61,501 bases of DNA, from positions 1 through 61,501 of the forward strand of contig CAMVMU010000005.1 in assembly GCA_947168655.1 (NCBI GenBank), in the 5' to 3' direction. This stretch comes from an uncultured Oscillospiraceae bacterium. Lineage in GTDB: Bacteria > Bacillota > Clostridia > Oscillospirales > Oscillospiraceae. The position numbers and the translations under genes are program-made. The notes under the pieces were generated by a model. The model did not search any database. It saw only the letters and a list, made by a program, of their open reading frames with translations, and was not told where the DNA came from. This document shows, one piece after another, positions 1 through 61,501 of this stretch. Numbering within the stretch: position 1 is the stretch's first letter; every line of letters begins with the position of its first letter.

Positions 1-2439
1 GAGAAGCGCTGGGTGCTGGACATGTTCGTGCCCGGCAGCGCTGAGATCATGGTCATGCGGCCGGAGATCTCCCCGGTGACGCCCAAGGTGGCCGATTTCT
101 TTGAGCGCATGACCTATCTGCCCCTGGCAGGTATCACCCATCTGGTGCCCCCCGGCGGCGCCGGCATCGGCATGCACGTCATCCCGGTGGAGCAGGCCAT
201 CCCCGCCAACTGCGAGTCCCTGGACATCGAGCATCTGAGCCACTGGCTGAAGAAGTACGAGGGTCACATCGGCGTGGGCATCTGCTCCTGCCGCAAGCAG
301 CAGCGCATCCGCGGCGAGGGCTCCGGCGATATCGAACAGTACTGGTGCATCGGCGTGGGCGACTTTGCCGACTACTGCCGCGAGACCGGCATGGGCCACG
401 ACATCACCTACGATGAGGCCATGGAGATCCTCCACAAGGCGGAGGAGAAGGGCTACGTCCATCAGATCACCAATATCGACGGCGAGAACAAGATCTTCGG
501 CCTGTGCAACTGCGCCGTGGGCGTGTGCAACGCCCTGCGCACCTCCCAGCTGTTCAACACCCCCAACATGTCCCGCTCCGCCTACACCGCCGAGGTCAAC
601 GCCGAGAACTGCGTGGCCTGCGGCAAGTGCGTGGAGGTCTGCCCCGCCGGCGCCGTGCGCCTGGGCCAGAAGCTCTGCACCAAGCACGGCGAGATCGAGT
701 ATCCCAAGCAGGAGCTGCCTGACAACAACTCCTGGGGCGAGGACAAGTGGAACTGGAACTATAAGAACGAAAACGGCGTTATTCAGACCTGGCCCACCGG
801 CACGGCCCCCTGCAAGGCCGCCTGCCCCCTGCACATCGCCATCCAGGGCTACATCAAGATGGCCAGCGAGGGCAAATACCGGGAGGCTCTGGAGCTGATC
901 AAGCGCGACAATCCGTTCCCCGCCGTCTGCGGCGCCATCTGCCGCAAGTACTGCGAAGACGAGTGCACCCGCGGCACCATTGACGAGGCGCTGGCCATCG
1001 ATGATATCAAGCAGTTCATCGCCGCTCAGGATCTCAACGCCGAGCACCGGTACGTGCCGCCCATGAGCTCCACCACCCGTGAGCCCTTCGATCAGAAGAT
1101 CGCCATCATCGGCTCCGGCCCCGCCGGCCTCAGCTGCGCCTACTTCCTGGCCATCGAGGGCTATTCCCCCGTGGTGTTTGAGAAGGATTCCGTTCCCGGC
1201 GGCATGATGGTCACCGGCATCCCCAACTTCCGCCTGGAGAAGGACGTTGTCAACGCGGAGATCGATATCCTCCGTGAGATGGGCGTACAGTTCCGCTGCG
1301 GCGTGGAGGTTGGCAAGGACGTCACCATAGCGCAGCTCCGGGATGAGGGCTACAAGGGCTTCTTTGTGGCCGTGGGCCTCCAGAACGGCGGCAAGCTGAA
1401 CGTGCCCGGCGACGACGCCGAGAACGTGATGCCCGGCGTGGACTATCTGAAGATGGTCAACACCGGCGAGGCCAAGCCCCTCCACGGCGACGTGGTGGTC
1501 ATCGGCGGCGGCAACATCGGCGCCGACGTGGCCCGCACCGCCATCCGCCAGGGCGCGGACAGCGTGAAGTTGTACTGCCTGGAGTCCTATGACGAGATGC
1601 CCATGGGCGAGGAGGACCAGGAGCTTTGCAAGGCCGACGGCGTGGAGATCCATGCCGGCTGGGGCCAGACGGAGATCATCACCGAGGACGGCAAGTGCGC
1701 CGGCATCAGGTTCCGCAAGTGCGTCAGCGTGAAGAACGCCGAGGGACGTTTCGATCCCAAGTTCGACGACGCCGAGACCGCCGAGGAGCGCTGCACCACC
1801 GTGCTGTACTGCATCGGCCAGCGCGTGGAGTGGAAGGAACTGCTCTCCGGCACCAAGGTGGAGTTCAACCGCAACGGTACCGCCAAGGCCGATCCTGTCA
1901 CCCTGCAGACCGCCGAGCCCGATATCTTCGTGGGCGGCGACGTCTATACCGGCCAGAAGTTCGTGGTGGACGCCCTGGCAGCCGGCCGTGAGGGCGCCGT
2001 GTCCCTGCACCGCTTCGTCAACGAGGGCCAGTCCCTGACCATCCACCGCAACACCCGCCACTTCACGCCGCTGAACAAGGACGACGTGGTTCTTCCCGCG
2101 GACGCTTGCAAGAAGCCCCGCCGCGCCGTGAAGGGCGTGGACGCTTCCAAGGTGCGCACCATGAGCGACGAGCGCATGATCTTCACCGAGGAGCAGATCA
2201 AGTCCGAGGCGTCCCGCTGCCTGAGCTGCGGCCGCAGCGTGGTGGATACCAACAAGTGTCTGGGCTGCGGTATGTGCACCGTCCAGTGCAAGTTCGACGC
2301 CATCCATCTGGTGCGCAACATGGGCGACGCCTACTCCAAGATGATCCCGGCGGAGGATAAGTTCAAGGCCATCGGCGCCTACGCGGTCAAGCGCGGCTTC
2401 AAGATCCTGAAGAAGAAGACTGCCAAGTCCGACAGGTAA
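1..2439 (+). CDS. Iron-sulfur FAD/NAD(P) oxidoreductase, GltD-like (5' end outside window)
   Basis: The reading frame is open from base 1 to the stop at 2439, so the true start lies upstream of the window. Cys-rich motifs near the visible N-terminus (GICSCRK, CNCAVGVC) precede a 4Fe-4S site, CVACGKCVEVCP, at about nt 610-645. A GltD-type N-terminal helical iron-sulfur domain (ACPLHIAIQGY, then CGAICRKYCEDEC) follows at about nt 820-970. Next come an FAD site, IGSGPAGLSCAY (about nt 1108-1143), and a second nucleotide-binding site, VIGGGNIGADVA (about nt 1498-1533). A C-terminal ferredoxin-like motif, CLGCGMCTVQC, ends the protein. This is the architecture of glutamate-synthase-beta-subunit-like oxidoreductases, which pass electrons between NAD(P)H and iron-sulfur or flavin partners. 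No GltB large subunit is visible, so the partner and substrate are unknown. hypA follows 15 bp downstream. Confidence 0.88.
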   Translation, partial: EKRWVLDMFVPGSAEIMVMRPEISPVTPKVADFFERMTYLPLAGITHLVPPGGAGIGMHVIPVEQAIPANCESLDIEHLSHWLKKYEGHIGVGICSCRKQQRIRGEGSGDIEQYWCIGVGDFADYCRETGMGHDITYDEAMEILHKAEEKGYVHQITNIDGENKIFGLCNCAVGVCNALRTSQLFNTPNMSRSAYTAEVNAENCVACGKCVEVCPAGAVRLGQKLCTKHGEIEYPKQELPDNNSWGEDKWNWNYKNENGVIQTWPTGTAPCKAACPLHIAIQGYIKMASEGKYREALELIKRDNPFPAVCGAICRKYCEDECTRGTIDEALAIDDIKQFIAAQDLNAEHRYVPPMSSTTREPFDQKIAIIGSGPAGLSCAYFLAIEGYSPVVFEKDSVPGGMMVTGIPNFRLEKDVVNAEIDILREMGVQFRCGVEVGKDVTIAQLRDEGYKGFFVAVGLQNGGKLNVPGDDAENVMPGVDYLKMVNTGEAKPLHGDVVVIGGGNIGADVARTAIRQGADSVKLYCLESYDEMPMGEEDQELCKADGVEIHAGWGQTEIITEDGKCAGIRFRKCVSVKNAEGRFDPKFDDAETAEERCTTVLYCIGQRVEWKELLSGTKVEFNRNGTAKADPVTLQTAEPDIFVGGDVYTGQKFVVDALAAGREGAVSLHRFVNEGQSLTIHRNTRHFTPLNKDDVVLPADACKKPRRAVKGVDASKVRTMSDERMIFTEEQIKSEASRCLSCGRSVVDTNKCLGCGMCTVQCKFDAIHLVRNMGDAYSKMIPAEDKFKAIGAYAVKRGFKILKKKTAKSDR

Positions 2440-2454
2440 CGGCGGGGGAACGAC

Positions 2455-2799
2455 ATGCATGAGCTCGGATTGGTCAATTATGTGGTCAAGCAGGTGACCC
2501 GCATCGCGGAGGAAAACCAGGTCAGCAAGATCTGCTCCGTGACGCTGGAGTTCGGCGAGGTGTCCGGTATCGTGACCTCCTATCTGTACGATTACTGGAA
2601 CTGGTACACCAAGAAGTTCCCGCTCTTTGAGGGTGCGAAACTGCTGTGCGAGACGATCCCCGCCGTGACCTGGTGCGACGACTGCAAAAAGACCTACCCC
2701 ACGGTACAATACGGCAAGACCTGCCCCTACTGCGGCAGCGGTCGTACGTGGCTGCAGCAGGGAAATGAGATGAACATCAAGCAGATCGAGGTGGAGTGA
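2455..2799 (+). CDS. hypA: Hydrogenase maturation nickel metallochaperone HypA
   Basis: A 114-residue protein, the usual length for HypA/HybF. The N-terminus MHELGLV carries the conserved Met-His-Glu that binds nickel. A zinc site is formed by two CxxC pairs (CDDC at 74-77 and CPYC at 90-93). HypA delivers nickel to NiFe-hydrogenase, or in some bacteria to urease. It starts 15 bp after the oxidoreductase stop, behind GGGGGAACGAC, so the two are probably cotranscribed. No other hyp genes or hydrogenase subunits are in view. The neighbouring redox enzyme suggests a link to electron flow, but this is inference. Confidence 0.9.
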   Translation: MHELGLVNYVVKQVTRIAEENQVSKICSVTLEFGEVSGIVTSYLYDYWNWYTKKFPLFEGAKLLCETIPAVTWCDDCKKTYPTVQYGKTCPYCGSGRTWLQQGNEMNIKQIEVE

Positions 2800-2842
2800 C
2801 CGCCTGTCTGCGCAGCCCCCACCGGGGGAGAAGGAGGAACGT

Positions 2843-3028
2843 ATGGACAACCAGGAACTGCGGCGGATGAAGGAGCAGCTGGGTCTGATCAACTATAAGA
2901 TCAACTACAAGACCGGCGTCCATCTGGGCGTGATCGAGGACTTTTTCTCGGGCAAGACCGAGGAGCTGGCGCCCAAAGACCGCGAGCGGATCGAGGCGCT
3001 GATCCAGGCGGAGGCAAAAAAGCGCTGA
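2843..3028 (+). CDS. Small hypothetical protein, 61 aa
   Basis: A short charged protein with an excellent ribosome binding site (GAAGGAGGAACGT before the ATG) and the same strand and spacing as hypA. The N-terminal half (NQELRRMKEQLGLINYKI) looks helical. The C-terminal half is rich in Asp, Glu, Lys and Arg (APKDRERIEALIQAEAKK). There is no Cys, signal peptide or membrane segment. I do not recognise the family. Predicted start, coding-like codon use and position in the gene run support it as real. Confidence 0.6.
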   Translation: MDNQELRRMKEQLGLINYKINYKTGVHLGVIEDFFSGKTEELAPKDRERIEALIQAEAKKR

Positions 3029-3072
3029 TCGCCCGGGACTGCAGCCCGATCGGGAATCAAATAGAAAAGCTG

Positions 3073-3109
3073 AATCAATGCGAGACCGCGCAAGGGTCTC
3101 GCATTGATT
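3073..3109. repeat. Perfect 15-bp inverted repeat, stem-loop
   Basis: The arms aatcaatgcgagacc (3073-3087) and ggtctcgcattgatt (3095-3109) are exact reverse complements around a 7-base loop. The stem lies between the 61-aa gene and the next gene. There is no T-run on either side, so it is not a classical intrinsic terminator. It could be an mRNA-stability stem, an attenuating hairpin or a relic of a palindromic repeat. Confidence 0.75.
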
Positions 3110-3167
3110 GCAGCTGTCCCCAAACGAGGCGCCGGCGGAAAATGAAAGGAAGAGAGCGTAGAGAATC

Positions 3168-3557
3168 ATGAGATTCGAACACACCAACAGAAGGGGCTTC
3201 TGGCTCGGCTTCATCGATTTTTTCACAGCCGGCCTGTTTTTCCTGCTGTATATGCCCCTTGGCGGCCTGCAGGAGGAGCTGGAGCGAGTTCTGGGACACA
3301 AGGTGCAGCCGTATTGGAAGGCGTATCTGCTGGGTATACCGACGCTGTTTATCTATACCCTGGTCTGGATGGCGAGGATCTCCGAGGAGCTCAAAGCCAA
3401 GGCGGTGGAGCTGGGGATCGAGGGTCCGCACACGTCGTTTCGGCATATGTTCTGGTGGAACATGCTGGGCTGCCCCTGCTGCGGACCTATGATCGCCACC
3501 ATGCGGTTTTTCGACACGCTGAACAAAGTGGAGCGCGAGCTGAACGAAAAAGGCTGA
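3168..3557 (+). CDS. Small membrane protein, DUF4234-like
   Basis: A 129-residue protein with two clear hydrophobic stretches: FIDFFTAGLFFLLYMPLGGL near residues 14-33 and AYLLGIPTLFIYTLVWMA near 48-65. These are separated by a polar loop and followed by an amphipathic tail containing a CPCCGP motif. The layout resembles small DUF4234-type membrane proteins, though the family call is tentative. It starts with ATG behind AAAGGAAGAGAG. Function unknown. Confidence 0.65.
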   Translation: MRFEHTNRRGFWLGFIDFFTAGLFFLLYMPLGGLQEELERVLGHKVQPYWKAYLLGIPTLFIYTLVWMARISEELKAKAVELGIEGPHTSFRHMFWWNMLGCPCCGPMIATMRFFDTLNKVERELNEKG

Positions 3558-3612
3558 ACGACCTGAAGATCCCCCGAACAGAACCAATATTTCGATAAAA
3601 GAGGAGAAAGCG

Positions 3613-5370
3613 ATGAAAAAAAACGGAAAAAAGATTCTGTGTCTTCTGCTGGCCGCCATCATGCTGCTGGCGGCGATGACAGCCTGCGGCGCAAAGGGAA
3701 AGGAAAACGAGCAGACCTCCGTGCCGCCCGAGGAGACGCCGGGTACACCGGACAAGGATCCGCAGCCCGAGCCCCAGCCCGTGGAGAAAAATGGAGACAT
3801 CGTGATCCTGTTCACCAGCGACGTCCACTGCGGCGTGGATCAGGGCTTTGGCTATGCGGGACTGCAGCAGGTGCGTGATTACCTGATCGCCCAGGGCAAC
3901 GATGTGATCCTGGTGGATAACGGCGACAGCGTCCAAGGCGAACCTATTGGCACCATGACCAAGGGTGAGGCGCTGGTGGATCTGATGAACAAGATGGGCT
4001 ACAGCGTGGCCATCCCAGGCAACCACGAGTTCGACTACGGCATGGATCAGTTCCTCGCACTAACGGAGAAGGCGGAGTTCCCCTACATCAGCTGCAACTT
4101 CAACCTCAAGGGCGATCTGGTCTTTGATCCCTATGTGATTCGCGAGCTGGCCGGCAAGAAGGTGGCGTTTGTGGGCGTGACCACGCCCAAAACGCTGACA
4201 TCCTCTACGCCCAGCTACTTCATGGACGAGAATCACGAGTTTATTTACGGCTTTTTCCAGGACGAGAACGGTGAGGCCGTCTACAATGCTGTGCAGACGG
4301 CCGTGGACTCTGCCCGTGCTGAGGGAGCGGATTATGTTGTTGTCATGGGACATATTGGCAACGAGGCTGTCAGTATCCCCTGGACCTATGACGATTTGAT
4401 CTCCCATACCAGCGGCATCGACGTCTTCCTGGACGGCCACAGTCATGACACCGACCACTTGACCGTAAAGAACAAGGACGGTGACGATGTGCTCCGCGCC
4501 GCCTGCGGCACGAAGCTGGCCGCCATCGGTTGGTGCCGCATCACGGCCGACGGCGAGATGAGCACCGGCCTCTACAACTGGAACAACAAGGTGGCAGCCC
4601 CGGAGCTGCTGGGCATCGATAACGAGATGTCCCGCGCCGTTGCGGCAGCATCTGAGGAGTTGAACAGGAAGTTGAACGAGGTGGTGGCCAGCACGGCGGT
4701 GGAGCTCACCATCAACGATCCCATCGAGGTCCAGGAGAACGGCGCCCCCATCCGCATGATCCGTCGTGCGGAGACGAACCTGGGCGACCTCTGTGCGGAT
4801 GCCTACCGTGCCCAGGCCGGCGCGGACATTGCCTTTGTCAACGGCGGCGGCATCCGGGTGAGCATTCCCGCAGGCGATATCACCCTGAGCAACATTCTCA
4901 GCGTCCATCCCTTCGGCAACGCCCTGTGCGTCATTGAGGTCAAGGGCCAGCAGATCCTGGACGCCCTTGAGTGGGGCTCCCGCGCTGTGCCCAGCGAGAC
5001 GGGCGGTTTCCTGCAGGTGTCCGGCCTGAGCTATGAGATCCACAGCTATATTGAGTCTCCCTGCCAGTCCGACGAGAACGGGCTGTTCACGGGTGTTCAG
5101 GGCGAGCGCCGCGTGAAGAACGTGCTGGTGAACGGCGAGCCCATCGATCCTGAGAAGACCTACACCCTGGCCGGCCATGACTACATGCTGCTGTCCAACG
5201 GCGATGGCTACTCCATGTTCAACGGCGCACCGCTGCTGCAGGACCGCGTGAAGCTGGATAACCAGGTGCTGATCGACTATATCACCGAATCTCTGGGCGG
5301 TGTGATCGGCGAGGAGTACGAGGATCCCTACGGACAGGGCAGAATTGTATTTGTGGACGAGGCGTCCTGA
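3613..5370 (+). CDS. 5'-nucleotidase / cyclic-phosphodiesterase-type lipoprotein (UshA-like)
   Basis: A 585-residue surface lipoprotein. The signal peptide ends in the lipobox MTAC, with the lipidated Cys at 25, followed by a Pro/Glu-rich linker. The metallophosphoesterase domain (about 58-330) has its metal and catalytic motifs in order: TSDVHCG, DNGDSVQGE, PGNHEFDYG, GHIGNE and DGHSHDT. The C-terminal nucleotidase substrate domain (about 380-570) has NLGDLCADAYRA and FVNGGGIRVSIPAGDIT, then ILSVHPFGN. Such enzymes dephosphorylate extracellular nucleotides so that nucleoside and phosphate can be taken up. The start is supported by AGAGGAGAAAGCG just upstream. A two-way terminator follows. 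All catalytic motifs look intact. Confidence 0.92.
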   Translation: MKKNGKKILCLLLAAIMLLAAMTACGAKGKENEQTSVPPEETPGTPDKDPQPEPQPVEKNGDIVILFTSDVHCGVDQGFGYAGLQQVRDYLIAQGNDVILVDNGDSVQGEPIGTMTKGEALVDLMNKMGYSVAIPGNHEFDYGMDQFLALTEKAEFPYISCNFNLKGDLVFDPYVIRELAGKKVAFVGVTTPKTLTSSTPSYFMDENHEFIYGFFQDENGEAVYNAVQTAVDSARAEGADYVVVMGHIGNEAVSIPWTYDDLISHTSGIDVFLDGHSHDTDHLTVKNKDGDDVLRAACGTKLAAIGWCRITADGEMSTGLYNWNNKVAAPELLGIDNEMSRAVAAASEELNRKLNEVVASTAVELTINDPIEVQENGAPIRMIRRAETNLGDLCADAYRAQAGADIAFVNGGGIRVSIPAGDITLSNILSVHPFGNALCVIEVKGQQILDALEWGSRAVPSETGGFLQVSGLSYEIHSYIESPCQSDENGLFTGVQGERRVKNVLVNGEPIDPEKTYTLAGHDYMLLSNGDGYSMFNGAPLLQDRVKLDNQVLIDYITESLGGVIGEEYEDPYGQGRIVFVDEAS

Positions 5371-5403
5371 GAACAAGGATCGCAAACGGCTTTTCCAAAC
5401 AGA

Positions 5404-5439
5404 AAAACATGCCGCACCCATACGGGTGCGGCATGTTTT
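5404..5439. terminator. Bidirectional intrinsic terminator
   Basis: A 16-bp perfect stem (5404-5419 with 5424-5439) has a 4-base loop, an A-run at the left foot and a T-run at the right foot. It sits between the convergent nucleotidase gene and the gene at 5481-6167, so it can serve both strands. Confidence 0.9.
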
Positions 5440-5480
5440 CCTGTGGAATTACTACGGCGGGAAAGGCCGGCAAACCGACC

Positions 5481-6167
5481 TCAGTCGGCCTTGATCTCAC
5501 CGGTTGCAGTGACAACAGGCAGCTCCTGACCGGCATAGGAGCCGCGGAAGTCCCAGGATGCGCTTACGGTTGCGCCGGCGGCCAGCTGCTCCGAAGTGAG
5601 CTGGATCGTCGTCTCGCCGATCTGTGTCTCGCTCCTTACCCGATCCTCTTTCGTCAGACCGTCGGTGTGGAACCGGGAGGTCTGGGTCCCGGAGGCGGTT
5701 GTCACGGTCAGCGTGTTGCTGTCGCGCGCGTTGACGTCCAGAGCATAGCAATCCAGATAGAAGCGGAGCGTCACGGTATAGCTGCCGTCGCTGCCGCGGT
5801 TGGCCGCCCATCTGACGACCAGATTCAGAATCGTGCCGGTGTCGGAGGTAAATTCACCGGAATAATCTCCGGTGAGTTCAGCGGGCTCGGGTGCAGGTTC
5901 CGGGTCGGGCGTGGGCTCCGGCTCAGGCGTGGGTTCCGGTTCCGGTGCAGGCTCAGGTTCGGGGGCCGGTTCGGGCTCTGGATCCGGTGTGGGATCCGGC
6001 TCCGGTTCTGGTGTGGGATCCGGTGTGGGTTCAGGTTTTGTATCGTGGCCTGTCTGCTGTTCCGGATCCGGGGTTACGTCCCGTCCTCTTGTGGAGCTGA
6101 TGACAGCTATGGAGACGGCCACCACAGCCACAAGGAGCAGTGCAATAAGGGGAATAAACTTTTTCAT
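5481..6167 (-). CDS. Membrane-anchored protein with Pro-Glu stalk and C-terminal beta domain
   Basis: A 228-residue protein. It starts at [10 protein letters not shown] because AAAGGAAG lies 11 bases upstream of that ATG; a longer frame exists but has no site. Residues 4-23 form one hydrophobic segment that anchors the protein or acts as a signal. Residues 45-95 are almost pure Pro-Glu/Asp/Thr/Ala repeats, as in wall-spanning stalks. A C-terminal domain (97-228) is rich in Thr, Ser, Val and Gly and looks beta-sandwich-like. No LPxTG motif is present. Function unknown. It has its own promoter at 6242-6270 and ends at the two-way terminator. Confidence 0.75.
5883..6035 (-). repeat. Pro-Glu-rich coding repeat (PEPxPDP type)
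   Basis: Degenerate 6-bp-period repeat encoding residues 45-95 of the stalk protein, with Pro at every second position. This is low-complexity coding sequence and is prone to length change between strains. Confidence 0.85.
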
Positions 6168-6241
6168 GTTTGAATTGACTTCCTTTCGCCTATACAATCA
6201 TCCCATTGGTCAGGGATGCAAACGGTCCTTTTCTCGCTTTC

Positions 6242-6270
6242 ATTATATTCCATCTGTACCGGATTATCAA
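6242..6270 (-). promoter_or_regulatory. SigA-type promoter for the stalk protein
   Basis: Reading the minus strand: -35 TTGATA (6270-6265), a 17-bp spacer, then -10 TATAAT (6247-6242). It lies about 75 bp upstream of the start codon at 6167. Confidence 0.7.
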
Positions 6271-6338
6271 GCGTCATCTTGTGGGATACCCTGCTTTGCA
6301 CGACCCGCCCGGAAGCGGGACAGCCGGAGGCAGGCGGT

Positions 6339-6367
6339 TTGACACACGATGGCGCCCGTGATATAAT
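6339..6367 (+). promoter_or_regulatory. Consensus SigA promoter for the aldo/keto reductase
   Basis: -35 TTGACA (6339-6344), a 17-bp spacer, and -10 TATAAT (6362-6367). Both boxes match the consensus perfectly. The start codon at 6429 leaves a leader of about 55 bases. Strong constitutive expression is expected. Confidence 0.85.
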
Positions 6368-6428
6368 CAGCAGGAAATGGGCCGAAAAGCCAAAGATCGA
6401 CGATGGAACGGCCGAAGGAGGTCACACC

Positions 6429-7439
6429 ATGAAATACCAAAAGCTGGGCAATACGGACATCGATATATCTGTGGTGGCACTGGGTACCTGGGGCCTGGGC
6501 GGCGGCAGCGTCTGGTCGGACCGGGACTCCACGGCGGAGGAGGCAGGTCGGCTGCTGGACGCCTGCCTGGACCACGGCATCAATTATATTGACACCGCCC
6601 CGGTGTACGGCACCGGCGTCAGCGAGGAGCTGCTTGGCCGCGCCTTGAAGGGGCGGCGGCAGGACTTCGTCCTCCAGACCAAGTGCTCTCTCAACTGGCG
6701 GGGCGAGGGCGGCAATTTCCACTACTCCCGGGACGGCTACACCGTCAACAACGATACCCGCGCCCATGCGGTGAAGCAGGACGTGGAGGACTCCCTGCGC
6801 CGGATGGGCACCGATTATCTGGACTCGGTAATCGTCCATTACGTGTGCAAGAGCTTCCCTGTGGATGAAACGGTAGGCGCCCTGGAGGATCTGATTCGGG
6901 AGGGCAAGATTCGTACATACGGCCTTTCCAACAGCCAGCCCGGTGACCTGGACGAGTACAAGCAGAGTACCGCCCGGATCTCTGACGGCGTGTCGGTGGT
7001 GCAGGAGTTTTTCAGCATCCTGTCCCCCTTCCACGGACGGGACTATTTCCCGGTGGCGCAGAAGTACAACACGGTGTTCCAGACCTACGGCGTGCTGGAG
7101 GAGGGCTTTTTGACCTCTCCGGACTTCATGGAGCGCCGCTTTGCCAAGACCGATATCCGCTCCCGCCTGCCGTGGCTGGAGGAGGAGCGCCAAGCGGGAC
7201 TGCGCAGGGCATTCGCCATCTGGGAGCCCCTGTGCCGCGCCCACGGATGCAGCTTTGCCAATCTGGTGGAGGCCTGGGCGCTGACCCAGTACGACCGCAT
7301 GAGCCTGCTGGTGGGCATGCGCAAGCCCTCCAACGTGGCCGACACCGCCAGGTGCCTGGACATCCGGCTGAGCCCGGAGGAAGTCCGGCTCATGGAGGAG
7401 GCCGTAGCGGCCATCCAGGTGGCCGTGCTGGACAAGTGA
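6429..7439 (+). CDS. Aldo/keto reductase
   Basis: A 336-residue NADPH-dependent oxidoreductase of the TIM-barrel aldo/keto reductase superfamily. The N-terminal strand MKYQKLGNTDIDISVVALGT and the catalytic-region motif GINYIDTAPVYGTG (Asp and Tyr) are clear. The usual Lys region LQTKCSLNW and a C-terminal cofactor-binding part near VGMRKPSNV follow. The start is placed at 6429 because AAGGAGGTCACACC precedes it; the open frame continues further upstream without a site. It is monocistronic, between a perfect promoter and a two-way terminator. The substrate cannot be told from sequence; the family reduces a range of aldehydes and ketones. Confidence 0.92.
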   Translation: MKYQKLGNTDIDISVVALGTWGLGGGSVWSDRDSTAEEAGRLLDACLDHGINYIDTAPVYGTGVSEELLGRALKGRRQDFVLQTKCSLNWRGEGGNFHYSRDGYTVNNDTRAHAVKQDVEDSLRRMGTDYLDSVIVHYVCKSFPVDETVGALEDLIREGKIRTYGLSNSQPGDLDEYKQSTARISDGVSVVQEFFSILSPFHGRDYFPVAQKYNTVFQTYGVLEEGFLTSPDFMERRFAKTDIRSRLPWLEEERQAGLRRAFAIWEPLCRAHGCSFANLVEAWALTQYDRMSLLVGMRKPSNVADTARCLDIRLSPEEVRLMEEAVAAIQVAVLDK

Positions 7440-7455
7440 AAAGCAAACAACATTG

Positions 7456-7493
7456 AAAAAGGAAAGATGCCGCGCCCGGCATCTTTCCTTTTT
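7456..7493. terminator. Bidirectional intrinsic terminator
   Basis: A 12-bp GC-containing stem (7461-7472 with 7477-7488) is extended by A5/T5 pairing at its feet, giving a T-run on either strand. It separates the convergent aldo/keto reductase and sulfatase genes. Confidence 0.9.
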
Positions 7494-7514
7494 TATCATC
7501 TTTTTGCTGTTGGG

Positions 7515-9626
7515 TCAGGACAGCGCATCATGCACCACGCGGTAGTAGTCCAGATCCAGCACGCCTTTGGAGAACGAGAACTTGTTGGCGACCATGTTCC
7601 GGATCTCCGCCAGATAGGCGTCATCCACCGTCTCCTCACAGCCCGGTACGACCGTGTATTCGCCTGTGGCGGCGTTATAAGTCGCCTTGTCGGTGAGCCA
7701 GCTGTAATTGGGCCAGAGAACCAGGGGCGTGGCGTCGGAGAACACGTCACGGCCTACCAGCAGGCGGGAATCGTAGGGGAGACCCATGAGGTTGGACACG
7801 GTGGGCACGATGTCCAGGCTGTACACCGGCGTATCCACTACGATGGGCTCCTCATCCTCCAGACAGCCGCTCCAGATGATCAGCGCGCTGTGGTCACGCT
7901 CCCAGGGGGTGGTGTAATCGTAGCCGTACAGATCGCCCAGCGCGTTGCGGTGGGCTGTGGAGGACTCCGATTCCAGCCCGTAGGGATAGTGGTCGGTACC
8001 CATGACAATGACGGTATCATCGGCGATGCCGGCGGCCTCCAGCCGATCAATGAGATAGGCGAGACCGCGGTCCAGCTCGATGTTGGCCGCCATATAGCCC
8101 TTAATAATCTCTGGGGCGTCCATGCCGGACACGGCATCCCGGTTTTTGGCGGACATGGAGTTGCCCATCCAGGTATAGGCCGCGTGGCCGCTGACCGTCA
8201 TATAGTAGATGCTGAAGGGCTGGCAGTTGATATACTCGTCCACGGTGGCCTCCATCAGCTCCAGATCGCTCTCCGGCCACACGTAAGTGATCCGGTCCTC
8301 CAGCCCGTTGCCGTAACCGATATACTTTTCGTACCCCAGATTCTCGTGGGTGAGGTGCCTGTCATAATAGGTGTAGGTGTGGGGATGATAGGCGCGGCTG
8401 AAATAATCCTGCCGCCGCAGCTGATTGCCCAGGGTGAAGTACATATCCATATCGGCGGTGGCCAGCATACTGGCAACGCCCTTTGTGGGGATCAAGCCCG
8501 TCATGTTGGAATATTCACCTGTGGAGGTGCTGCCGCCCCAGGCGGGCTGATAGTAGCTGTTGAAGCGGATGCCGCGGGTGTACAGCCGATACAGGGTGGG
8601 AGTCAGCTCCGGGTCAATAGCCTCCCGGCTGAAGGCCTCCGCAGAGATAAGGATCAGGTTCTTCCCGGCGAACAGACCGGTGTATTCGTTCTGACGGGAA
8701 GGAGAGAGGGAGGCTACATAGCTGTGCATATTCGCAACGGCAGCGTTGGATTCCGCACTGGCCAGAGCAGCGAAGTCCAGATCCAGGGCGTTAAAGCCGT
8801 ATTCCACCACCGGGTCCGGCTCAACGGGCTCTACCGGCTCAACGGGTTCCACCGGCTCCACCGGATCGTCTGGGGTGGTGGGATTATCCGGAACCGTGGG
8901 GTCATAGTGAAAATCGTGGGAGCCGCCACCGAACACCAGGTACTCCAGGTCCAGCCGGGTGGCGGTGCCAAGGCCGAAAGTCGTGGTGGCGTTGTCAAAT
9001 TCATAGTTGGCGCGATAGCGGATTTCATAGCTCTCGTTCAGGCGGACCAGCAGCCGGCCCGCAAGCAGAAAGACCACCGCCAGTAAGACAGCAATGATCC
9101 GCTGCCCCCCCTCATACCGGGCGAAGGAAATAACCTTGCCGCGGCGGAGGATGATCACCGCAGCCAGCGGGATCAGAAGAAGCAGCACCATAAACCACTT
9201 CCGGGCGATCAGTCCAAGGACGACGTCAAAAAAGCCGCCCACAACGCCTTTTGTCCCGGTAAAAAGCGATGCCAGGGACATGTAGTTGGAGAAAAACAGC
9301 TTGCAGAAATACTGTATGCCGAAGTAGACGGTCAGAAGGACCAGCAGTGCCGTGAAAATGGCGAAATTGGTCCGTTCGTTCCGACAGATGGTGGAGAGCA
9401 GCGTCATCACAGCGGCGCCGGAAGCGCTGAATATTGCTGCATACAACACTGTGGGCAAGGTAAGCGGTGTCCCGTTGCCCAAAAGGAGAAACAGCTCCAG
9501 ATAGACCAGAGCGAGCCAAGTCGCCAGAGGAAGAGACCAAAAGGGAATAGGACCCGGTTCTTCCTCCAAAAGCCGGCGAGGTGCCGCCTTTTTTGTTGTT
9601 TTTTCCCGTTCCAGAAGTGCATCCAT
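7515..9626 (-). CDS. LTA-synthase-like membrane sulfatase/phosphoglycerol transferase
   Basis: A 703-residue protein. The N-terminal half has about five hydrophobic helices, as in LtaS (for example FWSLPLATWLALVYLELFL and RIIAVLLAVVFLLAG). A low-complexity EPVEPVEPVEPVEP spacer precedes an extracellular alkaline-phosphatase-fold domain. That domain shows ILISAEAF, the nucleophile-Thr region GGSTSTGEYSNMTG and the metal site VIVMGTDHYPYG. The family transfers glycerol-phosphate or related groups onto glycolipid or glycans outside the membrane. The start is set at MDALLEREK, behind GGGGTGAACG. It is monocistronic. A second, divergent member of the family lies at 40741-42909. The exact substrate is unknown. 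Confidence 0.85.
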   Translation of the reverse strand: MDALLEREKTTKKAAPRRLLEEEPGPIPFWSLPLATWLALVYLELFLLLGNGTPLTLPTVLYAAIFSASGAAVMTLLSTICRNERTNFAIFTALLVLLTVYFGIQYFCKLFFSNYMSLASLFTGTKGVVGGFFDVVLGLIARKWFMVLLLLIPLAAVIILRRGKVISFARYEGGQRIIAVLLAVVFLLAGRLLVRLNESYEIRYRANYEFDNATTTFGLGTATRLDLEYLVFGGGSHDFHYDPTVPDNPTTPDDPVEPVEPVEPVEPVEPDPVVEYGFNALDLDFAALASAESNAAVANMHSYVASLSPSRQNEYTGLFAGKNLILISAEAFSREAIDPELTPTLYRLYTRGIRFNSYYQPAWGGSTSTGEYSNMTGLIPTKGVASMLATADMDMYFTLGNQLRRQDYFSRAYHPHTYTYYDRHLTHENLGYEKYIGYGNGLEDRITYVWPESDLELMEATVDEYINCQPFSIYYMTVSGHAAYTWMGNSMSAKNRDAVSGMDAPEIIKGYMAANIELDRGLAYLIDRLEAAGIADDTVIVMGTDHYPYGLESESSTAHRNALGDLYGYDYTTPWERDHSALIIWSGCLEDEEPIVVDTPVYSLDIVPTVSNLMGLPYDSRLLVGRDVFSDATPLVLWPNYSWLTDKATYNAATGEYTVVPGCEETVDDAYLAEIRNMVANKFSFSKGVLDLDYYRVVHDALS

Positions 9627-9682
9627 ATCGTTCACCCCGTTGTCTTTGTCTGATTCGCAGAAGATTACGTTCAATCCAATAT

Positions 9683-9691
9683 AGTATATCA
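9683..9691 (-). promoter_or_regulatory. Probable extended -10 promoter for the sulfatase
   Basis: On the minus strand TGATATACT gives an extended -10 (TG-n-TATACT), about 57 bp upstream of the start at 9626. No good -35 is seen, as is usual for extended -10 promoters. Confidence 0.45.
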
Positions 9692-9732
9692 CATTTTTCA
9701 GAAAAATACGAACAAAAAAAGAAAAAAAGAGA

Positions 9733-9769
9733 AAAAAAGAGACAGGCAGTATAAGCCTGTCTCTTTTTT
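9733..9769 (-). terminator. Intrinsic terminator of the minus-strand surface-protein operon
   Basis: The GC part of the stem is 9738-9747 with 9755-9764, extended by A/T pairs to 9733 and 9769. On the minus strand it is followed by long T-rich runs (complement of the A-runs at 9714-9738). The stop codon of the nucleotidyltransferase gene (9771-9769) touches the stem. Confidence 0.88.
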
Positions 9770-10977
9770 CAATTAATTATACCGTACTGCCGCAGGAGGG
9801 CGATGCGCTCCTTGCCGATGCGGAGCGTGCTGGTGGGATTGATCTCCCTGCGCTTGGCGAGATATCCCCAGATTCGCTGCGTCCAGGCAACCGGCAGCAG
9901 CCAGGGCCTACGGCGCAGATAGGTGTATCGCCCCGATAAATCCCTGGCGGGCAGAAAGATGGAGTGCAGTGCGCCACCCCGGCGTTTTCCGGTCCGGTCT
10001 GCCGCCACGGCGTCCAGTGTCAGCGTGCTGCTGTGGTGTCTGTCGATATCCTCCGCTCCATAGACCCCGCCGGAGAGAATGTCCTTCAGCAGAGGGGCGG
10101 TATCCACGTCATGGGCTGCAAACACCTCCGGCATGGAAAAGCCAAGATGCGTTTCACCGATCCGAAACAGGGCGGCGGCAAACTTGTCAACGTGAAGCTC
10201 CTGGCAGGTGGAGACGATATGATCCCAATCCAACTCGCCGCCATACTGTTGGGCAAACAGGCCCATATCGCAGATCTGCCGGATGCCCACACCGCCATGG
10301 AGAAAGTGCTTATAGGCGTGGCAGATGAGAAACAACAGGTGGTCCGTAGGCGCCAGCGTACGCAGAGATACACCCTCTACCTGTACTGTCACCGTGTGTT
10401 CCAGCGACTCGGAGAAGGGGACGTTGCAGTCGCTGTAGGCGTCAGAGTCGGTGAAAAACAGGTGTCTGTGCACCTCCAGAAAGAGGAGCCGCTCATCATT
10501 TCTGTAAGTCACCTCGTCAGCGTCGGGCGTGGGATTGCCTTCCACATAGAGACCGCAGGACACCAAGGCCTCGTGGAGGCGCGGAAAGTTCGCCTCTGAC
10601 ACAAACACGTCCTCGTCCAAGGATGAGCGCTGCTCCGGCTGGGGATACAGGGAGCGGCACACAATACCCTTTATCACCGTCGGCTGGATGCCGCGGCGTT
10701 CCAGCTCCTCATAGAGAAGCAGGAACTCCGCCGTGCGCTGGGCCTGATAGACGGTTTGATTTCTGGCCAATTCTCTCATCCAGGTGACCGTGCGAGCCGG
10801 AACAAGAGAACCAGAGCCATATATGGCTTCAACCACAAGAGGCAGCACGTTGTGAATGGAGGCAAGTCGAACCAGATTGCGCTGCTCAGCCGGCGGAACT
10901 GGTTCAGTCCATTGCACAGGTCTACCATGAATGGAGCAGCGCAAGGCGTCCAGCAGGCGTGTTTCCACCGTGCTCAT
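9769..10977 (-). CDS. Nucleotidyltransferase family protein (NTP_transf_5-like)
   Basis: A 402-residue protein resembling the uncharacterised nucleotidyltransferase family that includes PadeN of the paeninodin cluster. The diagnostic stretch is VIKGIVCRSLYPQPEQRSS followed by LDEDVFV. It corresponds to the lysine-glycine motif and acidic metal-binding residues of a minimal nucleotidyltransferase fold. A His-rich helical C-terminal half (EVHRHLFF, HAYKHFLHGG) follows. It is the last gene of the operon and starts 3 bp after the stop of the small stalk-protein gene, so it is probably translationally coupled. In known clusters this family co-occurs with PqqD and HprK-like proteins in peptide modification or polysaccharide loci. 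The substrate is unknown. Confidence 0.72.
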   Translation of the reverse strand: MSTVETRLLDALRCSIHGRPVQWTEPVPPAEQRNLVRLASIHNVLPLVVEAIYGSGSLVPARTVTWMRELARNQTVYQAQRTAEFLLLYEELERRGIQPTVIKGIVCRSLYPQPEQRSSLDEDVFVSEANFPRLHEALVSCGLYVEGNPTPDADEVTYRNDERLLFLEVHRHLFFTDSDAYSDCNVPFSESLEHTVTVQVEGVSLRTLAPTDHLLFLICHAYKHFLHGGVGIRQICDMGLFAQQYGGELDWDHIVSTCQELHVDKFAAALFRIGETHLGFSMPEVFAAHDVDTAPLLKDILSGGVYGAEDIDRHHSSTLTLDAVAADRTGKRRGGALHSIFLPARDLSGRYTYLRRRPWLLPVAWTQRIWGYLAKRREINPTSTLRIGKERIALLRQYGIIN

Positions 10978-10980
10978 TGC

Positions 10981-11295
10981 TTACAGTCCGCCGGATTCCT
11001 GGTCGTCAGGGATGGTGATCACGATATCTCCGCCATCTTCGATAATACCGGTACTGCCACCCTCCTCACCCGAATCGGGATCATCGGGGTTGCTTGGATC
11101 AGACGGATCATCGGGATTGCTTGGATCAGACGGATCATCGGGATTGCTTGGATCCGTGGGGTTCGCAGGTGTGACGTCCTCGGCGGGCGGCGTTGCGGGC
11201 TCCTCAGACTTTCGTTGAGTTACCTTCCAGATAATCGCCGCAACTGCAAGCAGCACCAGCACCAGCACTATAATCCATATTTTACTCTTCTTCAT
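10981..11295 (-). CDS. Small membrane-anchored protein with Asp-Pro-Ser-Asn repeats
   Basis: A 104-residue protein. MKKSKIWIIVLVLVLLAVAA is a single N-terminal membrane helix. The rest is an acidic extracellular tail with three near-identical DPSNPDDPS units and a C-terminal stretch IIEDGGDIVITIPDD. No enzyme motif is present. Its start overlaps the end of the PqqD gene by 14 bp and its stop lies 3 bp before the nucleotidyltransferase start, so it belongs to the coupled set. It may be a surface tether or scaffold, but this is speculation. Confidence 0.7.
   Translation of the reverse strand: MKKSKIWIIVLVLVLLAVAAIIWKVTQRKSEEPATPPAEDVTPANPTDPSNPDDPSDPSNPDDPSDPSNPDDPDSGEEGGSTGIIEDGGDIVITIPDDQESGGL
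11078..11158 (-). repeat. Three tandem 27-bp coding repeats
   Basis: Units at 11078-11104, 11105-11131 and 11132-11158. The first two differ by a single base; the third diverges only in its last bases. They encode the DPSNPDDPS repeats. Such recent tandem duplication is expected to vary in copy number between strains. Confidence 0.9.
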
Positions 11296-11590
11296 GGGTT
11301 CCTCCTTGCTCCACGGGGAGCAGATAGTTCAATTCCAGCATCTGCCGGAGAAATGATTCCACCGCCTGTCGCGCGGCAGCAGGGTCGTCGAGTTCGTATT
11401 CTTCATCCAGCGCGGCCATAAGATCGTCCAAATCGGCACCGGAAGTCAGCTGGCGCCACAAAAAGGCAGAGGTTTCATTTAATTCTGTCACATAAGGGCA
11501 GAGATTCTGTACGCTTCTGGCGGATACCAGCACGTACTCACCGCAAATGGAGGTCAGTATCACGCCGTGTCTTGTCTTATATCGAATCAT
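11282..11590 (-). CDS. PqqD-like RiPP recognition protein
   Basis: A 102-residue protein of the PqqD family, which binds leader peptides of ribosomally made, post-translationally modified peptides. It has the typical three-stranded N-terminal wing (VILTSICGEYVLVSA) and the helical part (LNETSAFLWRQLTSGADLDD, then EEYELDDPAAARQAVESFL and LLPV). ATG 11590 is chosen because AAGGAGGCAGTC precedes it. It overlaps the end of the HprK-like gene by 14 bp. No radical SAM, lasso cyclase or YcaO partner is adjacent, which is unusual. The small peptide at 12385-12681 is a candidate partner. Confidence 0.8.
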   Translation of the reverse strand: MIRYKTRHGVILTSICGEYVLVSARSVQNLCPYVTELNETSAFLWRQLTSGADLDDLMAALDEEYELDDPAAARQAVESFLRQMLELNYLLPVEQGGTHEEE

Positions 11591-12320
11591 GACTGCCTCC
11601 TTCCAACGTTTGCCGAAGAAGCTCGGTGGATGCATCGTCACCCCTGTTGGTCAGTTCCCATACAGGGGCAGTGCGCAACACGGCATCTGTCAGCGATGCG
11701 AGCCCCAGGATTTCATCCGCCGTGTCCGGCAGCAAAATAAACTGAGAGAACAGCGTGGGGATGGCGTCTGCGGCGCTAAGCCGCGAGATTGCGTTCTCCG
11801 GCCCCCGCTTCAGCAGAACGATACCAGCCAGAGGCATGGGGGGATGGTTGCGATCACCCAGATCTTCCTTGCCGTTCCAGGGGCTGGGGTGGACCCAAAC
11901 AGTCCCGTCGTCCCGCTGCTCCAGCACCGGCATATCGCCGCAGATCATGGTGATTTCACCGGGATGCAGACGCTGCCAGTTGAGAAACTGGGTGGTCTTA
12001 CCGGTGCCGCTTGGTGCGGTGAGCAGCCAGGCGCGTTCCCGCCAGCAGAAGGACACGGCGTGGAAGAAGCAGCAGCCGAAGCGGATCAGAACGTGGGAGG
12101 ACAACTCGGTCAGCGTGCGATACTCCACGTAATTGTTGCTGTAATCCGCCGGCATTGTTTCCCGCGCCTTAGCCAGCCGTTCCGGCGTTACATACACGTC
12201 GTACTCATTACCCTCTACGGGACGGGCCAATGTGCCAAAGTGGAGCCGTGTCGTGGGGAGCAGAAAGCGGCAGCGCACTGCGTGTCCGGCAAATTCGATT
12301 TGAAAGATTCGTTCTCTCAT
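11577..12320 (-). CDS. HPr-kinase-like P-loop protein
   Basis: A 247-residue protein. A Walker A loop APSGTGKTT at 102-110 is preceded by a hydrophobic strand, the arrangement of the HPr kinase/phosphorylase and PEP-carboxykinase-like fold. An acidic ICGDMPVL segment follows at the expected metal-binding distance. Homologues such as PadeK of the paeninodin cluster phosphorylate a peptide. Others sit in polysaccharide loci with PqqD and asparagine-synthetase-like genes. It starts behind CCGGAGGCGAC and overlaps the PqqD gene. It lies 64 bp after the small peptide gene, with a hairpin in between. The substrate is inferred to be the peptide or a surface-polymer component. Confidence 0.75.
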   Translation of the reverse strand: MRERIFQIEFAGHAVRCRFLLPTTRLHFGTLARPVEGNEYDVYVTPERLAKARETMPADYSNNYVEYRTLTELSSHVLIRFGCCFFHAVSFCWRERAWLLTAPSGTGKTTQFLNWQRLHPGEITMICGDMPVLEQRDDGTVWVHPSPWNGKEDLGDRNHPPMPLAGIVLLKRGPENAISRLSAADAIPTLFSQFILLPDTADEILGLASLTDAVLRTAPVWELTNRGDDASTELLRQTLEGGSHDSI

Positions 12321-12335
12321 GTCGCCTCCGGGAAG

Positions 12336-12369
12336 AAGAATAGCGTGGAGATGACCCCACGCTATTCTT
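12336..12369 (-). promoter_or_regulatory. Hairpin between the peptide gene and the kinase gene
   Basis: A perfect 13-bp stem (12336-12348 with 12357-12369) with an 8-base loop lies just after the peptide stop. The following minus-strand bases are only partly T-rich (TTCTTCC). It may be a leaky terminator or an mRNA-protecting stem that keeps the upstream peptide message in excess, a common arrangement for precursor peptides. Confidence 0.6.
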
Positions 12370-12384
12370 TGATGCGATTAGGTT

Positions 12385-12681
12385 TCAGCTAAGCCAGGAA
12401 TCGTAAAGAGGCAGCCAGGCGAGGCCGGGGTTGTACTCCAGAATCTCATCCTTGGTATAACCTGCGTCGATGCAGAAGAAGACATAGTCGGCTTCGGTTC
12501 CCACCGGATCGCCATCGTACCAATCAAACGCAGCCCATTCAGAATCCAGCCACATGGCATAGGTCAAGAAATCATCGGGTACGTGGGTACCGGTCTGATC
12601 GCTGTGGCCACCGGGCTCGCCGCCATTGCCGCCGGAGACGCCCAGCATGATGTAGGGTGCAATAAATTGTCTCTTGTTCAT
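12385..12681 (-). CDS. 98-aa peptide, candidate modified-peptide precursor
   Basis: A short acidic, aromatic protein of no recognised family. Two in-frame ATGs exist; 12681 is chosen because GGAGG lies 9 bases upstream, whereas the first ATG (12687) is only 3 bases from it. The N-terminus MNKRQFIAPYIMLGVSGG contains F6-x-x-P9-x-I11 and G14. It resembles the Y-x-x-P-x-L-x-x-x-G leader motif bound by PqqD-type recognition domains. A Gly-rich stretch (GGNGGEPGG) follows. The C-terminal two thirds hold many Trp, Tyr, Asp and Glu residues and one Cys (VFFCIDAGYTKDEIL). It sits 31 bp after the giant surface-protein gene and before the kinase-PqqD genes. Function unknown; precursor role is inference. 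Confidence 0.7.
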   Translation of the reverse strand: MNKRQFIAPYIMLGVSGGNGGEPGGHSDQTGTHVPDDFLTYAMWLDSEWAAFDWYDGDPVGTEADYVFFCIDAGYTKDEILEYNPGLAWLPLYDSWLS

Positions 12682-12712
12682 GTTCATTCACCTCCAAATC
12701 ATCTATCGCTGA

Positions 12713-15700
12713 TCAGTTACCGCTTGTCTGCGCCTGTGCGTTGAAGACCTTGATGGTGGAAGCAACGGTAGTTTGTGTCATGGTATTCGTATTGATGTTG
12801 TCCTTATTGGAAATGTCGGTGTACACACGCTCTGCGGTGCCGGTGACAATCAAGCCATCGGGGGTGACCCAATACTGGCCGACGGTCTTGTTTGTCACGC
12901 CAAGATCAACAGGATCCTGACCGTTGAGGCCGTCGTTGTAGATGGTCAGATAGCTCAGATAGCCCATGGCCTTGAAGACGTTCAGGGACGTCAGCTTGAC
13001 TTGCTTGCCGCCGTTGGTGTTGGTCACCGTCAGAGACTTCACAACGTCCTTGGCCTTGGTATTCTGGTCGGTCAGGACGAAACCGGTTTCCTGGTAGTTC
13101 AGATCGTCGGTGTCGGAGATCAGCCAAGCGGTGGAGATTACACCGGTGTACTTATCAAAGGTGTAGTACATGTAGGGCTGGAGATACTTGTTGGCGTCCA
13201 CTTCCTTGATGTAGTAGATCTCGCCGGCAACGGGGATGATATCCAGAGCGGTGTGTCCATCGTCGGTCTTGGCAATGGCGGTGGCCTTCGTCCACTTCGC
13301 GTTGTAGCCGTTATAGTGCTTGCCGGTGGCATCGGTGGTGGTGGAGATCCAGTTCTTCTCAACAAGATCCTCACGCAGATCCTGCATCTGGCCTTCGGGC
13401 TCGGGGAGGTTTGCAGCGTCCGTAACGGTATTCCAGGTGAGGTTGGCCAGGTTTGCCTTGAAGCTATCCTTGTTCCGGAAGTTCTCGGATGCGCCGGCAT
13501 ACTCGGTGTAGTAGCCGCCGTACAGGAAGCCGTCGGACGTGGTGTGGGCCAGGTCATAGGTCAGCGGGGTGTAGGTCTTCGTGCCCTCGGTATCTGTGGT
13601 TACCGTGGAGTTGTTGATGACGATCTTCTCCACAACGCCGGTGCCGGAGTGGTAGACGTAGAACACCTTGGCCCACACAGCGAACATGTCGTGGTAGGGG
13701 AGCATCTCATCGGCAGCCACTGCGGAAACTTCCTGATCTGCGGGAATCTCATTTTCCTCATCGCCGGTGCAGTAGTACTTCTGCGCATCGGGATCCCACC
13801 GCAGATACAGGTCCTCCTCCGTCAGATCGGGACGGTCAGCGGAGCTGTTGTTGGAGATCATGCGGGCCCAGCCCAGGAACACGTGATCCTCGTACACCAG
13901 GCCGGTCTTCTCCACCGTGCCGCGAGTCTCTTCCAGATAGGTGAAAGAGGTCGGGGTCGGGATGTTGACTGCCTCGTTGATTTCGAGGTTCTCATTCGAT
14001 TGGAAAGCTCCGGTGCCGTTGTTGGCGTACCAGGTGATGTGGGTCTTGGCCGTGGTGTTGGCACGGCCGTACACGGCGCGGAGGGTGACCACGTACTTGG
14101 TGGTTGCCACCTGCTTATACACCGCGTTGATGGTCAGGTTGCTTGTGACCTGATCAAACTTCTTGTCCCAGCTGTTGAAGGTGTAGCCGGCGGGAGGTGT
14201 GGGCAGGTCGGGAGCTGTGGCTCTCTGACCGTGCTGGACGGTCTGGGTGGAGGTGACCCACTCGCCTTCGCTGTTCATGTAGCGGAAGGTGACGGTGTAG
14301 CTCAGGGTACTCTGGCTCACGTACTGGGCGGTGACGGTGATATTCTCCGTGACGTTGTCGAACGCGGTGTCCCAGCCGTTGAAGATCATGCCCTGAGCGC
14401 TGTGGTCGGGCGCATCGGGGGCTGTGGCGGCGGCGCCGTCCTCCACCTGCACGTCGGCGATCTTGGTGTTGGTGTAGCCGTCCATGAAGGTGACGGTGTG
14501 CATGGTGGGACCGACCTCAATGGTGGTCTTCTTGAAGAGCTGTACCGTGCGCGCGTAGTCGGTATCATAGTCGACGTCAAAATACGTGGGGACGCCGCCG
14601 ACAGAAAGCATTGAGAGATACAGACGGTAGTAGCTGCTGTTGTAATAATGGGAAAGATAGTGCGTGCTGCTGTCCCATACCCAGGTGGCGCCATAGCCGG
14701 AGGAATAGGATGCCGGATACAGATTCAGGTTTGTGGTACTGTCATCATCACCGACACGCAGATAATTGTTCGAGTTGTAGCCGGACTGGATGCTGTATTT
14801 GCCGTTGGAGGTGGAGTTGAAGAGCCACTCCACGTGGGCAAGTGTGGCGCCGGAGATATTGGAGCTGTCGACGCCGGTCACGTTGCCGTTTTCATCCAGC
14901 ACAGCGGGGATCGCATAGCTGAGGTGATCTGTTGTGTATCCAGACAGACTTGCGCTGCCGTAGTAGGTGCCCGTGGAGGGATTGTAGCTCATCAGCAGAT
15001 AGGTCGTACCGTTGCTGGCGGTAACACCGATCAGGTAGTCCACGCCGGTCTCGATGGTGTCCACCGGGGCGTAGACCGTCATGGTCTCGGCTTTTACCGG
15101 TGTGGGGTTGACACGGCTATTGGTGAGGGCATTCTCGCCGCGCAGATAGTCGGCGAAGGTGAAGAGGGCCTCGGTGCTGTTGGCGTTGATGGCCTCTTCC
15201 ACAGCGTTGCTGTAGTCCACGGTCCAGAGCTGGCCGGGATAGGCCTTGCCAACCACGTTTTTATTCTCGTCCAGGATCTCCCAGTACAGGAACTGGAGAG
15301 TGCCGTTCTCCGGTGTGGAAGCGGGCTGACCGAATGCCTTGGCCTGGTCGGCGTAGATATTGGGGTCGTCCCAAATGTTCTTGTTGTCCGAGAACTTGCC
15401 GGTGTTGCCATTCTTATCGGTGGCCAGATACCGCACGTTGATGCCGATGACGCCGTCGGGATCCTGGCGCCAGCTGGCGTAGATGGTGAGCTTGCCCACC
15501 ACGTCGTCATGCTCGCCATCAGCGTCGTTATAGGGTCTGTTTCCGTTCCAGGGGTCACGTCCGGAGCGCTCATCGGAGGTGGCGTAGTCCATATCCATGT
15601 TCTGGATCGTGTCGGTGATGGGATTGGCGAAGTTGAAAGGAATGGTATGGGCCTTATCCAGATACCAGCCCAGCAGGGTATAGCCCTCGCGTTGGGCATT

Positions 15701-18700
15701 GCTCAAGGAGGAGCCCTGCACCACTTCGCCGTAGTCCACGCGGAAGGTGGTAGCCTGGTTGCCGTTGAAGGTGATATCACTGGGATTCACACCTTGCTCG
15801 CCGCCAGTGGGATCGCAGACCACGCGGAAGCGCATCTGGGTCCACTTAGCGTAAATGCGGACGTTGTTATCCGGCATGGTAGCGTTACTGAAGACATACG
15901 GCTCCGAAAGAGCGGAGTCGGCATACCAGCCATCGAAATAATAGCCTTCCGGAGCAGTGCTGGGCTTCACGTTGGCGAGAACCGAAAGGTCGGTCTGATA
16001 GGGAACCGCGTTCAGATCAAAGCCGGAGGGAAGCCCGGTCGGAGTAATATCACTATTATTCGAGATAAAAGTGAGCTTGTTGGTATTTCGTTTAAAGCCG
16101 ATATAAAGCGGACCCGTCTTGGCAATATAGGAAGAATAGCCCTCCGTATACAGGGCAATTTTCGTATTGACCGTTGCCGTTTGCCAACTTCCGGTTTCGC
16201 CAAACCGATAGGCTTCAACGGTATATCCCTGAACCGTCTCATTCGGCGTCCAGGAGTTTCCGGTACCATCACTGTCCACGGCGTTGGAATCACCATCCAT
16301 AAGAGGCACGGTGTATTCAGTCGAACCAAGTTCCTGACCGACGTAGTAAATATGGATCTTCGTTCCGGATTCTGCCTTGCGATAGAATATCATCTCAGTG
16401 GTCTCAGCAGAACCGGAGGAGAGAACAGGAACAAATTCCGTTACACCCAAGGGATAGCCATAAGTGGTCGTTGTGCCGCTGACGGTTTCATCGTTCTTCC
16501 ACGTATAGCCGGTGCCTGCACTCGGCCATTCGCCGGGCTTAAGCTGTGCGCCGTAAAGACCGGAGATGCTGCTGGTACCGTCCAGGTTGTGGGTGCCGGC
16601 GGCGTTGGGCGTGGGACCCTCGCCTACCTTGTAATAACCGGTAGTATAGGACTCGGTGTACAGGTAGTAGTACGGGATCCAGGAGTAGTAGCTATTGCTG
16701 CTGAACTTGTAGTACTCGTACAGCGTGCCCTGCGTGGAATAGGTATAAGTGTTGCTCGTTGAATAAGTATCCGAATTGACGCTGGTGCTTGTGCTGAAGT
16801 AAGTGTAGCCATTAGACTCAAGATACGAATCAACCTGATCCACAGTGTACGATTCGGAGTTGTAACTATACTTGTAGTAAATGGTATTGCCGCTGGAGGG
16901 ACGATACGTGGCATTGGGGCCGGTACCAATCAAATAGTAGCCGGAATCCTTTGCGGTGTAGTAGTAATATTCGCCGTTCGCAGCCTCAACGAAACCGGTG
17001 CCGCCGGTATAGGGCGTGATCTTGTCGGTGTCGTAGAAGCTAAACGTAATGGTCTTGCGGTCGTAGTACACGTTCAGCACGGTGGAGCCGTCGCCCTTGA
17101 CGGTGACGGAACCCGTGTCGGTGTTGGTCCCGTTATACAGGAAGTAGAAGCCCAGCTTGCCGTTATCGCCGTTTTCGTTGTAGCCGAGGCGGTTGTCCGC
17201 AGTGGTACCGGTGGTTGCGGTCTCAATGCTCACGGCTGTGCCGGTCTCGGCAGTACGGGAAATGGATTCATAGAAGTCGTATTCCTTATCGGCGTCAAGG
17301 GTCTGGGGGGTATCTGTGATCTTTTGGGTCCAAATGACCACATGGTAGGTGGTGTTCTTTGCCTTCCACTTGGCGTACAGCGTGGTCTCCTCACCGATAG
17401 GACTGCCGAAGATGAATCTGTCGGTGAAGTCCTCATCCTTCCACCAGCCGTCAAAGGTGTAGCCTGTGCGGGTGGGTGTGGCGGGGGCGACGGTGTTCTG
17501 ACCATCGGCATAGAACACGGGGGAGGTAAAGGAGGCGGTGGTGGCGTCGTTGTCCTGGTCGATGTAGTTGTCAAAGACCAGCCAGTGACCGGTGTTCAGA
17601 TAGGGATAGAGCTGCAGGGTGTCGCTCAGCTGATAAGTCGTATCATTCTGGTAAATGGTGCCGACATCATCTTTATACAGGGGATAGTCGCCGGCTACCT
17701 CCACCTTGTCCTCAGTGATCCAGCCGGCAAAGTTCTGACCGCCCATAAAGCCCACGTACGGATAGTTGATCTTCACGGACTCGGGGGTGCTGCCTTCGTG
17801 GATATGATAGCCCTGGGTCATCAGCACGGCCCCGGCCTGATCGTGATAGACCACGTAGCGCACGTTGTAGACCTTGGCGTAGTAGGTGAGAACGGCGGTT
17901 TTGTCCGCAGCGGCTTCCGCCTGACCATCGAGAGTATCCTTGTTCTCGTTAATATAGGCGTTGATGTCAGCCACGCTGTAGCCCGTATCCTCCTCGGTGA
18001 AGGCTTTCCTGTCAGCCCAGCCCTCGAAGCTCTGCTGCTCGTTGATGGCGGGCACGCCGGGGTCGAAGATGGGGTTCTCCACCTTACCGATCTGGTTGAT
18101 GCGGACAACCTGGACGTTGATAATGGAGTCGTCCTTGTTTCTGAACTCCACCTTCAGCAGCTTGGTGGCATTGTCGCCGCCGCCGATGACAGCATAGACG
18201 GAGAAGTTCTTGGCGTCGAAGGTGACGGTGTTGGCCTCGAACTCAGCGCCGGTGACGGGCTCGGCGTCAACGTTGTTTTCGCCCAGCTCGTCGGCATTCA
18301 GATCCAGGTGGACCACGCTCAGGTCATTGCGTCCGGCGATCTCGGCGGACTTGATGGTGACGGTGAGGTCCTTAGCGGGCTGGATCACGCCGCCGTTCTT
18401 GTCGCGGAAGGTGATGTCCACAGCCGCGAGGACAGTGCCGCTGACGCCTTCCGTCTGATCGACGGCGTCCTGTACGGCGTCCATATTATTGACCTTGACG
18501 GCCTCCATTGTAGCGCCCTGAGGCAGTGCGCCTTCCGGCGCGTCCACGGACACCAGCATACCCTCCACGTCCTCGGAAACGAGGGACACGGCGGGCATGG
18601 GTTCAACCATGGGCTTGCGGCCGCCGGAGAACCACCCGATCAGGCGGTCAAAGGCACGACCCCACAGGTCGCCCCAGCTGTCGTCGAAACCATCCAGACG

Positions 18701-18832
18701 GGGGTTCAGAGTGGTTTCGGCTCCGATGCCCCCACGGTTGGCCGGTGCGGCAAATGCCTGAACCGGGAACAGGGAAAGCATCATGACCAGTGCCAACACG
18801 ATGGAAAGCACTTTCACGGTACGCTTCTTCAT
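12713..18832 (-). CDS. Giant secreted surface protein with InlB-type B-repeats, 2039 aa
   Basis: The start is MKKRTVKVLS, behind AAAGGAGGAAGAATCA. A signal peptide ends near residue 28 (VQAFA followed by APANRGG). Many beta-grasp repeats of the Listeria-Bacteroides (InlB B-repeat) type recur, recognised by GYTFDGWWKDEDF, GYYFDGWYADSAL, YTLLGWYLDKAH, MIFNGWDTAFDNVTE and YTFNSWDKKFDQVTS, each ending in a variant of LYAKW. A Tyr/Ser-rich stretch (about nt 16620-16980) and a possible beta-trefoil-like region (YSIQSGYNSNNYLRVGDDD) lie between repeats. No LPxTG motif, C-terminal membrane helix or SLH domain is visible; the protein simply ends AQAQTSGN. Anchoring is therefore unexplained. It is the first gene of the operon that ends at 9769. 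Adhesin or matrix role inferred. Confidence 0.88.
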   Translation of the reverse strand: MKKRTVKVLSIVLALVMMLSLFPVQAFAAPANRGGIGAETTLNPRLDGFDDSWGDLWGRAFDRLIGWFSGGRKPMVEPMPAVSLVSEDVEGMLVSVDAPEGALPQGATMEAVKVNNMDAVQDAVDQTEGVSGTVLAAVDITFRDKNGGVIQPAKDLTVTIKSAEIAGRNDLSVVHLDLNADELGENNVDAEPVTGAEFEANTVTFDAKNFSVYAVIGGGDNATKLLKVEFRNKDDSIINVQVVRINQIGKVENPIFDPGVPAINEQQSFEGWADRKAFTEEDTGYSVADINAYINENKDTLDGQAEAAADKTAVLTYYAKVYNVRYVVYHDQAGAVLMTQGYHIHEGSTPESVKINYPYVGFMGGQNFAGWITEDKVEVAGDYPLYKDDVGTIYQNDTTYQLSDTLQLYPYLNTGHWLVFDNYIDQDNDATTASFTSPVFYADGQNTVAPATPTRTGYTFDGWWKDEDFTDRFIFGSPIGEETTLYAKWKAKNTTYHVVIWTQKITDTPQTLDADKEYDFYESISRTAETGTAVSIETATTGTTADNRLGYNENGDNGKLGFYFLYNGTNTDTGSVTVKGDGSTVLNVYYDRKTITFSFYDTDKITPYTGGTGFVEAANGEYYYYTAKDSGYYLIGTGPNATYRPSSGNTIYYKYSYNSESYTVDQVDSYLESNGYTYFSTSTSVNSDTYSTSNTYTYSTQGTLYEYYKFSSNSYYSWIPYYYLYTESYTTGYYKVGEGPTPNAAGTHNLDGTSSISGLYGAQLKPGEWPSAGTGYTWKNDETVSGTTTTYGYPLGVTEFVPVLSSGSAETTEMIFYRKAESGTKIHIYYVGQELGSTEYTVPLMDGDSNAVDSDGTGNSWTPNETVQGYTVEAYRFGETGSWQTATVNTKIALYTEGYSSYIAKTGPLYIGFKRNTNKLTFISNNSDITPTGLPSGFDLNAVPYQTDLSVLANVKPSTAPEGYYFDGWYADSALSEPYVFSNATMPDNNVRIYAKWTQMRFRVVCDPTGGEQGVNPSDITFNGNQATTFRVDYGEVVQGSSLSNAQREGYTLLGWYLDKAHTIPFNFANPITDTIQNMDMDYATSDERSGRDPWNGNRPYNDADGEHDDVVGKLTIYASWRQDPDGVIGINVRYLATDKNGNTGKFSDNKNIWDDPNIYADQAKAFGQPASTPENGTLQFLYWEILDENKNVVGKAYPGQLWTVDYSNAVEEAINANSTEALFTFADYLRGENALTNSRVNPTPVKAETMTVYAPVDTIETGVDYLIGVTASNGTTYLLMSYNPSTGTYYGSASLSGYTTDHLSYAIPAVLDENGNVTGVDSSNISGATLAHVEWLFNSTSNGKYSIQSGYNSNNYLRVGDDDSTTNLNLYPASYSSGYGATWVWDSSTHYLSHYYNSSYYRLYLSMLSVGGVPTYFDVDYDTDYARTVQLFKKTTIEVGPTMHTVTFMDGYTNTKIADVQVEDGAAATAPDAPDHSAQGMIFNGWDTAFDNVTENITVTAQYVSQSTLSYTVTFRYMNSEGEWVTSTQTVQHGQRATAPDLPTPPAGYTFNSWDKKFDQVTSNLTINAVYKQVATTKYVVTLRAVYGRANTTAKTHITWYANNGTGAFQSNENLEINEAVNIPTPTSFTYLEETRGTVEKTGLVYEDHVFLGWARMISNNSSADRPDLTEEDLYLRWDPDAQKYYCTGDEENEIPADQEVSAVAADEMLPYHDMFAVWAKVFYVYHSGTGVVEKIVINNSTVTTDTEGTKTYTPLTYDLAHTTSDGFLYGGYYTEYAGASENFRNKDSFKANLANLTWNTVTDAANLPEPEGQMQDLREDLVEKNWISTTTDATGKHYNGYNAKWTKATAIAKTDDGHTALDIIPVAGEIYYIKEVDANKYLQPYMYYTFDKYTGVISTAWLISDTDDLNYQETGFVLTDQNTKAKDVVKSLTVTNTNGGKQVKLTSLNVFKAMGYLSYLTIYNDGLNGQDPVDLGVTNKTVGQYWVTPDGLIVTGTAERVYTDISNKDNINTNTMTQTTVASTIKVFNAQAQTSGN

Positions 18833-18874
18833 TGATTCTTCCTCCTTTGGTTTGCATGGATAAAAACAGTTGCC

Positions 18875-18886
18875 AAACAATTGTTT
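18875..18886. promoter_or_regulatory. 12-bp palindrome in the surface-protein leader
   Basis: AAACAATTGTTT is a perfect palindrome lying about 45 bp upstream of the start codon at 18832 and downstream of the promoter. It could be an operator for a dimeric regulator. No regulator gene is present nearby to support this. Confidence 0.35.
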
Positions 18887-18945
18887 TTTACTGGTTTCAG
18901 AACGTACGTCAAGGCATAGTAACCCCTATATACATTCAAGGGAAT

Positions 18946-18973
18946 TGTATAACGAAATCCCGCTGTTTGTCAA
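18946..18973 (-). promoter_or_regulatory. SigA-type promoter for the surface-protein operon
   Basis: Reading the minus strand: -35 TTGACA (18973-18968), 16-bp spacer, -10 TATACA (18951-18946). The predicted leader is about 105 bases. No other convincing promoter was seen before the terminator at 9733-9769, so genes 18832 to 9769 may form one transcript. Confidence 0.65.
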
Positions 18974-19039
18974 TATTAACTTCGTGAATCGAGGTTGATT
19001 TTTTTCGCCGGATCAGGCGGGGAAAAAGACAGTTTACGT

Positions 19040-19073
19040 AACATGTCGAAACGGCCGGTAAAACATGACGAAA
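19040..19073. promoter_or_regulatory. 22-bp-spaced direct repeat, putative regulator site
   Basis: AACATGTCGAAA (19040-19051) and AACATGACGAAA (19062-19073) match at 11 of 12 positions and are offset by 22 bp, about two helical turns. This spacing is typical of sites bound by dimeric response regulators on one face of the DNA. The pair lies about 90 bp upstream of the minus-strand -35 and 175 bp upstream of the plus-strand -35. Confidence 0.5.
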
Positions 19074-19246
19074 TAGGAGAAAGATAAAACAAATAATTAT
19101 ATTATATAGATTATTAATGCATGCACTATTTTGTTATAATAATACAAAAAAAGCAAAAAAACGATAACCCCGCACAAAGAAATGGAAACGATATAGCACA
19201 ATAATATACAAATTAAAATGATACCACGCAACATATTTCCTGCATT

Positions 19247-19274
19247 TTGACAGTACCTTTTCCCGTAATATACT
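19247..19274 (+). promoter_or_regulatory. Promoter P1 of the polysaccharide operon
   Basis: -35 TTGACA (19247-19252), 16-bp spacer, -10 TATACT (19269-19274). Transcription should begin near 19281, giving a leader of about 33 bases with no Shine-Dalgarno sequence. Confidence 0.7.
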
Positions 19275-19276
19275 GG

Positions 19277-19305
19277 TTGCAATTTGATATATAGTATTGT
19301 ATAAT
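19277..19305 (+). promoter_or_regulatory. Promoter P2 of the polysaccharide operon (leaderless distance)
   Basis: -35 TTGCAA (19277-19282), 17-bp spacer, -10 TATAAT (19300-19305). The start codon at 19314 begins 9 bases after the -10 box, so a transcript from P2 would be leaderless or nearly so. Confidence 0.6.
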
Positions 19306-19313
19306 CAAATACG

Positions 19314-21104
19314 ATGAAAGAGAACAAAAACAATCGGGACGACAGGCCCTTTTTCGGCTCGCTGCATACCCTGCGCCAGAGGTGGCGGGAAGGCAGCTTC
19401 GGCGAGATCATCGACGACTGGCGCTGGATCTTCACCTATACCAGGCGGCACAGGGCTGCGGTGGTATTCTACACGGTGCTGGGTATCCTCAGCACTACCA
19501 CGGGGCTGGTGGCCAGCGTAGCCGGGAAACACCTGATCGACATCATAACGGGTTATCAGACCGACAAGCTGGGGCTGCTCATCGGCATCATGCTGGGCAG
19601 CGCCGGCTTCAGCCTGCTTTTTTCCAACCTGATAAACCGACTGTCCACCCGCATTGCCATTCGCATCAACAACGATATTCAGGCCGACATCTTTGACCAG
19701 ATCATCGATGTGGACTGGAAATCCATCAGTGAATACAGCAGCGGTGATCTGCTTAACCGGTTCAACAACGACGTACAGACCGTCAGCAAAAACGCCATCA
19801 GCTGGCTGCCATCCATCATCATCGCAGCGTATAACTTCATCGTCACCTTCGCTCTGATCTGGCATTACAACAGGGTCATGTCCCTGCTGGCCTTTGCCAG
19901 CGCACCGGTCATGCTGCTGATGAGCAGGTACTTTATCCACAAGCAGCGCCAGTATGCCAGAAAGGTCAAGGAGACCGGCAGCGAGATGATGGGTTTCGAG
20001 GTGGAGACTTTTTACAACTTTGACACCATCAAGTCCTTTGGCATCATGGACAGCTACGGGCGCAAGCTGCGTACCTGGCAGCAGAAGCTGCGAAGCATTA
20101 CCCTGGATTACAATCTATTCACCATCAAGACCAATGTGTTCATGTCGGTACTGGGACTCATTGTCCAGTATGCCGCCTTTGGGTACTGCCTGTTTCTGCT
20201 GTGGGGCCACCAGATCACATACGGCACCATGACGCTGTTTCTCGAGCAGCGGGTGCGGCTGTCCGGCGCTTTTAACAGCGTGGTTGGCATAGTGCCCAGC
20301 TTTCTTACCAGCTCCGTCTCCGCCCACCGCATCCGAGAGCTCATCGAGCTGCCCCGGGAGCGGCACATTCCTGAGAGTCAGCAGCTCAAGGACCTGGCGG
20401 CGGGCGGCTTCGAGGTCTGTATGGATGGCGTGAACTTTTCCTATGTGGAGGACAAGCGTGTCATCACCGAGTCCGGTTTCCGCGCCGCGCCCGGCGAGAT
20501 CGTGGCGCTGATCGGCCCCTCCGGCGGCGGCAAGACCACTATGATACGGCTGATGCTGGGTCTGGTGCGTCCTGACCGGGGACGCGCCTATCTCCGCGCC
20601 TCTGACGGCACTCAGGTAGAAATGAATGCTGACAGCAGGTGCCTGTTCTCCTACGTACCGCAGGGCAATACCATTCTCTCCGGCACCGTAGCGGACAATA
20701 TGCGCCTGGTGAAGGAGGATGCCACCGACGAGGAGATCGTGGAGGCGCTGAAGATCGCCTGCGCCTGGGATTTCGTGGGGCGCTTGCCTGACGGGATAAA
20801 CGCCAGGGTGGGCGAGCGGGGCCGCGGCTTCTCCGAGGGGCAGGCCCAACGGCTGGCCATTGCCCGTGCCGTGCTGCGGGATGCGCCGGTGCTGCTGCTG
20901 GACGAGGCCACCTCCGCCCTGGATGTGGCCACCGAGCGGCAGGTGCTGCGCAACATTGTCCAGCGGCGACCCAACAAGACCTGTATTGTCACCACCCACC
21001 GGCCTACCGTCATCGGACTTTGCCAGCGGGTCTACCGCGTGACGGACGGCATCGTTACGGAACTGGATGAGGAGACGTCCAGCCGTGCGGTGATGGATTT
21101 CTGA
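19314..21104 (+). CDS. ABC transporter, fused membrane and ATPase domains (exporter)
   Basis: A 596-residue half-transporter of the type I exporter family. About six membrane helices occupy residues 40-310 (for example AVVFYTVLGILSTTTGL). The ATPase domain has Walker A GPSGGGKTT (about 400-408), signature FSEGQAQRL (about 505), Walker B VLLLDEATSALD (about 524-536) and an H-loop TTHRPT. The start is forced: an in-frame TAA lies at 19302-19304 and no other start fits. No Shine-Dalgarno is present. It is the first gene of the polysaccharide operon and faces away from the PqqD/HprK operon. It could export a peptide, a lipid-linked unit or a surface polymer; sequence alone does not decide. Confidence 0.88.
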   Translation: MKENKNNRDDRPFFGSLHTLRQRWREGSFGEIIDDWRWIFTYTRRHRAAVVFYTVLGILSTTTGLVASVAGKHLIDIITGYQTDKLGLLIGIMLGSAGFSLLFSNLINRLSTRIAIRINNDIQADIFDQIIDVDWKSISEYSSGDLLNRFNNDVQTVSKNAISWLPSIIIAAYNFIVTFALIWHYNRVMSLLAFASAPVMLLMSRYFIHKQRQYARKVKETGSEMMGFEVETFYNFDTIKSFGIMDSYGRKLRTWQQKLRSITLDYNLFTIKTNVFMSVLGLIVQYAAFGYCLFLLWGHQITYGTMTLFLEQRVRLSGAFNSVVGIVPSFLTSSVSAHRIRELIELPRERHIPESQQLKDLAAGGFEVCMDGVNFSYVEDKRVITESGFRAAPGEIVALIGPSGGGKTTMIRLMLGLVRPDRGRAYLRASDGTQVEMNADSRCLFSYVPQGNTILSGTVADNMRLVKEDATDEEIVEALKIACAWDFVGRLPDGINARVGERGRGFSEGQAQRLAIARAVLRDAPVLLLDEATSALDVATERQVLRNIVQRRPNKTCIVTTHRPTVIGLCQRVYRVTDGIVTELDEETSSRAVMDF

Positions 21105-21117
21105 CGGGGGCGGAACC

Positions 21118-21870
21118 ATGATGATTGACATTCACTCCCACGTTTTGCCCGGGGTGGACGATGGCGCGGCAGATCTGGACGATGCGCTGGCGCTGCTGGC
21201 TATGGCTGCCGACAGCGGCGTGGACACCGTGGTGACCACCCCCCATTGCAACATCCCGGATGAATATGAGAATTACGTGTGTCCGGAGCTGGACGCTCTC
21301 TGGCGGGCGCTTGGCCGGGAGGCGCGGCGAGCCGGCATCCCTGTGCGTCTGTGCCGGGGCATGGAGGCCTTTGCCACGGAGGATCTGCCGGATCTTCTGC
21401 AGCGGGGGCAGATCTGGACGCTGAACGGAACGGCATATTTTCTGACGGAATTCGCCTTCGGCGAGGATCCGGCGTTCTGCTTCGATGTGATGCGGCGGTG
21501 TACCGAGCTGGGCTTTCGCCCGGTGATCGCCCACCCGGAGCGGTATCTGTTTGTGCAGGAAGAGCCTGCCATCGCCTACGAGTGGTGTATCCACGGCTAT
21601 GCGCTGCAGCTGAACAAGGGCAGTCTGCTGGGCAAATTCGGCCGACCGGCTCAAGTGGCTGCGGAACTGCTGGTGGATCACGGCCTTGCCGCTTGTGTGG
21701 CCAGCGACGCCCACAGCCCTGTGCAGCGCACCACCCATATGGAGGAGATCCGCCGCTATCTGACGGATCGCTGGGGAGGAGACTACGCTAGATTGTTATT
21801 GGAGGAAAATCCGTCCCGCATCCTGGCGGGGAGAGACCTGCTGGGCTATGAGCCGATCCCCGTTGTGTGA
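21118..21870 (+). CDS. CpsB/CapC-family tyrosine-protein phosphatase (PHP type)
   Basis: A 250-residue metal-dependent phosphatase of the polymerase-and-histidinol-phosphatase fold. Metal ligands are seen in IDIHSHVLPGVDDGA at the N-terminus, TTPHCNI, IAHPERYLF and ASDAHSP. In Firmicutes capsule loci CpsB removes phosphate from the tyrosine tail of the CpsD kinase and so sets chain length and output. The two BY-kinases with tyrosine tails just downstream are the obvious substrates. It starts 13 bp after the ABC transporter stop. Either of two adjacent ATG codons (21118 or 21121) could be used. Confidence 0.9.
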   Translation: MMIDIHSHVLPGVDDGAADLDDALALLAMAADSGVDTVVTTPHCNIPDEYENYVCPELDALWRALGREARRAGIPVRLCRGMEAFATEDLPDLLQRGQIWTLNGTAYFLTEFAFGEDPAFCFDVMRRCTELGFRPVIAHPERYLFVQEEPAIAYEWCIHGYALQLNKGSLLGKFGRPAQVAAELLVDHGLAACVASDAHSPVQRTTHMEEIRRYLTDRWGGDYARLLLEENPSRILAGRDLLGYEPIPVV

Positions 21871-21899
21871 CGGGCATGGGACAAGAGAGGTAAAAGCAA

Positions 21900-22760
21900 A
21901 TGAAGATGAGAAATCTGAGAATCGCAATAGTGGTTTTTTTCTGTGTGGTGTCTGTGCTGTTTACCGGTGCCTATATCCATGAGCGCCTGACCACGGATTA
22001 CGATGCGCCGGTTATTCGGGCGGACAGTGATACGCTGCAGATCACCGTCTCCGCCACGGAGGAGGACCTGCTGGCGGGTATGACGGCCTATGACAAGCTG
22101 GACGGAGATGTGACAGACACCCTGGTGGTGGCGTCACGGAGCAAGTTCATCACCAAGGGCACCCTCCGGGTCAATTACGCTGCCTTTGACAACAACCGCA
22201 ACGTGGGAACCTACTCACGGGAGGTCACCTATTCTGACTACGTTTCCCCCCATTTTCGCATGGACGCGCCACTGCGCTATGCCGCCGGCGGATCCATGCC
22301 TGATTACCTGGAGCATATTACCGCCAAGGACTGTCTGGATGGCGACATTACCCGGCAGATCAAAATTACCACTGGCAGAACGGTGGTCATCAGCGATTCC
22401 GTTACACAGCAGAAAGTGAATCTTCACGTGACCAACAGCTGTGGGGATAACGCCGTGCTGGAGCTGACAGTGCGTATGGAGGACTACTCCTCCCTGAACC
22501 GCCCGGCTCCCGCCCTGCGGGACTACGTGCTCTACGTGGAGAAGGGCGGGAGTTTGAATCTGTGGAACAACCTTTCCGGTATCTGGGCCGGCGGCAATGT
22601 GAAGGGCTTTACGGGGACGGGATACAGTATTTCTGATATCAGCATTGAGGACGAAGCGGTGAACTATGATGTTCCCGGCGTCTACACAGTGGTTTACCGG
22701 CTGTCCCGCGATGGCGTGGATCTGGGTACCGCTGAGCTGATCGTGGTGGTGGAGGAATGA
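21900..22760 (+). CDS. Membrane-anchored protein with Ig-like (DUF5011-like) repeats
   Basis: A 286-residue protein with one N-terminal membrane segment (IAIVVFFCVVSVLFTGAYI). Two extracellular repeats follow, each with a KLDGDVT or CLDGDIT motif (YDKLDGDVTDTLVV and KDCLDGDITRQIKI), as in bacterial Ig/cadherin-like domains. A third beta-rich part contains GVYTVVYRLS. No catalytic motif is seen. Its place between the CpsB phosphatase and the two BY-kinases suggests an accessory role in polymer control or assembly. Its stop overlaps the start region of the first kinase. Function unknown. Confidence 0.75.
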   Translation: MKMRNLRIAIVVFFCVVSVLFTGAYIHERLTTDYDAPVIRADSDTLQITVSATEEDLLAGMTAYDKLDGDVTDTLVVASRSKFITKGTLRVNYAAFDNNRNVGTYSREVTYSDYVSPHFRMDAPLRYAAGGSMPDYLEHITAKDCLDGDITRQIKITTGRTVVISDSVTQQKVNLHVTNSCGDNAVLELTVRMEDYSSLNRPAPALRDYVLYVEKGGSLNLWNNLSGIWAGGNVKGFTGTGYSISDISIEDEAVNYDVPGVYTVVYRLSRDGVDLGTAELIVVVEE

Positions 22761-22762
22761 GT

Positions 22763-24322
22763 ATGGAAAACCAAGAGAACAACACCTCCCTGCTGGAGCA
22801 GATGGATTTGTACAGTATCGTCCGGGACGTGCTGCGCAACCTGTGGGTCATCATTCTGGGTGCCATCGCCGTAGGATTGATTGTCAACTACATCGCCCGT
22901 ACGGAGTACAAAAGCACATACTCCACCACTGCAACATTTGTTGTCACATCCAAGACCGGCGGCAACTATACGTACAACAATCTGCAGGCGGCCTCCACCA
23001 TGGCCGAGAGTTTCTCCAACATCCTCAACAGCAACCTGATGAAAAAAAAGGTCTGCCAGGATCTCGGGGTGGATAGCTTTGACGCTGTTATGTCCGCCGG
23101 CGTGATATCCGATACCAATCTCCTGACCCTGCGCGTTACATCGGACACGCCGAAGAACGCCTACAGCATCACCCGATCGGTGATGAAAAACATCTCCCAA
23201 CTCACCGGATATGTGTCCGGCGACATGGTGATGGAGGTGCTGCAGGAGCCCACGGTCCCCACAAAACCGGATGGCGGCTATTCCGGACGAAGCAGGATGA
23301 TAAAGGCCGCGTTCTTGGCGGCTGCGGCGCTCTCCCTGGTTTTTGCCTATCTCTCCTTCCGCAAAACCACCATCCGCGGTGAGAAGGATCTGGAAAACCG
23401 GCTGGACGCCCACTCCCTGGGTATGTTGTATCACGACAGCGCCCTGACCCGTGCGCCCGGCAGCCTGCTGCATCGCAAGCGGGGCAAGCTTCTCATCACG
23501 GAGCTTACCGCCCGGTTTGAATTTGTGGAGCGGTATAAGAAGATTTCCGCTTTGATATCCACACGAGCCAAGAAACACGAGTCAAAGGTCATCCTGGTGA
23601 CCAGCGTGCAGGAGCATGAGGGAAAGTCCACCGTGTCGGCCAACCTGGCGCTGTCGCTTGCCCAGCAGTCCCATCAGGTGCTGCTGATCGACGGCGACCT
23701 GCGGCGTCCCACTCTGAACCACCTGTTTCTGGATGAGGGGGAGAAGGTGGAGGTGAGCCTTGCCAAGCTGCTGCTGGGGAAGACCACGTTGATGAAAGCC
23801 ATGCGCTACGACGAGAAGCGGAGCCTCTATCTGCTGCTCAACGACAGGAACTACTCCAACTCCACGGATATCGTTTCCTCGGAGAATATGACCCGCCTGC
23901 TGGATGTGGCGCGCAAGGCGTTTGACTTCATCATCATCGACTCGCCTCCCATGTCTCTGATGGCGGACGCCGAGGTGCTGGCGGACCAGTCCGATATGAG
24001 CATCCTGGTGGTGAAGTACGACATGATTCCTGCTGAAGATCTGAACGATGCCATTGATGCACTGAAGGACTGCAAAGCGCACTTCGCCGGATGTATCCTG
24101 AATGATGTCCGCACCCTGCCGGGGGAGCGGCGCACAGTGGTGGGTTATGGCGGCTACGGCCGCTATGGGCATTACGGCAATTACGGTAAATACGGTAAAT
24201 ACGGGAAATACGGCGCTTACGGCCGCTACGGCGGCTATGGCGGATACGGCGGATACGGCGGATACGGACATTACGCAAAGGATGCCAAACCGGAAACCCC
24301 TGTGAGCGAGGAAGAGAAATGA
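22763..24322 (+). CDS. Wzz-BY-kinase fusion (CpsC-CpsD type) with Gly-x-Tyr tail, copy 1
   Basis: A 519-residue chain-length regulator fused to a bacterial tyrosine kinase. The Wzz part has membrane helices at about 25-44 (NLWVIILGAIAVGLIVNYIA) and 179-199. The kinase has Walker A SVQEHEGKST (about 280-289), Walker A' VLLIDGDLRRP (about 306-316) and Walker B FIIIDSPP (about 390-397). Residues 461-504 hold 15 tyrosines in a strict Gly-x-Tyr pattern, far more regular than the usual Tyr cluster. ATG 22763 is chosen because GGAGG is 7 bases upstream; the ATG at 22757 directly touches the site. In Firmicutes these two functions are usually separate proteins. Confidence 0.9.
   Translation: MENQENNTSLLEQMDLYSIVRDVLRNLWVIILGAIAVGLIVNYIARTEYKSTYSTTATFVVTSKTGGNYTYNNLQAASTMAESFSNILNSNLMKKKVCQDLGVDSFDAVMSAGVISDTNLLTLRVTSDTPKNAYSITRSVMKNISQLTGYVSGDMVMEVLQEPTVPTKPDGGYSGRSRMIKAAFLAAAALSLVFAYLSFRKTTIRGEKDLENRLDAHSLGMLYHDSALTRAPGSLLHRKRGKLLITELTARFEFVERYKKISALISTRAKKHESKVILVTSVQEHEGKSTVSANLALSLAQQSHQVLLIDGDLRRPTLNHLFLDEGEKVEVSLAKLLLGKTTLMKAMRYDEKRSLYLLLNDRNYSNSTDIVSSENMTRLLDVARKAFDFIIIDSPPMSLMADAEVLADQSDMSILVVKYDMIPAEDLNDAIDALKDCKAHFAGCILNDVRTLPGERRTVVGYGGYGRYGHYGNYGKYGKYGKYGAYGRYGGYGGYGGYGGYGHYAKDAKPETPVSEEEK
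24143..24274 (+). repeat. 9-bp-period Gly-x-Tyr coding repeat
   Basis: Codons alternate GGN-NNN-TAY with period 9 bp, encoding 15 tyrosines in 44 residues. Nearly identical adjacent units (tacggtaaatacggtaaa; ggcggatacggcggatac) point to slippage-type expansion. It lies in the phosphorylatable tail of the first BY-kinase. Confidence 0.95.
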
Positions 24323-25863
24323 ACGAGACGGAATCCAACAACAAACAGGAACGGCAGGAGATTGATCTGGTCAACCTTCTGCGAGATTTTCTCAGCAGCC
24401 TGCGAAGACTGTGGCCGCTGGTCCTGGTGCTGACGGTGGCGGCAGGCGCTCTGTTCTACATTCGGGGCACCCGGAGCTACAGCCCTCAGTATGTGGCGGA
24501 GGCCACCGTCTCGGTGGAAATCATCAACGGCGGCTCCAATGCCAACCGAAATACGGCTGAGCAAATGGGCGAAATCTTTCCACACATCATCAAGAGCGGT
24601 GCCCTGTCCGATGTAATCGCGGCGGATCTGGGTACGAAAAGTGTGCCAGGCACCATTCGCACCACTAACATCAAGGGCACCAACCTGCTGACTGTCTCCG
24701 TAACGTCCTGGTCTGAGGAGATGGCGGATAAGATCCTCCGCTCGGTGCTGAACAACTACCCGGAGGTGGCTCAATACGTGGTGGGCCAGACGCGTTTGAC
24801 CGTGGTGGATGAGGGCGGCGTATCCCTGGCTGCCCACAAAAAAACGGTGGTGTGGGGCTCTGTCCGCAAGGGCGCCCTTATCGGTCTTGCCGTTAGCCTG
24901 GCGCTGGTGGCACTGCGGGCAGCTGCGTTCCGCACCGTTCGCAGCGAGGAGGAACTGCGGGCTCTGCTGAACGTGACATGTCTGGGTACCCTGCCCGCCT
25001 GCCATAAGAAACAGCGCCGCAGCACGGAGCGGGACGAGATCAACATTCTCACCGATACCAACCGAGGCGCCTATGTGGAGTCCATGCGTCTGATCCGCAC
25101 CCGACTGGAGCGGCAGATGGGGGACAAAAAAGTGCTGATGGTCACCAGCTCTGTGGCCGGAGAGGGCAAGTCCACTGTGGCGGCTAACCTGGCCATCTCC
25201 ATGGCGCTGAAGGGGAAAAAGGTCATTCTGGTGGACTGCGACCTGCGCAATCCCTCTGTCGGGCGGATCTTTAACATACAGGAGAAGTACCCCGGCCTGG
25301 TGGCGGTACTCAACGGCAGAGCCACGCTGGAAGAGGCGCTGGTGGAGGTCAAGAACAAGAACACGCCAACGGGTCTGTGGCTGATGCCCGGCGCCGACAA
25401 GGAGTCCCGCCTGGTGGAGATCCTGGGCAGCGAGGAAATGCGCAAGCTGGTGGATCAACTGCGCCAGGAGGCGGACGCGGTGATTCTGGATACACCGCCC
25501 TCCGCCGTGTTGGTGGACGCCATGATGCTGGTGAAGCACGTGGACGGCATCGTCTACGTGGTCATGCAGGACTATGCCCGCCGCCGCTTTATCTTCGATG
25601 GCGTGGAGGAGCTGTCCGCCGGCGGAGCCCCTATTATGGGCTGTATTCTCAACGGCGGACGCACGCACTCCGGCAAATACGGCTACTACGGCTACTACGG
25701 CCGTTATGGTTACTATGGCCATTATGGCTACGGCCGCTATGGATACAGCGGCTATGGCTACGCTCAGGGAAAGAAAAACGGCTCCAAATCCGGTTCTCAT
25801 AAAAACGGACATTCAAAAGAGAAGCACAAACCGGAGGGGAAAAAAGAGAATGGGAACAAATAA
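24319..25863 (+). CDS. Wzz-BY-kinase fusion with tyrosine tail, copy 2
   Basis: A 514-residue paralogue of the preceding gene, overlapping it by ATGA (24319-24322). The Wzz part has a membrane helix near 31-48 (LWPLVLVLTVAAGALFYI). The kinase has Walker A SSVAGEGKST (about 277-286), A' VILVDCDLRNP (about 301-312) and B AVILDTPPSAV (about 386-396). The tail at 452-481 carries 14 tyrosines in 30 residues, including Tyr-Tyr pairs. It is followed by a Lys/His-rich end (KEKHKPEGKKENGNK) absent from copy 1. The copies are well diverged, so the duplication is old and the two may act on different steps or on each other. Confidence 0.9.
   Translation: MNETESNNKQERQEIDLVNLLRDFLSSLRRLWPLVLVLTVAAGALFYIRGTRSYSPQYVAEATVSVEIINGGSNANRNTAEQMGEIFPHIIKSGALSDVIAADLGTKSVPGTIRTTNIKGTNLLTVSVTSWSEEMADKILRSVLNNYPEVAQYVVGQTRLTVVDEGGVSLAAHKKTVVWGSVRKGALIGLAVSLALVALRAAAFRTVRSEEELRALLNVTCLGTLPACHKKQRRSTERDEINILTDTNRGAYVESMRLIRTRLERQMGDKKVLMVTSSVAGEGKSTVAANLAISMALKGKKVILVDCDLRNPSVGRIFNIQEKYPGLVAVLNGRATLEEALVEVKNKNTPTGLWLMPGADKESRLVEILGSEEMRKLVDQLRQEADAVILDTPPSAVLVDAMMLVKHVDGIVYVVMQDYARRRFIFDGVEELSAGGAPIMGCILNGGRTHSGKYGYYGYYGRYGYYGHYGYGRYGYSGYGYAQGKKNGSKSGSHKNGHSKEKHKPEGKKENGNK
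25672..25761 (+). repeat. Gly-Tyr-rich coding repeat of the second BY-kinase
   Basis: GGN-TAY-TAY and GGN-NNN-TAY codon units encode 14 tyrosines in 30 residues. The unit order differs from copy 1, so the two tails appear to have expanded independently. Confidence 0.93.
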
Positions 25864-26524
25864 GCAACGGATGCCGGGCAAGCCCGGGGCCGGGCGGTTC
25901 TACAATCGGGTGGTCAAACGGCTCCTGGATGTTGTGCTATCTGCCCTGGGACTGATTGTTCTGTCCCCGGTGATGCTGGTTTCGGCGGTTCTCATCCGCC
26001 TGACATCCGCCGGCCCGGCTATTTTCAAACAGAAGCGGATCGGCCGGGGTGCCAGGGAATATACGATCTACAAGTTCCGCACCATGCGCGTGGGCAGCGA
26101 GCACACCGGCACCGGCGTCTACAGTGACGACAGCGATCCCCGCATGACGGGAATCGGAAAGATCCTGCGAAAGACGTCTGTCGATGAGCTGCCCCAGTTG
26201 GTGAATATCCTCAAGGGGGACATGTCTCTGATCGGCCCAAGGCCGCCGCTTACATATCACCCCTGGCCCATCGAGGAGTATACTGACGAGCAGCTGCGCA
26301 TGTTTGAGGTGCGTCCGGGCATCACCGGCTGGGCCCAGATCCACGGACGCAAGGATGTGGAGTGGCATAATCGGATTCAAATGAATATCTGGTACGTGGA
26401 TCACGTGTCATTCCCACTGGACCTGAAGATTTTCTTTACTACCATCGGTAAGGTCGTTACCAACGCCGACAACGAGAACAAGGGCGCCACCGTGACCGAG
26501 GAGAAGGACGAGGCACAGGTCTGA
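25850..26524 (+). CDS. Undecaprenyl-phosphate sugar phosphotransferase (WbaP/EpsL type)
   Basis: A 224-residue initiating transferase. One N-terminal membrane segment (LLDVVLSALGLIVLSPVML) is followed by the conserved catalytic core: KQKRIGRG, YKFRTMRV, KTSVDELPQLVNILKGDMS, LIGPRPPL and RPGITGWAQIHGR. It transfers a sugar-1-phosphate from a UDP-sugar to undecaprenyl phosphate and starts each repeat unit on the cytoplasmic face. Start ATG 25850 lies inside the end of the second BY-kinase gene, behind GGAGGGGAAAAAAGA; the overlap is 14 bp. A short acidic C-terminal extension follows the core. The sugar is not predictable from sequence. Confidence 0.93.
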   Translation: MGTNKQRMPGKPGAGRFYNRVVKRLLDVVLSALGLIVLSPVMLVSAVLIRLTSAGPAIFKQKRIGRGAREYTIYKFRTMRVGSEHTGTGVYSDDSDPRMTGIGKILRKTSVDELPQLVNILKGDMSLIGPRPPLTYHPWPIEEYTDEQLRMFEVRPGITGWAQIHGRKDVEWHNRIQMNIWYVDHVSFPLDLKIFFTTIGKVVTNADNENKGATVTEEKDEAQV

Positions 26525-26540
26525 CGCCGAGGAGCAACAT

Positions 26541-27386
26541 ATGCTGAAACTCATGTATATCACCAACCGCCCGGAGGTCGCCCAAATCGCGGAGGACGCC
26601 GGTGTGGACCGCATCTTCGTGGATATGGAGTTTATAGGCAAGGATGAGCGCCAGAAGGGGCTGGACACCGTGAAGTCCCACCATACGGTGCGGGATGCTG
26701 CCGCGATCCGCGCAGCCGTCACAAGGTCTAAGGTGCTGGTGCGGGTCAACCCTATCCACGACCCCCTGCCGGACTACGTCTCGTCAAGGGACGAGATTGA
26801 CGCGGTCATCGACGCCGGGGCAGACATTCTGATGCTGCCGTATTTCAAAACAGAGGAGGAGGTTCGCTCCTTTGTCCGTCTGGTGAACGGCAGGGCAAGA
26901 ACGATGCTGCTGCTGGAGACACCGGAGGCAGTGGAGCACGTGGACGAAATTCTGGCCGTCCCCGGCATTGATGAAATGCATATCGGATTGAACGACCTGA
27001 GCCTGGGCTACGGTCGCCGTTTTATGTTTGAGCTATTGGCGGACGGAACGGTGGAGCGCCTGTGTCTCAAGTTCCGCGAGAAGGGCATCGCCTACGGCTT
27101 TGGCGGCATCGCATCGCCTGGCAAGGGCGCCCTGAGCGCGGAATACATCATCCGTGAGCATTACCGACTGGGGTCCGGCTGCGTCATTCTGTCCCGCAGC
27201 TTTTGCGATACGGCCAAGGTGACTGAGCTGGATGCGATCCGCGATATCTTCACCCGCGGCGTGGCGGAGATCCGTGAAGTGGAGCGGGAATGCATGCAGC
27301 AGAGCGGCAGCTACTTTTCGGATAACCGGAGGGAGGTCTGCCGCCTGGTGGACCAGATCAGCAAGAGCATGTCCGGCGGAAGGTAA
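26541..27386 (+). CDS. HpcH/HpaI-family aldolase
   Basis: A 281-residue TIM-barrel protein of the HpcH/HpaI aldolase family. FVDMEFIGKDERQ, LVRVNPIHD, the metal-binding Glu region LLLETPEAVEHVDEIL and GLNDLSLGYG are all typical. Family members join or split 2-keto acids such as pyruvate with an aldehyde. In a polysaccharide locus it may make or break a keto-acid building block for a glycan substituent. A D-2-hydroxyacid dehydrogenase follows, which could reduce its product. That two-step link is inference. Confidence 0.83.
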   Translation: MLKLMYITNRPEVAQIAEDAGVDRIFVDMEFIGKDERQKGLDTVKSHHTVRDAAAIRAAVTRSKVLVRVNPIHDPLPDYVSSRDEIDAVIDAGADILMLPYFKTEEEVRSFVRLVNGRARTMLLLETPEAVEHVDEILAVPGIDEMHIGLNDLSLGYGRRFMFELLADGTVERLCLKFREKGIAYGFGGIASPGKGALSAEYIIREHYRLGSGCVILSRSFCDTAKVTELDAIRDIFTRGVAEIREVERECMQQSGSYFSDNRREVCRLVDQISKSMSGGR

Positions 27387-27423
27387 CTGCCAAGGGGCAA
27401 ATCTGTAAAAACCGGTTTCATCT

Positions 27424-27468
27424 CTGTCATTGCGAGCTGGTGACCGACGTCACCGGCGCGGCAATCTG
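27424..27468. repeat. REP-like palindromic element
   Basis: CTGTCATTGCGAG at the left and GCGGCAATCTG at the right, with an inner GGTGAC/GTCACC stem (27439-27444 with 27449-27454). The outer ATTGC/GCAAT (27429-27433 with 27461-27465) can also pair. The ends resemble a dispersed GTCATTGCGAG...GCAATC repeat I know from several bacterial genomes. Only this copy was noticed in the window. Confidence 0.6.
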
Positions 27469-27492
27469 TATTCCCCAAAAGGAGTCATCTCC

Positions 27493-28380
27493 ATGAATCT
27501 GCTCATTACCGGCGCCTGGCCGGACGCAAAAGATCATATTCCTGAGATTGAGGCTATGGGCCACCCGGTTGCCTTCCTTCAGCAGGAGCGGGATGCCCTG
27601 CCCTGCGATGGCGCCTGGGTGGAGGGCGTGGTCTGCAACGGCCTGTTCCTGCACCACTCCATGGAACAGTTCCCCAACCTGCGCTTTATCCAGCTCACCA
27701 GCGCCGGATACGACCGGGTGGACATGGATTATGTACGCTCCCACGATATCGAGATCCACAATGCAAAGGGCGTTTACAGCATCCCTATGGCGGAATTCGC
27801 CGTCGCCGGGGTGTTGCAGTTCTATAAACAGGCCCGTTTTTTCTATGAGAATCAAAAGGCCCGCAAATGGGAAAAGCATCGCGGCCTGCTGGAGCTGTAC
27901 GGCAAGACCGTTACCGTCGTCGGCTGCGGCAGCGTGGGTACCGAGTGCGCCAAGCGCTTCAAAGCTTTCGGCTGTCACGTCATCGGCGTCAACCGCACGG
28001 TGAGAGAGGATCAGGCGTACGATGCCATGCTCCCCATGGAGAAGATGGATGAGACCCTGCTTGGGACCGACATTCTTATTCTGGCCGTGGCGCTGACATC
28101 GGAGACGCGCGGCATCATAGACGGGAAGACGTTTGACAACTTGCGTCCCGGCACAGTTTTCGTCAACGTCGGCCGCGGTGCATTGGCAGATCAAACTGCG
28201 CTGACAGCATGGCTGCAATCCGGCGGCTATGCTGTACTGGACGTATTTGAGGAAGAACCATTGGCAGAGTGCAGTCCCCTGTGGAATATGGAGAACGTGA
28301 TCCTCACGCCCCACAACGGCTTTGCCGGAGATAACAATCCGAAGAGGCTGTGGGATATCATAAAGGAGGACCTGGGATGA
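27493..28380 (+). CDS. D-isomer-specific 2-hydroxyacid dehydrogenase
   Basis: A 295-residue NAD(P)-dependent dehydrogenase. The Rossmann motif VVGCGSVGTECA (about 141-152), NVGRGALADQTAL, the catalytic Arg region ALTSETRGIID and the catalytic His in LTPHNGF are present. It interconverts a 2-keto acid and its D-2-hydroxy acid. The start is set at 27493, behind AAAAGGAGTCATCTCC; the frame remains open upstream through the REP-like repeat. It overlaps the next gene by ATGA. Its place after an HpcH-type aldolase suggests a shared small-molecule pathway feeding a glycan substituent. Confidence 0.87.
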   Translation: MNLLITGAWPDAKDHIPEIEAMGHPVAFLQQERDALPCDGAWVEGVVCNGLFLHHSMEQFPNLRFIQLTSAGYDRVDMDYVRSHDIEIHNAKGVYSIPMAEFAVAGVLQFYKQARFFYENQKARKWEKHRGLLELYGKTVTVVGCGSVGTECAKRFKAFGCHVIGVNRTVREDQAYDAMLPMEKMDETLLGTDILILAVALTSETRGIIDGKTFDNLRPGTVFVNVGRGALADQTALTAWLQSGGYAVLDVFEEEPLAECSPLWNMENVILTPHNGFAGDNNPKRLWDIIKEDLG

Positions 28381-29972
28381 ACGAAAACTGGCCTTATATC
28401 CAGAAAACAATAGAGCTTTTTCCGGAATACAAGTCCGCCCTTTTTGAACAGGGTTTCCTGATCACAGATCGGGATTTGCAACTGGGAGAGGAGTTCCCTT
28501 TTTTTGGCAATTGGCGGGAGGAACCGCTTTCAGAGGCCATTCATGTTTGGCTGCATTGCCGACAAAAGCTGTATGTCGTCAAGGAAGGCGGCGTTATCTA
28601 CTTTCTGATCGGACATGCCTACAATCCTTTTTTGGGACAATGGGATGAATCCGACATACTGCGCACGATTGCGGAGCATGCTCAGGGGAGCTTTGAGCAG
28701 GGTCTTGCAACCGTCAACGATTTGACCGGCCTGTTTATTCTCGGAATGATCGATGGGGAGCGTGTCACGTTCTGCGGCGACTTTGAAAGTATGCGTGCCG
28801 CTTATTACGGGAACATCGACGGGCATTTCTATCTCTGTTCCCACGAAGAACTGGCTGCGCAGTTTGCCCCCCTCCATCGGGATGACTATGTGACAAAGCT
28901 TGAGCACTATCGCTGGTATCACTTGTATGGCGAGGGGCTGCCCGGTGACATCAGCCATTACCATGAGTTGAAAAAACTGATCTGCAACAACTACGTCGTG
29001 TACGAGGACGGATCATTCCGTACGATCCGAATCTGGCCGCGCCAACCGCTGCACATGTGTGCCGACGAAAACGAATACCGGGAAACGGTTCATCAGATCG
29101 CTGACGCGATGAAAAACAATCTTGGTTTGATTGCCAGAAAGTGGAAGCGCCCTGCCGTGTCTGTGACCGGAGGCCGCGACAGCAAGGGCTCCCTGGCCGC
29201 ATCGGTCCACGTGAAGGATCGGTATCAGTACTTCTCCTATAACTCGCAGCCTGCCGAAAAAGTGGACTGTGAAGCGGCGGAGGAGATCTGCCGGGCGGTG
29301 GGCGTACCCCACGTGACCTATGAGATCCCGCTGGACCGCTCCGTCTATCCGGAATACGACCTGGTCAGGGCGATCCTGTGTGTAAACAGCAATCGCCGGT
29401 ATTTCAATCACAACGATATCATGAAACGGATCTATCTGCGCAAGGCCGATCCTTTTGATATCGAGGTGAAGTCCTGGACGTCCGAGATCGGCCGCGCGTT
29501 TTATTACAAGCGCTACGGCGTCCGGCGCATGCAGAAAAAATGCACGGCACGGCGGGTCAACGCCATGAACAATATCTTTCTGATGAATCCCGGGCTGATG
29601 TACGCGACAGATGCCCGTTACCGCGACTATCTGCGCAGTACCGAATACAACGAGCATATGTTCAATTACGATTGGAGCGATATCATCGACCTGGAGATGC
29701 GTGACAGCCGCTGGGGCGCAGACGTTCTGAGCTGTGAGCATATGTTTTCCCATGACGTGACGGTACCGTATAACAACCGGCATCTGTCCGACCTGATGCT
29801 GACGGTACCGTTGGAGGACCGTATCGCGGACCGGACACACATCGATTTCACGGACGAGCTTTGTCCTGCGGTCAATGCGGCGAATATCAGTGTAAAAGAT
29901 GTGGGGCACAACAATAAGCGGATGTGGATGGATAAGATCTATTATTTTGTTACGTCCATCAGGCCGTTTTGA
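28377..29972 (+). CDS. Asparagine-synthetase-like ATP-dependent ligase without glutaminase Cys
   Basis: A 531-residue protein of the AsnB/lasso-cyclase-like superfamily. The N-terminus is a degenerate Ntn-type region (ITDRDLQLGEEF, LFILGMIDGERV) and lacks the Cys2 needed for glutamine hydrolysis. The synthetase half has a PPi-loop-like VSVTGGRDSKGSLA (about 261-274), with Arg-Asp-Ser in place of the usual x-Asp-Ser. Such proteins adenylate a carboxylate and form an amide. In O-antigen loci relatives amidate uronic acids; in lasso clusters they close the ring. Start ATG 28377 overlaps the preceding stop, with AAAGGAGGACC upstream. The substrate is unknown. Confidence 0.8.
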   Translation: MNENWPYIQKTIELFPEYKSALFEQGFLITDRDLQLGEEFPFFGNWREEPLSEAIHVWLHCRQKLYVVKEGGVIYFLIGHAYNPFLGQWDESDILRTIAEHAQGSFEQGLATVNDLTGLFILGMIDGERVTFCGDFESMRAAYYGNIDGHFYLCSHEELAAQFAPLHRDDYVTKLEHYRWYHLYGEGLPGDISHYHELKKLICNNYVVYEDGSFRTIRIWPRQPLHMCADENEYRETVHQIADAMKNNLGLIARKWKRPAVSVTGGRDSKGSLAASVHVKDRYQYFSYNSQPAEKVDCEAAEEICRAVGVPHVTYEIPLDRSVYPEYDLVRAILCVNSNRRYFNHNDIMKRIYLRKADPFDIEVKSWTSEIGRAFYYKRYGVRRMQKKCTARRVNAMNNIFLMNPGLMYATDARYRDYLRSTEYNEHMFNYDWSDIIDLEMRDSRWGADVLSCEHMFSHDVTVPYNNRHLSDLMLTVPLEDRIADRTHIDFTDELCPAVNAANISVKDVGHNNKRMWMDKIYYFVTSIRPF

Positions 29973-29987
29973 TTGGAAGAGTTAAGG

Positions 29988-31112
29988 ATGAAAATACTCT
30001 ACACCGCAACCGTTTTAAGCCATATCTGTCAGTTTCACCTGCCGCACATGAAGTCGCTGCAGGAACAGGGCTGGGAGGTCCATGTGGCCGCCCACAACAA
30101 TCTGGCGGTCAAGAACGGCCTGCAGCTCAAATACTGCGACAAGTTTATCGAGATCCCCTTTGCCCGCTCGCCGAAAAGCCCGGACAACATAAAGGCTTAC
30201 AAAGCGCTGAAAAAGATGCTCTCACAGGAGCATTACGACGTGATCCTTTGCAACACGCCCATGGGCGGCATCGTGACCAGACTGGCGGCGAGAAAGACGC
30301 GGAAACAGGGAACGAGGGTCATCTACATGGCCCACGGCTTCCATTTTTTCAAGGGATCGTCCAAAGCCGGCTGGCTGATCTACTATCCCATCGAGAAGTT
30401 CATGGCGAAATACTGCGACCTGCTCATCACGATCAACAAAGAGGACTACGACCTGGCACGGGAGCGGTTCGGCAAGGAGACGGAGATCGCCCGCATCCAC
30501 GGCATCGGCGTGGATGCGCAGCGCTACCACCCCGCTACGGCGGAGGAGCAGCTGGCCATGCGCCGGGCGGAGGGGCTGTCGCCGGACGATTTTGTGATCC
30601 TGTGCGTTGGTGAGCTGAATGAGAATAAGAACCAAAAAACGTTGATTTCCGCTGCGGCTTTGCTGAAGGATAAGATCCCCCGTCTCAAGGTCCTTCTGGC
30701 CGGCAACGGCCCCAAGGAGCAGGACCTGCGCCATCAAATCGCGTCCCTGGCTCTGGAGGACACCGTGAAGCTCCTGGGCTATCGCACCGACCTGGAGCGT
30801 GTCACTCCGGCGGTGGATCTGGTGGTCTCCTGCAGCAAGCGGGAGGGGCTCGGCTTAAACCTTATCGAGGCGATGCTGTGCAAGAAACCCGTCGTGGCCG
30901 CTCACAACCGGGGACACGACGAGCTGGTGACGGACGGCGTTACGGGCTATCTGTTTTCTCCGCTGGATGAAGGCAAAGCGGCGCAATTGATTCAGACCGT
31001 TTATGACGGACAGGGTGGCAGAGAGCGGTTGGGAGAAGCGGGATATGAGGCCGCGAGGTCCTATACGGTTTCTTCCGTCAGAAGAGAATTGACACAACTG
31101 ATCTCGGAGTAA
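29988..31112 (+). CDS. Glycosyltransferase family 4 (EpsD/EpsF-like), first in locus
   Basis: A 374-residue GT-B retaining glycosyltransferase. The N-terminal half has MAHGFHFFKGSSKAGWLIYY and a putative acceptor-side LLITINKEDYDLA. The nucleotide-sugar half has VGELNENKNQKTLI and the E-x7-E signature KREGLGLNLIEAMLCKKPVV. A TTG lies further upstream, but ATG 29988 aligns with the family N-terminus MKILYTATV. It follows the ligase gene by 15 bp. Donor and acceptor cannot be assigned. Confidence 0.88.
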   Translation: MKILYTATVLSHICQFHLPHMKSLQEQGWEVHVAAHNNLAVKNGLQLKYCDKFIEIPFARSPKSPDNIKAYKALKKMLSQEHYDVILCNTPMGGIVTRLAARKTRKQGTRVIYMAHGFHFFKGSSKAGWLIYYPIEKFMAKYCDLLITINKEDYDLARERFGKETEIARIHGIGVDAQRYHPATAEEQLAMRRAEGLSPDDFVILCVGELNENKNQKTLISAAALLKDKIPRLKVLLAGNGPKEQDLRHQIASLALEDTVKLLGYRTDLERVTPAVDLVVSCSKREGLGLNLIEAMLCKKPVVAAHNRGHDELVTDGVTGYLFSPLDEGKAAQLIQTVYDGQGGRERLGEAGYEAARSYTVSSVRRELTQLISE

Positions 31113-31233
31113 CCGGGGCAGATACGGAGAAGCAGCAGGAAGACCCTGTTGACATGCCGCATCGGCAGGGAGAACAGTCGGTACCATATACGGATAGGCG
31201 GGTTTATTCCATATACAGAAAGGGAAGCTGAAA

Positions 31234-32325
31234 ATGGACAACAGGGTTCGGGTTCTGCATGTCATCTCGGGAATAGGCAGCGGCGGAGCGGAAATGTTCC
31301 TGATGAATATGTACCGGAACATGGACCATGAGAAAATCGTCTTCGATTTTCTGCTGCAGAGCGATCAGAACCTGTATAGAGAAGAACTGGAATCCTACGG
31401 GAGCAGGGAGTACCGGATCCCACCGTATTACAGACACCCCGTCAAGAATCGTGCCGCGCTGAAAAAGGTACTGGAAAACGGGTATTCCATTATTCATGTC
31501 CATGGAAATGCGCTGCTGTATATCACGCCAATCCTCTATGCCGAAAAGGCCGGAATCCCCTGCCGGATCATGCACAGTCACAGCACATCCATGTATTTCA
31601 AGTGGGCGCTTCCGTATCACAACTTCAACAAAAAACGTATCTCAAAACATGCAACACATCGCTTTGCCTGCTCGGATGAGGCGGGGGCATGGATGTTTGG
31701 CTCCGACTATACAGTGATCCGGAACGCAGTGGATTTGGATCGTTTTTCCTTCCGAAGCGACCTGCGCACCAAATACCGCCGGGAACTGGGAATCCCGGAT
31801 GGGGGGCTGGCGATCGGACAAATCGGAAGGATCGACCGGGTAAAAAATCAGAGCTTTACGCTGGATGTTTTCAAGGAGGTTGTATCCCGTCGGAATGATT
31901 GCCGTCTGATCTTTGTCGGAGAGGGAATAGCCGAAGAGACGGTGCGCAATAAGGCGAGGAGTCTTGGCATAGAGGACCGCGTGCAGTTTCTCGGCGTCAG
32001 GACAGACGTCAGCAGCTTGATCAATGCCTTTGATATCCTGATGCTTCCGTCGCTCTTTGAAGGGCTTCCGGTGGTTATGATCGAAGCGCAGGCAAACGGG
32101 CTGGCGGTGGTCTGCTCCACCGCGGTTCCGGAGGTATGCGCTTTTGCCCCAAACATCAACCGGCTTTCTTTGGAGCTCGGCACGGCTGCGTGGGCAGATG
32201 CGATCCTTGCCGCAGACATTCATAGAACCGATTGCCGCAAGGAACTGACCCAAGCCGGATTCGATATCCGGGTGGAAGCGAGAAAACTGCAGAACTTCTA
32301 CTTGAGCGCCGCAAGGGAGAGTTAG
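31234..32325 (+). CDS. Glycosyltransferase family 4 (EpsF-like)
   Basis: A 363-residue GT-B enzyme. HVISGIGSGGAEMFLMNMYR at the N-terminus is the family hallmark, followed by IMHSHSTSMYFKWALPY. The donor half has IGQIGRIDRVKNQSF and the E-x7-E motif SLFEGLPVVMIEAQANGLAV. The 121-bp gap before it holds no gene and no clear promoter. It starts behind AGAAAGGGAAGCTGAAA. It stops 3 bp before the next GT2 gene. Confidence 0.88.
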   Translation: MDNRVRVLHVISGIGSGGAEMFLMNMYRNMDHEKIVFDFLLQSDQNLYREELESYGSREYRIPPYYRHPVKNRAALKKVLENGYSIIHVHGNALLYITPILYAEKAGIPCRIMHSHSTSMYFKWALPYHNFNKKRISKHATHRFACSDEAGAWMFGSDYTVIRNAVDLDRFSFRSDLRTKYRRELGIPDGGLAIGQIGRIDRVKNQSFTLDVFKEVVSRRNDCRLIFVGEGIAEETVRNKARSLGIEDRVQFLGVRTDVSSLINAFDILMLPSLFEGLPVVMIEAQANGLAVVCSTAVPEVCAFAPNINRLSLELGTAAWADAILAADIHRTDCRKELTQAGFDIRVEARKLQNFYLSAARES

Positions 32326-32328
32326 ACG

Positions 32329-33318
32329 ATGTTGTTTTCTGTCATTATTCCTGTTTACAATGCGGAAAAAACGCTGCGTCGGTGTCTCGACAGCCTCGTT
32401 TCGCAGGCTGAGGGCCGCGCAGAACTGATCCTCGTGAACGACGGATCCACCGACGCCAGCGATGAGATCTGCCGCGAATACCGCGACAGATATAGCGGCA
32501 TCCGGTATCTGGTCCAGGAGAACAGCGGGGTGTCCGCCGCGCGGAACGCGGGCATTGAGCTTGCCCGAGGGACGTTCATTACCTTTGTGGACAGCGATGA
32601 TTACGTCAAAGACGATTATTTTGACGTCCTGCAGACCAGACCGGAGCTGGAGTTTCTGGCATTTTCCGCCGCTGAGGAGCGCGATGGAATCCAATCGGGA
32701 GCGAAAATCGGGATCCGTTATGACACGACGGCTGAAAATGAACCGGAATACGAGGACTTCGTAAAAGCATTTCTCCAAACGCGGAACGGTTCGCCCTGGA
32801 ACAAGAGATTCTGCCGTGCAATCCTCCGGGAAAAAGACATTTCTTTCCCGTTGGATCTGTCCGTCGGTGAAGATTTTGTGTTCTGTCTGCAGTACCTCAT
32901 GGCGGTGCGCAGTGTCGGGGCCATCGAGGACTGTCTTTATGTTGTGGATGAATCAAACGGTGAGTCTCTCTCCAGACGATATGATCCCAATTCCAGCGCA
33001 CAGGCGCTGCTGATTTATCGATACTCCTTTGATGCGGTTCTGCAATCAACACTTGATTCTGCGCAGAAGGATTCACTTTTGCAAATCCTTGACTACAATT
33101 ATTACCGCACCGGCTTTGCCTGTGTAAAGGGGCTGCTCCGGGCTGATTTAACGCGTGCCCAGCGGCTGCACAGAACCAGGGAGATCCTCTCTGCCTTTGC
33201 CTCGGATGACAGGCGGATCCCGCCCAGGAATCTCATACACAGGCTGAGCAAATTTGTGGTGGAGAAAAAGCTTGCACATGTTGCTTATGCCATCGCCCGG
33301 ATCCATGACCGCCTTTGA
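32329..33318 (+). CDS. Glycosyltransferase family 2
   Basis: A 329-residue GT-A enzyme. FSVIIPVYNAEKTLRRCLDS, the donor-binding Asp in LVNDGSTDASDEI and the DxD-like VDSDDYVKDDY are all present, with ENSGVSAARNAGIELA between them. The C-terminal third is variable and includes a Tyr-rich helix. It is tightly packed behind the preceding GT4. The sugar is unknown. Confidence 0.9.
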   Translation: MLFSVIIPVYNAEKTLRRCLDSLVSQAEGRAELILVNDGSTDASDEICREYRDRYSGIRYLVQENSGVSAARNAGIELARGTFITFVDSDDYVKDDYFDVLQTRPELEFLAFSAAEERDGIQSGAKIGIRYDTTAENEPEYEDFVKAFLQTRNGSPWNKRFCRAILREKDISFPLDLSVGEDFVFCLQYLMAVRSVGAIEDCLYVVDESNGESLSRRYDPNSSAQALLIYRYSFDAVLQSTLDSAQKDSLLQILDYNYYRTGFACVKGLLRADLTRAQRLHRTREILSAFASDDRRIPPRNLIHRLSKFVVEKKLAHVAYAIARIHDRL

Positions 33319-33383
33319 AGCCTGCTTATGAATCGAGCCGTTTCTGACGCACATCCGGACAAATAATAGATCAAGAGGGACAT

Positions 33384-34499
33384 ATGAGGGCAATTCGTGT
33401 TTTGATCGTTGCCGGCACAATGGACGTCGGCGGGATCGAAAACCAGCTGATGCACCTGCTCCGTCAGGCGGACAGAACAAAATTTCAAATTGATTTTACC
33501 ACAACGGCGGATCATCCGTTCTACCAGGACGAGATCGAGACGCTGGGCGGACGTTGTATTCACATTCCCACTACGGGAGGAAAGCACTTCTTTCGTTATT
33601 GCAAGGCTCTCTACCGGGTGATCAAAGAGGGCCAGTACGACGTTGTCCACTCCCACGAGCTGTTCCACAGCGGCATGGTGCTGCTTACCGCCCGAATTGC
33701 CGGCGTAAAGCACCGGTTTGTGCACGCCCACAGCTGCAATCAGGAAAAGGGCAATCTGATCCGCCGCGTTTATCATGCAGTGATGCGAAGGCTGATCCTC
33801 TGGAACGCCACCGAGTTTCTTGCCTGTTCCTCCCTTGCGGCAGGGTTTTTATTTGGCGACAGCGTGATCCACAAAAGCAATTACCATCTGATCGTTAATT
33901 CCGTGGAGACAGCACGATTTCTGCCGGAAGAAGACAGGGAAAACAGCGTTGAAAAGACGATCCCGGAGATCCTCCAGGTGGGCCGTTTTTCCGATGAAAA
34001 GAATTTCCTGTTCTCGGTGCAGATCGCGGAGGCCTGCAAACGGCGTGGGCACCGGTTCCGTTTCATTTTTGTGGGAAACAATGGGGAGGACTATGAATCC
34101 TCGGTGAGAGAGCTTATTCGGGAGAAACGGCTGGAGGATACGGTCTGCCTTCTGGGCGTCCGCAAAGACGTGGACAAGCTTATGAAACGGGCGGATGCCT
34201 TTCTGCTCCCCTCTAAATTCGAGGGGATGCCCCTCACGCTGATCGAGGCGCAGGCTTCGGGGCTGCCGTGCATTGCGGCCGATACCTTTTCCCATGAGGT
34301 GGATTTCGGCATCGGCACCGTAGAATGGCTGCGCCTGGATGCCGGCGCGGAAGCCTGGGCGGACGCGCTGGAGCGGGCGGTGTTCAAAGGCCGTTCAGAA
34401 CGCGGAACGGTGGTCAAGGCCATTGAAACCGGCGGGTTTGATTCCGGGGAATTTGCCAAAAGGACCTGCAGCCTGTACGAAAAGAGCGTGAATGGATGA
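33384..34499 (+). CDS. Glycosyltransferase family 4
   Basis: A 371-residue GT-B enzyme with an N-terminal VAGTMDVGGIENQLMHLLR signature, VHAHSCNQEKGNLIRRVYHA in the acceptor half, and VGRFSDEKNFLFSVQ then SKFEGMPLTLIEAQASGLPC in the donor half. It is a relative of the EpsF-like gene at 31234. Its stop overlaps the next start (ATGA). It begins behind AAGAGGGACAT. Confidence 0.88.
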   Translation: MRAIRVLIVAGTMDVGGIENQLMHLLRQADRTKFQIDFTTTADHPFYQDEIETLGGRCIHIPTTGGKHFFRYCKALYRVIKEGQYDVVHSHELFHSGMVLLTARIAGVKHRFVHAHSCNQEKGNLIRRVYHAVMRRLILWNATEFLACSSLAAGFLFGDSVIHKSNYHLIVNSVETARFLPEEDRENSVEKTIPEILQVGRFSDEKNFLFSVQIAEACKRRGHRFRFIFVGNNGEDYESSVRELIREKRLEDTVCLLGVRKDVDKLMKRADAFLLPSKFEGMPLTLIEAQASGLPCIAADTFSHEVDFGIGTVEWLRLDAGAEAWADALERAVFKGRSERGTVVKAIETGGFDSGEFAKRTCSLYEKSVNG

Positions 34500-35608
34500 T
34501 CAAGATTCTTTTTTTCATTGAAAAACTGACCGGCGGCGGCGCCGAGAAGGTGCTGTGCGACCTTGTCAACCACATGGATCAGACGCGGTTTGAGATTACC
34601 GTGCAGACAGTCTGGCCTTGTGAACCCTCCCAATACCTTGCTCCGGGAATCCGCTACAAGTCTATGTATTCATCCGAGAGCAAAGTCAACCGTTTTCGCT
34701 ATCGCGCCGAGGCGCAGACCGGTTTGGCGTATCCGTTGCACGTCAAGGATGATTACGATATAGAGTGCGCCTATCTGGAGATGGGATCCACCAAGATCAT
34801 GGCGGCTTCGACAAATAAGAAGGCGAAGAAGCTGGCGTGGGTCCACTGCGACCTGCTGAAGGCGGTGGCTGATCCGCAGGCGTTTGCGCACAAGACCGCG
34901 GCGTGGTATGCGAAGTTCGACCGGATCGTCTGCGTATCCAAGGGGGTCAAGGAGAGCTTTGACGCACTGTTTGGCGGGCGGTTTCCGTCGGTCGTTCTCC
35001 ACAACGTCATCGATGATGAATTGATTATGAGAAAAGCCGGCTGTGAGCCTACGGATTTTCAGACCGGTGAGGAGCCGGTGGTGATGGCAGTCGGGAGACT
35101 ATCGGTCCCCAAAAACTATTACCGGCTGTTAAAGGCGCACAAGCAGATCCTTCAGGCGGGCGTGCCCCATCAGCTGTGGATCATCGGCGAAGGTCCTGAA
35201 CGCGCCGGACTGGAACGCTTTATCGAGGAACACGGTCTCCGGAGGACGGCGCATCTGCCAGGCTTCCGGGATAACCCGTACGCTTATATGAGCCGGGCCG
35301 ATATCATTGCCTGCTCATCATCCTATGAGGGATTCAGCACAGCCACCACGGAAGCCATTATTTTGGGGAAACCGATCGTCACGACCGATTGCTTCGGTAT
35401 GAGAGAGATCCTGGGAGACTCCGAATATGGGCTGATCACAGAGAATGATGACGACGCCTTCTGCGCCGGACTGAAAAAAATGCTGGCGGATACGAGGCTG
35501 CGGAAAAAATATGGGGAACAGGCAGCTGTGCGCAGAAAGGATTTCTCGGCTTCTGCGCTGGTAAAAACAACGGAAGATTATTTTGACAGGATAGTTTTTG
35601 AGAAATAG
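34496..35608 (+). CDS. Glycosyltransferase family 4
   Basis: A 370-residue GT-B enzyme. FFIEKLTGGGAEKVLCDLVN is the N-terminal glycine-rich signature. VMAVGRLSVPKNYYRLL and ACSSSYEGFSTATTEAIILG form the donor site; the second holds the E-x7-E motif. It overlaps the preceding GT4 gene by four bases, so the two are translationally coupled and probably add neighbouring sugars. Confidence 0.88.
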   Translation: MIKILFFIEKLTGGGAEKVLCDLVNHMDQTRFEITVQTVWPCEPSQYLAPGIRYKSMYSSESKVNRFRYRAEAQTGLAYPLHVKDDYDIECAYLEMGSTKIMAASTNKKAKKLAWVHCDLLKAVADPQAFAHKTAAWYAKFDRIVCVSKGVKESFDALFGGRFPSVVLHNVIDDELIMRKAGCEPTDFQTGEEPVVMAVGRLSVPKNYYRLLKAHKQILQAGVPHQLWIIGEGPERAGLERFIEEHGLRRTAHLPGFRDNPYAYMSRADIIACSSSYEGFSTATTEAIILGKPIVTTDCFGMREILGDSEYGLITENDDDAFCAGLKKMLADTRLRKKYGEQAAVRRKDFSASALVKTTEDYFDRIVFEK

Positions 35609-35619
35609 AGGATGAAACG

Positions 35620-36744
35620 TTGAGTATCTATCATTGGCTTGTGGTGCTGATCCTTGCGCTGGCGGTTGTTCTGCGCGGAGCACGAAAAGGGAATACGGCG
35701 TACATTCTTCTTGTCTTTGTCCTGCTGTTTTGCATCCAGGGCCTGCGCGACAGCCAGACGATCGGCAACGACTCCAGAACGTCCTATCGCTACGATTTTA
35801 ACGCCATGGCGGACAGGGAATGGAGTGACCTGGGCGACATTCGTGACTGGGCGCATTTTTCAGGCGAAGATGAATCGTATGCCGGACAGAATCGAAATTT
35901 TGCGACCCGATGGTTGATGAAGCTGGTCTATGATCTGACAAACGGCGATTACCAGTGGTTTATAGCCATTGTAGCCGCTATTATCCTGTCCTCGGAGGCA
36001 CTGATCATTCATAAGTATTCGCCCTCACCGATTCAGAGCGTGCTCTATTATCTGGGACTGCTGTTTTTCATTTTCCAGATGTCGGCGACGAAGCAGAGCA
36101 TTGCGATGGCTATCCTGTTTCTCGCCTTTCCATCGATCGTTGACAGAAAGCCGGTCCGTTTTATCCTTCTCGTTGTGGCGGCATCCTTCTTCCACTTCCC
36201 GGCCTTGGTTTTCCTTCCTGCGTATTGGATCGCCAATATGAGAACCGGAAGGCACTATCTGATCCTGCTGGCAGGATTGTTCCTGCTGACATATCTGCTC
36301 CGTGACCGCATTCTGAATTTGATGAATGATGCTTACTATGATTCAGAGGTGGATGCTGTCGGCGACGTACGGTTCCTGGCAAATAAAGTCATTGTCATGC
36401 TGATCATCATTGTTGCCGCACTTTTGATCAGACCACCGGATCCTGACGACCGGGTTTACTGTGCCTTGCTGCATCTGATGGGTATGGCCGCTGTCATTCA
36501 GACGTTTTCAAGCTACAGCAATATTTTTGAGAGACTGGCAGACTACTATTTCCAGTTTGCGGTCATCTTTATTCCCATGGTTTTTGAAAGGATCAAGCCG
36601 CGACGGCGCTATTTGTCTGAACAGACATCGAGTCTGGTATACAATTACGCGCCATATATATTCTGCGCTTTTGCCGTTTGGAGGTTTCTTGATACCATTC
36701 TAAACGATGAGCATTTTACCCCGTTCCGATTTTTCTTTCAGTAA
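35620..36744 (+). CDS. EpsG-like polysaccharide polymerase
   Basis: A 374-residue integral membrane protein with about ten hydrophobic helices. The EpsG-type signature is the loop after the first two helices: GLRDSQTIGNDSRTSYRYD. YYLGLLFFIFQMSATKQSIA follows further on; the latter resembles the M(S/T)xxRQxxA motif of EpsG, with Lys in place of Arg. EpsG acts as a Wzy-like polymerase of lipid-linked repeat units outside the membrane. The start appears to be TTG at 35620, behind GAGGATGAAACG; no ATG or GTG suits. It is visibly more AT-rich than the neighbours, as polymerase genes often are. Confidence 0.8.
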   Translation: MSIYHWLVVLILALAVVLRGARKGNTAYILLVFVLLFCIQGLRDSQTIGNDSRTSYRYDFNAMADREWSDLGDIRDWAHFSGEDESYAGQNRNFATRWLMKLVYDLTNGDYQWFIAIVAAIILSSEALIIHKYSPSPIQSVLYYLGLLFFIFQMSATKQSIAMAILFLAFPSIVDRKPVRFILLVVAASFFHFPALVFLPAYWIANMRTGRHYLILLAGLFLLTYLLRDRILNLMNDAYYDSEVDAVGDVRFLANKVIVMLIIIVAALLIRPPDPDDRVYCALLHLMGMAAVIQTFSSYSNIFERLADYYFQFAVIFIPMVFERIKPRRRYLSEQTSSLVYNYAPYIFCAFAVWRFLDTILNDEHFTPFRFFFQ

Positions 36745-36781
36745 GATCGTGTCCGATGCAGCATGAGAAAGGTGATCTGCC

Positions 36782-37807
36782 TTGAAAATTTCTGTGATAA
36801 TACCCGTCTATAACTGTGCAAAACACCTGGAAACCATAATCGGCAGCTTATATCGATCCGGAATGCGGGATTTTGAAACCGTCCTGGTAAACGACGGTTC
36901 AACAGATGATACGGATATCGTACTGGACAGGCTTTCCGGCCAATACGCTGAGCTTCGAGTCATAAAACAGGAGAACCGGGGCGTTTCAGCGGCCAGAAAC
37001 AGGGGCCTCCGTGAGGCGAAAGGCGACTATGTCTTTTTTGTGGATGCGGATGATTCACTGGAACCCGGAAGCCTGGCGGACGTGAATGTGATTTTGGAGA
37101 ATGAGCATCCGGATATGCTGCTGTTCGGCATGTGCTTTGACTACTACCACAACGGCAATCTGTACAGAAGTGACCCGGTGGTGTATCCGAGGGCCGGAGT
37201 GATGAGCACATCAGAGTGGGCTGCAGAACTGGAGCCCCTTTTCCGAACCAACATGCTGTCTCCGGTTTGGAACAAACTGATCCTGCGTGATGTGATCATC
37301 TCCAACAACATTTCCTTCCGCGAGGATATGATTGAGATGGAGGATTATCTGTTCTCAGTGCGCTGCCTGGCTTGCTGTCACCGCATCCACCTGATGGACA
37401 GGGCGGTCTATCGCTACCGTCAGGCGGAGGATGAGCGGGGGACGTTTAATCGACTCTGGCGAATTGATAGCCTTTCTCGTTACATGATACCCTTTTATGA
37501 GGCGGCAGAGTGGTTTGATTCCCGGCACGGTGCGCCGGATAAAGTGCGACGCATTGCAGATGAGATATACGCCATGCTCTTCCGCGAGCAGCTGCGATAC
37601 GCTTCTCCGAAGCAGATCCGCATCGCCGCAGAGGACATGCTGTCCGGAACGCGTTCTGAGACAATCGCGCACGCCGATCCGGAACTGTATGAGATGCTCC
37701 GGAGAAGACAGTATACAGGCGTGTGGCTTGGCCGCGCGATAAGCCGCACCCGCCACTGGGCGGCGGTGCAGGTGAAATACAGAAGGAGTTTGAGGAAGAC
37801 AAGATGA
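36782..37807 (+). CDS. Glycosyltransferase family 2
   Basis: A 341-residue GT-A enzyme with ISVIIPVYNCAKHLETIIGS, VNDGSTDDTDIVLD, ENRGVSAARNRGLREA and FVDADDSLEPG in canonical order. A TTG start at 36782 is used, because no ATG lies before the first conserved strand. AAAGGTGATCTGCC precedes it. The stop overlaps the next gene by ATGA. Confidence 0.88.
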   Translation: MKISVIIPVYNCAKHLETIIGSLYRSGMRDFETVLVNDGSTDDTDIVLDRLSGQYAELRVIKQENRGVSAARNRGLREAKGDYVFFVDADDSLEPGSLADVNVILENEHPDMLLFGMCFDYYHNGNLYRSDPVVYPRAGVMSTSEWAAELEPLFRTNMLSPVWNKLILRDVIISNNISFREDMIEMEDYLFSVRCLACCHRIHLMDRAVYRYRQAEDERGTFNRLWRIDSLSRYMIPFYEAAEWFDSRHGAPDKVRRIADEIYAMLFREQLRYASPKQIRIAAEDMLSGTRSETIAHADPELYEMLRRRQYTGVWLGRAISRTRHWAAVQVKYRRSLRKTR

Positions 37808-38688
37808 AGCCCGGTGGACTGCTTAGCAAGCTGTTTATGGGACAGTATTTCTTTACCATTGCCCTGCGGGAAAAGCAGCGGCATGGCGTGGCAGACGGGA
37901 AGCCGTTTTGCCCGCAGATGATTATGCCTGCCACAAAGGATGACTGGTCAGCAGACCCTATGCTGGCGGACGATGGAGATCGCACCTGGCTCTTCTATGA
38001 GGCAGTCAAGGGCGAAAAGGGACGGATCGAGGTCGTGGAGGTGCTGGATGGCTGCCGGCTCTCCCAACCGACGGTCATCCTGGAGGATGAATGCCATTAC
38101 TCCTACCCCTTTGTTTTCCGGGCGGAGGGGAACTGGTACATGATCCCGGAATCCTCCGCGGCGGCAGAGGTGCGGCTGTACCGCGCGGCGTCATTTCCCT
38201 ATCGGTGGGAGCTGCAGACGGTGCTGCTTAAAGCACATGCGGTGGATACCACGGTGTTTGCCCGCGACGGGCGGTACTGGCTGCTGACATTCCTGACGGA
38301 GAAGGGGAGCGAGCGTGTGGTCCCGCGGGCCTATACGTTGGCAGATTGGAACACTCCAATTTTGAAGGAGGTCTCATGGCCCGGTTACGATACGCTCCGG
38401 GTGCGCGGTGCCGGCCCGGTGATTCGGGAAGGGGACAAGCTTCTCCGCCCGGCGCAGATCAGCCAGGAGAAGCGATACGGAGACGGTCTGGCGTTTTACC
38501 ACGTCAATCCGGCGGATTCATATCAGGAACAGCTTGCCTTTGAGATTTCGGAGAAGGATATTCAGGCAAAAGGCCGCTTTGTTGACGGTCTGCACACCTA
38601 CAGCGCGTCAAACCGCTATGAGGCAATTGACATACGCTGCCGGGCGGCGGATCCGTTCAAGATGGTGAAGCGCCTGGCACACAAGTGA
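37804..38688 (+). CDS. GINT1-like beta-propeller protein, possible glycan hydrolase or transferase
   Basis: A 294-residue soluble protein with repeated short beta blades: ADDGDRTWLFYEA, EDECHYSYPFVFRAEGNWYM, ARDGRYWLLTF and REGDKLLRPAQ. The layout resembles the five-bladed propeller domain linked to GINT1 and GH43/GH32-like enzymes, which often sits beside glycosyltransferases or formyltransferases in surface-glycan loci. No nucleophile can be assigned with confidence. It is coupled by a 4-bp overlap to the GT2 gene before it and lies 22 bp ahead of the Stealth gene. Confidence 0.6.
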   Translation: MKPGGLLSKLFMGQYFFTIALREKQRHGVADGKPFCPQMIMPATKDDWSADPMLADDGDRTWLFYEAVKGEKGRIEVVEVLDGCRLSQPTVILEDECHYSYPFVFRAEGNWYMIPESSAAAEVRLYRAASFPYRWELQTVLLKAHAVDTTVFARDGRYWLLTFLTEKGSERVVPRAYTLADWNTPILKEVSWPGYDTLRVRGAGPVIREGDKLLRPAQISQEKRYGDGLAFYHVNPADSYQEQLAFEISEKDIQAKGRFVDGLHTYSASNRYEAIDIRCRAADPFKMVKRLAHK

Positions 38689-38710
38689 GACAAGTGGGAC
38701 GGGATGAGCT

Positions 38711-39712
38711 ATGGATATTGATTTTGTGGTATTGTGGGTTGATGGAAATGACCCCGAATGGCTGGCGGAAAAGCGGAAGTACCAGACAAATGTAGTTGAT
38801 GACAGCAATGCGCCCAACCGCTTTCGGGACTGGGGGCTGATGCCCTACTGGTTCCGTGCCATCGAGACATTCACACCCTGGGTACGAAAGGTGCATTTTG
38901 TGACCTGCGGACACGTTCCCGCGTGGTTGAATCTGGAACATCCGAAGCTGAACCATGTGAAGCATTCGGATTACATTCCACAGGAATATCTGCCGACATT
39001 CAGCGCAAATACCATTGAAATGAATATTCATCGTATTCCGGATCTGACCGAACACTTTGTTTTTTTCAATGATGATATGTTCATCACGCGCCCAATGGCC
39101 GAGCAGGACTTCTTCAAAGACGGTTTGCCCTGCAGTTACGGGGCAGAGGTGCCTGCGCAATTCCTGGGGAAACCGGGGATCTGGCAGCATCTGATCGCCA
39201 ATGATATGAGGATCGTAAACAATCATTTCGTGAAACGGGATCAGGTACGACAAAACAGAAAAAAGTATGTGAACCGTGCATATCGCTGGCAGGACAATTT
39301 CCGAACGGAAGCCGTGGAGAAGCTTTTCCCGGAAGCGTTTCTTGGATTTAAAAACCTCCATGCTCCCGCCGCCCGCTGCAGGCAGACGTTTGGAGAGATC
39401 TGGCGCGCAGAGCCGGAACTCCTTCATCAGACAAGCTTGCGCAGGTTCCGCTCCAATGACGATGTGAATCAGTGGCTGGCGATCTGGTGGCAGCTCGCCG
39501 GCGGCAGATTCGCGCCATACGTGGTGGACAACGTGGTGGAGGATGTGACGCAGGAGAGCATCGATGCGCTATGTGACATCATCACAACACAGAGCCATGA
39601 CATGGTCTGTGTCAACGATCCGACGGGAGACCTGGATTTTGTGACGCTGTCGGAGAGGCTGAGAAGGGCTTTTGAAACGATTCTCCCGCACAAGAGCGGG
39701 TTTGAGAAGTAA
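38711..39712 (+). CDS. Stealth-family sugar-phosphotransferase
   Basis: A 333-residue protein with the Stealth conserved regions in order: CR1 IDFVVLWVDGNDPEW at residues 3-17; CR2 RFRDWGLMPYWFRAIETF with FVTCGHVPAWL and FFNDDMFIT; CR3 NLHAPAARCRQTF; and CR4 near RSNDDVNQWL. Stealth enzymes transfer hexose-1-phosphate from a nucleotide sugar onto a glycan, making phosphodiester-linked polymers. Its presence implies that the polymer contains sugar-phosphate linkages. The start is supported by GGGATGAGCT. Confidence 0.92.
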   Translation: MDIDFVVLWVDGNDPEWLAEKRKYQTNVVDDSNAPNRFRDWGLMPYWFRAIETFTPWVRKVHFVTCGHVPAWLNLEHPKLNHVKHSDYIPQEYLPTFSANTIEMNIHRIPDLTEHFVFFNDDMFITRPMAEQDFFKDGLPCSYGAEVPAQFLGKPGIWQHLIANDMRIVNNHFVKRDQVRQNRKKYVNRAYRWQDNFRTEAVEKLFPEAFLGFKNLHAPAARCRQTFGEIWRAEPELLHQTSLRRFRSNDDVNQWLAIWWQLAGGRFAPYVVDNVVEDVTQESIDALCDIITTQSHDMVCVNDPTGDLDFVTLSERLRRAFETILPHKSGFEK

Positions 39713-39724
39713 CGGAGAAGAAGA

Positions 39725-40693
39725 ATGGCAAAGAGACTGGACTATCTGGATAAGGCGAAGGGGTTGCTGATCATCCTGGTGGTGATCGGGCACATCTGGC
39801 AAAGCGGGCCGGTTTTTAATACGATTTACGCCTTTCATATGCCTGCGTTTTTTGTGATCAGCGGCATTCTGCTCAATGAGACCGAATCATATAAAAAGAA
39901 ATTTGGCGCGTTTTTGCTGTCCCGGCTTTTCGCGTTTGGGATACCTTTCATCTGGATCGAGATCCTGGGCTGCCTGACGGACATCGTTCGGCACGGAATC
40001 AACTTGAATGTGAAGGGCTATCTCTACAATACGGTTACCATGCATTTCAATGACCCGAATCTCTGGTTTTTAATGGATTTGTTTCTGATTGAGCTTCTGT
40101 TTTTCTGGGTGATCAGACTTTTGAAGAAAAAGCCGCTCATTTTTGCCGCAGCCGTGGTTCTATTTGCGGTTTCTTTCTTCCTGCCGACGGCTAATCACTA
40201 CATCAGCACGGTCAGTGGCGTTCTATACTATACGCTTTTCTTCGCGTGTGGCTTTTGCGCCGCCGAATGGTTCAAAAAACTCCATGTCCCGGCCTGCGTC
40301 GTTTCGATTGTTGCCGTGCTGGCAGTGGGCCTTTTACTGGGACGGGAGGGGGAGCGTGTGCTTTCACTTACGACCCTCGCTTTCGTGGCCAGTGGACTGT
40401 GCGGCGCATATGCCGTGATCCAGATCGGGAAGATATCCTTCCCCAAACCGATTAACTGTGGCCTCATAAAAGCGGGGATGAACACCATTTTGATTTTTGG
40501 AACACACCATTTTTACTATGCGGTGATCGGTACGCTGCTGGGTGTTTCCGACTATAGAACCACACCTGTCATACCGGGTTTGATCATGCTGTTCGGCGTC
40601 GCGATCCTTGAAATTCCCACGATCTTCGTGATCAACCGCTGGGTGCCATGGCTTGCAGGAAAGCGCAAGAGCAGGACCTTGACGAAACAATGA
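39725..40693 (+). CDS. Membrane acyltransferase (acyltransferase-3 family)
   Basis: A 322-residue protein of about ten membrane helices. YLDKAKGLLIILVVIGHIW carries the catalytic His of the family, and FHMPAFFVISGIL is the second hallmark. It O-acetylates sugars using a cytoplasmic acyl donor. It lies 12 bp after the Stealth gene, so it probably decorates the same polymer. The acyl group could be acetyl or succinyl; this cannot be told from sequence. Confidence 0.9.
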   Translation: MAKRLDYLDKAKGLLIILVVIGHIWQSGPVFNTIYAFHMPAFFVISGILLNETESYKKKFGAFLLSRLFAFGIPFIWIEILGCLTDIVRHGINLNVKGYLYNTVTMHFNDPNLWFLMDLFLIELLFFWVIRLLKKKPLIFAAAVVLFAVSFFLPTANHYISTVSGVLYYTLFFACGFCAAEWFKKLHVPACVVSIVAVLAVGLLLGREGERVLSLTTLAFVASGLCGAYAVIQIGKISFPKPINCGLIKAGMNTILIFGTHHFYYAVIGTLLGVSDYRTTPVIPGLIMLFGVAILEIPTIFVINRWVPWLAGKRKSRTLTKQ

Positions 40694-40740
40694 ACAAACA
40701 TGCAAAAGCTGACGTTCCATGAGTGAATCAGGAGGAGAAA

Positions 40741-42909
40741 ATGGCAAATCGCGAAGGCGGGAAAATCAAATACAGAGCATGGATCGTGATTTCGCTATCT
40801 GCCTTTTTTCCTCTCCTTGTTACGCTGAGCCCAGTTAGACTGGCGATTGTGTGTTCTGCGCTCGCCGTGTCAATTTGGGTCGTTATCAGAGATGACAGCA
40901 AGGGCGTATCGTTTAATAAGAGTCTGATCCTGATCCAGTTAGCCATTATGCTGTTTGCGGCAACGCGATTCTACGAATACTGGAAAACATCGGCGTATAT
41001 TAAAACGTTCTCATCCATGTTATCTCTGCGGCAGGATCAGTTCCTTGTTATTATCTGCGTGGCAGCGATAGGAGTCTCCTTTTTCGGTTTAAATATATTT
41101 CTCAACACGATTCTGAATCGAATGGGCACGATGAGAGCCTATTTGGGGGAGCACCTTGTTTTGCGCAATCTGATCCTCATGATGATTCTGGTTCTTTTTC
41201 AATTGGCGCAGCTGCAGAGAAGTACACTGGACTATCTTCCGAACATCTTCAGGATCCAGTTTCGGTACCTTCTCATAAACATAGCTGCCCTGTCTTCTCT
41301 AAGCCTATTGGTCATGCTGCTGTTACGGCGCGAAAAGCTGAGTGCTGTAATCAGCAGCACGGTGATCACCGTATTCAGCACTGCGAATTTCTATGTGATT
41401 CAACTTCATGGAAGTCCTCTGCTGCCAAGTGAGTTTGCGAATACAAGGACTGCATTGAATGTGCTGTCCGGGTATACGCTGACGCTGTCCCCACAGCTTG
41501 TGGACGTTATTGCACTGTTTTTTGCCGAACTATTTCTGGCATCTCGTTTTGCTCACCTCAACTGGCGGAGGGGAACTTTGACCTGTGGGATTGCATCATT
41601 TGCTTCCTGCGCAATGATCACTTATCTGGCTTTTTTTAGCCCGATTGCATTGAAGAATGTCTGGCAGTTTTCCTGGAATGCATCTGTTATGTACAACGGT
41701 TTCTTTTCGAGTGCCGCATATGATGTCAAAAATACAGCGCATCCATTGCTTATGCCGGGAGACTACAGTGCCTCAGAAATATCGGTTCCTGTCCCGGACA
41801 GTGGAAACACCGGGGGAACGTATCCCGATATCATCATGATATTGAATGAGAGTTTCTGTGATCTGGAATATTACAGCGACCTCCAGACGGATTCGGAGTA
41901 TCTTGCTCCGTTTTATCAAATTGAAAACGCATCTTATGGAATCGCATTTTCGCCAGATATAGGCGGCGGGACCAATGATTCGGAATTTGAATTATTAACG
42001 TCTAATTCGATGAAATTGCTGGCAGCATCCGCTCCGTTCACTTTTCTTGATTTCCATGAAAAGAACGCCACGACGATTACGTATTTGAAGTCGCTGGGGT
42101 ATTCGACGACCGCAATGCACAACAGCACACCGGAAAACTATTCACGGCATATAGCCTATCCGGCATTGGGCTTTGACCACGTATATCTGGGGGAGAACAG
42201 CTTTTCGGTGACAAATTACAATGGGAACAGACCGGTACTGGACGTGGATGACTATAATGGGATGATTTCATTGTATGAAAGAGACGTTGACGGGCCCAGA
42301 TTTTACTATTTGCTCACTTACCAAAATCACGGCGGCTGGGAGCAAAACGACGATGCTCTCGATACCATACATACGTTAAGAGATTGGGGAAGCTTAACGG
42401 ATGATCTCAATGAATACCTGTCGTCCGTCTCGCTTTCCGCAAAAGCTTTCCATGATTTGACAGATTACTTTGCAGATTGTGACAGACCGGTCATTATCTG
42501 CATGGTTGGGGATCATGCGCCGTCGTTGATCAACCGGTTGGAGGAAAAACACTCCATGTCGCCTGATGAAGCGGAACTCATGAAAAGAGCGGTGCCCTTT
42601 GCGGTTTGGTCCAACTTTGGCTGTGCGCTGCCAGACAACATGGTTTATTCCAGCATGACGGATCTTATCCCACAGATACTGTCTTACAGCAATCTGCCGC
42701 TTACACCGTTCTATCAGCAGATTCTTGACCTTCATGAAACTGTCCCGGTGCGGACGCGTTACGGAATATGCCTTGACGCAGAAGGAAATGTGTTTCACTA
42801 TGACGAAAACGCCCCCCTTGATGATCCCTTAAAACAGTACTTTTTCATGGAATATAACGGGTTAACAGCGCGAGAGGATTATCTGCCGGAACTTTTTAGA
42901 ATCCCCTGA
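40741..42909 (+). CDS. LTA-synthase-like phosphatase-fold membrane enzyme
   Basis: A 722-residue protein. About ten hydrophobic helices occupy the first 320 residues. An extracellular alkaline-phosphatase-fold domain follows, with IIMILNESFCDLEYY, the nucleophile-Thr region PDIGGGTNDSEFELLT and CMVGDHAPSL. The start is ATG 40741, because AGGAGGAGAAA abuts it; an upstream GTG overlaps that site. It probably adds a phospho-alcohol group (for example glycerol-phosphate or ethanolamine-phosphate) to the exported glycan. It is clearly more AT-rich than the genes on each side, suggesting separate ancestry. Confidence 0.85.
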   Translation: MANREGGKIKYRAWIVISLSAFFPLLVTLSPVRLAIVCSALAVSIWVVIRDDSKGVSFNKSLILIQLAIMLFAATRFYEYWKTSAYIKTFSSMLSLRQDQFLVIICVAAIGVSFFGLNIFLNTILNRMGTMRAYLGEHLVLRNLILMMILVLFQLAQLQRSTLDYLPNIFRIQFRYLLINIAALSSLSLLVMLLLRREKLSAVISSTVITVFSTANFYVIQLHGSPLLPSEFANTRTALNVLSGYTLTLSPQLVDVIALFFAELFLASRFAHLNWRRGTLTCGIASFASCAMITYLAFFSPIALKNVWQFSWNASVMYNGFFSSAAYDVKNTAHPLLMPGDYSASEISVPVPDSGNTGGTYPDIIMILNESFCDLEYYSDLQTDSEYLAPFYQIENASYGIAFSPDIGGGTNDSEFELLTSNSMKLLAASAPFTFLDFHEKNATTITYLKSLGYSTTAMHNSTPENYSRHIAYPALGFDHVYLGENSFSVTNYNGNRPVLDVDDYNGMISLYERDVDGPRFYYLLTYQNHGGWEQNDDALDTIHTLRDWGSLTDDLNEYLSSVSLSAKAFHDLTDYFADCDRPVIICMVGDHAPSLINRLEEKHSMSPDEAELMKRAVPFAVWSNFGCALPDNMVYSSMTDLIPQILSYSNLPLTPFYQQILDLHETVPVRTRYGICLDAEGNVFHYDENAPLDDPLKQYFFMEYNGLTAREDYLPELFRIP

Positions 42910-42973
42910 AGACTGACTGCCCGGCGGCCTGCCGAATAGAAAGAGCAACCGACATAGAAGAGGAGACAATGTG

Positions 42974-43987
42974 ATGGGCATGCGAGAAAAACTGAAAAAA
43001 ATACTGCCGTCTTACCTGGTGGAAAAGCACCTTATGAAGCGGTTTGATGACATAGACCGCCGAATCAAAGAGACCAACGAGAAGAACGAGTACCTCTTCT
43101 GGCTGTCCCAGATGCAGGCCGGCGAGACCATGCAGCAGACCAAGGAGCGCGTATTCCTCCAAATGCCGAAGGCTACCGGACGGCTCAGAAACATCCAACT
43201 GGCGGAGAACTATATCCTTCAGCGTGTGAAGGACATCTGCGACGCCAACGGCATGGAGCTGTTCCTTGTGGGGGGGACGCTGATGGGCGCCGTCCGCCAC
43301 AAAGGCTTCATCCCCTGGGACAACGACGTGGATATCGGCATGATGAAGTCCGACTACCTGAAGCTGCGGATGCTGCTGGAGAATGACCCGGAGATCGTCG
43401 TTCAGTACTGCTACAACTATCGGGAGGGACTGAAAGTATCCAAGGTGAAGTTCCGCGCGGTGGAAGTGTTCTGGATCGATATCCTCGTTTTCGACTTCAT
43501 CGACGTGACGCCGGAAACGCTGGACAAGGTATGGAAGGATACGCAGCGCGCCAATCAGCGGCATATACAAAAAATCAAGGAACTGTCGGCTTCATACGTG
43601 AATGAGCAGGGCTGCAGACCGCTGCCCAATGCCGCCCTGGACGAGCAGATGGCGGCATTTGAGGAGGAGCAGATGAAGGACTTCCCCATGTTCGGCCACG
43701 GGGATTATTTCTGCGAACCCATCAACTGCCCATGGTGGAGCCGTGACGAGCGCGGGATCCGGAAGGTATCCGACTATTATCCGCTCCAGAAAGACGCAGT
43801 GGAATTCGAGGGGCGGCGCTATTCCGTCTGGAAGCACTTTGAATGGGCGCTGGGATTTTCCTATGGAGATTACTGGAAGCTCCCGTTTTCTGTTCGGGAA
43901 CCGCATACGACGGAGTTCGACGAGGGACTGAAAGAGGGATTTGCGTACCTGCGTGAGATAGGCGTAATTGAACCGGAAGTGGAGTGA
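42974..43987 (+). CDS. LicD-family phosphotransferase
   Basis: A 337-residue protein of the LicD/fukutin-like family. The core FLVGGTLMGAVRHKGFIPWD then NDVDIGMMKSDY carries the acidic metal ligands and is unmistakable. LicD proteins transfer a phosphorylated group, such as phosphocholine, from a CDP carrier to a sugar. The N-terminal 75 residues are helical and unusual. The start is ATG 42974, set by GAGGAGACAAT; a GTG at 42971 is also possible. It opens a four-gene set whose other members could make the donor. Confidence 0.9.
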   Translation: MGMREKLKKILPSYLVEKHLMKRFDDIDRRIKETNEKNEYLFWLSQMQAGETMQQTKERVFLQMPKATGRLRNIQLAENYILQRVKDICDANGMELFLVGGTLMGAVRHKGFIPWDNDVDIGMMKSDYLKLRMLLENDPEIVVQYCYNYREGLKVSKVKFRAVEVFWIDILVFDFIDVTPETLDKVWKDTQRANQRHIQKIKELSASYVNEQGCRPLPNAALDEQMAAFEEEQMKDFPMFGHGDYFCEPINCPWWSRDERGIRKVSDYYPLQKDAVEFEGRRYSVWKHFEWALGFSYGDYWKLPFSVREPHTTEFDEGLKEGFAYLREIGVIEPEVE

Positions 43988-44601
43988 GACTGTTGAATAA
44001 CCGTTTGTTTCTTTTTGACCTGGACGCGACGATTACAAAGGTCGAGATCCTTCCCGCATTGGCCGATCAGGTGGGGATGGCTGAACAGATCGCGGAGCTG
44101 ACTGAAAAAACCATGCGTGGCGAGCTGCCGTTCCAAAGCAGCTTTTTGATGCGCGTGGAGATGCTGAAATCTATCCCCGTTTCCAAGGTCTCCGAGATCG
44201 TTGCGCGGACGCCGCTGAATGAAAAGCTGGTTTCTTTTATTGCGGAGCATAAGGAAAGATGCTATATCGTAACCGGCAATCTGGACGTCTGGATCGAGGA
44301 GCTGGTGAAAAAGATCGGCCTGCCCATGACCCACTGCTACTGCTCCGCTGCAAGTGTCGAGAACGACACCCTGGTCAGAGTGAACAGCGTCTTGGATAAG
44401 GCGCTGGTGGTCCAGCAGTTCGTGCAGCCTGTGGTCGCAGTCGGCGATGGCAGCAATGACGCGGATATGGTGCAGATGGCCGAAGTGGGAATCGGTTTTG
44501 GCGGCGTTCGGCCCATTGCCTATTCCCTGATGAGTAACGCTACTCATGCGGTGTATGATGAGGATCGGCTCTGCGATTTTCTGCGAATGCTTTGCGAGTA
44601 A
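43984..44601 (+). CDS. HAD-family phosphatase (phosphoserine-phosphatase-like)
   Basis: A 205-residue HAD hydrolase. Motif I FLFDLDATIT (DxDxT) and motif IV VAVGDGSNDADM are intact; CYIVTGNLDVWI marks motif II. The fold resembles the SerB class of phosphatases. The start is probably GTG 43984, overlapping the LicD stop; a TTG at 43993 is an alternative. Sitting between LicD and a nucleotidyltransferase, it may dephosphorylate an intermediate of the phospho-substituent pathway. Confidence 0.82.
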   Translation: MRLLNNRLFLFDLDATITKVEILPALADQVGMAEQIAELTEKTMRGELPFQSSFLMRVEMLKSIPVSKVSEIVARTPLNEKLVSFIAEHKERCYIVTGNLDVWIEELVKKIGLPMTHCYCSAASVENDTLVRVNSVLDKALVVQQFVQPVVAVGDGSNDADMVQMAEVGIGFGGVRPIAYSLMSNATHAVYDEDRLCDFLRMLCE

Positions 44602-44619
44602 GCCGGGGGAGAAATTCTT

Positions 44620-45270
44620 ATGAAGAATAATGTTACCATTGTGATCAGCTGTGCCGGCATGGGCACGCGCCTGGGGCTCGGATGCACCAAAGCACTGGTG
44701 GAGGTGGAAGGAAAGACCCTGATCGAGCGGCAGCTGGAGATTTTGAAGGACTATGAGGACATCCGCGTGGTGGTGGGTTATCAGGCGGAGAAAGTCATCG
44801 GGGTCGTCAATTCCGTCCGAAAGGACGTGTTGTTTGTATTCAACCACGACTACCGGAATACCGGCACCGGCGCCAGCTTTTATCTTGGCGCAAAACATGG
44901 CCGCGAGTATGCGGTGGCGCTGGACGGAGATTTGCTGGTGCATCCGGACGATCTGATCCGGGTGATCGAATACGACGGGAGCTGTGTCGGCGGTACGACG
45001 CCGTCTACCGACAATCCGTGGACCATGCCCACGCAGTTGATCCGCGGCGTGGAGCACGTCACCGGCTTCTCCAAGGAATACGGCGATTATGAATGGACGG
45101 GTCTGGCGAAGGTCAGAACCGATCAACTGCAGCCCGGCACGAGGCATGTGTTCCATCTCATCGAGCCGATGCTGCCGCTGCCCATGGTGTATATCCGGAC
45201 AAAAGAGATCGACACGATTGACGACTATGAGCGCGCCGTCAAGTGGGTGCGCAACGGCTATGAGGATTGA
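44620..45270 (+). CDS. Sugar/alcohol-phosphate nucleotidyltransferase (LicC-like)
   Basis: A 216-residue small nucleotidyltransferase. The pyrophosphorylase motif SCAGMGTRLGLGCTKALVEV differs from the common G-x-G-T-R-L-x(5)-P-K by having Thr before the Lys. The acidic site ALDGDLLVHPDDLI follows. Small members such as LicC make CDP-choline; others activate sugar or polyol phosphates. Its link to LicD suggests a CTP-using enzyme, but the substrate is not known. It is preceded by CCGGGGGAGAAATTCTT. Confidence 0.84.
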   Translation: MKNNVTIVISCAGMGTRLGLGCTKALVEVEGKTLIERQLEILKDYEDIRVVVGYQAEKVIGVVNSVRKDVLFVFNHDYRNTGTGASFYLGAKHGREYAVALDGDLLVHPDDLIRVIEYDGSCVGGTTPSTDNPWTMPTQLIRGVEHVTGFSKEYGDYEWTGLAKVRTDQLQPGTRHVFHLIEPMLPLPMVYIRTKEIDTIDDYERAVKWVRNGYED

Positions 45271-45978
45271 ATGATGTATCATGACGTGATTGGTGTGCTG
45301 GGAGGGATGGGATCCTTTGCGACGCTGCACTTCTTTGAGGCGCTGCTGAAGGCCTTCCCGGCAGAAAAAGAATGGGACCGGCCCCGAATCCTGATCGACA
45401 ACCGCTGTACGATGCCCAGCAGGGTCCTGGCGATCCTGGAGGGGAAAAAGTACGATCAGTTGGTGGAAGAGCTTTCCGACTCTGTCCGCTCCATGCTGCG
45501 CGCCGGGGCGACGAAAGTCGTACTGGCCTGCAATACGTCCCACTGCTTTTTGGAGGATATCTATCGCAATGTTCCGGAAGCGCAGGGAAAGATCATCAGC
45601 ATCATTGACGCCTGCTGCCGGGAGATCGCAGAGGCGGGGGAGACGGAAATCTCTCTGATCGCGTCAGAGGGGACCATCCAGTCCGGCGTGTTCAAAAACG
45701 GACTTGCACCCTACGGCATCGCATTGCGGACGCCCGAAAACGAACAGTATCTCATGCAGCGGGAGCTGATCGAAGCTGTAAAGCAGGATCACATTACGCC
45801 GGAAGTGGTAGAAAGGTTTGTAGAGCTGGTGACCTCGTTCTCGGGTGAAGCGCTGATCCTCGGCTGCACGGAGTTCCCGGTTTTGTATTCCAAGGTCCCC
45901 GCCGGTGTATTCGATCACTTTCGGATCTACGATCCGCTGATGAGCGTGATCCATGTTTTGAAGAAAGAGTGCCATTGA
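45271..45978 (+). CDS. Aspartate/glutamate-racemase-family protein
   Basis: A 235-residue cofactor-independent racemase fold. The two catalytic cysteines are seen in LACNTSH and LGCTEFP, and GVLGGMGSFAT is the N-terminal signature. It starts directly after the nucleotidyltransferase stop. A second ATG follows at 45274. In this position it may supply a D-amino acid for attachment to the polymer, or act on another keto or amino substrate. That role is inferred from context only. Confidence 0.87.
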   Translation: MMYHDVIGVLGGMGSFATLHFFEALLKAFPAEKEWDRPRILIDNRCTMPSRVLAILEGKKYDQLVEELSDSVRSMLRAGATKVVLACNTSHCFLEDIYRNVPEAQGKIISIIDACCREIAEAGETEISLIASEGTIQSGVFKNGLAPYGIALRTPENEQYLMQRELIEAVKQDHITPEVVERFVELVTSFSGEALILGCTEFPVLYSKVPAGVFDHFRIYDPLMSVIHVLKKECH

Positions 45979-46985
45979 TGGAAGATATTTCCCGGACAAA
46001 GAACCCGACGATCTCTGTGATCGTCCCGGTTTATAAGGTGGAGAAGTATCTCGCGGCATGTGTGGAAAGCATCCTATCCCAGACCTATGGGGACTTTGAA
46101 CTGATCCTGGTGGATGACGGTTCACCCGATCGCTGCGGCGAGCTGTGCGATGCGTATGCCGGAGAGGATCCGCGTGTCCGGGTGATCCATCAGGAGAACC
46201 GAGGCCTCTCCGGAGCGAGGAATGCCGGCATGGACATCGCGCGGGGCGAATACATCACGTTTGTGGACAGCGATGACTTTATTCTGCCGCAATACCTGGA
46301 GCTGCTGCTGGAGGCTGCGGAGACTGTGGAAGCCGATGTCTCAGTGTGCGCTCCGGTAGAGTTCACTGATGCAGAGGAGAAGATAGTCGCTGCGCCAGAC
46401 GCTCGTAAAGCGTTTTCCAGCTTCAAATTCACCGGACCGGAAGCTTGCGTTGCCATATACAATGGAAGTTCACGGGTGCCGATCAACGCGTGGGGAAAGT
46501 TGTTTCGCGCGGCTCTGATCAGCGGTACGAGATTTCCGTTAGGGCGGCTTCACGAAGACCAGGCGTTTATCCCGCCGGTATGCTACCGGGCGAAAACTGT
46601 TGCAGCACTGGATTTATCGCTTTATTGTTACCGCGTGAGAGACGACAGCATCACACGGGAGCGCTTCACTTTGAAGCGGTACGATGATCTGTGGGCAATC
46701 GACAACTGCATTGCCTTTTTCAGGGAGAAGAATGAACCGGAGATCGTTGATGCGGCCGAGGGGAAGCGGAAACGCCTGCTGGCGACATACGCGATCTACG
46801 CCAGGCGTGACGGCGTTGAAGTCCCTGAGGAGTATCGAATGGGGCTGCTTCCGGCGCTTCGGTATTTGAGAAAACACGTGAGCCCGATGAAGTACGAGTA
46901 CTATCTGGCGCAGGTATCGCCGAAGCTGGCACGGCTCTTTGCGTACGAGCAGAAGTTGAAGCGGATGCTGAGAAGGGAAGGATAA
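45978..46985 (+). CDS. Glycosyltransferase family 2, tandem copy 1
   Basis: A 335-residue GT-A enzyme with ISVIVPVYKVEKYLAACVES, LVDDGSPDRCGELCD, ENRGLSGARNAGMDIA and FVDSDDFILPQ. ATG 45978 overlaps the racemase stop as TGATG. It is clearly homologous to the next gene along its first 100 residues, and the pair probably arose by an old tandem duplication. The sugar is unknown. Confidence 0.9.
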   Translation: MEDISRTKNPTISVIVPVYKVEKYLAACVESILSQTYGDFELILVDDGSPDRCGELCDAYAGEDPRVRVIHQENRGLSGARNAGMDIARGEYITFVDSDDFILPQYLELLLEAAETVEADVSVCAPVEFTDAEEKIVAAPDARKAFSSFKFTGPEACVAIYNGSSRVPINAWGKLFRAALISGTRFPLGRLHEDQAFIPPVCYRAKTVAALDLSLYCYRVRDDSITRERFTLKRYDDLWAIDNCIAFFREKNEPEIVDAAEGKRKRLLATYAIYARRDGVEVPEEYRMGLLPALRYLRKHVSPMKYEYYLAQVSPKLARLFAYEQKLKRMLRREG

Positions 46986-47011
46986 TCAAGTGATCCAAAG
47001 GAGAGCGAGCC

Positions 47012-48061
47012 ATGACAAAACCTGTAATATCGGTGATTGTACCGGTCTATCATGTGGAGCAGTATCTTCCACAATGCGTAGACGGGATCCTGAGCCAGAC
47101 TTATCCGCATTTTGAGCTGATTCTTGTGGATGATGGCTCGAAAGACGGCAGCGGCGTGCTCTGCGACCGGTTCGCCGGGCAGGATCCCCGTATTCGCGTG
47201 ATCCACCAGGAAAACGGGGGCGTGTCCAGGGCTCGAAACCGCGGGTTGGACGAGGCAAAGGGCGAGTATATTGTTTTCATCGACGCGGATGATTTGGTCA
47301 GACCGAACTATCTTCATGATCTGATTCTGGCGCGGCAGACGCTGGCAGGTGAGACAGACAGGACGCTGATCATCTCGGATTATCAGCCTTTTGGCGACAA
47401 TGGGCCGGAAAAGAGGGATTTCCCCGCTCCGTTCTCCATGGACTTTCGTACGGGAGAGGGCCTGACCGCCGAGCACTTCCGGGAGCTGATTTTTCAGTTC
47501 CGACTGTTTCCTCCATACTGTAAGCTTTACCGCCGGGATGTGATCAATCAAAAACAGATCCGGTTCCGTGAGGGTATGAGGAGTGCGGAGGATTTTGAGT
47601 TCAATACCCGATATCTGGCTGCAGTGGACCGTCTTGTATATATTGATTCGGTGCAGTATGACTATCGGGTCGGCTACAAGCCGTACGTGCCGTCCCATCA
47701 CGGCGTGCTGGGAGAGTCGGAGATCAAAAGCGCCCACATCATGGCAAACGGGATCACGGATCTTGCTGAACGAATGGGGATCCTGGACGAGGTCAGGCCG
47801 GAAATCGACCTGTGGGCGGCGAACAAGCACTACTTCAATCGCCTCCGCATGCTGTTTATGAAAAGTGACGGCGTGAAGGACAGGGAAAGGAAAAAGCTTT
47901 ACAAAGAATTGGTTTCTGACTCCGTTTATTATTCTTCCGCGCGCCGCGGAGCGCCTCAGCTTCCGAAGTCGTTCACAAGACTGCTTGCGGAGAAGTTCGA
48001 TTGTTTCCCGGCGTGGCGCCTGTTTTATCGTATCCATCATAACGAAGCAGATAAGCACTGA
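47012..48061 (+). CDS. Glycosyltransferase family 2, tandem copy 2
   Basis: A 349-residue GT-A enzyme: ISVIVPVYHVEQYLPQCVDG, LVDDGSKDGSGVLCD, ENGGVSRARNRGLDEA and FIDADDLVRPN. The N-terminal half parallels the preceding gene closely while the acceptor half differs, which fits a change in acceptor after duplication. AAAGGAGAGCGAGCC precedes the ATG. Confidence 0.9.
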   Translation: MTKPVISVIVPVYHVEQYLPQCVDGILSQTYPHFELILVDDGSKDGSGVLCDRFAGQDPRIRVIHQENGGVSRARNRGLDEAKGEYIVFIDADDLVRPNYLHDLILARQTLAGETDRTLIISDYQPFGDNGPEKRDFPAPFSMDFRTGEGLTAEHFRELIFQFRLFPPYCKLYRRDVINQKQIRFREGMRSAEDFEFNTRYLAAVDRLVYIDSVQYDYRVGYKPYVPSHHGVLGESEIKSAHIMANGITDLAERMGILDEVRPEIDLWAANKHYFNRLRMLFMKSDGVKDRERKKLYKELVSDSVYYSSARRGAPQLPKSFTRLLAEKFDCFPAWRLFYRIHHNEADKH

Positions 48062-48086
48062 CAGTTAGAGAGGTTTGGAGACACCA

Positions 48087-48959
48087 ATGGATCAGCAAAT
48101 GCAGGAACAGAAGTTTTCAACCGTCATCACCCCGAAAAACGGGTGGTTTGACATCAATCTGAAAGAGGTATGGAAGTATCGTGACCTGATCGTGCTGTTT
48201 GTGAAGCGCAATTTTGTGTCGCAGTACAAGCAGACGATTCTGGGCCCGGCGTGGGCGTTTATCCAGCCGTTTTTGACCACCATCGTCTTTACGCTGATTT
48301 TCGGCAATATTGCGGGCCTTGCACCGGGAGGGATTCCGTCCTTTGTCTTTTACTTTTCCGGAACGATCCTCTGGCAGTATTTCAGCGGATGCCTGTCCAC
48401 AACCGCCAACACCTTTGTGGCAAACGCCAATACAATGGGCAAGGTCTATTATCCCCGCCTGGTGATGCCGATTTCCACGGTGCTCTCGCAGCTGATCAGC
48501 TTCGGGATCCAGTTTGTGTTCCTTATCGCCTTTGTCCTGTACTACACCTTCACGAATCAGGGCGTACATCCCAACTGGTGGATCCTGATGACGCCGGTGC
48601 TGCTGCTCCAGTTGGCCATGCTGTCCATGGGCTTCGGCATCATTATCTCCTCCGTTACCACCAAATATCGCGATCTGGCAAAGCTGGTGGGCTTCGGCGT
48701 CCAGCTCTGGATGTACGGCTCGCCGGTTGCCTACGATATGTTCAGCATGGCGGCATTTGCGCCCGGCGGAAAGTGGCACACACTCTATATGTGCAACCCG
48801 GTCACCTCCCTGATCAACATCTTCCGCTATGGTTATTTGGGATTTGGTACCATCGAGTGGCATTTCTACGGCATCGGCTGGATCACGACGATCATCATCT
48901 TGTTCTTCGGCGTGATTCTGTTCAGCCACGTGGAAAAGACCTTCATGGACACGGTGTGA
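48087..48959 (+). CDS. Polysaccharide ABC exporter permease (TagG/Wzm-like)
   Basis: A 290-residue six-helix permease of the ABC-2 type. LGPAWAFIQPFLTTIVFTLI, SGTILWQYFSGCL and NTMGKVYYPRLVMPISTVLS are the family signatures. Together with the ATPase that follows, it exports a whole polysaccharide or teichoic-type polymer on undecaprenyl diphosphate. The start is ATG 48087, behind TTGGAGACACCA. An ABC exporter is unexpected beside an EpsG-type polymerase. Confidence 0.9.
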   Translation: MDQQMQEQKFSTVITPKNGWFDINLKEVWKYRDLIVLFVKRNFVSQYKQTILGPAWAFIQPFLTTIVFTLIFGNIAGLAPGGIPSFVFYFSGTILWQYFSGCLSTTANTFVANANTMGKVYYPRLVMPISTVLSQLISFGIQFVFLIAFVLYYTFTNQGVHPNWWILMTPVLLLQLAMLSMGFGIIISSVTTKYRDLAKLVGFGVQLWMYGSPVAYDMFSMAAFAPGGKWHTLYMCNPVTSLINIFRYGYLGFGTIEWHFYGIGWITTIIILFFGVILFSHVEKTFMDTV

Positions 48960-48969
48960 GGAAAACAAG

Positions 48970-50250
48970 ATGGAAGAGCTTGCAATCAAAATAGAACACG
49001 TCAGCAAACAGTACCGCCTCGGCGCCATCGGCGGCGGCACGCTCAGAGGGGATCTGCAGTCCTGGTGGGCGCGCAAGCGCGGCAGGGAGGACCCCAACAG
49101 CAAGATCGGGACCAGAACCGATGTCAAGATCGGCGAGCGCTTTCTGGCGCTGGACGACATCAACCTTGAGATCCGGAAGGGTGAGGCGGTGGGCATCATC
49201 GGCCACAACGGCGCGGGAAAGTCCACGCTGCTGAAGCTGCTCTCCCGGGTCACCGCGCCGACGACCGGGAAGATCTCCATCGACGGCCGCATTGCGTCCA
49301 TGCTGGAGGTGGGCACAGGGTTCCATCCGGAGCTGACCGGGCGGGAGAACGTCTACATGAACGGCGCGATCCTGGGCATGACAAAGGCGGAAATCGACAA
49401 GAAGTTTGACGAAATCGTTGAATTCTCCGAGGTCGCACAGTTTATCGATACCCCGGTCAAGCGCTATTCCTCCGGTATGTACGTCAAGCTGGCGTTTTCC
49501 GTGGCGGCGCATCTGGATTCCGAGATCATGATCATGGACGAGGTCCTTGCTGTGGGTGACATGGCGTTTCAGAAGAAATGTCTGGCAAAGATGCGTTCTG
49601 CAGCCAAGGAGGAGGGGCGCGCGGTACTGTACGTCAGCCACAACATGAACACCATTCGGACACTTTGTGACAGGTGTATTGTATTGGACCACGGACGCAT
49701 CATTTTTAGCGGCGCAGTTGAAGAGGCAATCGCGGTATACATGGGACATGACAGCCGCGAGTTTTCCAACTGCATTGTTGTGAATCCCAATATGCGCGAT
49801 CCCCAGTGGGCAAATCCCAAGGTGGCCATCGAGGAGATCTCCGCAATGGACACAGACGGCATTCTGACTTATGGAGACTCACTGGATCTGGGAATAAAGG
49901 TCAGAAACTACGAGGAAAAGGATGCCCAGGTCTTTCTGCGGATCATGATAAAGACTTCGTCCGGTACACCGATTTCCATGTCCTCGACAAGGGAGAAGAT
50001 CACGATTCCGAGTGGGGCCGAGGTTGCAAAGCGGTTCCGTCTGAATATGTCCCAGCTGATTCCCGCCATCTATTCCCTCTCCTTTGTGCTGTATGACACG
50101 GGAGATTTGGGAGCAGACCGGAATATTGATGTGCTGCGGGATATCTATTCATTTTCCATTCTGGCGTCTCCGGGCTTTAATCACGGAATGACATGGAATT
50201 CCCAATGGTGGGGACACGTTTCAATCGGTGATCTGGAACCTGTTGAGTAA
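48970..50250 (+). CDS. Polysaccharide ABC exporter ATPase with Wzt-like C-terminal domain
   Basis: A 426-residue ATPase of the TagH/Wzt class. Walker A GHNGAGKST (about 78-86), signature YSSGMYVKLAF (about 166-176), Walker B IMIMDEVLAVGD (about 187-198). The region 280-426 is a beta-rich extension like the carbohydrate-binding domain of Wzt, which recognises the modified end of the polymer. If so, this locus has a defined terminal residue for export. It starts 10 bp after the permease stop, behind GAGGAAAACAAG. Confidence 0.92.
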   Translation: MEELAIKIEHVSKQYRLGAIGGGTLRGDLQSWWARKRGREDPNSKIGTRTDVKIGERFLALDDINLEIRKGEAVGIIGHNGAGKSTLLKLLSRVTAPTTGKISIDGRIASMLEVGTGFHPELTGRENVYMNGAILGMTKAEIDKKFDEIVEFSEVAQFIDTPVKRYSSGMYVKLAFSVAAHLDSEIMIMDEVLAVGDMAFQKKCLAKMRSAAKEEGRAVLYVSHNMNTIRTLCDRCIVLDHGRIIFSGAVEEAIAVYMGHDSREFSNCIVVNPNMRDPQWANPKVAIEEISAMDTDGILTYGDSLDLGIKVRNYEEKDAQVFLRIMIKTSSGTPISMSSTREKITIPSGAEVAKRFRLNMSQLIPAIYSLSFVLYDTGDLGADRNIDVLRDIYSFSILASPGFNHGMTWNSQWWGHVSIGDLEPVE

Positions 50251-50310
50251 GAGCCGCGGATACTTATTAGTTCATAACAACTGTTGATCACGACTGGAGT
50301 GCTGGAAAAC

Positions 50311-51336
50311 ATGAGCTTCTATAGAACTGCGCGATGCTATCTCAGCCGCCTGAAACAGCTATCCAAATGCTACGTTAAAAAATGGCGGAACAAAAAAGCC
50401 GTGTACCTGATCATGACGCCGACCCACGGAAACCTTGGCGATCATGCGATCACACAGGCAGAGACCTTAATGCTCGAGCGGCTGCATATTCCCTATATTG
50501 ACGTTCCCACTGAACTTTTAAAAGACTGGGAAGACAAGGACATGCTCCATGCCATGAACGGGAGGACGATCCTGATCAATGGAGGAGGCAATCTGGGAAC
50601 GATATGGTTCAGCTTAGAGAGAGTGATACGCGGTGTCATTCAGGCCAATCCGAAATCCAGAATCCTGATCCTTCCAAACACCATGTATTATCATGATGAC
50701 GAGAGAGGAAGGGAAGAGCTGGAGGCGTCAAAAGCTATCTATAACGCGCATCCCAGCCTTACTGTTTATGCCAGGGAAAAAACCACATATGATCTGGCCA
50801 AAAAACTGTATGATCATGTCAAACTGGTTCCCGATCTTGCCCTGGCTCTGAACTATTCGCTGCCCGCTTTTGAGAGAGACGGCTGCGTGATGTGCCTCCG
50901 ATCTGACAAGGAGAGGACCCGAACAGAAGAGGATGAAGCTGAGATTATGAGACAGACTCGGCAACTGTTTGGCGATAAGGTCCGGATCGGAGATATGAAC
51001 GTGAATCACGCGATCTCTCCGGAGGACAGGGAAGAGGAGATCAAAAAACAGTGCGATCTTTTCAAGAAAGCTCAGGTCGTCGTTACGGATCGGCTGCACG
51101 GGATGATTTTTTGCGCAATCACAGGAACTCCGTGCGTTGTCATAAACAGTCAGAGCCCTAAAGTCAAGGGATGCTACGAGTGGATTAAGGACCTGGACTA
51201 TATTCGTTTTTGTGAAGATATCAGGCAACTTTCTGCTGTCATCCAGTCTTTGCCAGAAGGGAATTTGCTGTATGACAATGCCCCGTTGCTCCCCTATTTC
51301 CGGGAACTGGAGAGTGACATCCAGAGCTGTTTGTGA
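50311..51336 (+). CDS. Polysaccharide pyruvyl transferase family protein
   Basis: A 341-residue protein. PTHGNLGDHAITQAETLML, INGGGNLGTIWFSLERVI and VTDRLHGMIFCAITGTP are the hallmarks of the family, which adds pyruvate ketals to sugars with PEP as donor. ATG 50311 (MSFYRTARC) is chosen; a TTG-initiated extension of nine residues is possible but poorly supported. Pyruvate ketals add negative charge and often serve as wall- or SLH-binding sites. Confidence 0.88.
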   Translation: MSFYRTARCYLSRLKQLSKCYVKKWRNKKAVYLIMTPTHGNLGDHAITQAETLMLERLHIPYIDVPTELLKDWEDKDMLHAMNGRTILINGGGNLGTIWFSLERVIRGVIQANPKSRILILPNTMYYHDDERGREELEASKAIYNAHPSLTVYAREKTTYDLAKKLYDHVKLVPDLALALNYSLPAFERDGCVMCLRSDKERTRTEEDEAEIMRQTRQLFGDKVRIGDMNVNHAISPEDREEEIKKQCDLFKKAQVVVTDRLHGMIFCAITGTPCVVINSQSPKVKGCYEWIKDLDYIRFCEDIRQLSAVIQSLPEGNLLYDNAPLLPYFRELESDIQSCL

Positions 51337-51455
51337 GCGAATATAATGGACGCTTGCTAAAAGGGAGACTTCCGCTTTTGACACGCACTGACAGTTGCGT
51401 CATGTGATTTTGATTCCTGGGCCAATTTGACTTTATCACGAAAAGAGGCGTATAC

Positions 51456-52352
51456 ATGAAAGGTATCATTCTGGCAGGCGGAGCGGGCACGCGGCTGTAT
51501 CCGCTGACAATGGTGACATCGAAGCAACTGCTGCCGGTGTACGACAAACCCATGATCTTTTATCCACTGTCCACGCTGATGCTGGCGGGGATCCGGGAGA
51601 TCCTTATCATCTCCACGCCGGTGGACCTGCCAAACTTTGAGCGGCTCCTGGGTGACGGCAGTCAGTACGGCCTGTCGTTGTCTTATGCTGAGCAGCCCAG
51701 CCCGGACGGCCTTGCCCAGGCATTCCTGATCGGTGAAGACTTTATCGGCGACGACGCCTGCGCCATGATCCTGGGCGACAACATCTTCTTCGGCAACGGC
51801 TTCAGCCGTGTCCTGATGAACGCCGCAAAAAATGCCGAGGAAATGGCAAGAGCCACGGTATTCGGTTATTATGTAAACGACCCGGAGCGGTTCGGCGTGG
51901 TGGAATTCGATGAGGGGGGCAAGGCGCTGTCCCTTGAGGAAAAGCCCAAAAAGCCCAGGAGCAATTATGCGGTGACCGGTCTCTACTTCTACCCGAAGGG
52001 CGTCAGCAAACGCGCCGAAAAAGTGAAGCCCTCTGATCGCGGTGAGCTGGAGATCACCACCCTGAACGAAATGTACTTAAAGGACGCCCTGTTGGACGTG
52101 AGCATTCTGGGCCGCGGCTACGCCTGGCTGGATACCGGCACCATGGAGTCCCTGGCGGAGGCAACGGACTTTGTCCGCGTCATGCAGAAGCGCCAGGGCA
52201 TCGAGATCTCCGCCCCGGAGGAGATCGCCTTCCGCAAGGGCTGGCTCAGCGAGGAGCAGCTGCTCTCTGCGGCGAAATTATACGGAAAATCTCCTTACGG
52301 CGAGCATCTCAGACGTGTCGCCAAGGGGAGATTGCTGGGCTGGAGGACATGA
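51456..52352 (+). CDS. rfbA: Glucose-1-phosphate thymidylyltransferase RfbA
   Basis: A 298-residue enzyme of normal RfbA/RmlA length. [20 protein letters not shown] then [19 protein letters not shown] and ILGDNIFFG are diagnostic. It makes dTDP-glucose from glucose-1-phosphate and dTTP. It begins a dTDP-sugar block (rfbA, rfbB, aminotransferase, acetyltransferase, rfbC). A 119-bp gap precedes it and holds a perfect -35 (51378-51383) without a good -10. Confidence 0.96.
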
Positions 52353-52354
52353 GC

Positions 52355-53374
52355 ATGACCATCATAGTGACCGGCGGCGCCGGGTTCATCGGCTCCAATT
52401 TCATCTTTTTTGAGCTGGACAGACACCCGGAGGACCGGATCGTCTGTCTGGACAAGCTGACATACGCGGGCAATCTGTCCACCCTCAGAGATGTGATGGA
52501 CCGTCCCAATTTCCGCTTTATAAAGATGGATATCTGCGACCGGGAGGGCGTTTTCAGGTTATTTGAGGAGGAGAAGCCGGATATCGTGGTGAACTTTGCC
52601 GCGGAGAGCCACGTGGACCGCTCTATCGAGGATCCCGGCGTCTTTCTGCAGACCAACATCATGGGCACAGCGACGCTGATGGACGCCTGCCGGAAATACG
52701 GCGTAGGGCGCTTTCACCAGGTATCCACGGATGAGGTCTACGGCGATCTGCCTCTGGACCGGCCTGACCTGATGTTCACCGAGGAGACGCCCATCCACAC
52801 CTCCAGCCCCTACAGCAGCTCCAAGGCCGCGGCGGACCTTCTTGCGCTGGCCTATCACCGCACCTACGGACTGCCGGTGACCATCTCCCGCTGCTCCAAC
52901 AACTACGGCCCCTACCACTTCCCGGAGAAGCTGATTCCCCTGATGATCGCCAACGCACTGAACGACAAGCCCCTGCCGGTCTACGGCACGGGCGAGAACG
53001 TGCGGGACTGGCTGTACGTGGAGGATCACTGCCGGGCTATCGACCTCATCATCCGAAAGGGCCGCGTGGGCGAGGTCTATAACGTGGGGGGCCACAACGA
53101 GATGCGCAACATCGACATCGTGAAGCTGATCTGCCACGCCCTGGGCAAGCCGGAGAGTCTCATCACCTTCGTCACCGACCGCAAGGGCCACGACATGCGC
53201 TACGCCATCGACCCCACCAAGATCCACAGCGAGCTGGGCTGGCTGCCGGAGACGAAGTTCGCCGACGGCATCCAGAAGACCATCGACTGGTATCTGACCC
53301 ACCGGGACTGGTGGGAGGAGATCATCAGCGGCGAGTATCAGAACTACTATGAGAAAATGTACGCCAACCGGTAA
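52355..53374 (+). CDS. rfbB: dTDP-glucose 4,6-dehydratase RfbB
   Basis: A 339-residue extended short-chain dehydrogenase. IIVTGGAGFIGSNFIF, the catalytic YSSSKAAAD and LTYAGNLS are characteristic. It makes dTDP-4-keto-6-deoxyglucose. ATG 52355 is selected because GGAGG lies 8 bases upstream; the ATG at 52349, overlapping the rfbA stop, is only 2 bases from that site. Confidence 0.96.
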   Translation: MTIIVTGGAGFIGSNFIFFELDRHPEDRIVCLDKLTYAGNLSTLRDVMDRPNFRFIKMDICDREGVFRLFEEEKPDIVVNFAAESHVDRSIEDPGVFLQTNIMGTATLMDACRKYGVGRFHQVSTDEVYGDLPLDRPDLMFTEETPIHTSSPYSSSKAAADLLALAYHRTYGLPVTISRCSNNYGPYHFPEKLIPLMIANALNDKPLPVYGTGENVRDWLYVEDHCRAIDLIIRKGRVGEVYNVGGHNEMRNIDIVKLICHALGKPESLITFVTDRKGHDMRYAIDPTKIHSELGWLPETKFADGIQKTIDWYLTHRDWWEEIISGEYQNYYEKMYANR

Positions 53375-53426
53375 CGGGGAACTGTTCTGTTGTGGGAAAA
53401 TCTAAAAAGACTGGAGAAACTGAATC

Positions 53427-54557
53427 ATGTCTATTCAGGTATTGAAACCAAAATTTCAAATTGAAGAATGTCTGCAGGAGATCCGCCAGTGCCTGGAGCG
53501 GGGATGGACCGGAATGGGCTTCAAAACGGTGGAATTTGAGGCCGCATGGCGCGAATACACAAAGCACAAAAACGCCTTTTTCCTGAATTCCAACACCGCC
53601 GGGCTGCATCTTGCCGTGAAGATCCTGAAGATGCAAAACGGGTGGCAGGACGGGGATGAGATCATCTCCACGCCCATTACATTCGTTTCCTCCAACCATG
53701 CGATCCTATATGAGAATCTGCACGTCACATTCGCAGATGTGGACGAGTACCTTTGCCTGGACCCCGAGGATATTGCACGCAAGATCAATGACAGGACACG
53801 TGCGGTCATGTTCGTGGGATACGGCGGGCGTGTGGGCAGGCTGGATCAGGTGATCGATCTGTGCAAAAAACATGGACTGAAGCTGATCCTTGACGCCGCG
53901 CACATGGCCGGCACAACTGTAAACGGCGTTTTTCCCGGCACGTGGGACGGCGTTGACGTGGCCGTGTATTCCTTCCAGGCTGTTAAAAATCTGCCCACAG
54001 GCGACAGCGGCATGATCTGCTTTGCCGATGACGAGTGTGACCGGCTTGCACGGCAGTTGGCCTGGCTGGGCATCAACAAGGACACTTATGCCCGGTCCAA
54101 CGCCGGCGCCTACAAGTGGAAATACGATGTGGACTATCTCGGCTATAAGTATAATGGCAACGCGATCATGGCCGCTATCGCGTTGGTGCAGCTGAAATAC
54201 CTGGATGCGGACAACGCCAGACGCCGTGAGATCGCGGCAATGTATCAGAAAGGCTTTGAGAATAATCCCCGGATCCGGATTATAGGCGCGCCTTACGCAG
54301 ATGAGTGCGCCTATCATATCTACGAATTGATCGTGCCGGACCGGGAGGGCCTGCTCTCCTATCTTGCGGAGCATGATGTTTTCGGCGGCGTGCATTATCG
54401 GGACAATACGGACTATAAGATGTATCGCTACGCGCAGGGGACCTGTCCCAGAGCGGCAGAGGTTTCCAAGCACCTTATCACAATGCCCCTGCATATGTGG
54501 CTGACGGACGATGATGTCAACAGGGTCATTGAACTTGTCAATTCGTACGTGCGATGA
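53427..54557 (+). CDS. DegT/DnrJ/EryC1/StrS-family sugar aminotransferase
   Basis: A 376-residue PLP enzyme. NSNTAGLHLAVKILK near the N-terminus, the PLP-binding Asp in ILDAAHMAGT and the Schiff-base Lys in SFQAVKNLPTGDSG are all present. With RfbA/RfbB it most likely converts a dTDP-4-keto-6-deoxyhexose to the 4-amino sugar (as VioA and FdtB-type enzymes do). Position 3 versus 4 of amination cannot be fixed here. GGAGAAACTGAATC precedes the start. Confidence 0.92.
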   Translation: MSIQVLKPKFQIEECLQEIRQCLERGWTGMGFKTVEFEAAWREYTKHKNAFFLNSNTAGLHLAVKILKMQNGWQDGDEIISTPITFVSSNHAILYENLHVTFADVDEYLCLDPEDIARKINDRTRAVMFVGYGGRVGRLDQVIDLCKKHGLKLILDAAHMAGTTVNGVFPGTWDGVDVAVYSFQAVKNLPTGDSGMICFADDECDRLARQLAWLGINKDTYARSNAGAYKWKYDVDYLGYKYNGNAIMAAIALVQLKYLDADNARRREIAAMYQKGFENNPRIRIIGAPYADECAYHIYELIVPDREGLLSYLAEHDVFGGVHYRDNTDYKMYRYAQGTCPRAAEVSKHLITMPLHMWLTDDDVNRVIELVNSYVR

Positions 54558-55129
54558 GAGAGCCGGTATTCCTGCGTCCGTTAGAGAGAACGGATACAGA
54601 GGACATTGTGCGGTGGAGGAATTCTGAGCAGGTCAAGAAAAATCTGTTTACCCAGACGGACCTGACACCGGCACAGCATTTGCATTATTATGAAACCGTG
54701 GTCTGCAGCGGCAAATGCAGGCAGTATATCATCGTCACGGCAGACGACGCCAGAAAAGCCATCGGGACGGTATTCCTAAAAAACATTGATCCAGCCGGGA
54801 AAACGGCTGAATTCGGCATTTTTATCGGGGAGGCCGCATACAGAGGCAAAGGCCTTTCGGCCTCTGCGACACGGCAGATCCTGAAGGTCGCATTCCTTGA
54901 ACTTCTATTGGAGGAAGTGACACTTTCTGTTGTCGAGGACAATCTCCCGGCGCGAAAGAGCTATGAGCGGGTCGGTTTTCAGGAGACAGGCCGAATCTTC
55001 GGCGGGTTTCATCGGCAGGCGGAAATACTGGACGTGATTGAAATGAAGCTGCAACGTGACCGGTGGGCTCTGCTCAATTATGAGCAGGACAGAGATCAGG
55101 CGGAGGGAATGAGCCGTGTTTCAGAATAA
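54554..55129 (+). CDS. GNAT acetyltransferase, probable amino-sugar N-acetyltransferase
   Basis: A 191-residue GNAT-fold enzyme. EFGIFIGEAAYRGKGLSASA carries the acetyl-CoA pyrophosphate-binding region, and NLPARKSYERVGFQETGR is the typical C-terminal motif. It overlaps the aminotransferase by ATGA, so the likely substrate is the amino sugar that enzyme makes, giving an N-acetylated dTDP-sugar. Similar pairings are found with WecD- and PseH-like enzymes. Confidence 0.85.
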   Translation: MREPVFLRPLERTDTEDIVRWRNSEQVKKNLFTQTDLTPAQHLHYYETVVCSGKCRQYIIVTADDARKAIGTVFLKNIDPAGKTAEFGIFIGEAAYRGKGLSASATRQILKVAFLELLLEEVTLSVVEDNLPARKSYERVGFQETGRIFGGFHRQAEILDVIEMKLQRDRWALLNYEQDRDQAEGMSRVSE

Positions 55130-56201
55130 GACAATCAGCGTTGCCATGCCGTCTTATAATGGCGCAAGATTCATAAAAGAGCAGGTCAAAAGCATCTGCG
55201 AGCAGACGGTGCGTCCGGATGAGATCATCATCAGCGATGACGGGTCTGCGGATGGAACGCAACAGATCGTGACAGAACTCGCTGCTGAGGAAAAGGAAAA
55301 GGGAACGACGATCACCTTGCTGTCGGACAACCCGACCAAGGGCCCCTCATTCAATCTGGTTTGGGCATTGAAGCACTGCCACGGAGACTATATTTTCTTC
55401 GCCGATCAGGACGATATCTGGCTGCCTGATAAAGTCGAGACGGTGATCGGGACGTTCCTGGATCATCCCGGTTCAAAGCTTGTTTTTCACGATGCCTCTT
55501 CCGTGGATAAAGACGGTCATCCGATTGACGAGACCTTCAATCCCTTTATCAAGAGCCTGCAAAACCGGTATCGGGATCAGAAAACCGTTTTGCTGCCGAG
55601 AGAGGATTATCTCGCGCAGGCGGTTTCTGCGCCGGTTGTACACGGCATGGTTCAATGCATCGAACGGCAGTTTTTGGACGAAACGGTCTTTCCGTTTCCC
55701 CCGATCAGCTGCGACAGCGACGCCTGGACCGTGGTGTGTGCTTTGGCATGCAATGGCTGTGTATTCGTTGACAGAGTGCTGACGTATCGCCGCCTGCACG
55801 ACAACAACGCCAGCGGCGAGGGAGCCGGTCAAATGGGGCTTTTCAAGCGGTTGGGAAAGATTCGGGGAAATGTTGCCAGACACAACTCGGATTGGAAATT
55901 GGATCTGATTTTTGGGAGTTATCTTACAAGCTTCCTCAAGCAGCATTGCCAGGAGGGTACACCGGGACTGAGAGCGGCAAAGATGGTTGCCGCCAGAACA
56001 GCGGAAATCGGGCGGAAGGAATGGGAAGCGGGCACCAGTGGCAGAATCACGGGCGCATGGAAGCTGAGCAAACTGTTCCTTACGGACCGGCGATATCGCG
56101 GAATAGGGACGAAGCGCTTTCTGTATCAACTGCTTGAGATCGTAATGGTCAGCAAAAAAGACAGGCTCGCCAGAATGGATGACGGGCGAGACGTGGGATA
56201 A
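55116..56201 (+). CDS. Glycosyltransferase family 2
   Basis: A 361-residue GT-A enzyme with ISVAMPSYNGARFIKEQVKS, ISDDGSADGTQQIV and FFADQDDIWLPDKV, the rhamnosyltransferase-like pattern. GTG 55116 is the start, behind GGAGGGAATGAGCC, overlapping the acetyltransferase by 14 bp. Sitting inside the dTDP-sugar block, it is a good candidate to transfer that sugar. Confidence 0.88.
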   Translation: MFQNKTISVAMPSYNGARFIKEQVKSICEQTVRPDEIIISDDGSADGTQQIVTELAAEEKEKGTTITLLSDNPTKGPSFNLVWALKHCHGDYIFFADQDDIWLPDKVETVIGTFLDHPGSKLVFHDASSVDKDGHPIDETFNPFIKSLQNRYRDQKTVLLPREDYLAQAVSAPVVHGMVQCIERQFLDETVFPFPPISCDSDAWTVVCALACNGCVFVDRVLTYRRLHDNNASGEGAGQMGLFKRLGKIRGNVARHNSDWKLDLIFGSYLTSFLKQHCQEGTPGLRAAKMVAARTAEIGRKEWEAGTSGRITGAWKLSKLFLTDRRYRGIGTKRFLYQLLEIVMVSKKDRLARMDDGRDVG

Positions 56202-56216
56202 TTGGAGTATGGAATC

Positions 56217-56771
56217 ATGAGCCAGATCAAAGTGACAAGGCTGCCCATCGAGGGGCTGTGCGTCATTGAGCCCGCCGTGCATGGCGACAGCCGCGGATAT
56301 TTTATGGAGACCTATAATCAGAACGACATGCACGAGGCGGGACTGGACATGGTGTTCGTCCAGGACAACCAGTCCATGTCGATCAGGGGCGTATTGCGGG
56401 GCCTGCACTATCAGAAGAAGTATCCCCAGGGGAAGTTGGTGCGCGTCATCTCCGGCGAGGTATTTGACGTGGCGGTGGACCTGCGCCCGGGCTCGGCAAC
56501 TTACGGAAAGTGGCACGGAGAGATCCTCTCCGCTGAAAATAAAAAGCAGTTTTACATTCCCGAGGGATTTGCCCATGGCTTCTACGTCCTGAGCGAAACG
56601 GCGGAGTTCTGCTACAAAGTCACGGATTTCTACCATCCAAACGACGAGGGCGGCATCCGCTGGGACGATCCGGACATCGGCATCCAGTGGCCGCTGCGCT
56701 GCGGCGTTCCGGTGATCCTGTCGGAGAAGGATATGGCACAGCCGTTCCTGAGAGGGCTGAATGAAGCATGA
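56217..56771 (+). CDS. rfbC: dTDP-4-dehydrorhamnose 3,5-epimerase RfbC
   Basis: A 184-residue cupin-fold enzyme of normal RmlC length. HGDSRGYFMETYNQNDM, FVQDNQSMS, VLRGLHYQ and the catalytic region IPEGFAHGFYVLS are present. It inverts C3 and C5 of dTDP-4-keto-6-deoxyglucose. No rfbD (reductase) is in the window, although the pathway to dTDP-L-rhamnose needs it. ATG 56217 is used, 10 bases after GGAG. Confidence 0.95.
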   Translation: MSQIKVTRLPIEGLCVIEPAVHGDSRGYFMETYNQNDMHEAGLDMVFVQDNQSMSIRGVLRGLHYQKKYPQGKLVRVISGEVFDVAVDLRPGSATYGKWHGEILSAENKKQFYIPEGFAHGFYVLSETAEFCYKVTDFYHPNDEGGIRWDDPDIGIQWPLRCGVPVILSEKDMAQPFLRGLNEA

Positions 56772-56842
56772 GGAGCAAATCCTGCGATTCCCACGCCGCT
56801 TTGGCGGGGGATCCCGCTCCACATCCAACGGAGGAGAAGCAT

Positions 56843-57880
56843 ATGAAGAAAAACACGGAAAAACAGCCTCATAAGGGGAAAAAGACCGGCCTCATCATCA
56901 TTTTGGCGGTGGTACTTCTGATCGGCTTTGTGGTCGGCGGCGGGCTGTTCCTGGCCAACCATCTGCTCAGCAAGATGAACCGCGTGGACCTGGACAAGGA
57001 ACTGGATACGTACGTGCCCCGAGATCAGGAATATTTTGAGCGGGATGATATTGCCCAGGGAGACACCATAGACCCGGGCGACATTGCGTGGACGGGCATC
57101 AGGGCCATGACCGATCCGGACGTGAAGAACATTCTGCTGATCGGTCAGGACCGCCGCCCCGGCGAGACCGGGCGGACACGTTCCGACAGCATGATCGTGT
57201 GCAGCATCAACAAGAGGACCGGGGTCATCACCCTGGTATCCCTGATGCGCGATATGTACGTCCCCATTCCAGGCTACACCGACAACCGCATCAACGCAGC
57301 CTACGTCTTTGGCGGCATGTCCCTGCTGGATGAGGTCATCAAGCAGGACTTCGGCATTGTCATCGATGGCAACGTGGAGGTGGATTTCAACGGCTTTATC
57401 ACCACCATGAGCCGGCTTGCGCCGCTGGACATTGAGCTGAAGGCCTACGAGGCCAGTTATATGAGCCAGAGCGGCAACGGCTGGAGTTTCCATGAGGGCG
57501 TCAACACGTTGAACGCCGACCAGCTTCTGTACTACGCCCGCATCCGTCACGTGGGCAACGCGGACTACGAGCGCACCGAGCGGCAGCGCCGCGTACTGAA
57601 CGCGGCGTTCAATAAGCTTAAAACCCTTGGCGCGACGGAGATTTACGACATGGCCTACGCCATTATGCCCAGCCTGACTACCGACATGACCAACGGGGAC
57701 ATCCTGAGCTACGTTTCCTATCTCATCAGCAGCAGACCTGCCATGGGCGGCAACTACCGTCTGCCGGTGACCGGATACTTCAGCGATCAGGTCATCCGGG
57801 GCATGATGGTGCTGGTGCCGGATCTGAAGCAGAACGCCAAGATGATCCAGACCTATCTGTACGGCACCACAGTGAATTGA
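56843..57880 (+). CDS. LytR-CpsA-Psr family wall-polymer ligase
   Basis: A 345-residue protein with one N-terminal membrane helix (GLIIILAVVLLIGFVVGGGL). The LCP domain has NILLIGQDRRPGETGRTRSD, SMIVCSINKRTGVITLVSLM, RDMYVPIPGY and DQLLYYARIRHVG. LCP enzymes move undecaprenyl-linked polymers onto peptidoglycan. It is the natural last step for this locus. The start is set at 56843 by CGGAGGAGAAGCAT. Confidence 0.93.
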   Translation: MKKNTEKQPHKGKKTGLIIILAVVLLIGFVVGGGLFLANHLLSKMNRVDLDKELDTYVPRDQEYFERDDIAQGDTIDPGDIAWTGIRAMTDPDVKNILLIGQDRRPGETGRTRSDSMIVCSINKRTGVITLVSLMRDMYVPIPGYTDNRINAAYVFGGMSLLDEVIKQDFGIVIDGNVEVDFNGFITTMSRLAPLDIELKAYEASYMSQSGNGWSFHEGVNTLNADQLLYYARIRHVGNADYERTERQRRVLNAAFNKLKTLGATEIYDMAYAIMPSLTTDMTNGDILSYVSYLISSRPAMGGNYRLPVTGYFSDQVIRGMMVLVPDLKQNAKMIQTYLYGTTVN

Positions 57881-57905
57881 GTGACGTCCGATGAGAGGAG
57901 AACGA

Positions 57906-58775
57906 ATGGTGAAAAAGATGGGAAGGCGGCTGGTGACAGCGCTAATGTGCGTGATGCTGCTGGTGTGCCTGCTGCCGGTGACGGCCCGTGCCGACACCGG
58001 ACCCAAGCCCTCTGTGGAGATCACCATTGAAAACATGGACGGACGGGTGTGCTACGGCACGCTGCTGTCCGAGACCGAGTCCACGGGACCTGCCAGCGTG
58101 TGGGACGGCAGGGAGGAGAGTATCCAGGATTACGGCGACAACCACAGCGTCTGGCAGGCATTTGCGGAATACAAAGACGCCGACGGCTTCTTCTTCCTGC
58201 AGCAGTACTGGCGGTGTGACGGGACCAAGGGCTTTACCTGGGGCTATCATCCGCCCCAGACCTTCAAGATCCTGCTCTATTACCCGGAGACGGGGGAGTT
58301 CGTCAGCAGCGGCGTGCTGGAGCGCTATGCCTTTGACAGCTATTACACCGCCAATCTGGCGGACGGCGCCATGACGGTCCGGCGTAGCTTCAACTATACC
58401 GCGCAGATCGTGGGGCTTGTGGGCCGGATGGTCATCACGATCCTCATCGAGCTGGGCGTTGCCCTGCTGTTCTCATTCCGGGAGAAGAAGTTGCTGGGGC
58501 TGATCACAGTGGTCAACGTGGTGACCCAGCTTGCCCTGAACGCGGCGCTGTTTGCCATCTACAACGCGGAGGGGCCGTGGGTGGCGCTGATCTTCTATAT
58601 CCCGCTGGAGCTGCTGGTGATCATCGTGGAGGCGGTGGTATACTGCCTCACCTTCCGCCGCGCCACCGAGCGGATGATCTCCGTGGGAAAGATCGTGCTG
58701 TACGCCCTGGCGGCCAACGTGGCGTCCTTCGTCATCGGCTGGGTGATCGCCCGGTTCGTGCCGTTCCTCTTCTGA
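57906..58775 (+). CDS. Secreted/membrane protein with four C-terminal helices, unknown
   Basis: A 289-residue protein. A signal peptide (LVTALMCVMLLVCLLPVTARA) precedes a globular extracellular domain with EITIENMDGRVCYGTLLS, then four hydrophobic helices from about residue 166 on (for example IVGLVGRMVITILIELGVAL and KIVLYALAANVASFVIGWVI). I do not recognise the family. ATG 57906 is preferred, because GAGGAG lies 5 bases before it. It follows the LCP gene by 25 bp and closes the polysaccharide unit. Confidence 0.7.
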   Translation: MVKKMGRRLVTALMCVMLLVCLLPVTARADTGPKPSVEITIENMDGRVCYGTLLSETESTGPASVWDGREESIQDYGDNHSVWQAFAEYKDADGFFFLQQYWRCDGTKGFTWGYHPPQTFKILLYYPETGEFVSSGVLERYAFDSYYTANLADGAMTVRRSFNYTAQIVGLVGRMVITILIELGVALLFSFREKKLLGLITVVNVVTQLALNAALFAIYNAEGPWVALIFYIPLELLVIIVEAVVYCLTFRRATERMISVGKIVLYALAANVASFVIGWVIARFVPFLF

Positions 58776-58790
58776 GCGGGAGGGATGACC

Positions 58791-59243
58791 ATGAGAGAGA
58801 AAGAGACCGTCACCTTCACCAACATGTGCATGATCGTGGACGGCGAGAAGGTACTGGTGGAGGATCGCCTGGCCGCCGACTGGCCGGGGATCACCTTTCC
58901 CGGCGGCCACGTGGAGCCGGGGGAGTCCTTTACCGACGCGGTGATCCGGGAGGTCCGGGAGGAGACCGGGCTGACCATCCGGCACCCCGCCCTGGTTGGC
59001 GTGAAGGACTGGACGGATGAAAACGGGCGGTACGTGGTGCTGCTGTACCGGGCGGAGCGATTCTCCGGTACGCTCCGCTCCTCTGAGGAGGGGGAGGTGT
59101 ATTGGGTGCCGCTGGCCGACCTCCCCAAACAGCGCCTGTCTCTGGACATGATGGATATGCTGCGCGTCTTTACCGAGGAGGGACTCAGCGAGTTCTTCTA
59201 TCGGCAGAGCGACGACGGCACCTGGAAAACAGAACTGAAATAG
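58791..59243 (+). CDS. Nudix hydrolase (MutT-like)
   Basis: A 150-residue protein with a perfect Nudix box, GGHVEPGESFTDAVIREV followed by REETGL, near residues 42-65. It hydrolyses nucleoside diphosphates linked to another group, for instance oxidised dNTPs. ATG 58791 is chosen because GGAGGG lies 6 bases before it; the ATG at 58785 touches that site. It ends at an intrinsic terminator. A link to the polysaccharide genes is not implied. Confidence 0.9.
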   Translation: MREKETVTFTNMCMIVDGEKVLVEDRLAADWPGITFPGGHVEPGESFTDAVIREVREETGLTIRHPALVGVKDWTDENGRYVVLLYRAERFSGTLRSSEEGEVYWVPLADLPKQRLSLDMMDMLRVFTEEGLSEFFYRQSDDGTWKTELK

Positions 59244-59247
59244 AACC

Positions 59248-59275
59248 GAACCCGCCGTGAAACGGCGGGTTCTTT
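59248..59275 (+). terminator. Intrinsic terminator after the Nudix gene
   Basis: A perfect 10-bp GC-rich stem (59248-59257 with 59263-59272), 5-base loop, and a short T-tract. It separates the polysaccharide and Nudix genes from arcA. Confidence 0.8.
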
Positions 59276-59287
59276 GCTGACAAGATG

Positions 59288-59317
59288 TTGACAAGATACC
59301 GTGTGTTGCGTTACAAT
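59288..59317 (+). promoter_or_regulatory. SigA-type promoter of arcA
   Basis: -35 TTGACA (59288-59293), 18-bp spacer, -10 TACAAT (59312-59317), giving a leader of about 40 bases before arcA. No obvious arginine-repressor box was picked out by eye. Confidence 0.75.
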
Positions 59318-59364
59318 ATCATGGATAGCGCAAAGGAAAAAACCTCACCAAAACAGGAGGCGTT

Positions 59365-60588
59365 ATGAAAGGCATTTGCGTAAGAAGCGAGATCAATCCG
59401 CTGAAAAAGGTGCTGCTCCACCGGCCCGGCCGGGAGCTGCTGCATCTGGTCCCGGACCGTCTGCCGGAGCTGCTGTTTGACGATATTCCGTTCCTGAAGA
59501 TCGCTCAGGAAGAGCATGACGCCTTTGCCCGGATCCTCCGGGAGAACGGCGCCCAGGTGGTGTATCTGGAGGATCTCATGACCGAGGTGCTCTCGCTCCA
59601 CCCCGAGCTGGTGAAGCCCTTCCTGCTGCAGTGGCTGGACGAGGGCAACATCAAGACCGAGCGGTGGCAGCGGAAGCTCTATGACTACCTCACCGAGAAC
59701 TATCAGGGCAAGGCCCTGGTGGAAAAGACCATGGAGGGCGTGACCCTGCGGGAGCTGGGCGACGTTTCCAGCCACTCCCTGGAGGACATGATCGCGCCGC
59801 CGGACGACCTGCTGGTGGACCCCATGCCCAACCTGTACTTCCAGCGGGATCCCTTTGCCTCCGTGGGCAATGGCGTCTTCCTGCACAGGATGAAGTTCCC
59901 CACCCGCTGCCGGGAGACCATCTACGCCGACTATATCTTCAACTATCATCCCGACTTCGCCGGGCTGGTAAAGCGGTACTATGACCGCACGTTCCACGCC
60001 TCCATCGAGGGCGGCGATGTGCTGAACCTCACCGCCGACACCCTGGCCATCGGCATCTCCCAGCGCACCTCCCCCGACGGTATCGAGCTGGCGGCCCGCC
60101 GTCTCTTTGCCGATCCCGAGGCAAAGATCCGCACCGTGCTGGCCTTTGACATCCCCAATTGCCGGGCCTTCATGCATCTGGACACCGTGTTTACCCAGAT
60201 CGACGTGAACAGGTACACCATCCACCCGGCCATCCTGGGCCCGCTGACGGTGTATGAGATTACGCCGGGCAAGGGCGAGGAGCTGAGCATCCGCCGCATC
60301 GACGCCGATCTGGAGCACATCCTGGCCAAGTACACCGGCGTGGACGGCGTGGAGCTGATCCCCTGCGGCGGCGGCGATCCCATCGCGGCGGCACGGGAGC
60401 AGTGGAACGACGGCTCCAACACGCTGTGCATCGCACCGGGCAAGATCGTGGTCTACGAGCGCAACGACGTGACAAACGCCATTTTGCGGGACAAGGGCAT
60501 CACCGTGCTGGAGATGCCTTCGTCCGAGCTTTCCCGCGGCCGGGGCGGTCCCCGCTGCATGTCCATGCCCCTGATCCGGGCGGAATGA
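59365..60588 (+). CDS. arcA: Arginine deiminase
   Basis: A 407-residue enzyme of normal ArcA length. NPLKKVLLHRPGRELLHL at the N-terminus, the catalytic acid/His region IEGGDVLNLTADTLAIGISQ and FMHLDTVFTQID are intact, and the nucleophile Cys sits in GGPRCMSMPLIR at the C-terminus. It hydrolyses arginine to citrulline and ammonia, the first step of the ATP-yielding arginine deiminase route. arcB follows by 50 bp. ACAGGAGGCGTT precedes the start. Confidence 0.97.
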   Translation: MKGICVRSEINPLKKVLLHRPGRELLHLVPDRLPELLFDDIPFLKIAQEEHDAFARILRENGAQVVYLEDLMTEVLSLHPELVKPFLLQWLDEGNIKTERWQRKLYDYLTENYQGKALVEKTMEGVTLRELGDVSSHSLEDMIAPPDDLLVDPMPNLYFQRDPFASVGNGVFLHRMKFPTRCRETIYADYIFNYHPDFAGLVKRYYDRTFHASIEGGDVLNLTADTLAIGISQRTSPDGIELAARRLFADPEAKIRTVLAFDIPNCRAFMHLDTVFTQIDVNRYTIHPAILGPLTVYEITPGKGEELSIRRIDADLEHILAKYTGVDGVELIPCGGGDPIAAAREQWNDGSNTLCIAPGKIVVYERNDVTNAILRDKGITVLEMPSSELSRGRGGPRCMSMPLIRAE

Positions 60589-60638
60589 TTTTGTCGAGAA
60601 AACCCTTAATATAACTACTTTTTAGGAGGAAAACAACA

Positions 60639-61501
60639 ATGGGACTGAACATCAGAGGTAGAAGCTTCCTGGCCCTGCTGGACTTCACCCCCGAGGAGAT
60701 CAACTATCTGCTGGACCTGTCCGCTGAGTTCAAGCGGCTGAAGAACGCCGGCGTGGAGCACAAGTGGCTCACCGGCAAGCAGGTGGTGCTGCTGTTCGAG
60801 AAGACCTCCACCCGTACCCGCTGCGCCTTCGAAGTGGGCGCCCGCGACCTGGGCATGGGCGTGACCTTCCTGGATCCCGGCTCTTCCCAGATGGGCAAGA
60901 AGGAATCCCTGGCCGACACCGCCAAGGTGCTGGGCCGCATGTTCGACGGCATCGAGTACCGCGGCTTTAAGCAGTCCGTGGTGGAGGATCTGGCCAAGTA
61001 CTCCGGCGTGCCCGTGTGGAACGGCCTGACCGACGACTTCCATCCCACCCAGATGCTGGCCGATATCCTCACCGTCAAGGAAGAGTTCGGTGACGTCCGC
61101 GGCCGCAAGCTGACCTTCTTCGGCGACGCCCGCAACAACGTGGCCAACTCCCTGATGGTGGTCTGCGCCAAGCTGGGCATGCATTTCTGCGCCTGCGGCC
61201 CCGAGGAGCTGATGCCCAAGGCCGAGCTGGTGGAGAAGTGCCGCGCCATCGCCGCCGAGACCGGCGCCGAGATCGAGCTGACCACCGACATCAAGCAGGG
61301 CGCCAAGGATTGCGACGTCCTCTATACCGATATCTGGCTGAGCATGGGCGAGCCCGCCGAGCTGTGGGCCAAGCGCATCAAGCTGCTGCTGCCCTATCAG
61401 GTCAACAAGGAGCTGATGGCCATGGCCAAGCCCACTGCCATCTTCCTGCACTGCCTGCCCTCCTTCCACGACCGTGAGACCACCGTGGGCGAGGACATCT
61501 A
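60639..61501 (+). CDS. arcB: Ornithine carbamoyltransferase (3' end outside window)
   Basis: 287 complete codons are visible, with no stop, so the gene is cut by the window edge. FEKTSTRTRCAFEVGARDLG is the carbamoyl-phosphate site, DDFHPTQMLADILT the second binding motif, and FLHCLPSFHD the ornithine-binding Cys loop. In the deiminase pathway it cleaves citrulline to ornithine and carbamoyl phosphate. The catabolic name arcB is inferred from arcA next door. AGGAGGA (60624-60630) precedes the ATG. Confidence 0.95.
   Translation, partial: MGLNIRGRSFLALLDFTPEEINYLLDLSAEFKRLKNAGVEHKWLTGKQVVLLFEKTSTRTRCAFEVGARDLGMGVTFLDPGSSQMGKKESLADTAKVLGRMFDGIEYRGFKQSVVEDLAKYSGVPVWNGLTDDFHPTQMLADILTVKEEFGDVRGRKLTFFGDARNNVANSLMVVCAKLGMHFCACGPEELMPKAELVEKCRAIAAETGAEIELTTDIKQGAKDCDVLYTDIWLSMGEPAELWAKRIKLLLPYQVNKELMAMAKPTAIFLHCLPSFHDRETTVGEDI

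Follow-up and report, generated by a model that had tools for sequence, protein, structure and literature searches.

A probable LPP-like peptide modification system encoded with a giant surface protein in an uncultured Oscillospiraceae bacterium

The closest described system, Linear Polyphosphorylated Peptides (LPP), was reported in Bacilli and consists of a precursor (A), an HprK-like kinase (K), an RRE (B), a signal-peptidase-like protein (S), an MsbA-like exporter (D), and an NTP transferase (N) (Popov et al., Nat Commun, May 2026, PMC13381572). According to the text of that paper, deletion of lppK abolished the phosphates, which are carried on Ser3 of the core, and deletion of lppN had no visible effect. 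The published leader motif is YxxPxVLxHQxIxFETxxS, with the RREs preferring Y/W, and the discussion states that the biological roles of LPP are unknown. Related chemistry is described for the paeninodin/pseudomycoidin lasso peptides, in which an HprK-like kinase phosphorylates a precursor Ser and PsmN is required for placing a hexose on the phosphate (PMC9266682).

The window analyzed here is a 61,501-nt stretch of DNA from an uncultured Oscillospiraceae bacterium, whose draft genome (G000) is 76% complete. The first-pass annotation had read the kinase, PqqD, 104-aa ORF, and NTP_transf_5 genes as a single unit with the peptide gene just upstream, and we found all these ORFs in place on the minus strand, where the five form one unit (Table 1). 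The kinase and PqqD genes overlap by 14 nt, as do the PqqD gene and the 104-aa ORF, and 3 nt separate the latter from the NTP_transf_5 gene, the sole match of its kind in the draft genome. Upstream, the giant gene ends 31 nt before position 12681, the peptide start that was preferred to an alternative ATG at 12687 (2 aa more) because of its better spacing to a GGAGG sequence. Four of the elements listed are additions to the first-pass annotation: the giant gene, the hairpin between the peptide and kinase genes, the terminator, and the MsbA-like exporter.

Table 1. Features of the candidate peptide modification locus (positions in the window)
Feature	Position	Strand	Remarks
Giant gene	12713..18880	-	First in unit; 2055 aa
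Peptide (candidate precursor)	12385..12681	-	98-aa ORF
Hairpin (proposed attenuator/processing element)	12336..12369	-	15-pair stem, peptide/kinase gap
HprK-like kinase (LppK/PadeK-like)	11577..12320	-	H87, K108, D129 kept
PqqD-type discrete RRE	11282..11590	-	102 aa; PF05402 E 3.7e-13
Single-TM acidic protein	10981..11295	-	104-aa ORF
NTP_transf_5 (LppN/PsmN-like)	9769..10977	-	PF14907 E 2.6e-47
Intrinsic terminator, unit end	9732..9770	-	16-pair stem + T run, behind NTP_transf_5
MsbA-like ABC exporter (LppD-like candidate)	19314..21104	+	Divergent from giant gene

Relative to LPP as described in its main text, the window system shares a linear peptide with no cyclase, an HprK-like kinase, a discrete RRE, an NTP transferase, and a candidate exporter of the MsbA-like type, as well as an aromatic-xxP leader motif, nearby capsule genes, and a precursor within the published range of 35 to 200 aa. 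On the other hand, its leader carries FxxP without the FETxxS extension, so that only aromatic-xxP is common to both; it lacks an LppS-type leader peptidase, has an extra TM/lipoprotein, has a giant secreted-type gene directly upstream of the precursor, keeps the exporter in a divergent unit, and occurs in Clostridia rather than Bacilli. The suggestion of an undescribed system does not hold, the cyclase-free enzyme set having been published as LPP. By analogy with that enzyme set, and with no ring-forming enzyme adjoining, the earlier suggestion of phosphorylation and NTP transfer without ring formation appears right in kind. The kinship it drew with the paeninodin tailoring genes is also sound, PqqD, HprK-like, and NTP_transf_5 proteins being common to both. 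No radical SAM enzyme, B2 protease, or cyclase was found among the scanned neighbors. As far as they are described, however, paeninodin and pseudomycoidin differ from the window system, which resembles them in its kinase, NTP transferase, and PqqD-type RRE, in having a lasso cyclase and B2 protease, a C-terminal modified Ser, and WxxP.

For comparison, we counted features across 80 kinase loci, nine of which form the window sub-clade (support of 100/96). Genes were called with a codon-usage map with no trained start-site model; a longest-ORF map was discarded because it chose shadow ORFs at high G+C. L067, whose kinase ORF is absent from the codon-usage map, lies outside the counts, and L103 was excluded because it duplicates the contig of L031. 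Several neighborhoods are near-identical (L041/L043/L113, L038/L040, and L044/L119), so the loci are not independent, and since the comparisons were also post hoc, all locus statistics are descriptive only.

All five LPP-type enzymes were found near the kinase in 8 of the 80 loci, with the order K-B-S-D-N in L056, L064, and L106 and the same order with an extra gene in L046. LppS was found in none of the nine window-clade loci; among the loci with PqqD that fall outside this clade, 30 of 37 have it. Across the nine clade genomes, the LppS profile scored 20 to 32 bits in G000 and G004 and 18 to 38 bits in G363, had no match in G104, G195, and G328, and gave strong matches (103 to 141 bits) in G123, G174, and G217, all of them at other loci; the controls G061, G080, and G107 scored 188 to 203 bits, each with a sequence inside the profile. 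A leader peptidase elsewhere in the 76% complete G000 was considered and rejected, the candidate being just a 32-bit match within a 249-aa frame.

All 80 kinase loci retain the kinase residues H87, K108 (of the Walker A motif), and D129. No Pfam match supports the HprK-like label for the window kinase, and none of the 37 aligned family members matches Pfam; the window kinase scored 13.2 bits (E 0.042) against NCBIfam TIGR04249, for which the curated cut-off is 125. At an E value of ≤0.01, the 37 members matched the models for ScmC (28), HprK_rel_A (14), HprK_rel_B (5), PEP carboxykinase (2), and HPr(Ser) kinase (1). Against solved structures, a profile of all 37 reached the HPr kinases 1jb1/1ko7 at E 0.11 to 0.13, ranked below generic P-loop matches, and a seven-kinase profile gave generic P-loop matches only. 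An AlphaFold kinase model built from two sequences was dropped (pLDDT of 32). The kept residues and the model matches of its relatives point to an HprK-like kinase of putative HprK fold. As a profile, seven clade PqqDs matched the solved structures of TbiB1 (5v1u, E 1.4e-4) and 9x8z, a "PqqD family protein" (E 2.6e-4), and the window PqqD scored 19.1 bits against NCBIfam (curated cut-off of 35). The SynChlorMet/HPr-rel-A systems (TIGR04249, TIGR04352, and TIGR04353) likewise pair an HprK-related protein with a PqqD-family chaperone, and their models match relatives of the kinase, but the window kinase and PqqD fall far below the curated cut-offs.

The 98-aa peptide, present as a single copy in its draft genome and with homologs in L031 and L032, carries an FxxP leader motif (F6-I-A-P9; FIAPYIMLGVSGG in the window and FSVP, FSDP, or YFKP in relatives), followed by a Gly-rich stretch with Ser16 and a helical, W/Y/D-rich C-terminal part. 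Its sequence diverges strongly, with 27 to 30% identity even between near relatives, and it matched no family in Pfam or NCBIfam. The structure model had a mean pLDDT of 57, being below 50 for residues 1 to 33 and 75 to 78 for blocks in 61 to 90. A dockerin/EF-hand reading of the C-terminal part, raised by eye from L031, gave no Pfam match over the cut-off in four relatives, and no solved relative was found, the best Foldseek E value being 3.7 with a poor model as the query. Of the small genes in these loci, 18 of the 33 that lie upstream of the kinase carry [YF]xxP, compared with 7 of the 102 at other positions. A [YF]xxP peptide adjoins the kinase in 21 of 80 loci (18 of 46 with PqqD and 3 of 34 without), leaving 59 with no called peptide. 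We agree with the earlier view of this ORF as a likely precursor. That view was open to challenge if homologous kinase-PqqD genes lacked the peptide, and the outcome was mixed: a [YF]xxP peptide lies directly upstream in 6 of the 9 window-clade loci, none was called in L104 and L105, and L036 is cut by a contig end.

Beyond the enzymes, the peptide gene is closely linked to a giant gene. A signal peptide of Sec type was recognized by eye in the 2055-aa window protein, which also has InlB/Flg_new repeats (PF09479 in five stretches) and a C-terminal domain, YW[VT]TxDGxxVxG, that is alignable across six window-clade giants. The protein has neither an LPXTG-like end nor a Pfam anchor domain, and we tentatively propose the peptide and the small TM/lipoprotein as its companions. 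Among 20 loci with a called peptide, 15 have the peptide gene directly 3′ of a giant gene (1186 to 2885 aa), by a stricter motif that misses L034 and takes in L057, probably a false ORF; all but one of these 15 have a spacing between -4 and 33 nt, and 3 of the other 5 are cut by contig ends. In L034, a 65-aa EYLDP peptide lies directly behind a 1390-aa gene. More generally, in 19 of 80 loci the kinase is preceded by a gene of at least 900 aa, compared with 28 of 846 control genes. A word search found no mention of the giant-protein link in the main text of the LPP paper (PMC13381572), and word searches of PMC12710340, PMC7470986, and PMC7533575 returned nothing on an LPP-giant protein link. 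The link between the peptide and the giant surface protein, together with the missing leader-cutting enzyme, looks new relative to LPP.

The 67-nt gap between the peptide and kinase genes in the window folds at -27.3 kcal/mol (z of -4.97). Stems with runs of at least 10 pairs were found in 12 of 12 comparable peptide/kinase gaps versus 52 of 147 control gaps, the 12 coming from 16 loci chosen for a peptide directly before the kinase, 4 of which had unscored gaps shorter than 40 nt.

Taken together, these features make it reasonably probable, in our judgment, that the locus encodes an LPP-like variant system in which the peptide and the giant surface protein are produced together and probably act together. 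The giant and peptide genes would be cotranscribed, with the hairpin partly separating them from the enzyme genes, so that product may exceed enzymes. As in LPP and the lasso systems, PqqD would bind the FxxP leader. The kinase would phosphorylate a serine near the leader, Ser16 being the likeliest site. NTP_transf_5 may next place a sugar or nucleotidyl group on the phosphate, as pseudomycoidin PsmN suggests, before export. The likely candidate for that step is the MsbA-like exporter, which is 80% identical to the one behind NTP_transf_5 in L031 and best matched by MsbA-type models; in L031 and L032 the exporter gene follows NTP_transf_5 collinearly, and in the window it is divergent and adjoins the capsule genes CpsB and Wzz, so it may instead serve the capsule. 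In the absence of LppS, the leader would be retained or removed by a general peptidase. In the least certain step, the decorated peptide and the small TM/lipoprotein may help to hold or organize the giant protein at the envelope.

The 104-aa protein could itself be the true substrate, phosphorylated and decorated on its acidic tail, with the 98-aa peptide serving only as an adaptor or else accompanying the giant protein independently; we consider this unlikely. Besides one TM segment, the 104-aa protein has an acidic P/S/D linker, and its short C-terminal tail is conserved. Its gene overlaps that of PqqD, similar-tailed counterparts (TM proteins or lipoproteins, 22 to 44% identity) occur in L031, L032, L033, and L035, and small acidic-tailed lipoproteins or TM proteins also lie near the kinase in L045, L114, L127, L133, and L138. 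However, the features typical of a precursor, namely the motif and a hairpin following the gene, are those of the 98-aa peptide; the N terminus of the 104-aa protein lacks [YF]xxP, and its tail is poor in Ser/Thr. A small TM/lipoprotein gene is present in 5 of 6 giant-bearing clade loci but was not called in L034, L036, L104, and L105, and a five-sequence profile found no further close homolog.

It is also improbable that the kinase and NTP_transf_5 modify the giant protein or a capsule precursor, with the peptide as their regulator. The giant gene does share the kinase unit, and the window, L031, and L032 adjoin capsule genes; yet a giant protein with a Sec-type signal peptide would leave the cytoplasm in an unfolded state, peptide leaders are what discrete PqqD/RRE proteins bind, and, within the limited stretch lengths, capsule probes matched 11 of 80 other loci and none of L033 to L036, L104, and L105. 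We give little credence to chance neighborhood, in which the peptide would belong with the giant protein and be unconnected to PqqD or the kinase: the intervening hairpin and the peptide divergence noted above would fit it, but the motif enrichment spans several kinase branches and the peptide position is identical in all six giant-bearing clade loci. A degenerate or split paeninodin-type lasso cluster, with its cyclase and B2 protease elsewhere, is very improbable and was rejected for the window genome despite the shared tailoring genes (PMC9266682) and, among the clade genomes tested, one Transglut_core3 match over the cut-off in G123 and full-length Asn_synthase matches in G174 and G195, since a Transglut_core3/B2 search of the 76% complete draft came up empty at E 1e-3, its Asn_synthase matches were limited to two partial ones above a low cut-off (50 and 22 bits) with none full-length, the leader has F/Y rather than the paeninodin W, and the relatives with the full enzyme set (L046, L056, L064, and L106) follow the LPP order.

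For the LPP-like variant that we favor, the giant-peptide linkage and the hairpin offer a concrete partner for LPP peptides and make their role testable, and a clade without LppS would bear on whether leader cleavage is dispensable. Tentatively, RRE-guided phosphopeptides might be obligate cotranscribed partners of giant secreted repeat proteins, tethering or organizing them on the envelope. If so, LPP-type peptides in these Clostridia would equip giant surface proteins instead of working as free small molecules. In the window clade, the LPP would then have changed from a peptide that is cleaved to a small protein that is not.

The first-pass annotation had singled out a unit of PqqD, HprK-like kinase, NTP_transf_5 and peptide genes, and this was a good observation; its ORFs could be located and two of its families were recognised (table). 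PqqD and NTP_transf_5 each have one match in the window's draft genome. The neighboring sulfatase gene was not assigned to the unit because the terminator precedes it. The window kinase had no family recognised in a Pfam search; its relatives match HprK-type NCBIfam models (E up to 0.01).

Features of the window and of five related kinase loci
Locus	Feature	Position	Strand	Remark
window	giant protein	12713-18880	-	first gene of unit
window	98-aa peptide	12385-12681	-	between giant and hairpin
window	hairpin	12369-12336	-	separates peptide and kinase genes
window	HprK-like kinase	11577-12320	-	3' of hairpin
window	PqqD	11282-11590	-	passes Pfam cut-off
window	104-aa single-TM protein	10981-11295	-	between PqqD and NTP_transf_5
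window	NTP_transf_5	9769-10977	-	passes Pfam cut-off
window	terminator	9770-9732	-	closes unit
window	LTA-synthase-like sulfatase	7515-9692		next gene past terminator
window	exporter	19326-21101	+	80% identical to L031 exporter
window	large capsule/teichoic-type locus	19314-60000	+	CpsB/CapC, two Wzz/tyrosine-kinase-like proteins, sugar transferase, many glycosyltransferases, EpsG, Stealth, LicD, pyruvyl transferase, Wzt-type ABC (part of ORFs scanned)
window	second sulfatase-type gene, within the capsule/teichoic-type locus	40723-42909	+	
L034	235-aa protein	6249-6956		after PqqD
L033	NTP_transf_5	6107-7369		in two ORFs
L046	SLH-like protein	7083-8087		3' of PqqD
L053	SLH-like protein	7342-8322		3' of PqqD
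L051	SLH-like protein	6898-7683		between peptide and kinase

Used as a query, the window kinase matched in 39 of 200 sampled family genomes (E 1e-3), and a seven-sequence profile in 86 of 400 family genomes (1e-10) and 108 of 394 order genomes (1e-25). We fetched 80 larger stretches and locus L031, added the window and omitted L103 (the L031 contig again), giving 81 mapped loci, of which 80 were counted (L067 missing); similarity of the kinase guided the selection, most of the loci being among the higher-ranking matches, so they are not a random sample. H87, K108 and D129 are invariant in these 80 loci, and 49 of them have G at position 128, 27 have D. Lasso kinases are reported to carry an H-K-D-D motif (PMC9266682), which, if the alignment is correct, would correspond to H-K-G-D here.

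Within -4 to +5 kb of the kinase, we found PqqD in 46/80 loci, a same-strand signal-peptidase-like protein in 34, an MsbA-type ABC exporter in 28, NTP_transf_5 in 19 and a radical SAM protein in 12, with a [YF]xxP peptide 5' of the kinase in 21. All five enzymes of the type known from Linear Polyphosphorylated Peptides (LPP) occur together in eight loci (L042, L046, L056, L059, L064, L106, L115, L122). The toolkit around these kinases is LPP-like, judged by the domains present, the order of the genes, the motif and the solved RRE 9x8z, which may be LppB. The peptidase-like protein has invariant GxSMxP and HR, and its nearest models, both below cut-off, are archaeal-type signal peptidase I (E 7.7e-7) and SipW (E 5.2e-4), which fits LppS, described as SpI/SipW-like in PMC13381572. 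The earlier inference of a peptide or surface-protein modification system using phosphorylation and nucleotidylation, not ring formation, was sound, and a system of this kind has since been published for this sister case (PMC13381572). By analogy with LPP or lasso relatives, the leader would be bound, the peptide phosphorylated and exported, and a step of NTP transfer carried out here.

In a kinase tree of 80 rows, the window falls in a nine-row clade (with L031-L036, L104 and L105; support 100/96) that has PqqD in 9/9 and NTP_transf_5 in 8/9 loci. Unlike LPP, where LppS is present, these loci are without it: an LppS-like protein was found in 0/9 clade loci versus 30/37 of the non-clade loci that have PqqD. 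When 11 LppS-like proteins were made into a profile, it detected strong copies (103-141 bits) away from the kinase locus in three clade genomes, and matches of 18-38 bits at most, or none, in the other six; the three control genomes, each of which had supplied a profile sequence, gave 188-203 bits. In the absence of LppS, the product may retain its leader. The L031 exporter lies 3' of NTP_transf_5; its window counterpart is divergent from the giant gene, and CpsB/CapC, Wzz-type and sugar-transferase genes come after it. A small TM protein/lipoprotein is encoded 3' of PqqD in the window, L031, L032 and L033, and 3' of NTP_transf_5 in L035. L034 is the sole clade locus lacking NTP_transf_5; its 235-aa gene, homing-endonuclease/AP2-like by eye and related to a 288-aa ORF of L035, is possibly an insertion. 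The split NTP_transf_5 of L033 reflects either assembly error or decay.

Outside the clade, SLH-like secreted proteins recognised by eye in L046 (no Pfam match), L053 and L051 perhaps stand in for the window's TM protein. Near the HprK-like kinases of L045, L114, L127, L133, L138 and L139 there are small TM proteins or lipoproteins whose tails are acidic and of low complexity, without clear homology to the window's; L138 additionally encodes a secreted protein of 101 aa in which dockerin-like EF-hand loops were recognised by eye. In L041, L043 and L113, the kinase gene stands in a conserved neighborhood that has neither PqqD nor peptide (with an NrdR-like small protein in L041 and L043, a similar map in L113); this kinase family may serve another purpose there.

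The peptides of the window, L031 and L032 are homologous (27-30% identity), with no further match to this family across the nine clade genomes. That of L033 aligns mainly over the N terminus, and those of L034 and L035 share only motif and gene place with the others; the L035 motif (YYLIP) could have arisen by chance. [YF]xxP occurs within the first 26 residues in 18/33 small genes 5' of the kinase versus 7/102 elsewhere in the loci (Fisher p 2e-8, post hoc), and a Ser lies 7-9 residues past the motif proline in all four aligned peptides (window, L031, L032, L033). The predicted structure of the window peptide, a poor model (mean pLDDT 57), has a disordered N-terminal third and a helical remainder, and would be compatible with a small folded protein whose tail can be modified.

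Sixteen loci were chosen for a peptide directly 5' of the kinase gene, 12 of them with a gap of at least 40 nt. A run of 10-17 consecutive pairs was present in 12/12 of these gaps versus 52/147 other same-strand gaps of 40-130 nt; the hairpin sequences vary, with a T run in some (L034) and none in others (window). In 14 of the 15 giant-peptide loci (below), the spacing between these two genes leaves no room for a comparable stem, and the hairpin therefore keeps giant and peptide together in a single unit, separate from the enzymes. We infer that it raises product over enzyme.

The window's capsule region is a possible source of phosphate-bearing polymers as candidate partners. Since capsule probes matched in only 11/80 other loci, including L031 and L032 and none of the other six clade loci (L033-L036, L104, L105), capsule linkage is not general, whereas giant linkage is nearly general where the peptide is present. 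Among 20 loci with a peptide called by a stricter-motif script, 15 have a gene for a protein of 1186-2885 aa directly 5' of the peptide gene (four of these genes are truncated by the start of the stretch, hence longer); the spacing lies between -4 and 33 nt in 14 of the 15 and is 337 nt in L033. The remaining five end at contig ends (L117, L133, L142) or have other neighbors (L045, L057); L034, overlooked by the script's motif, also fits this order. Genes of at least 900 aa within 1500 nt 5' of the kinase occur in 19/80 loci versus 28/846 control genes (p 8e-10). An LPXTG-like end is absent from every giant whose ends were listed, and the giants of the window, L031 and L032, scanned whole, showed Flg_new-type repeats only. 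The six clade giants have a common C-terminal YW[VT]TxDGxxVxG domain, with marginal matches only in other giants.

L050, L052, L060, L068 and L070 carry, in this order, a giant, an 85-93-aa peptide (MKK.Y..P....E.F.L...IA..C, several Cys) and an HprK-like kinase; L052, L060 and L070 also have a radical SAM protein close by. Their branch, with a radical SAM gene in 6/10 rows, appears to be a relative of the giant-peptide-kinase arrangement that is linked to radical SAM. The 15 giant-peptide loci are spread over several kinase branches of the tree, namely the window clade, the L046/L051/L053 branch, a separate L064 branch, the L050/L052/L060/L068/L070 branch and L114. Phosphopeptide-type precursors are likely to be companions of giant surface proteins, a new aspect of these systems.
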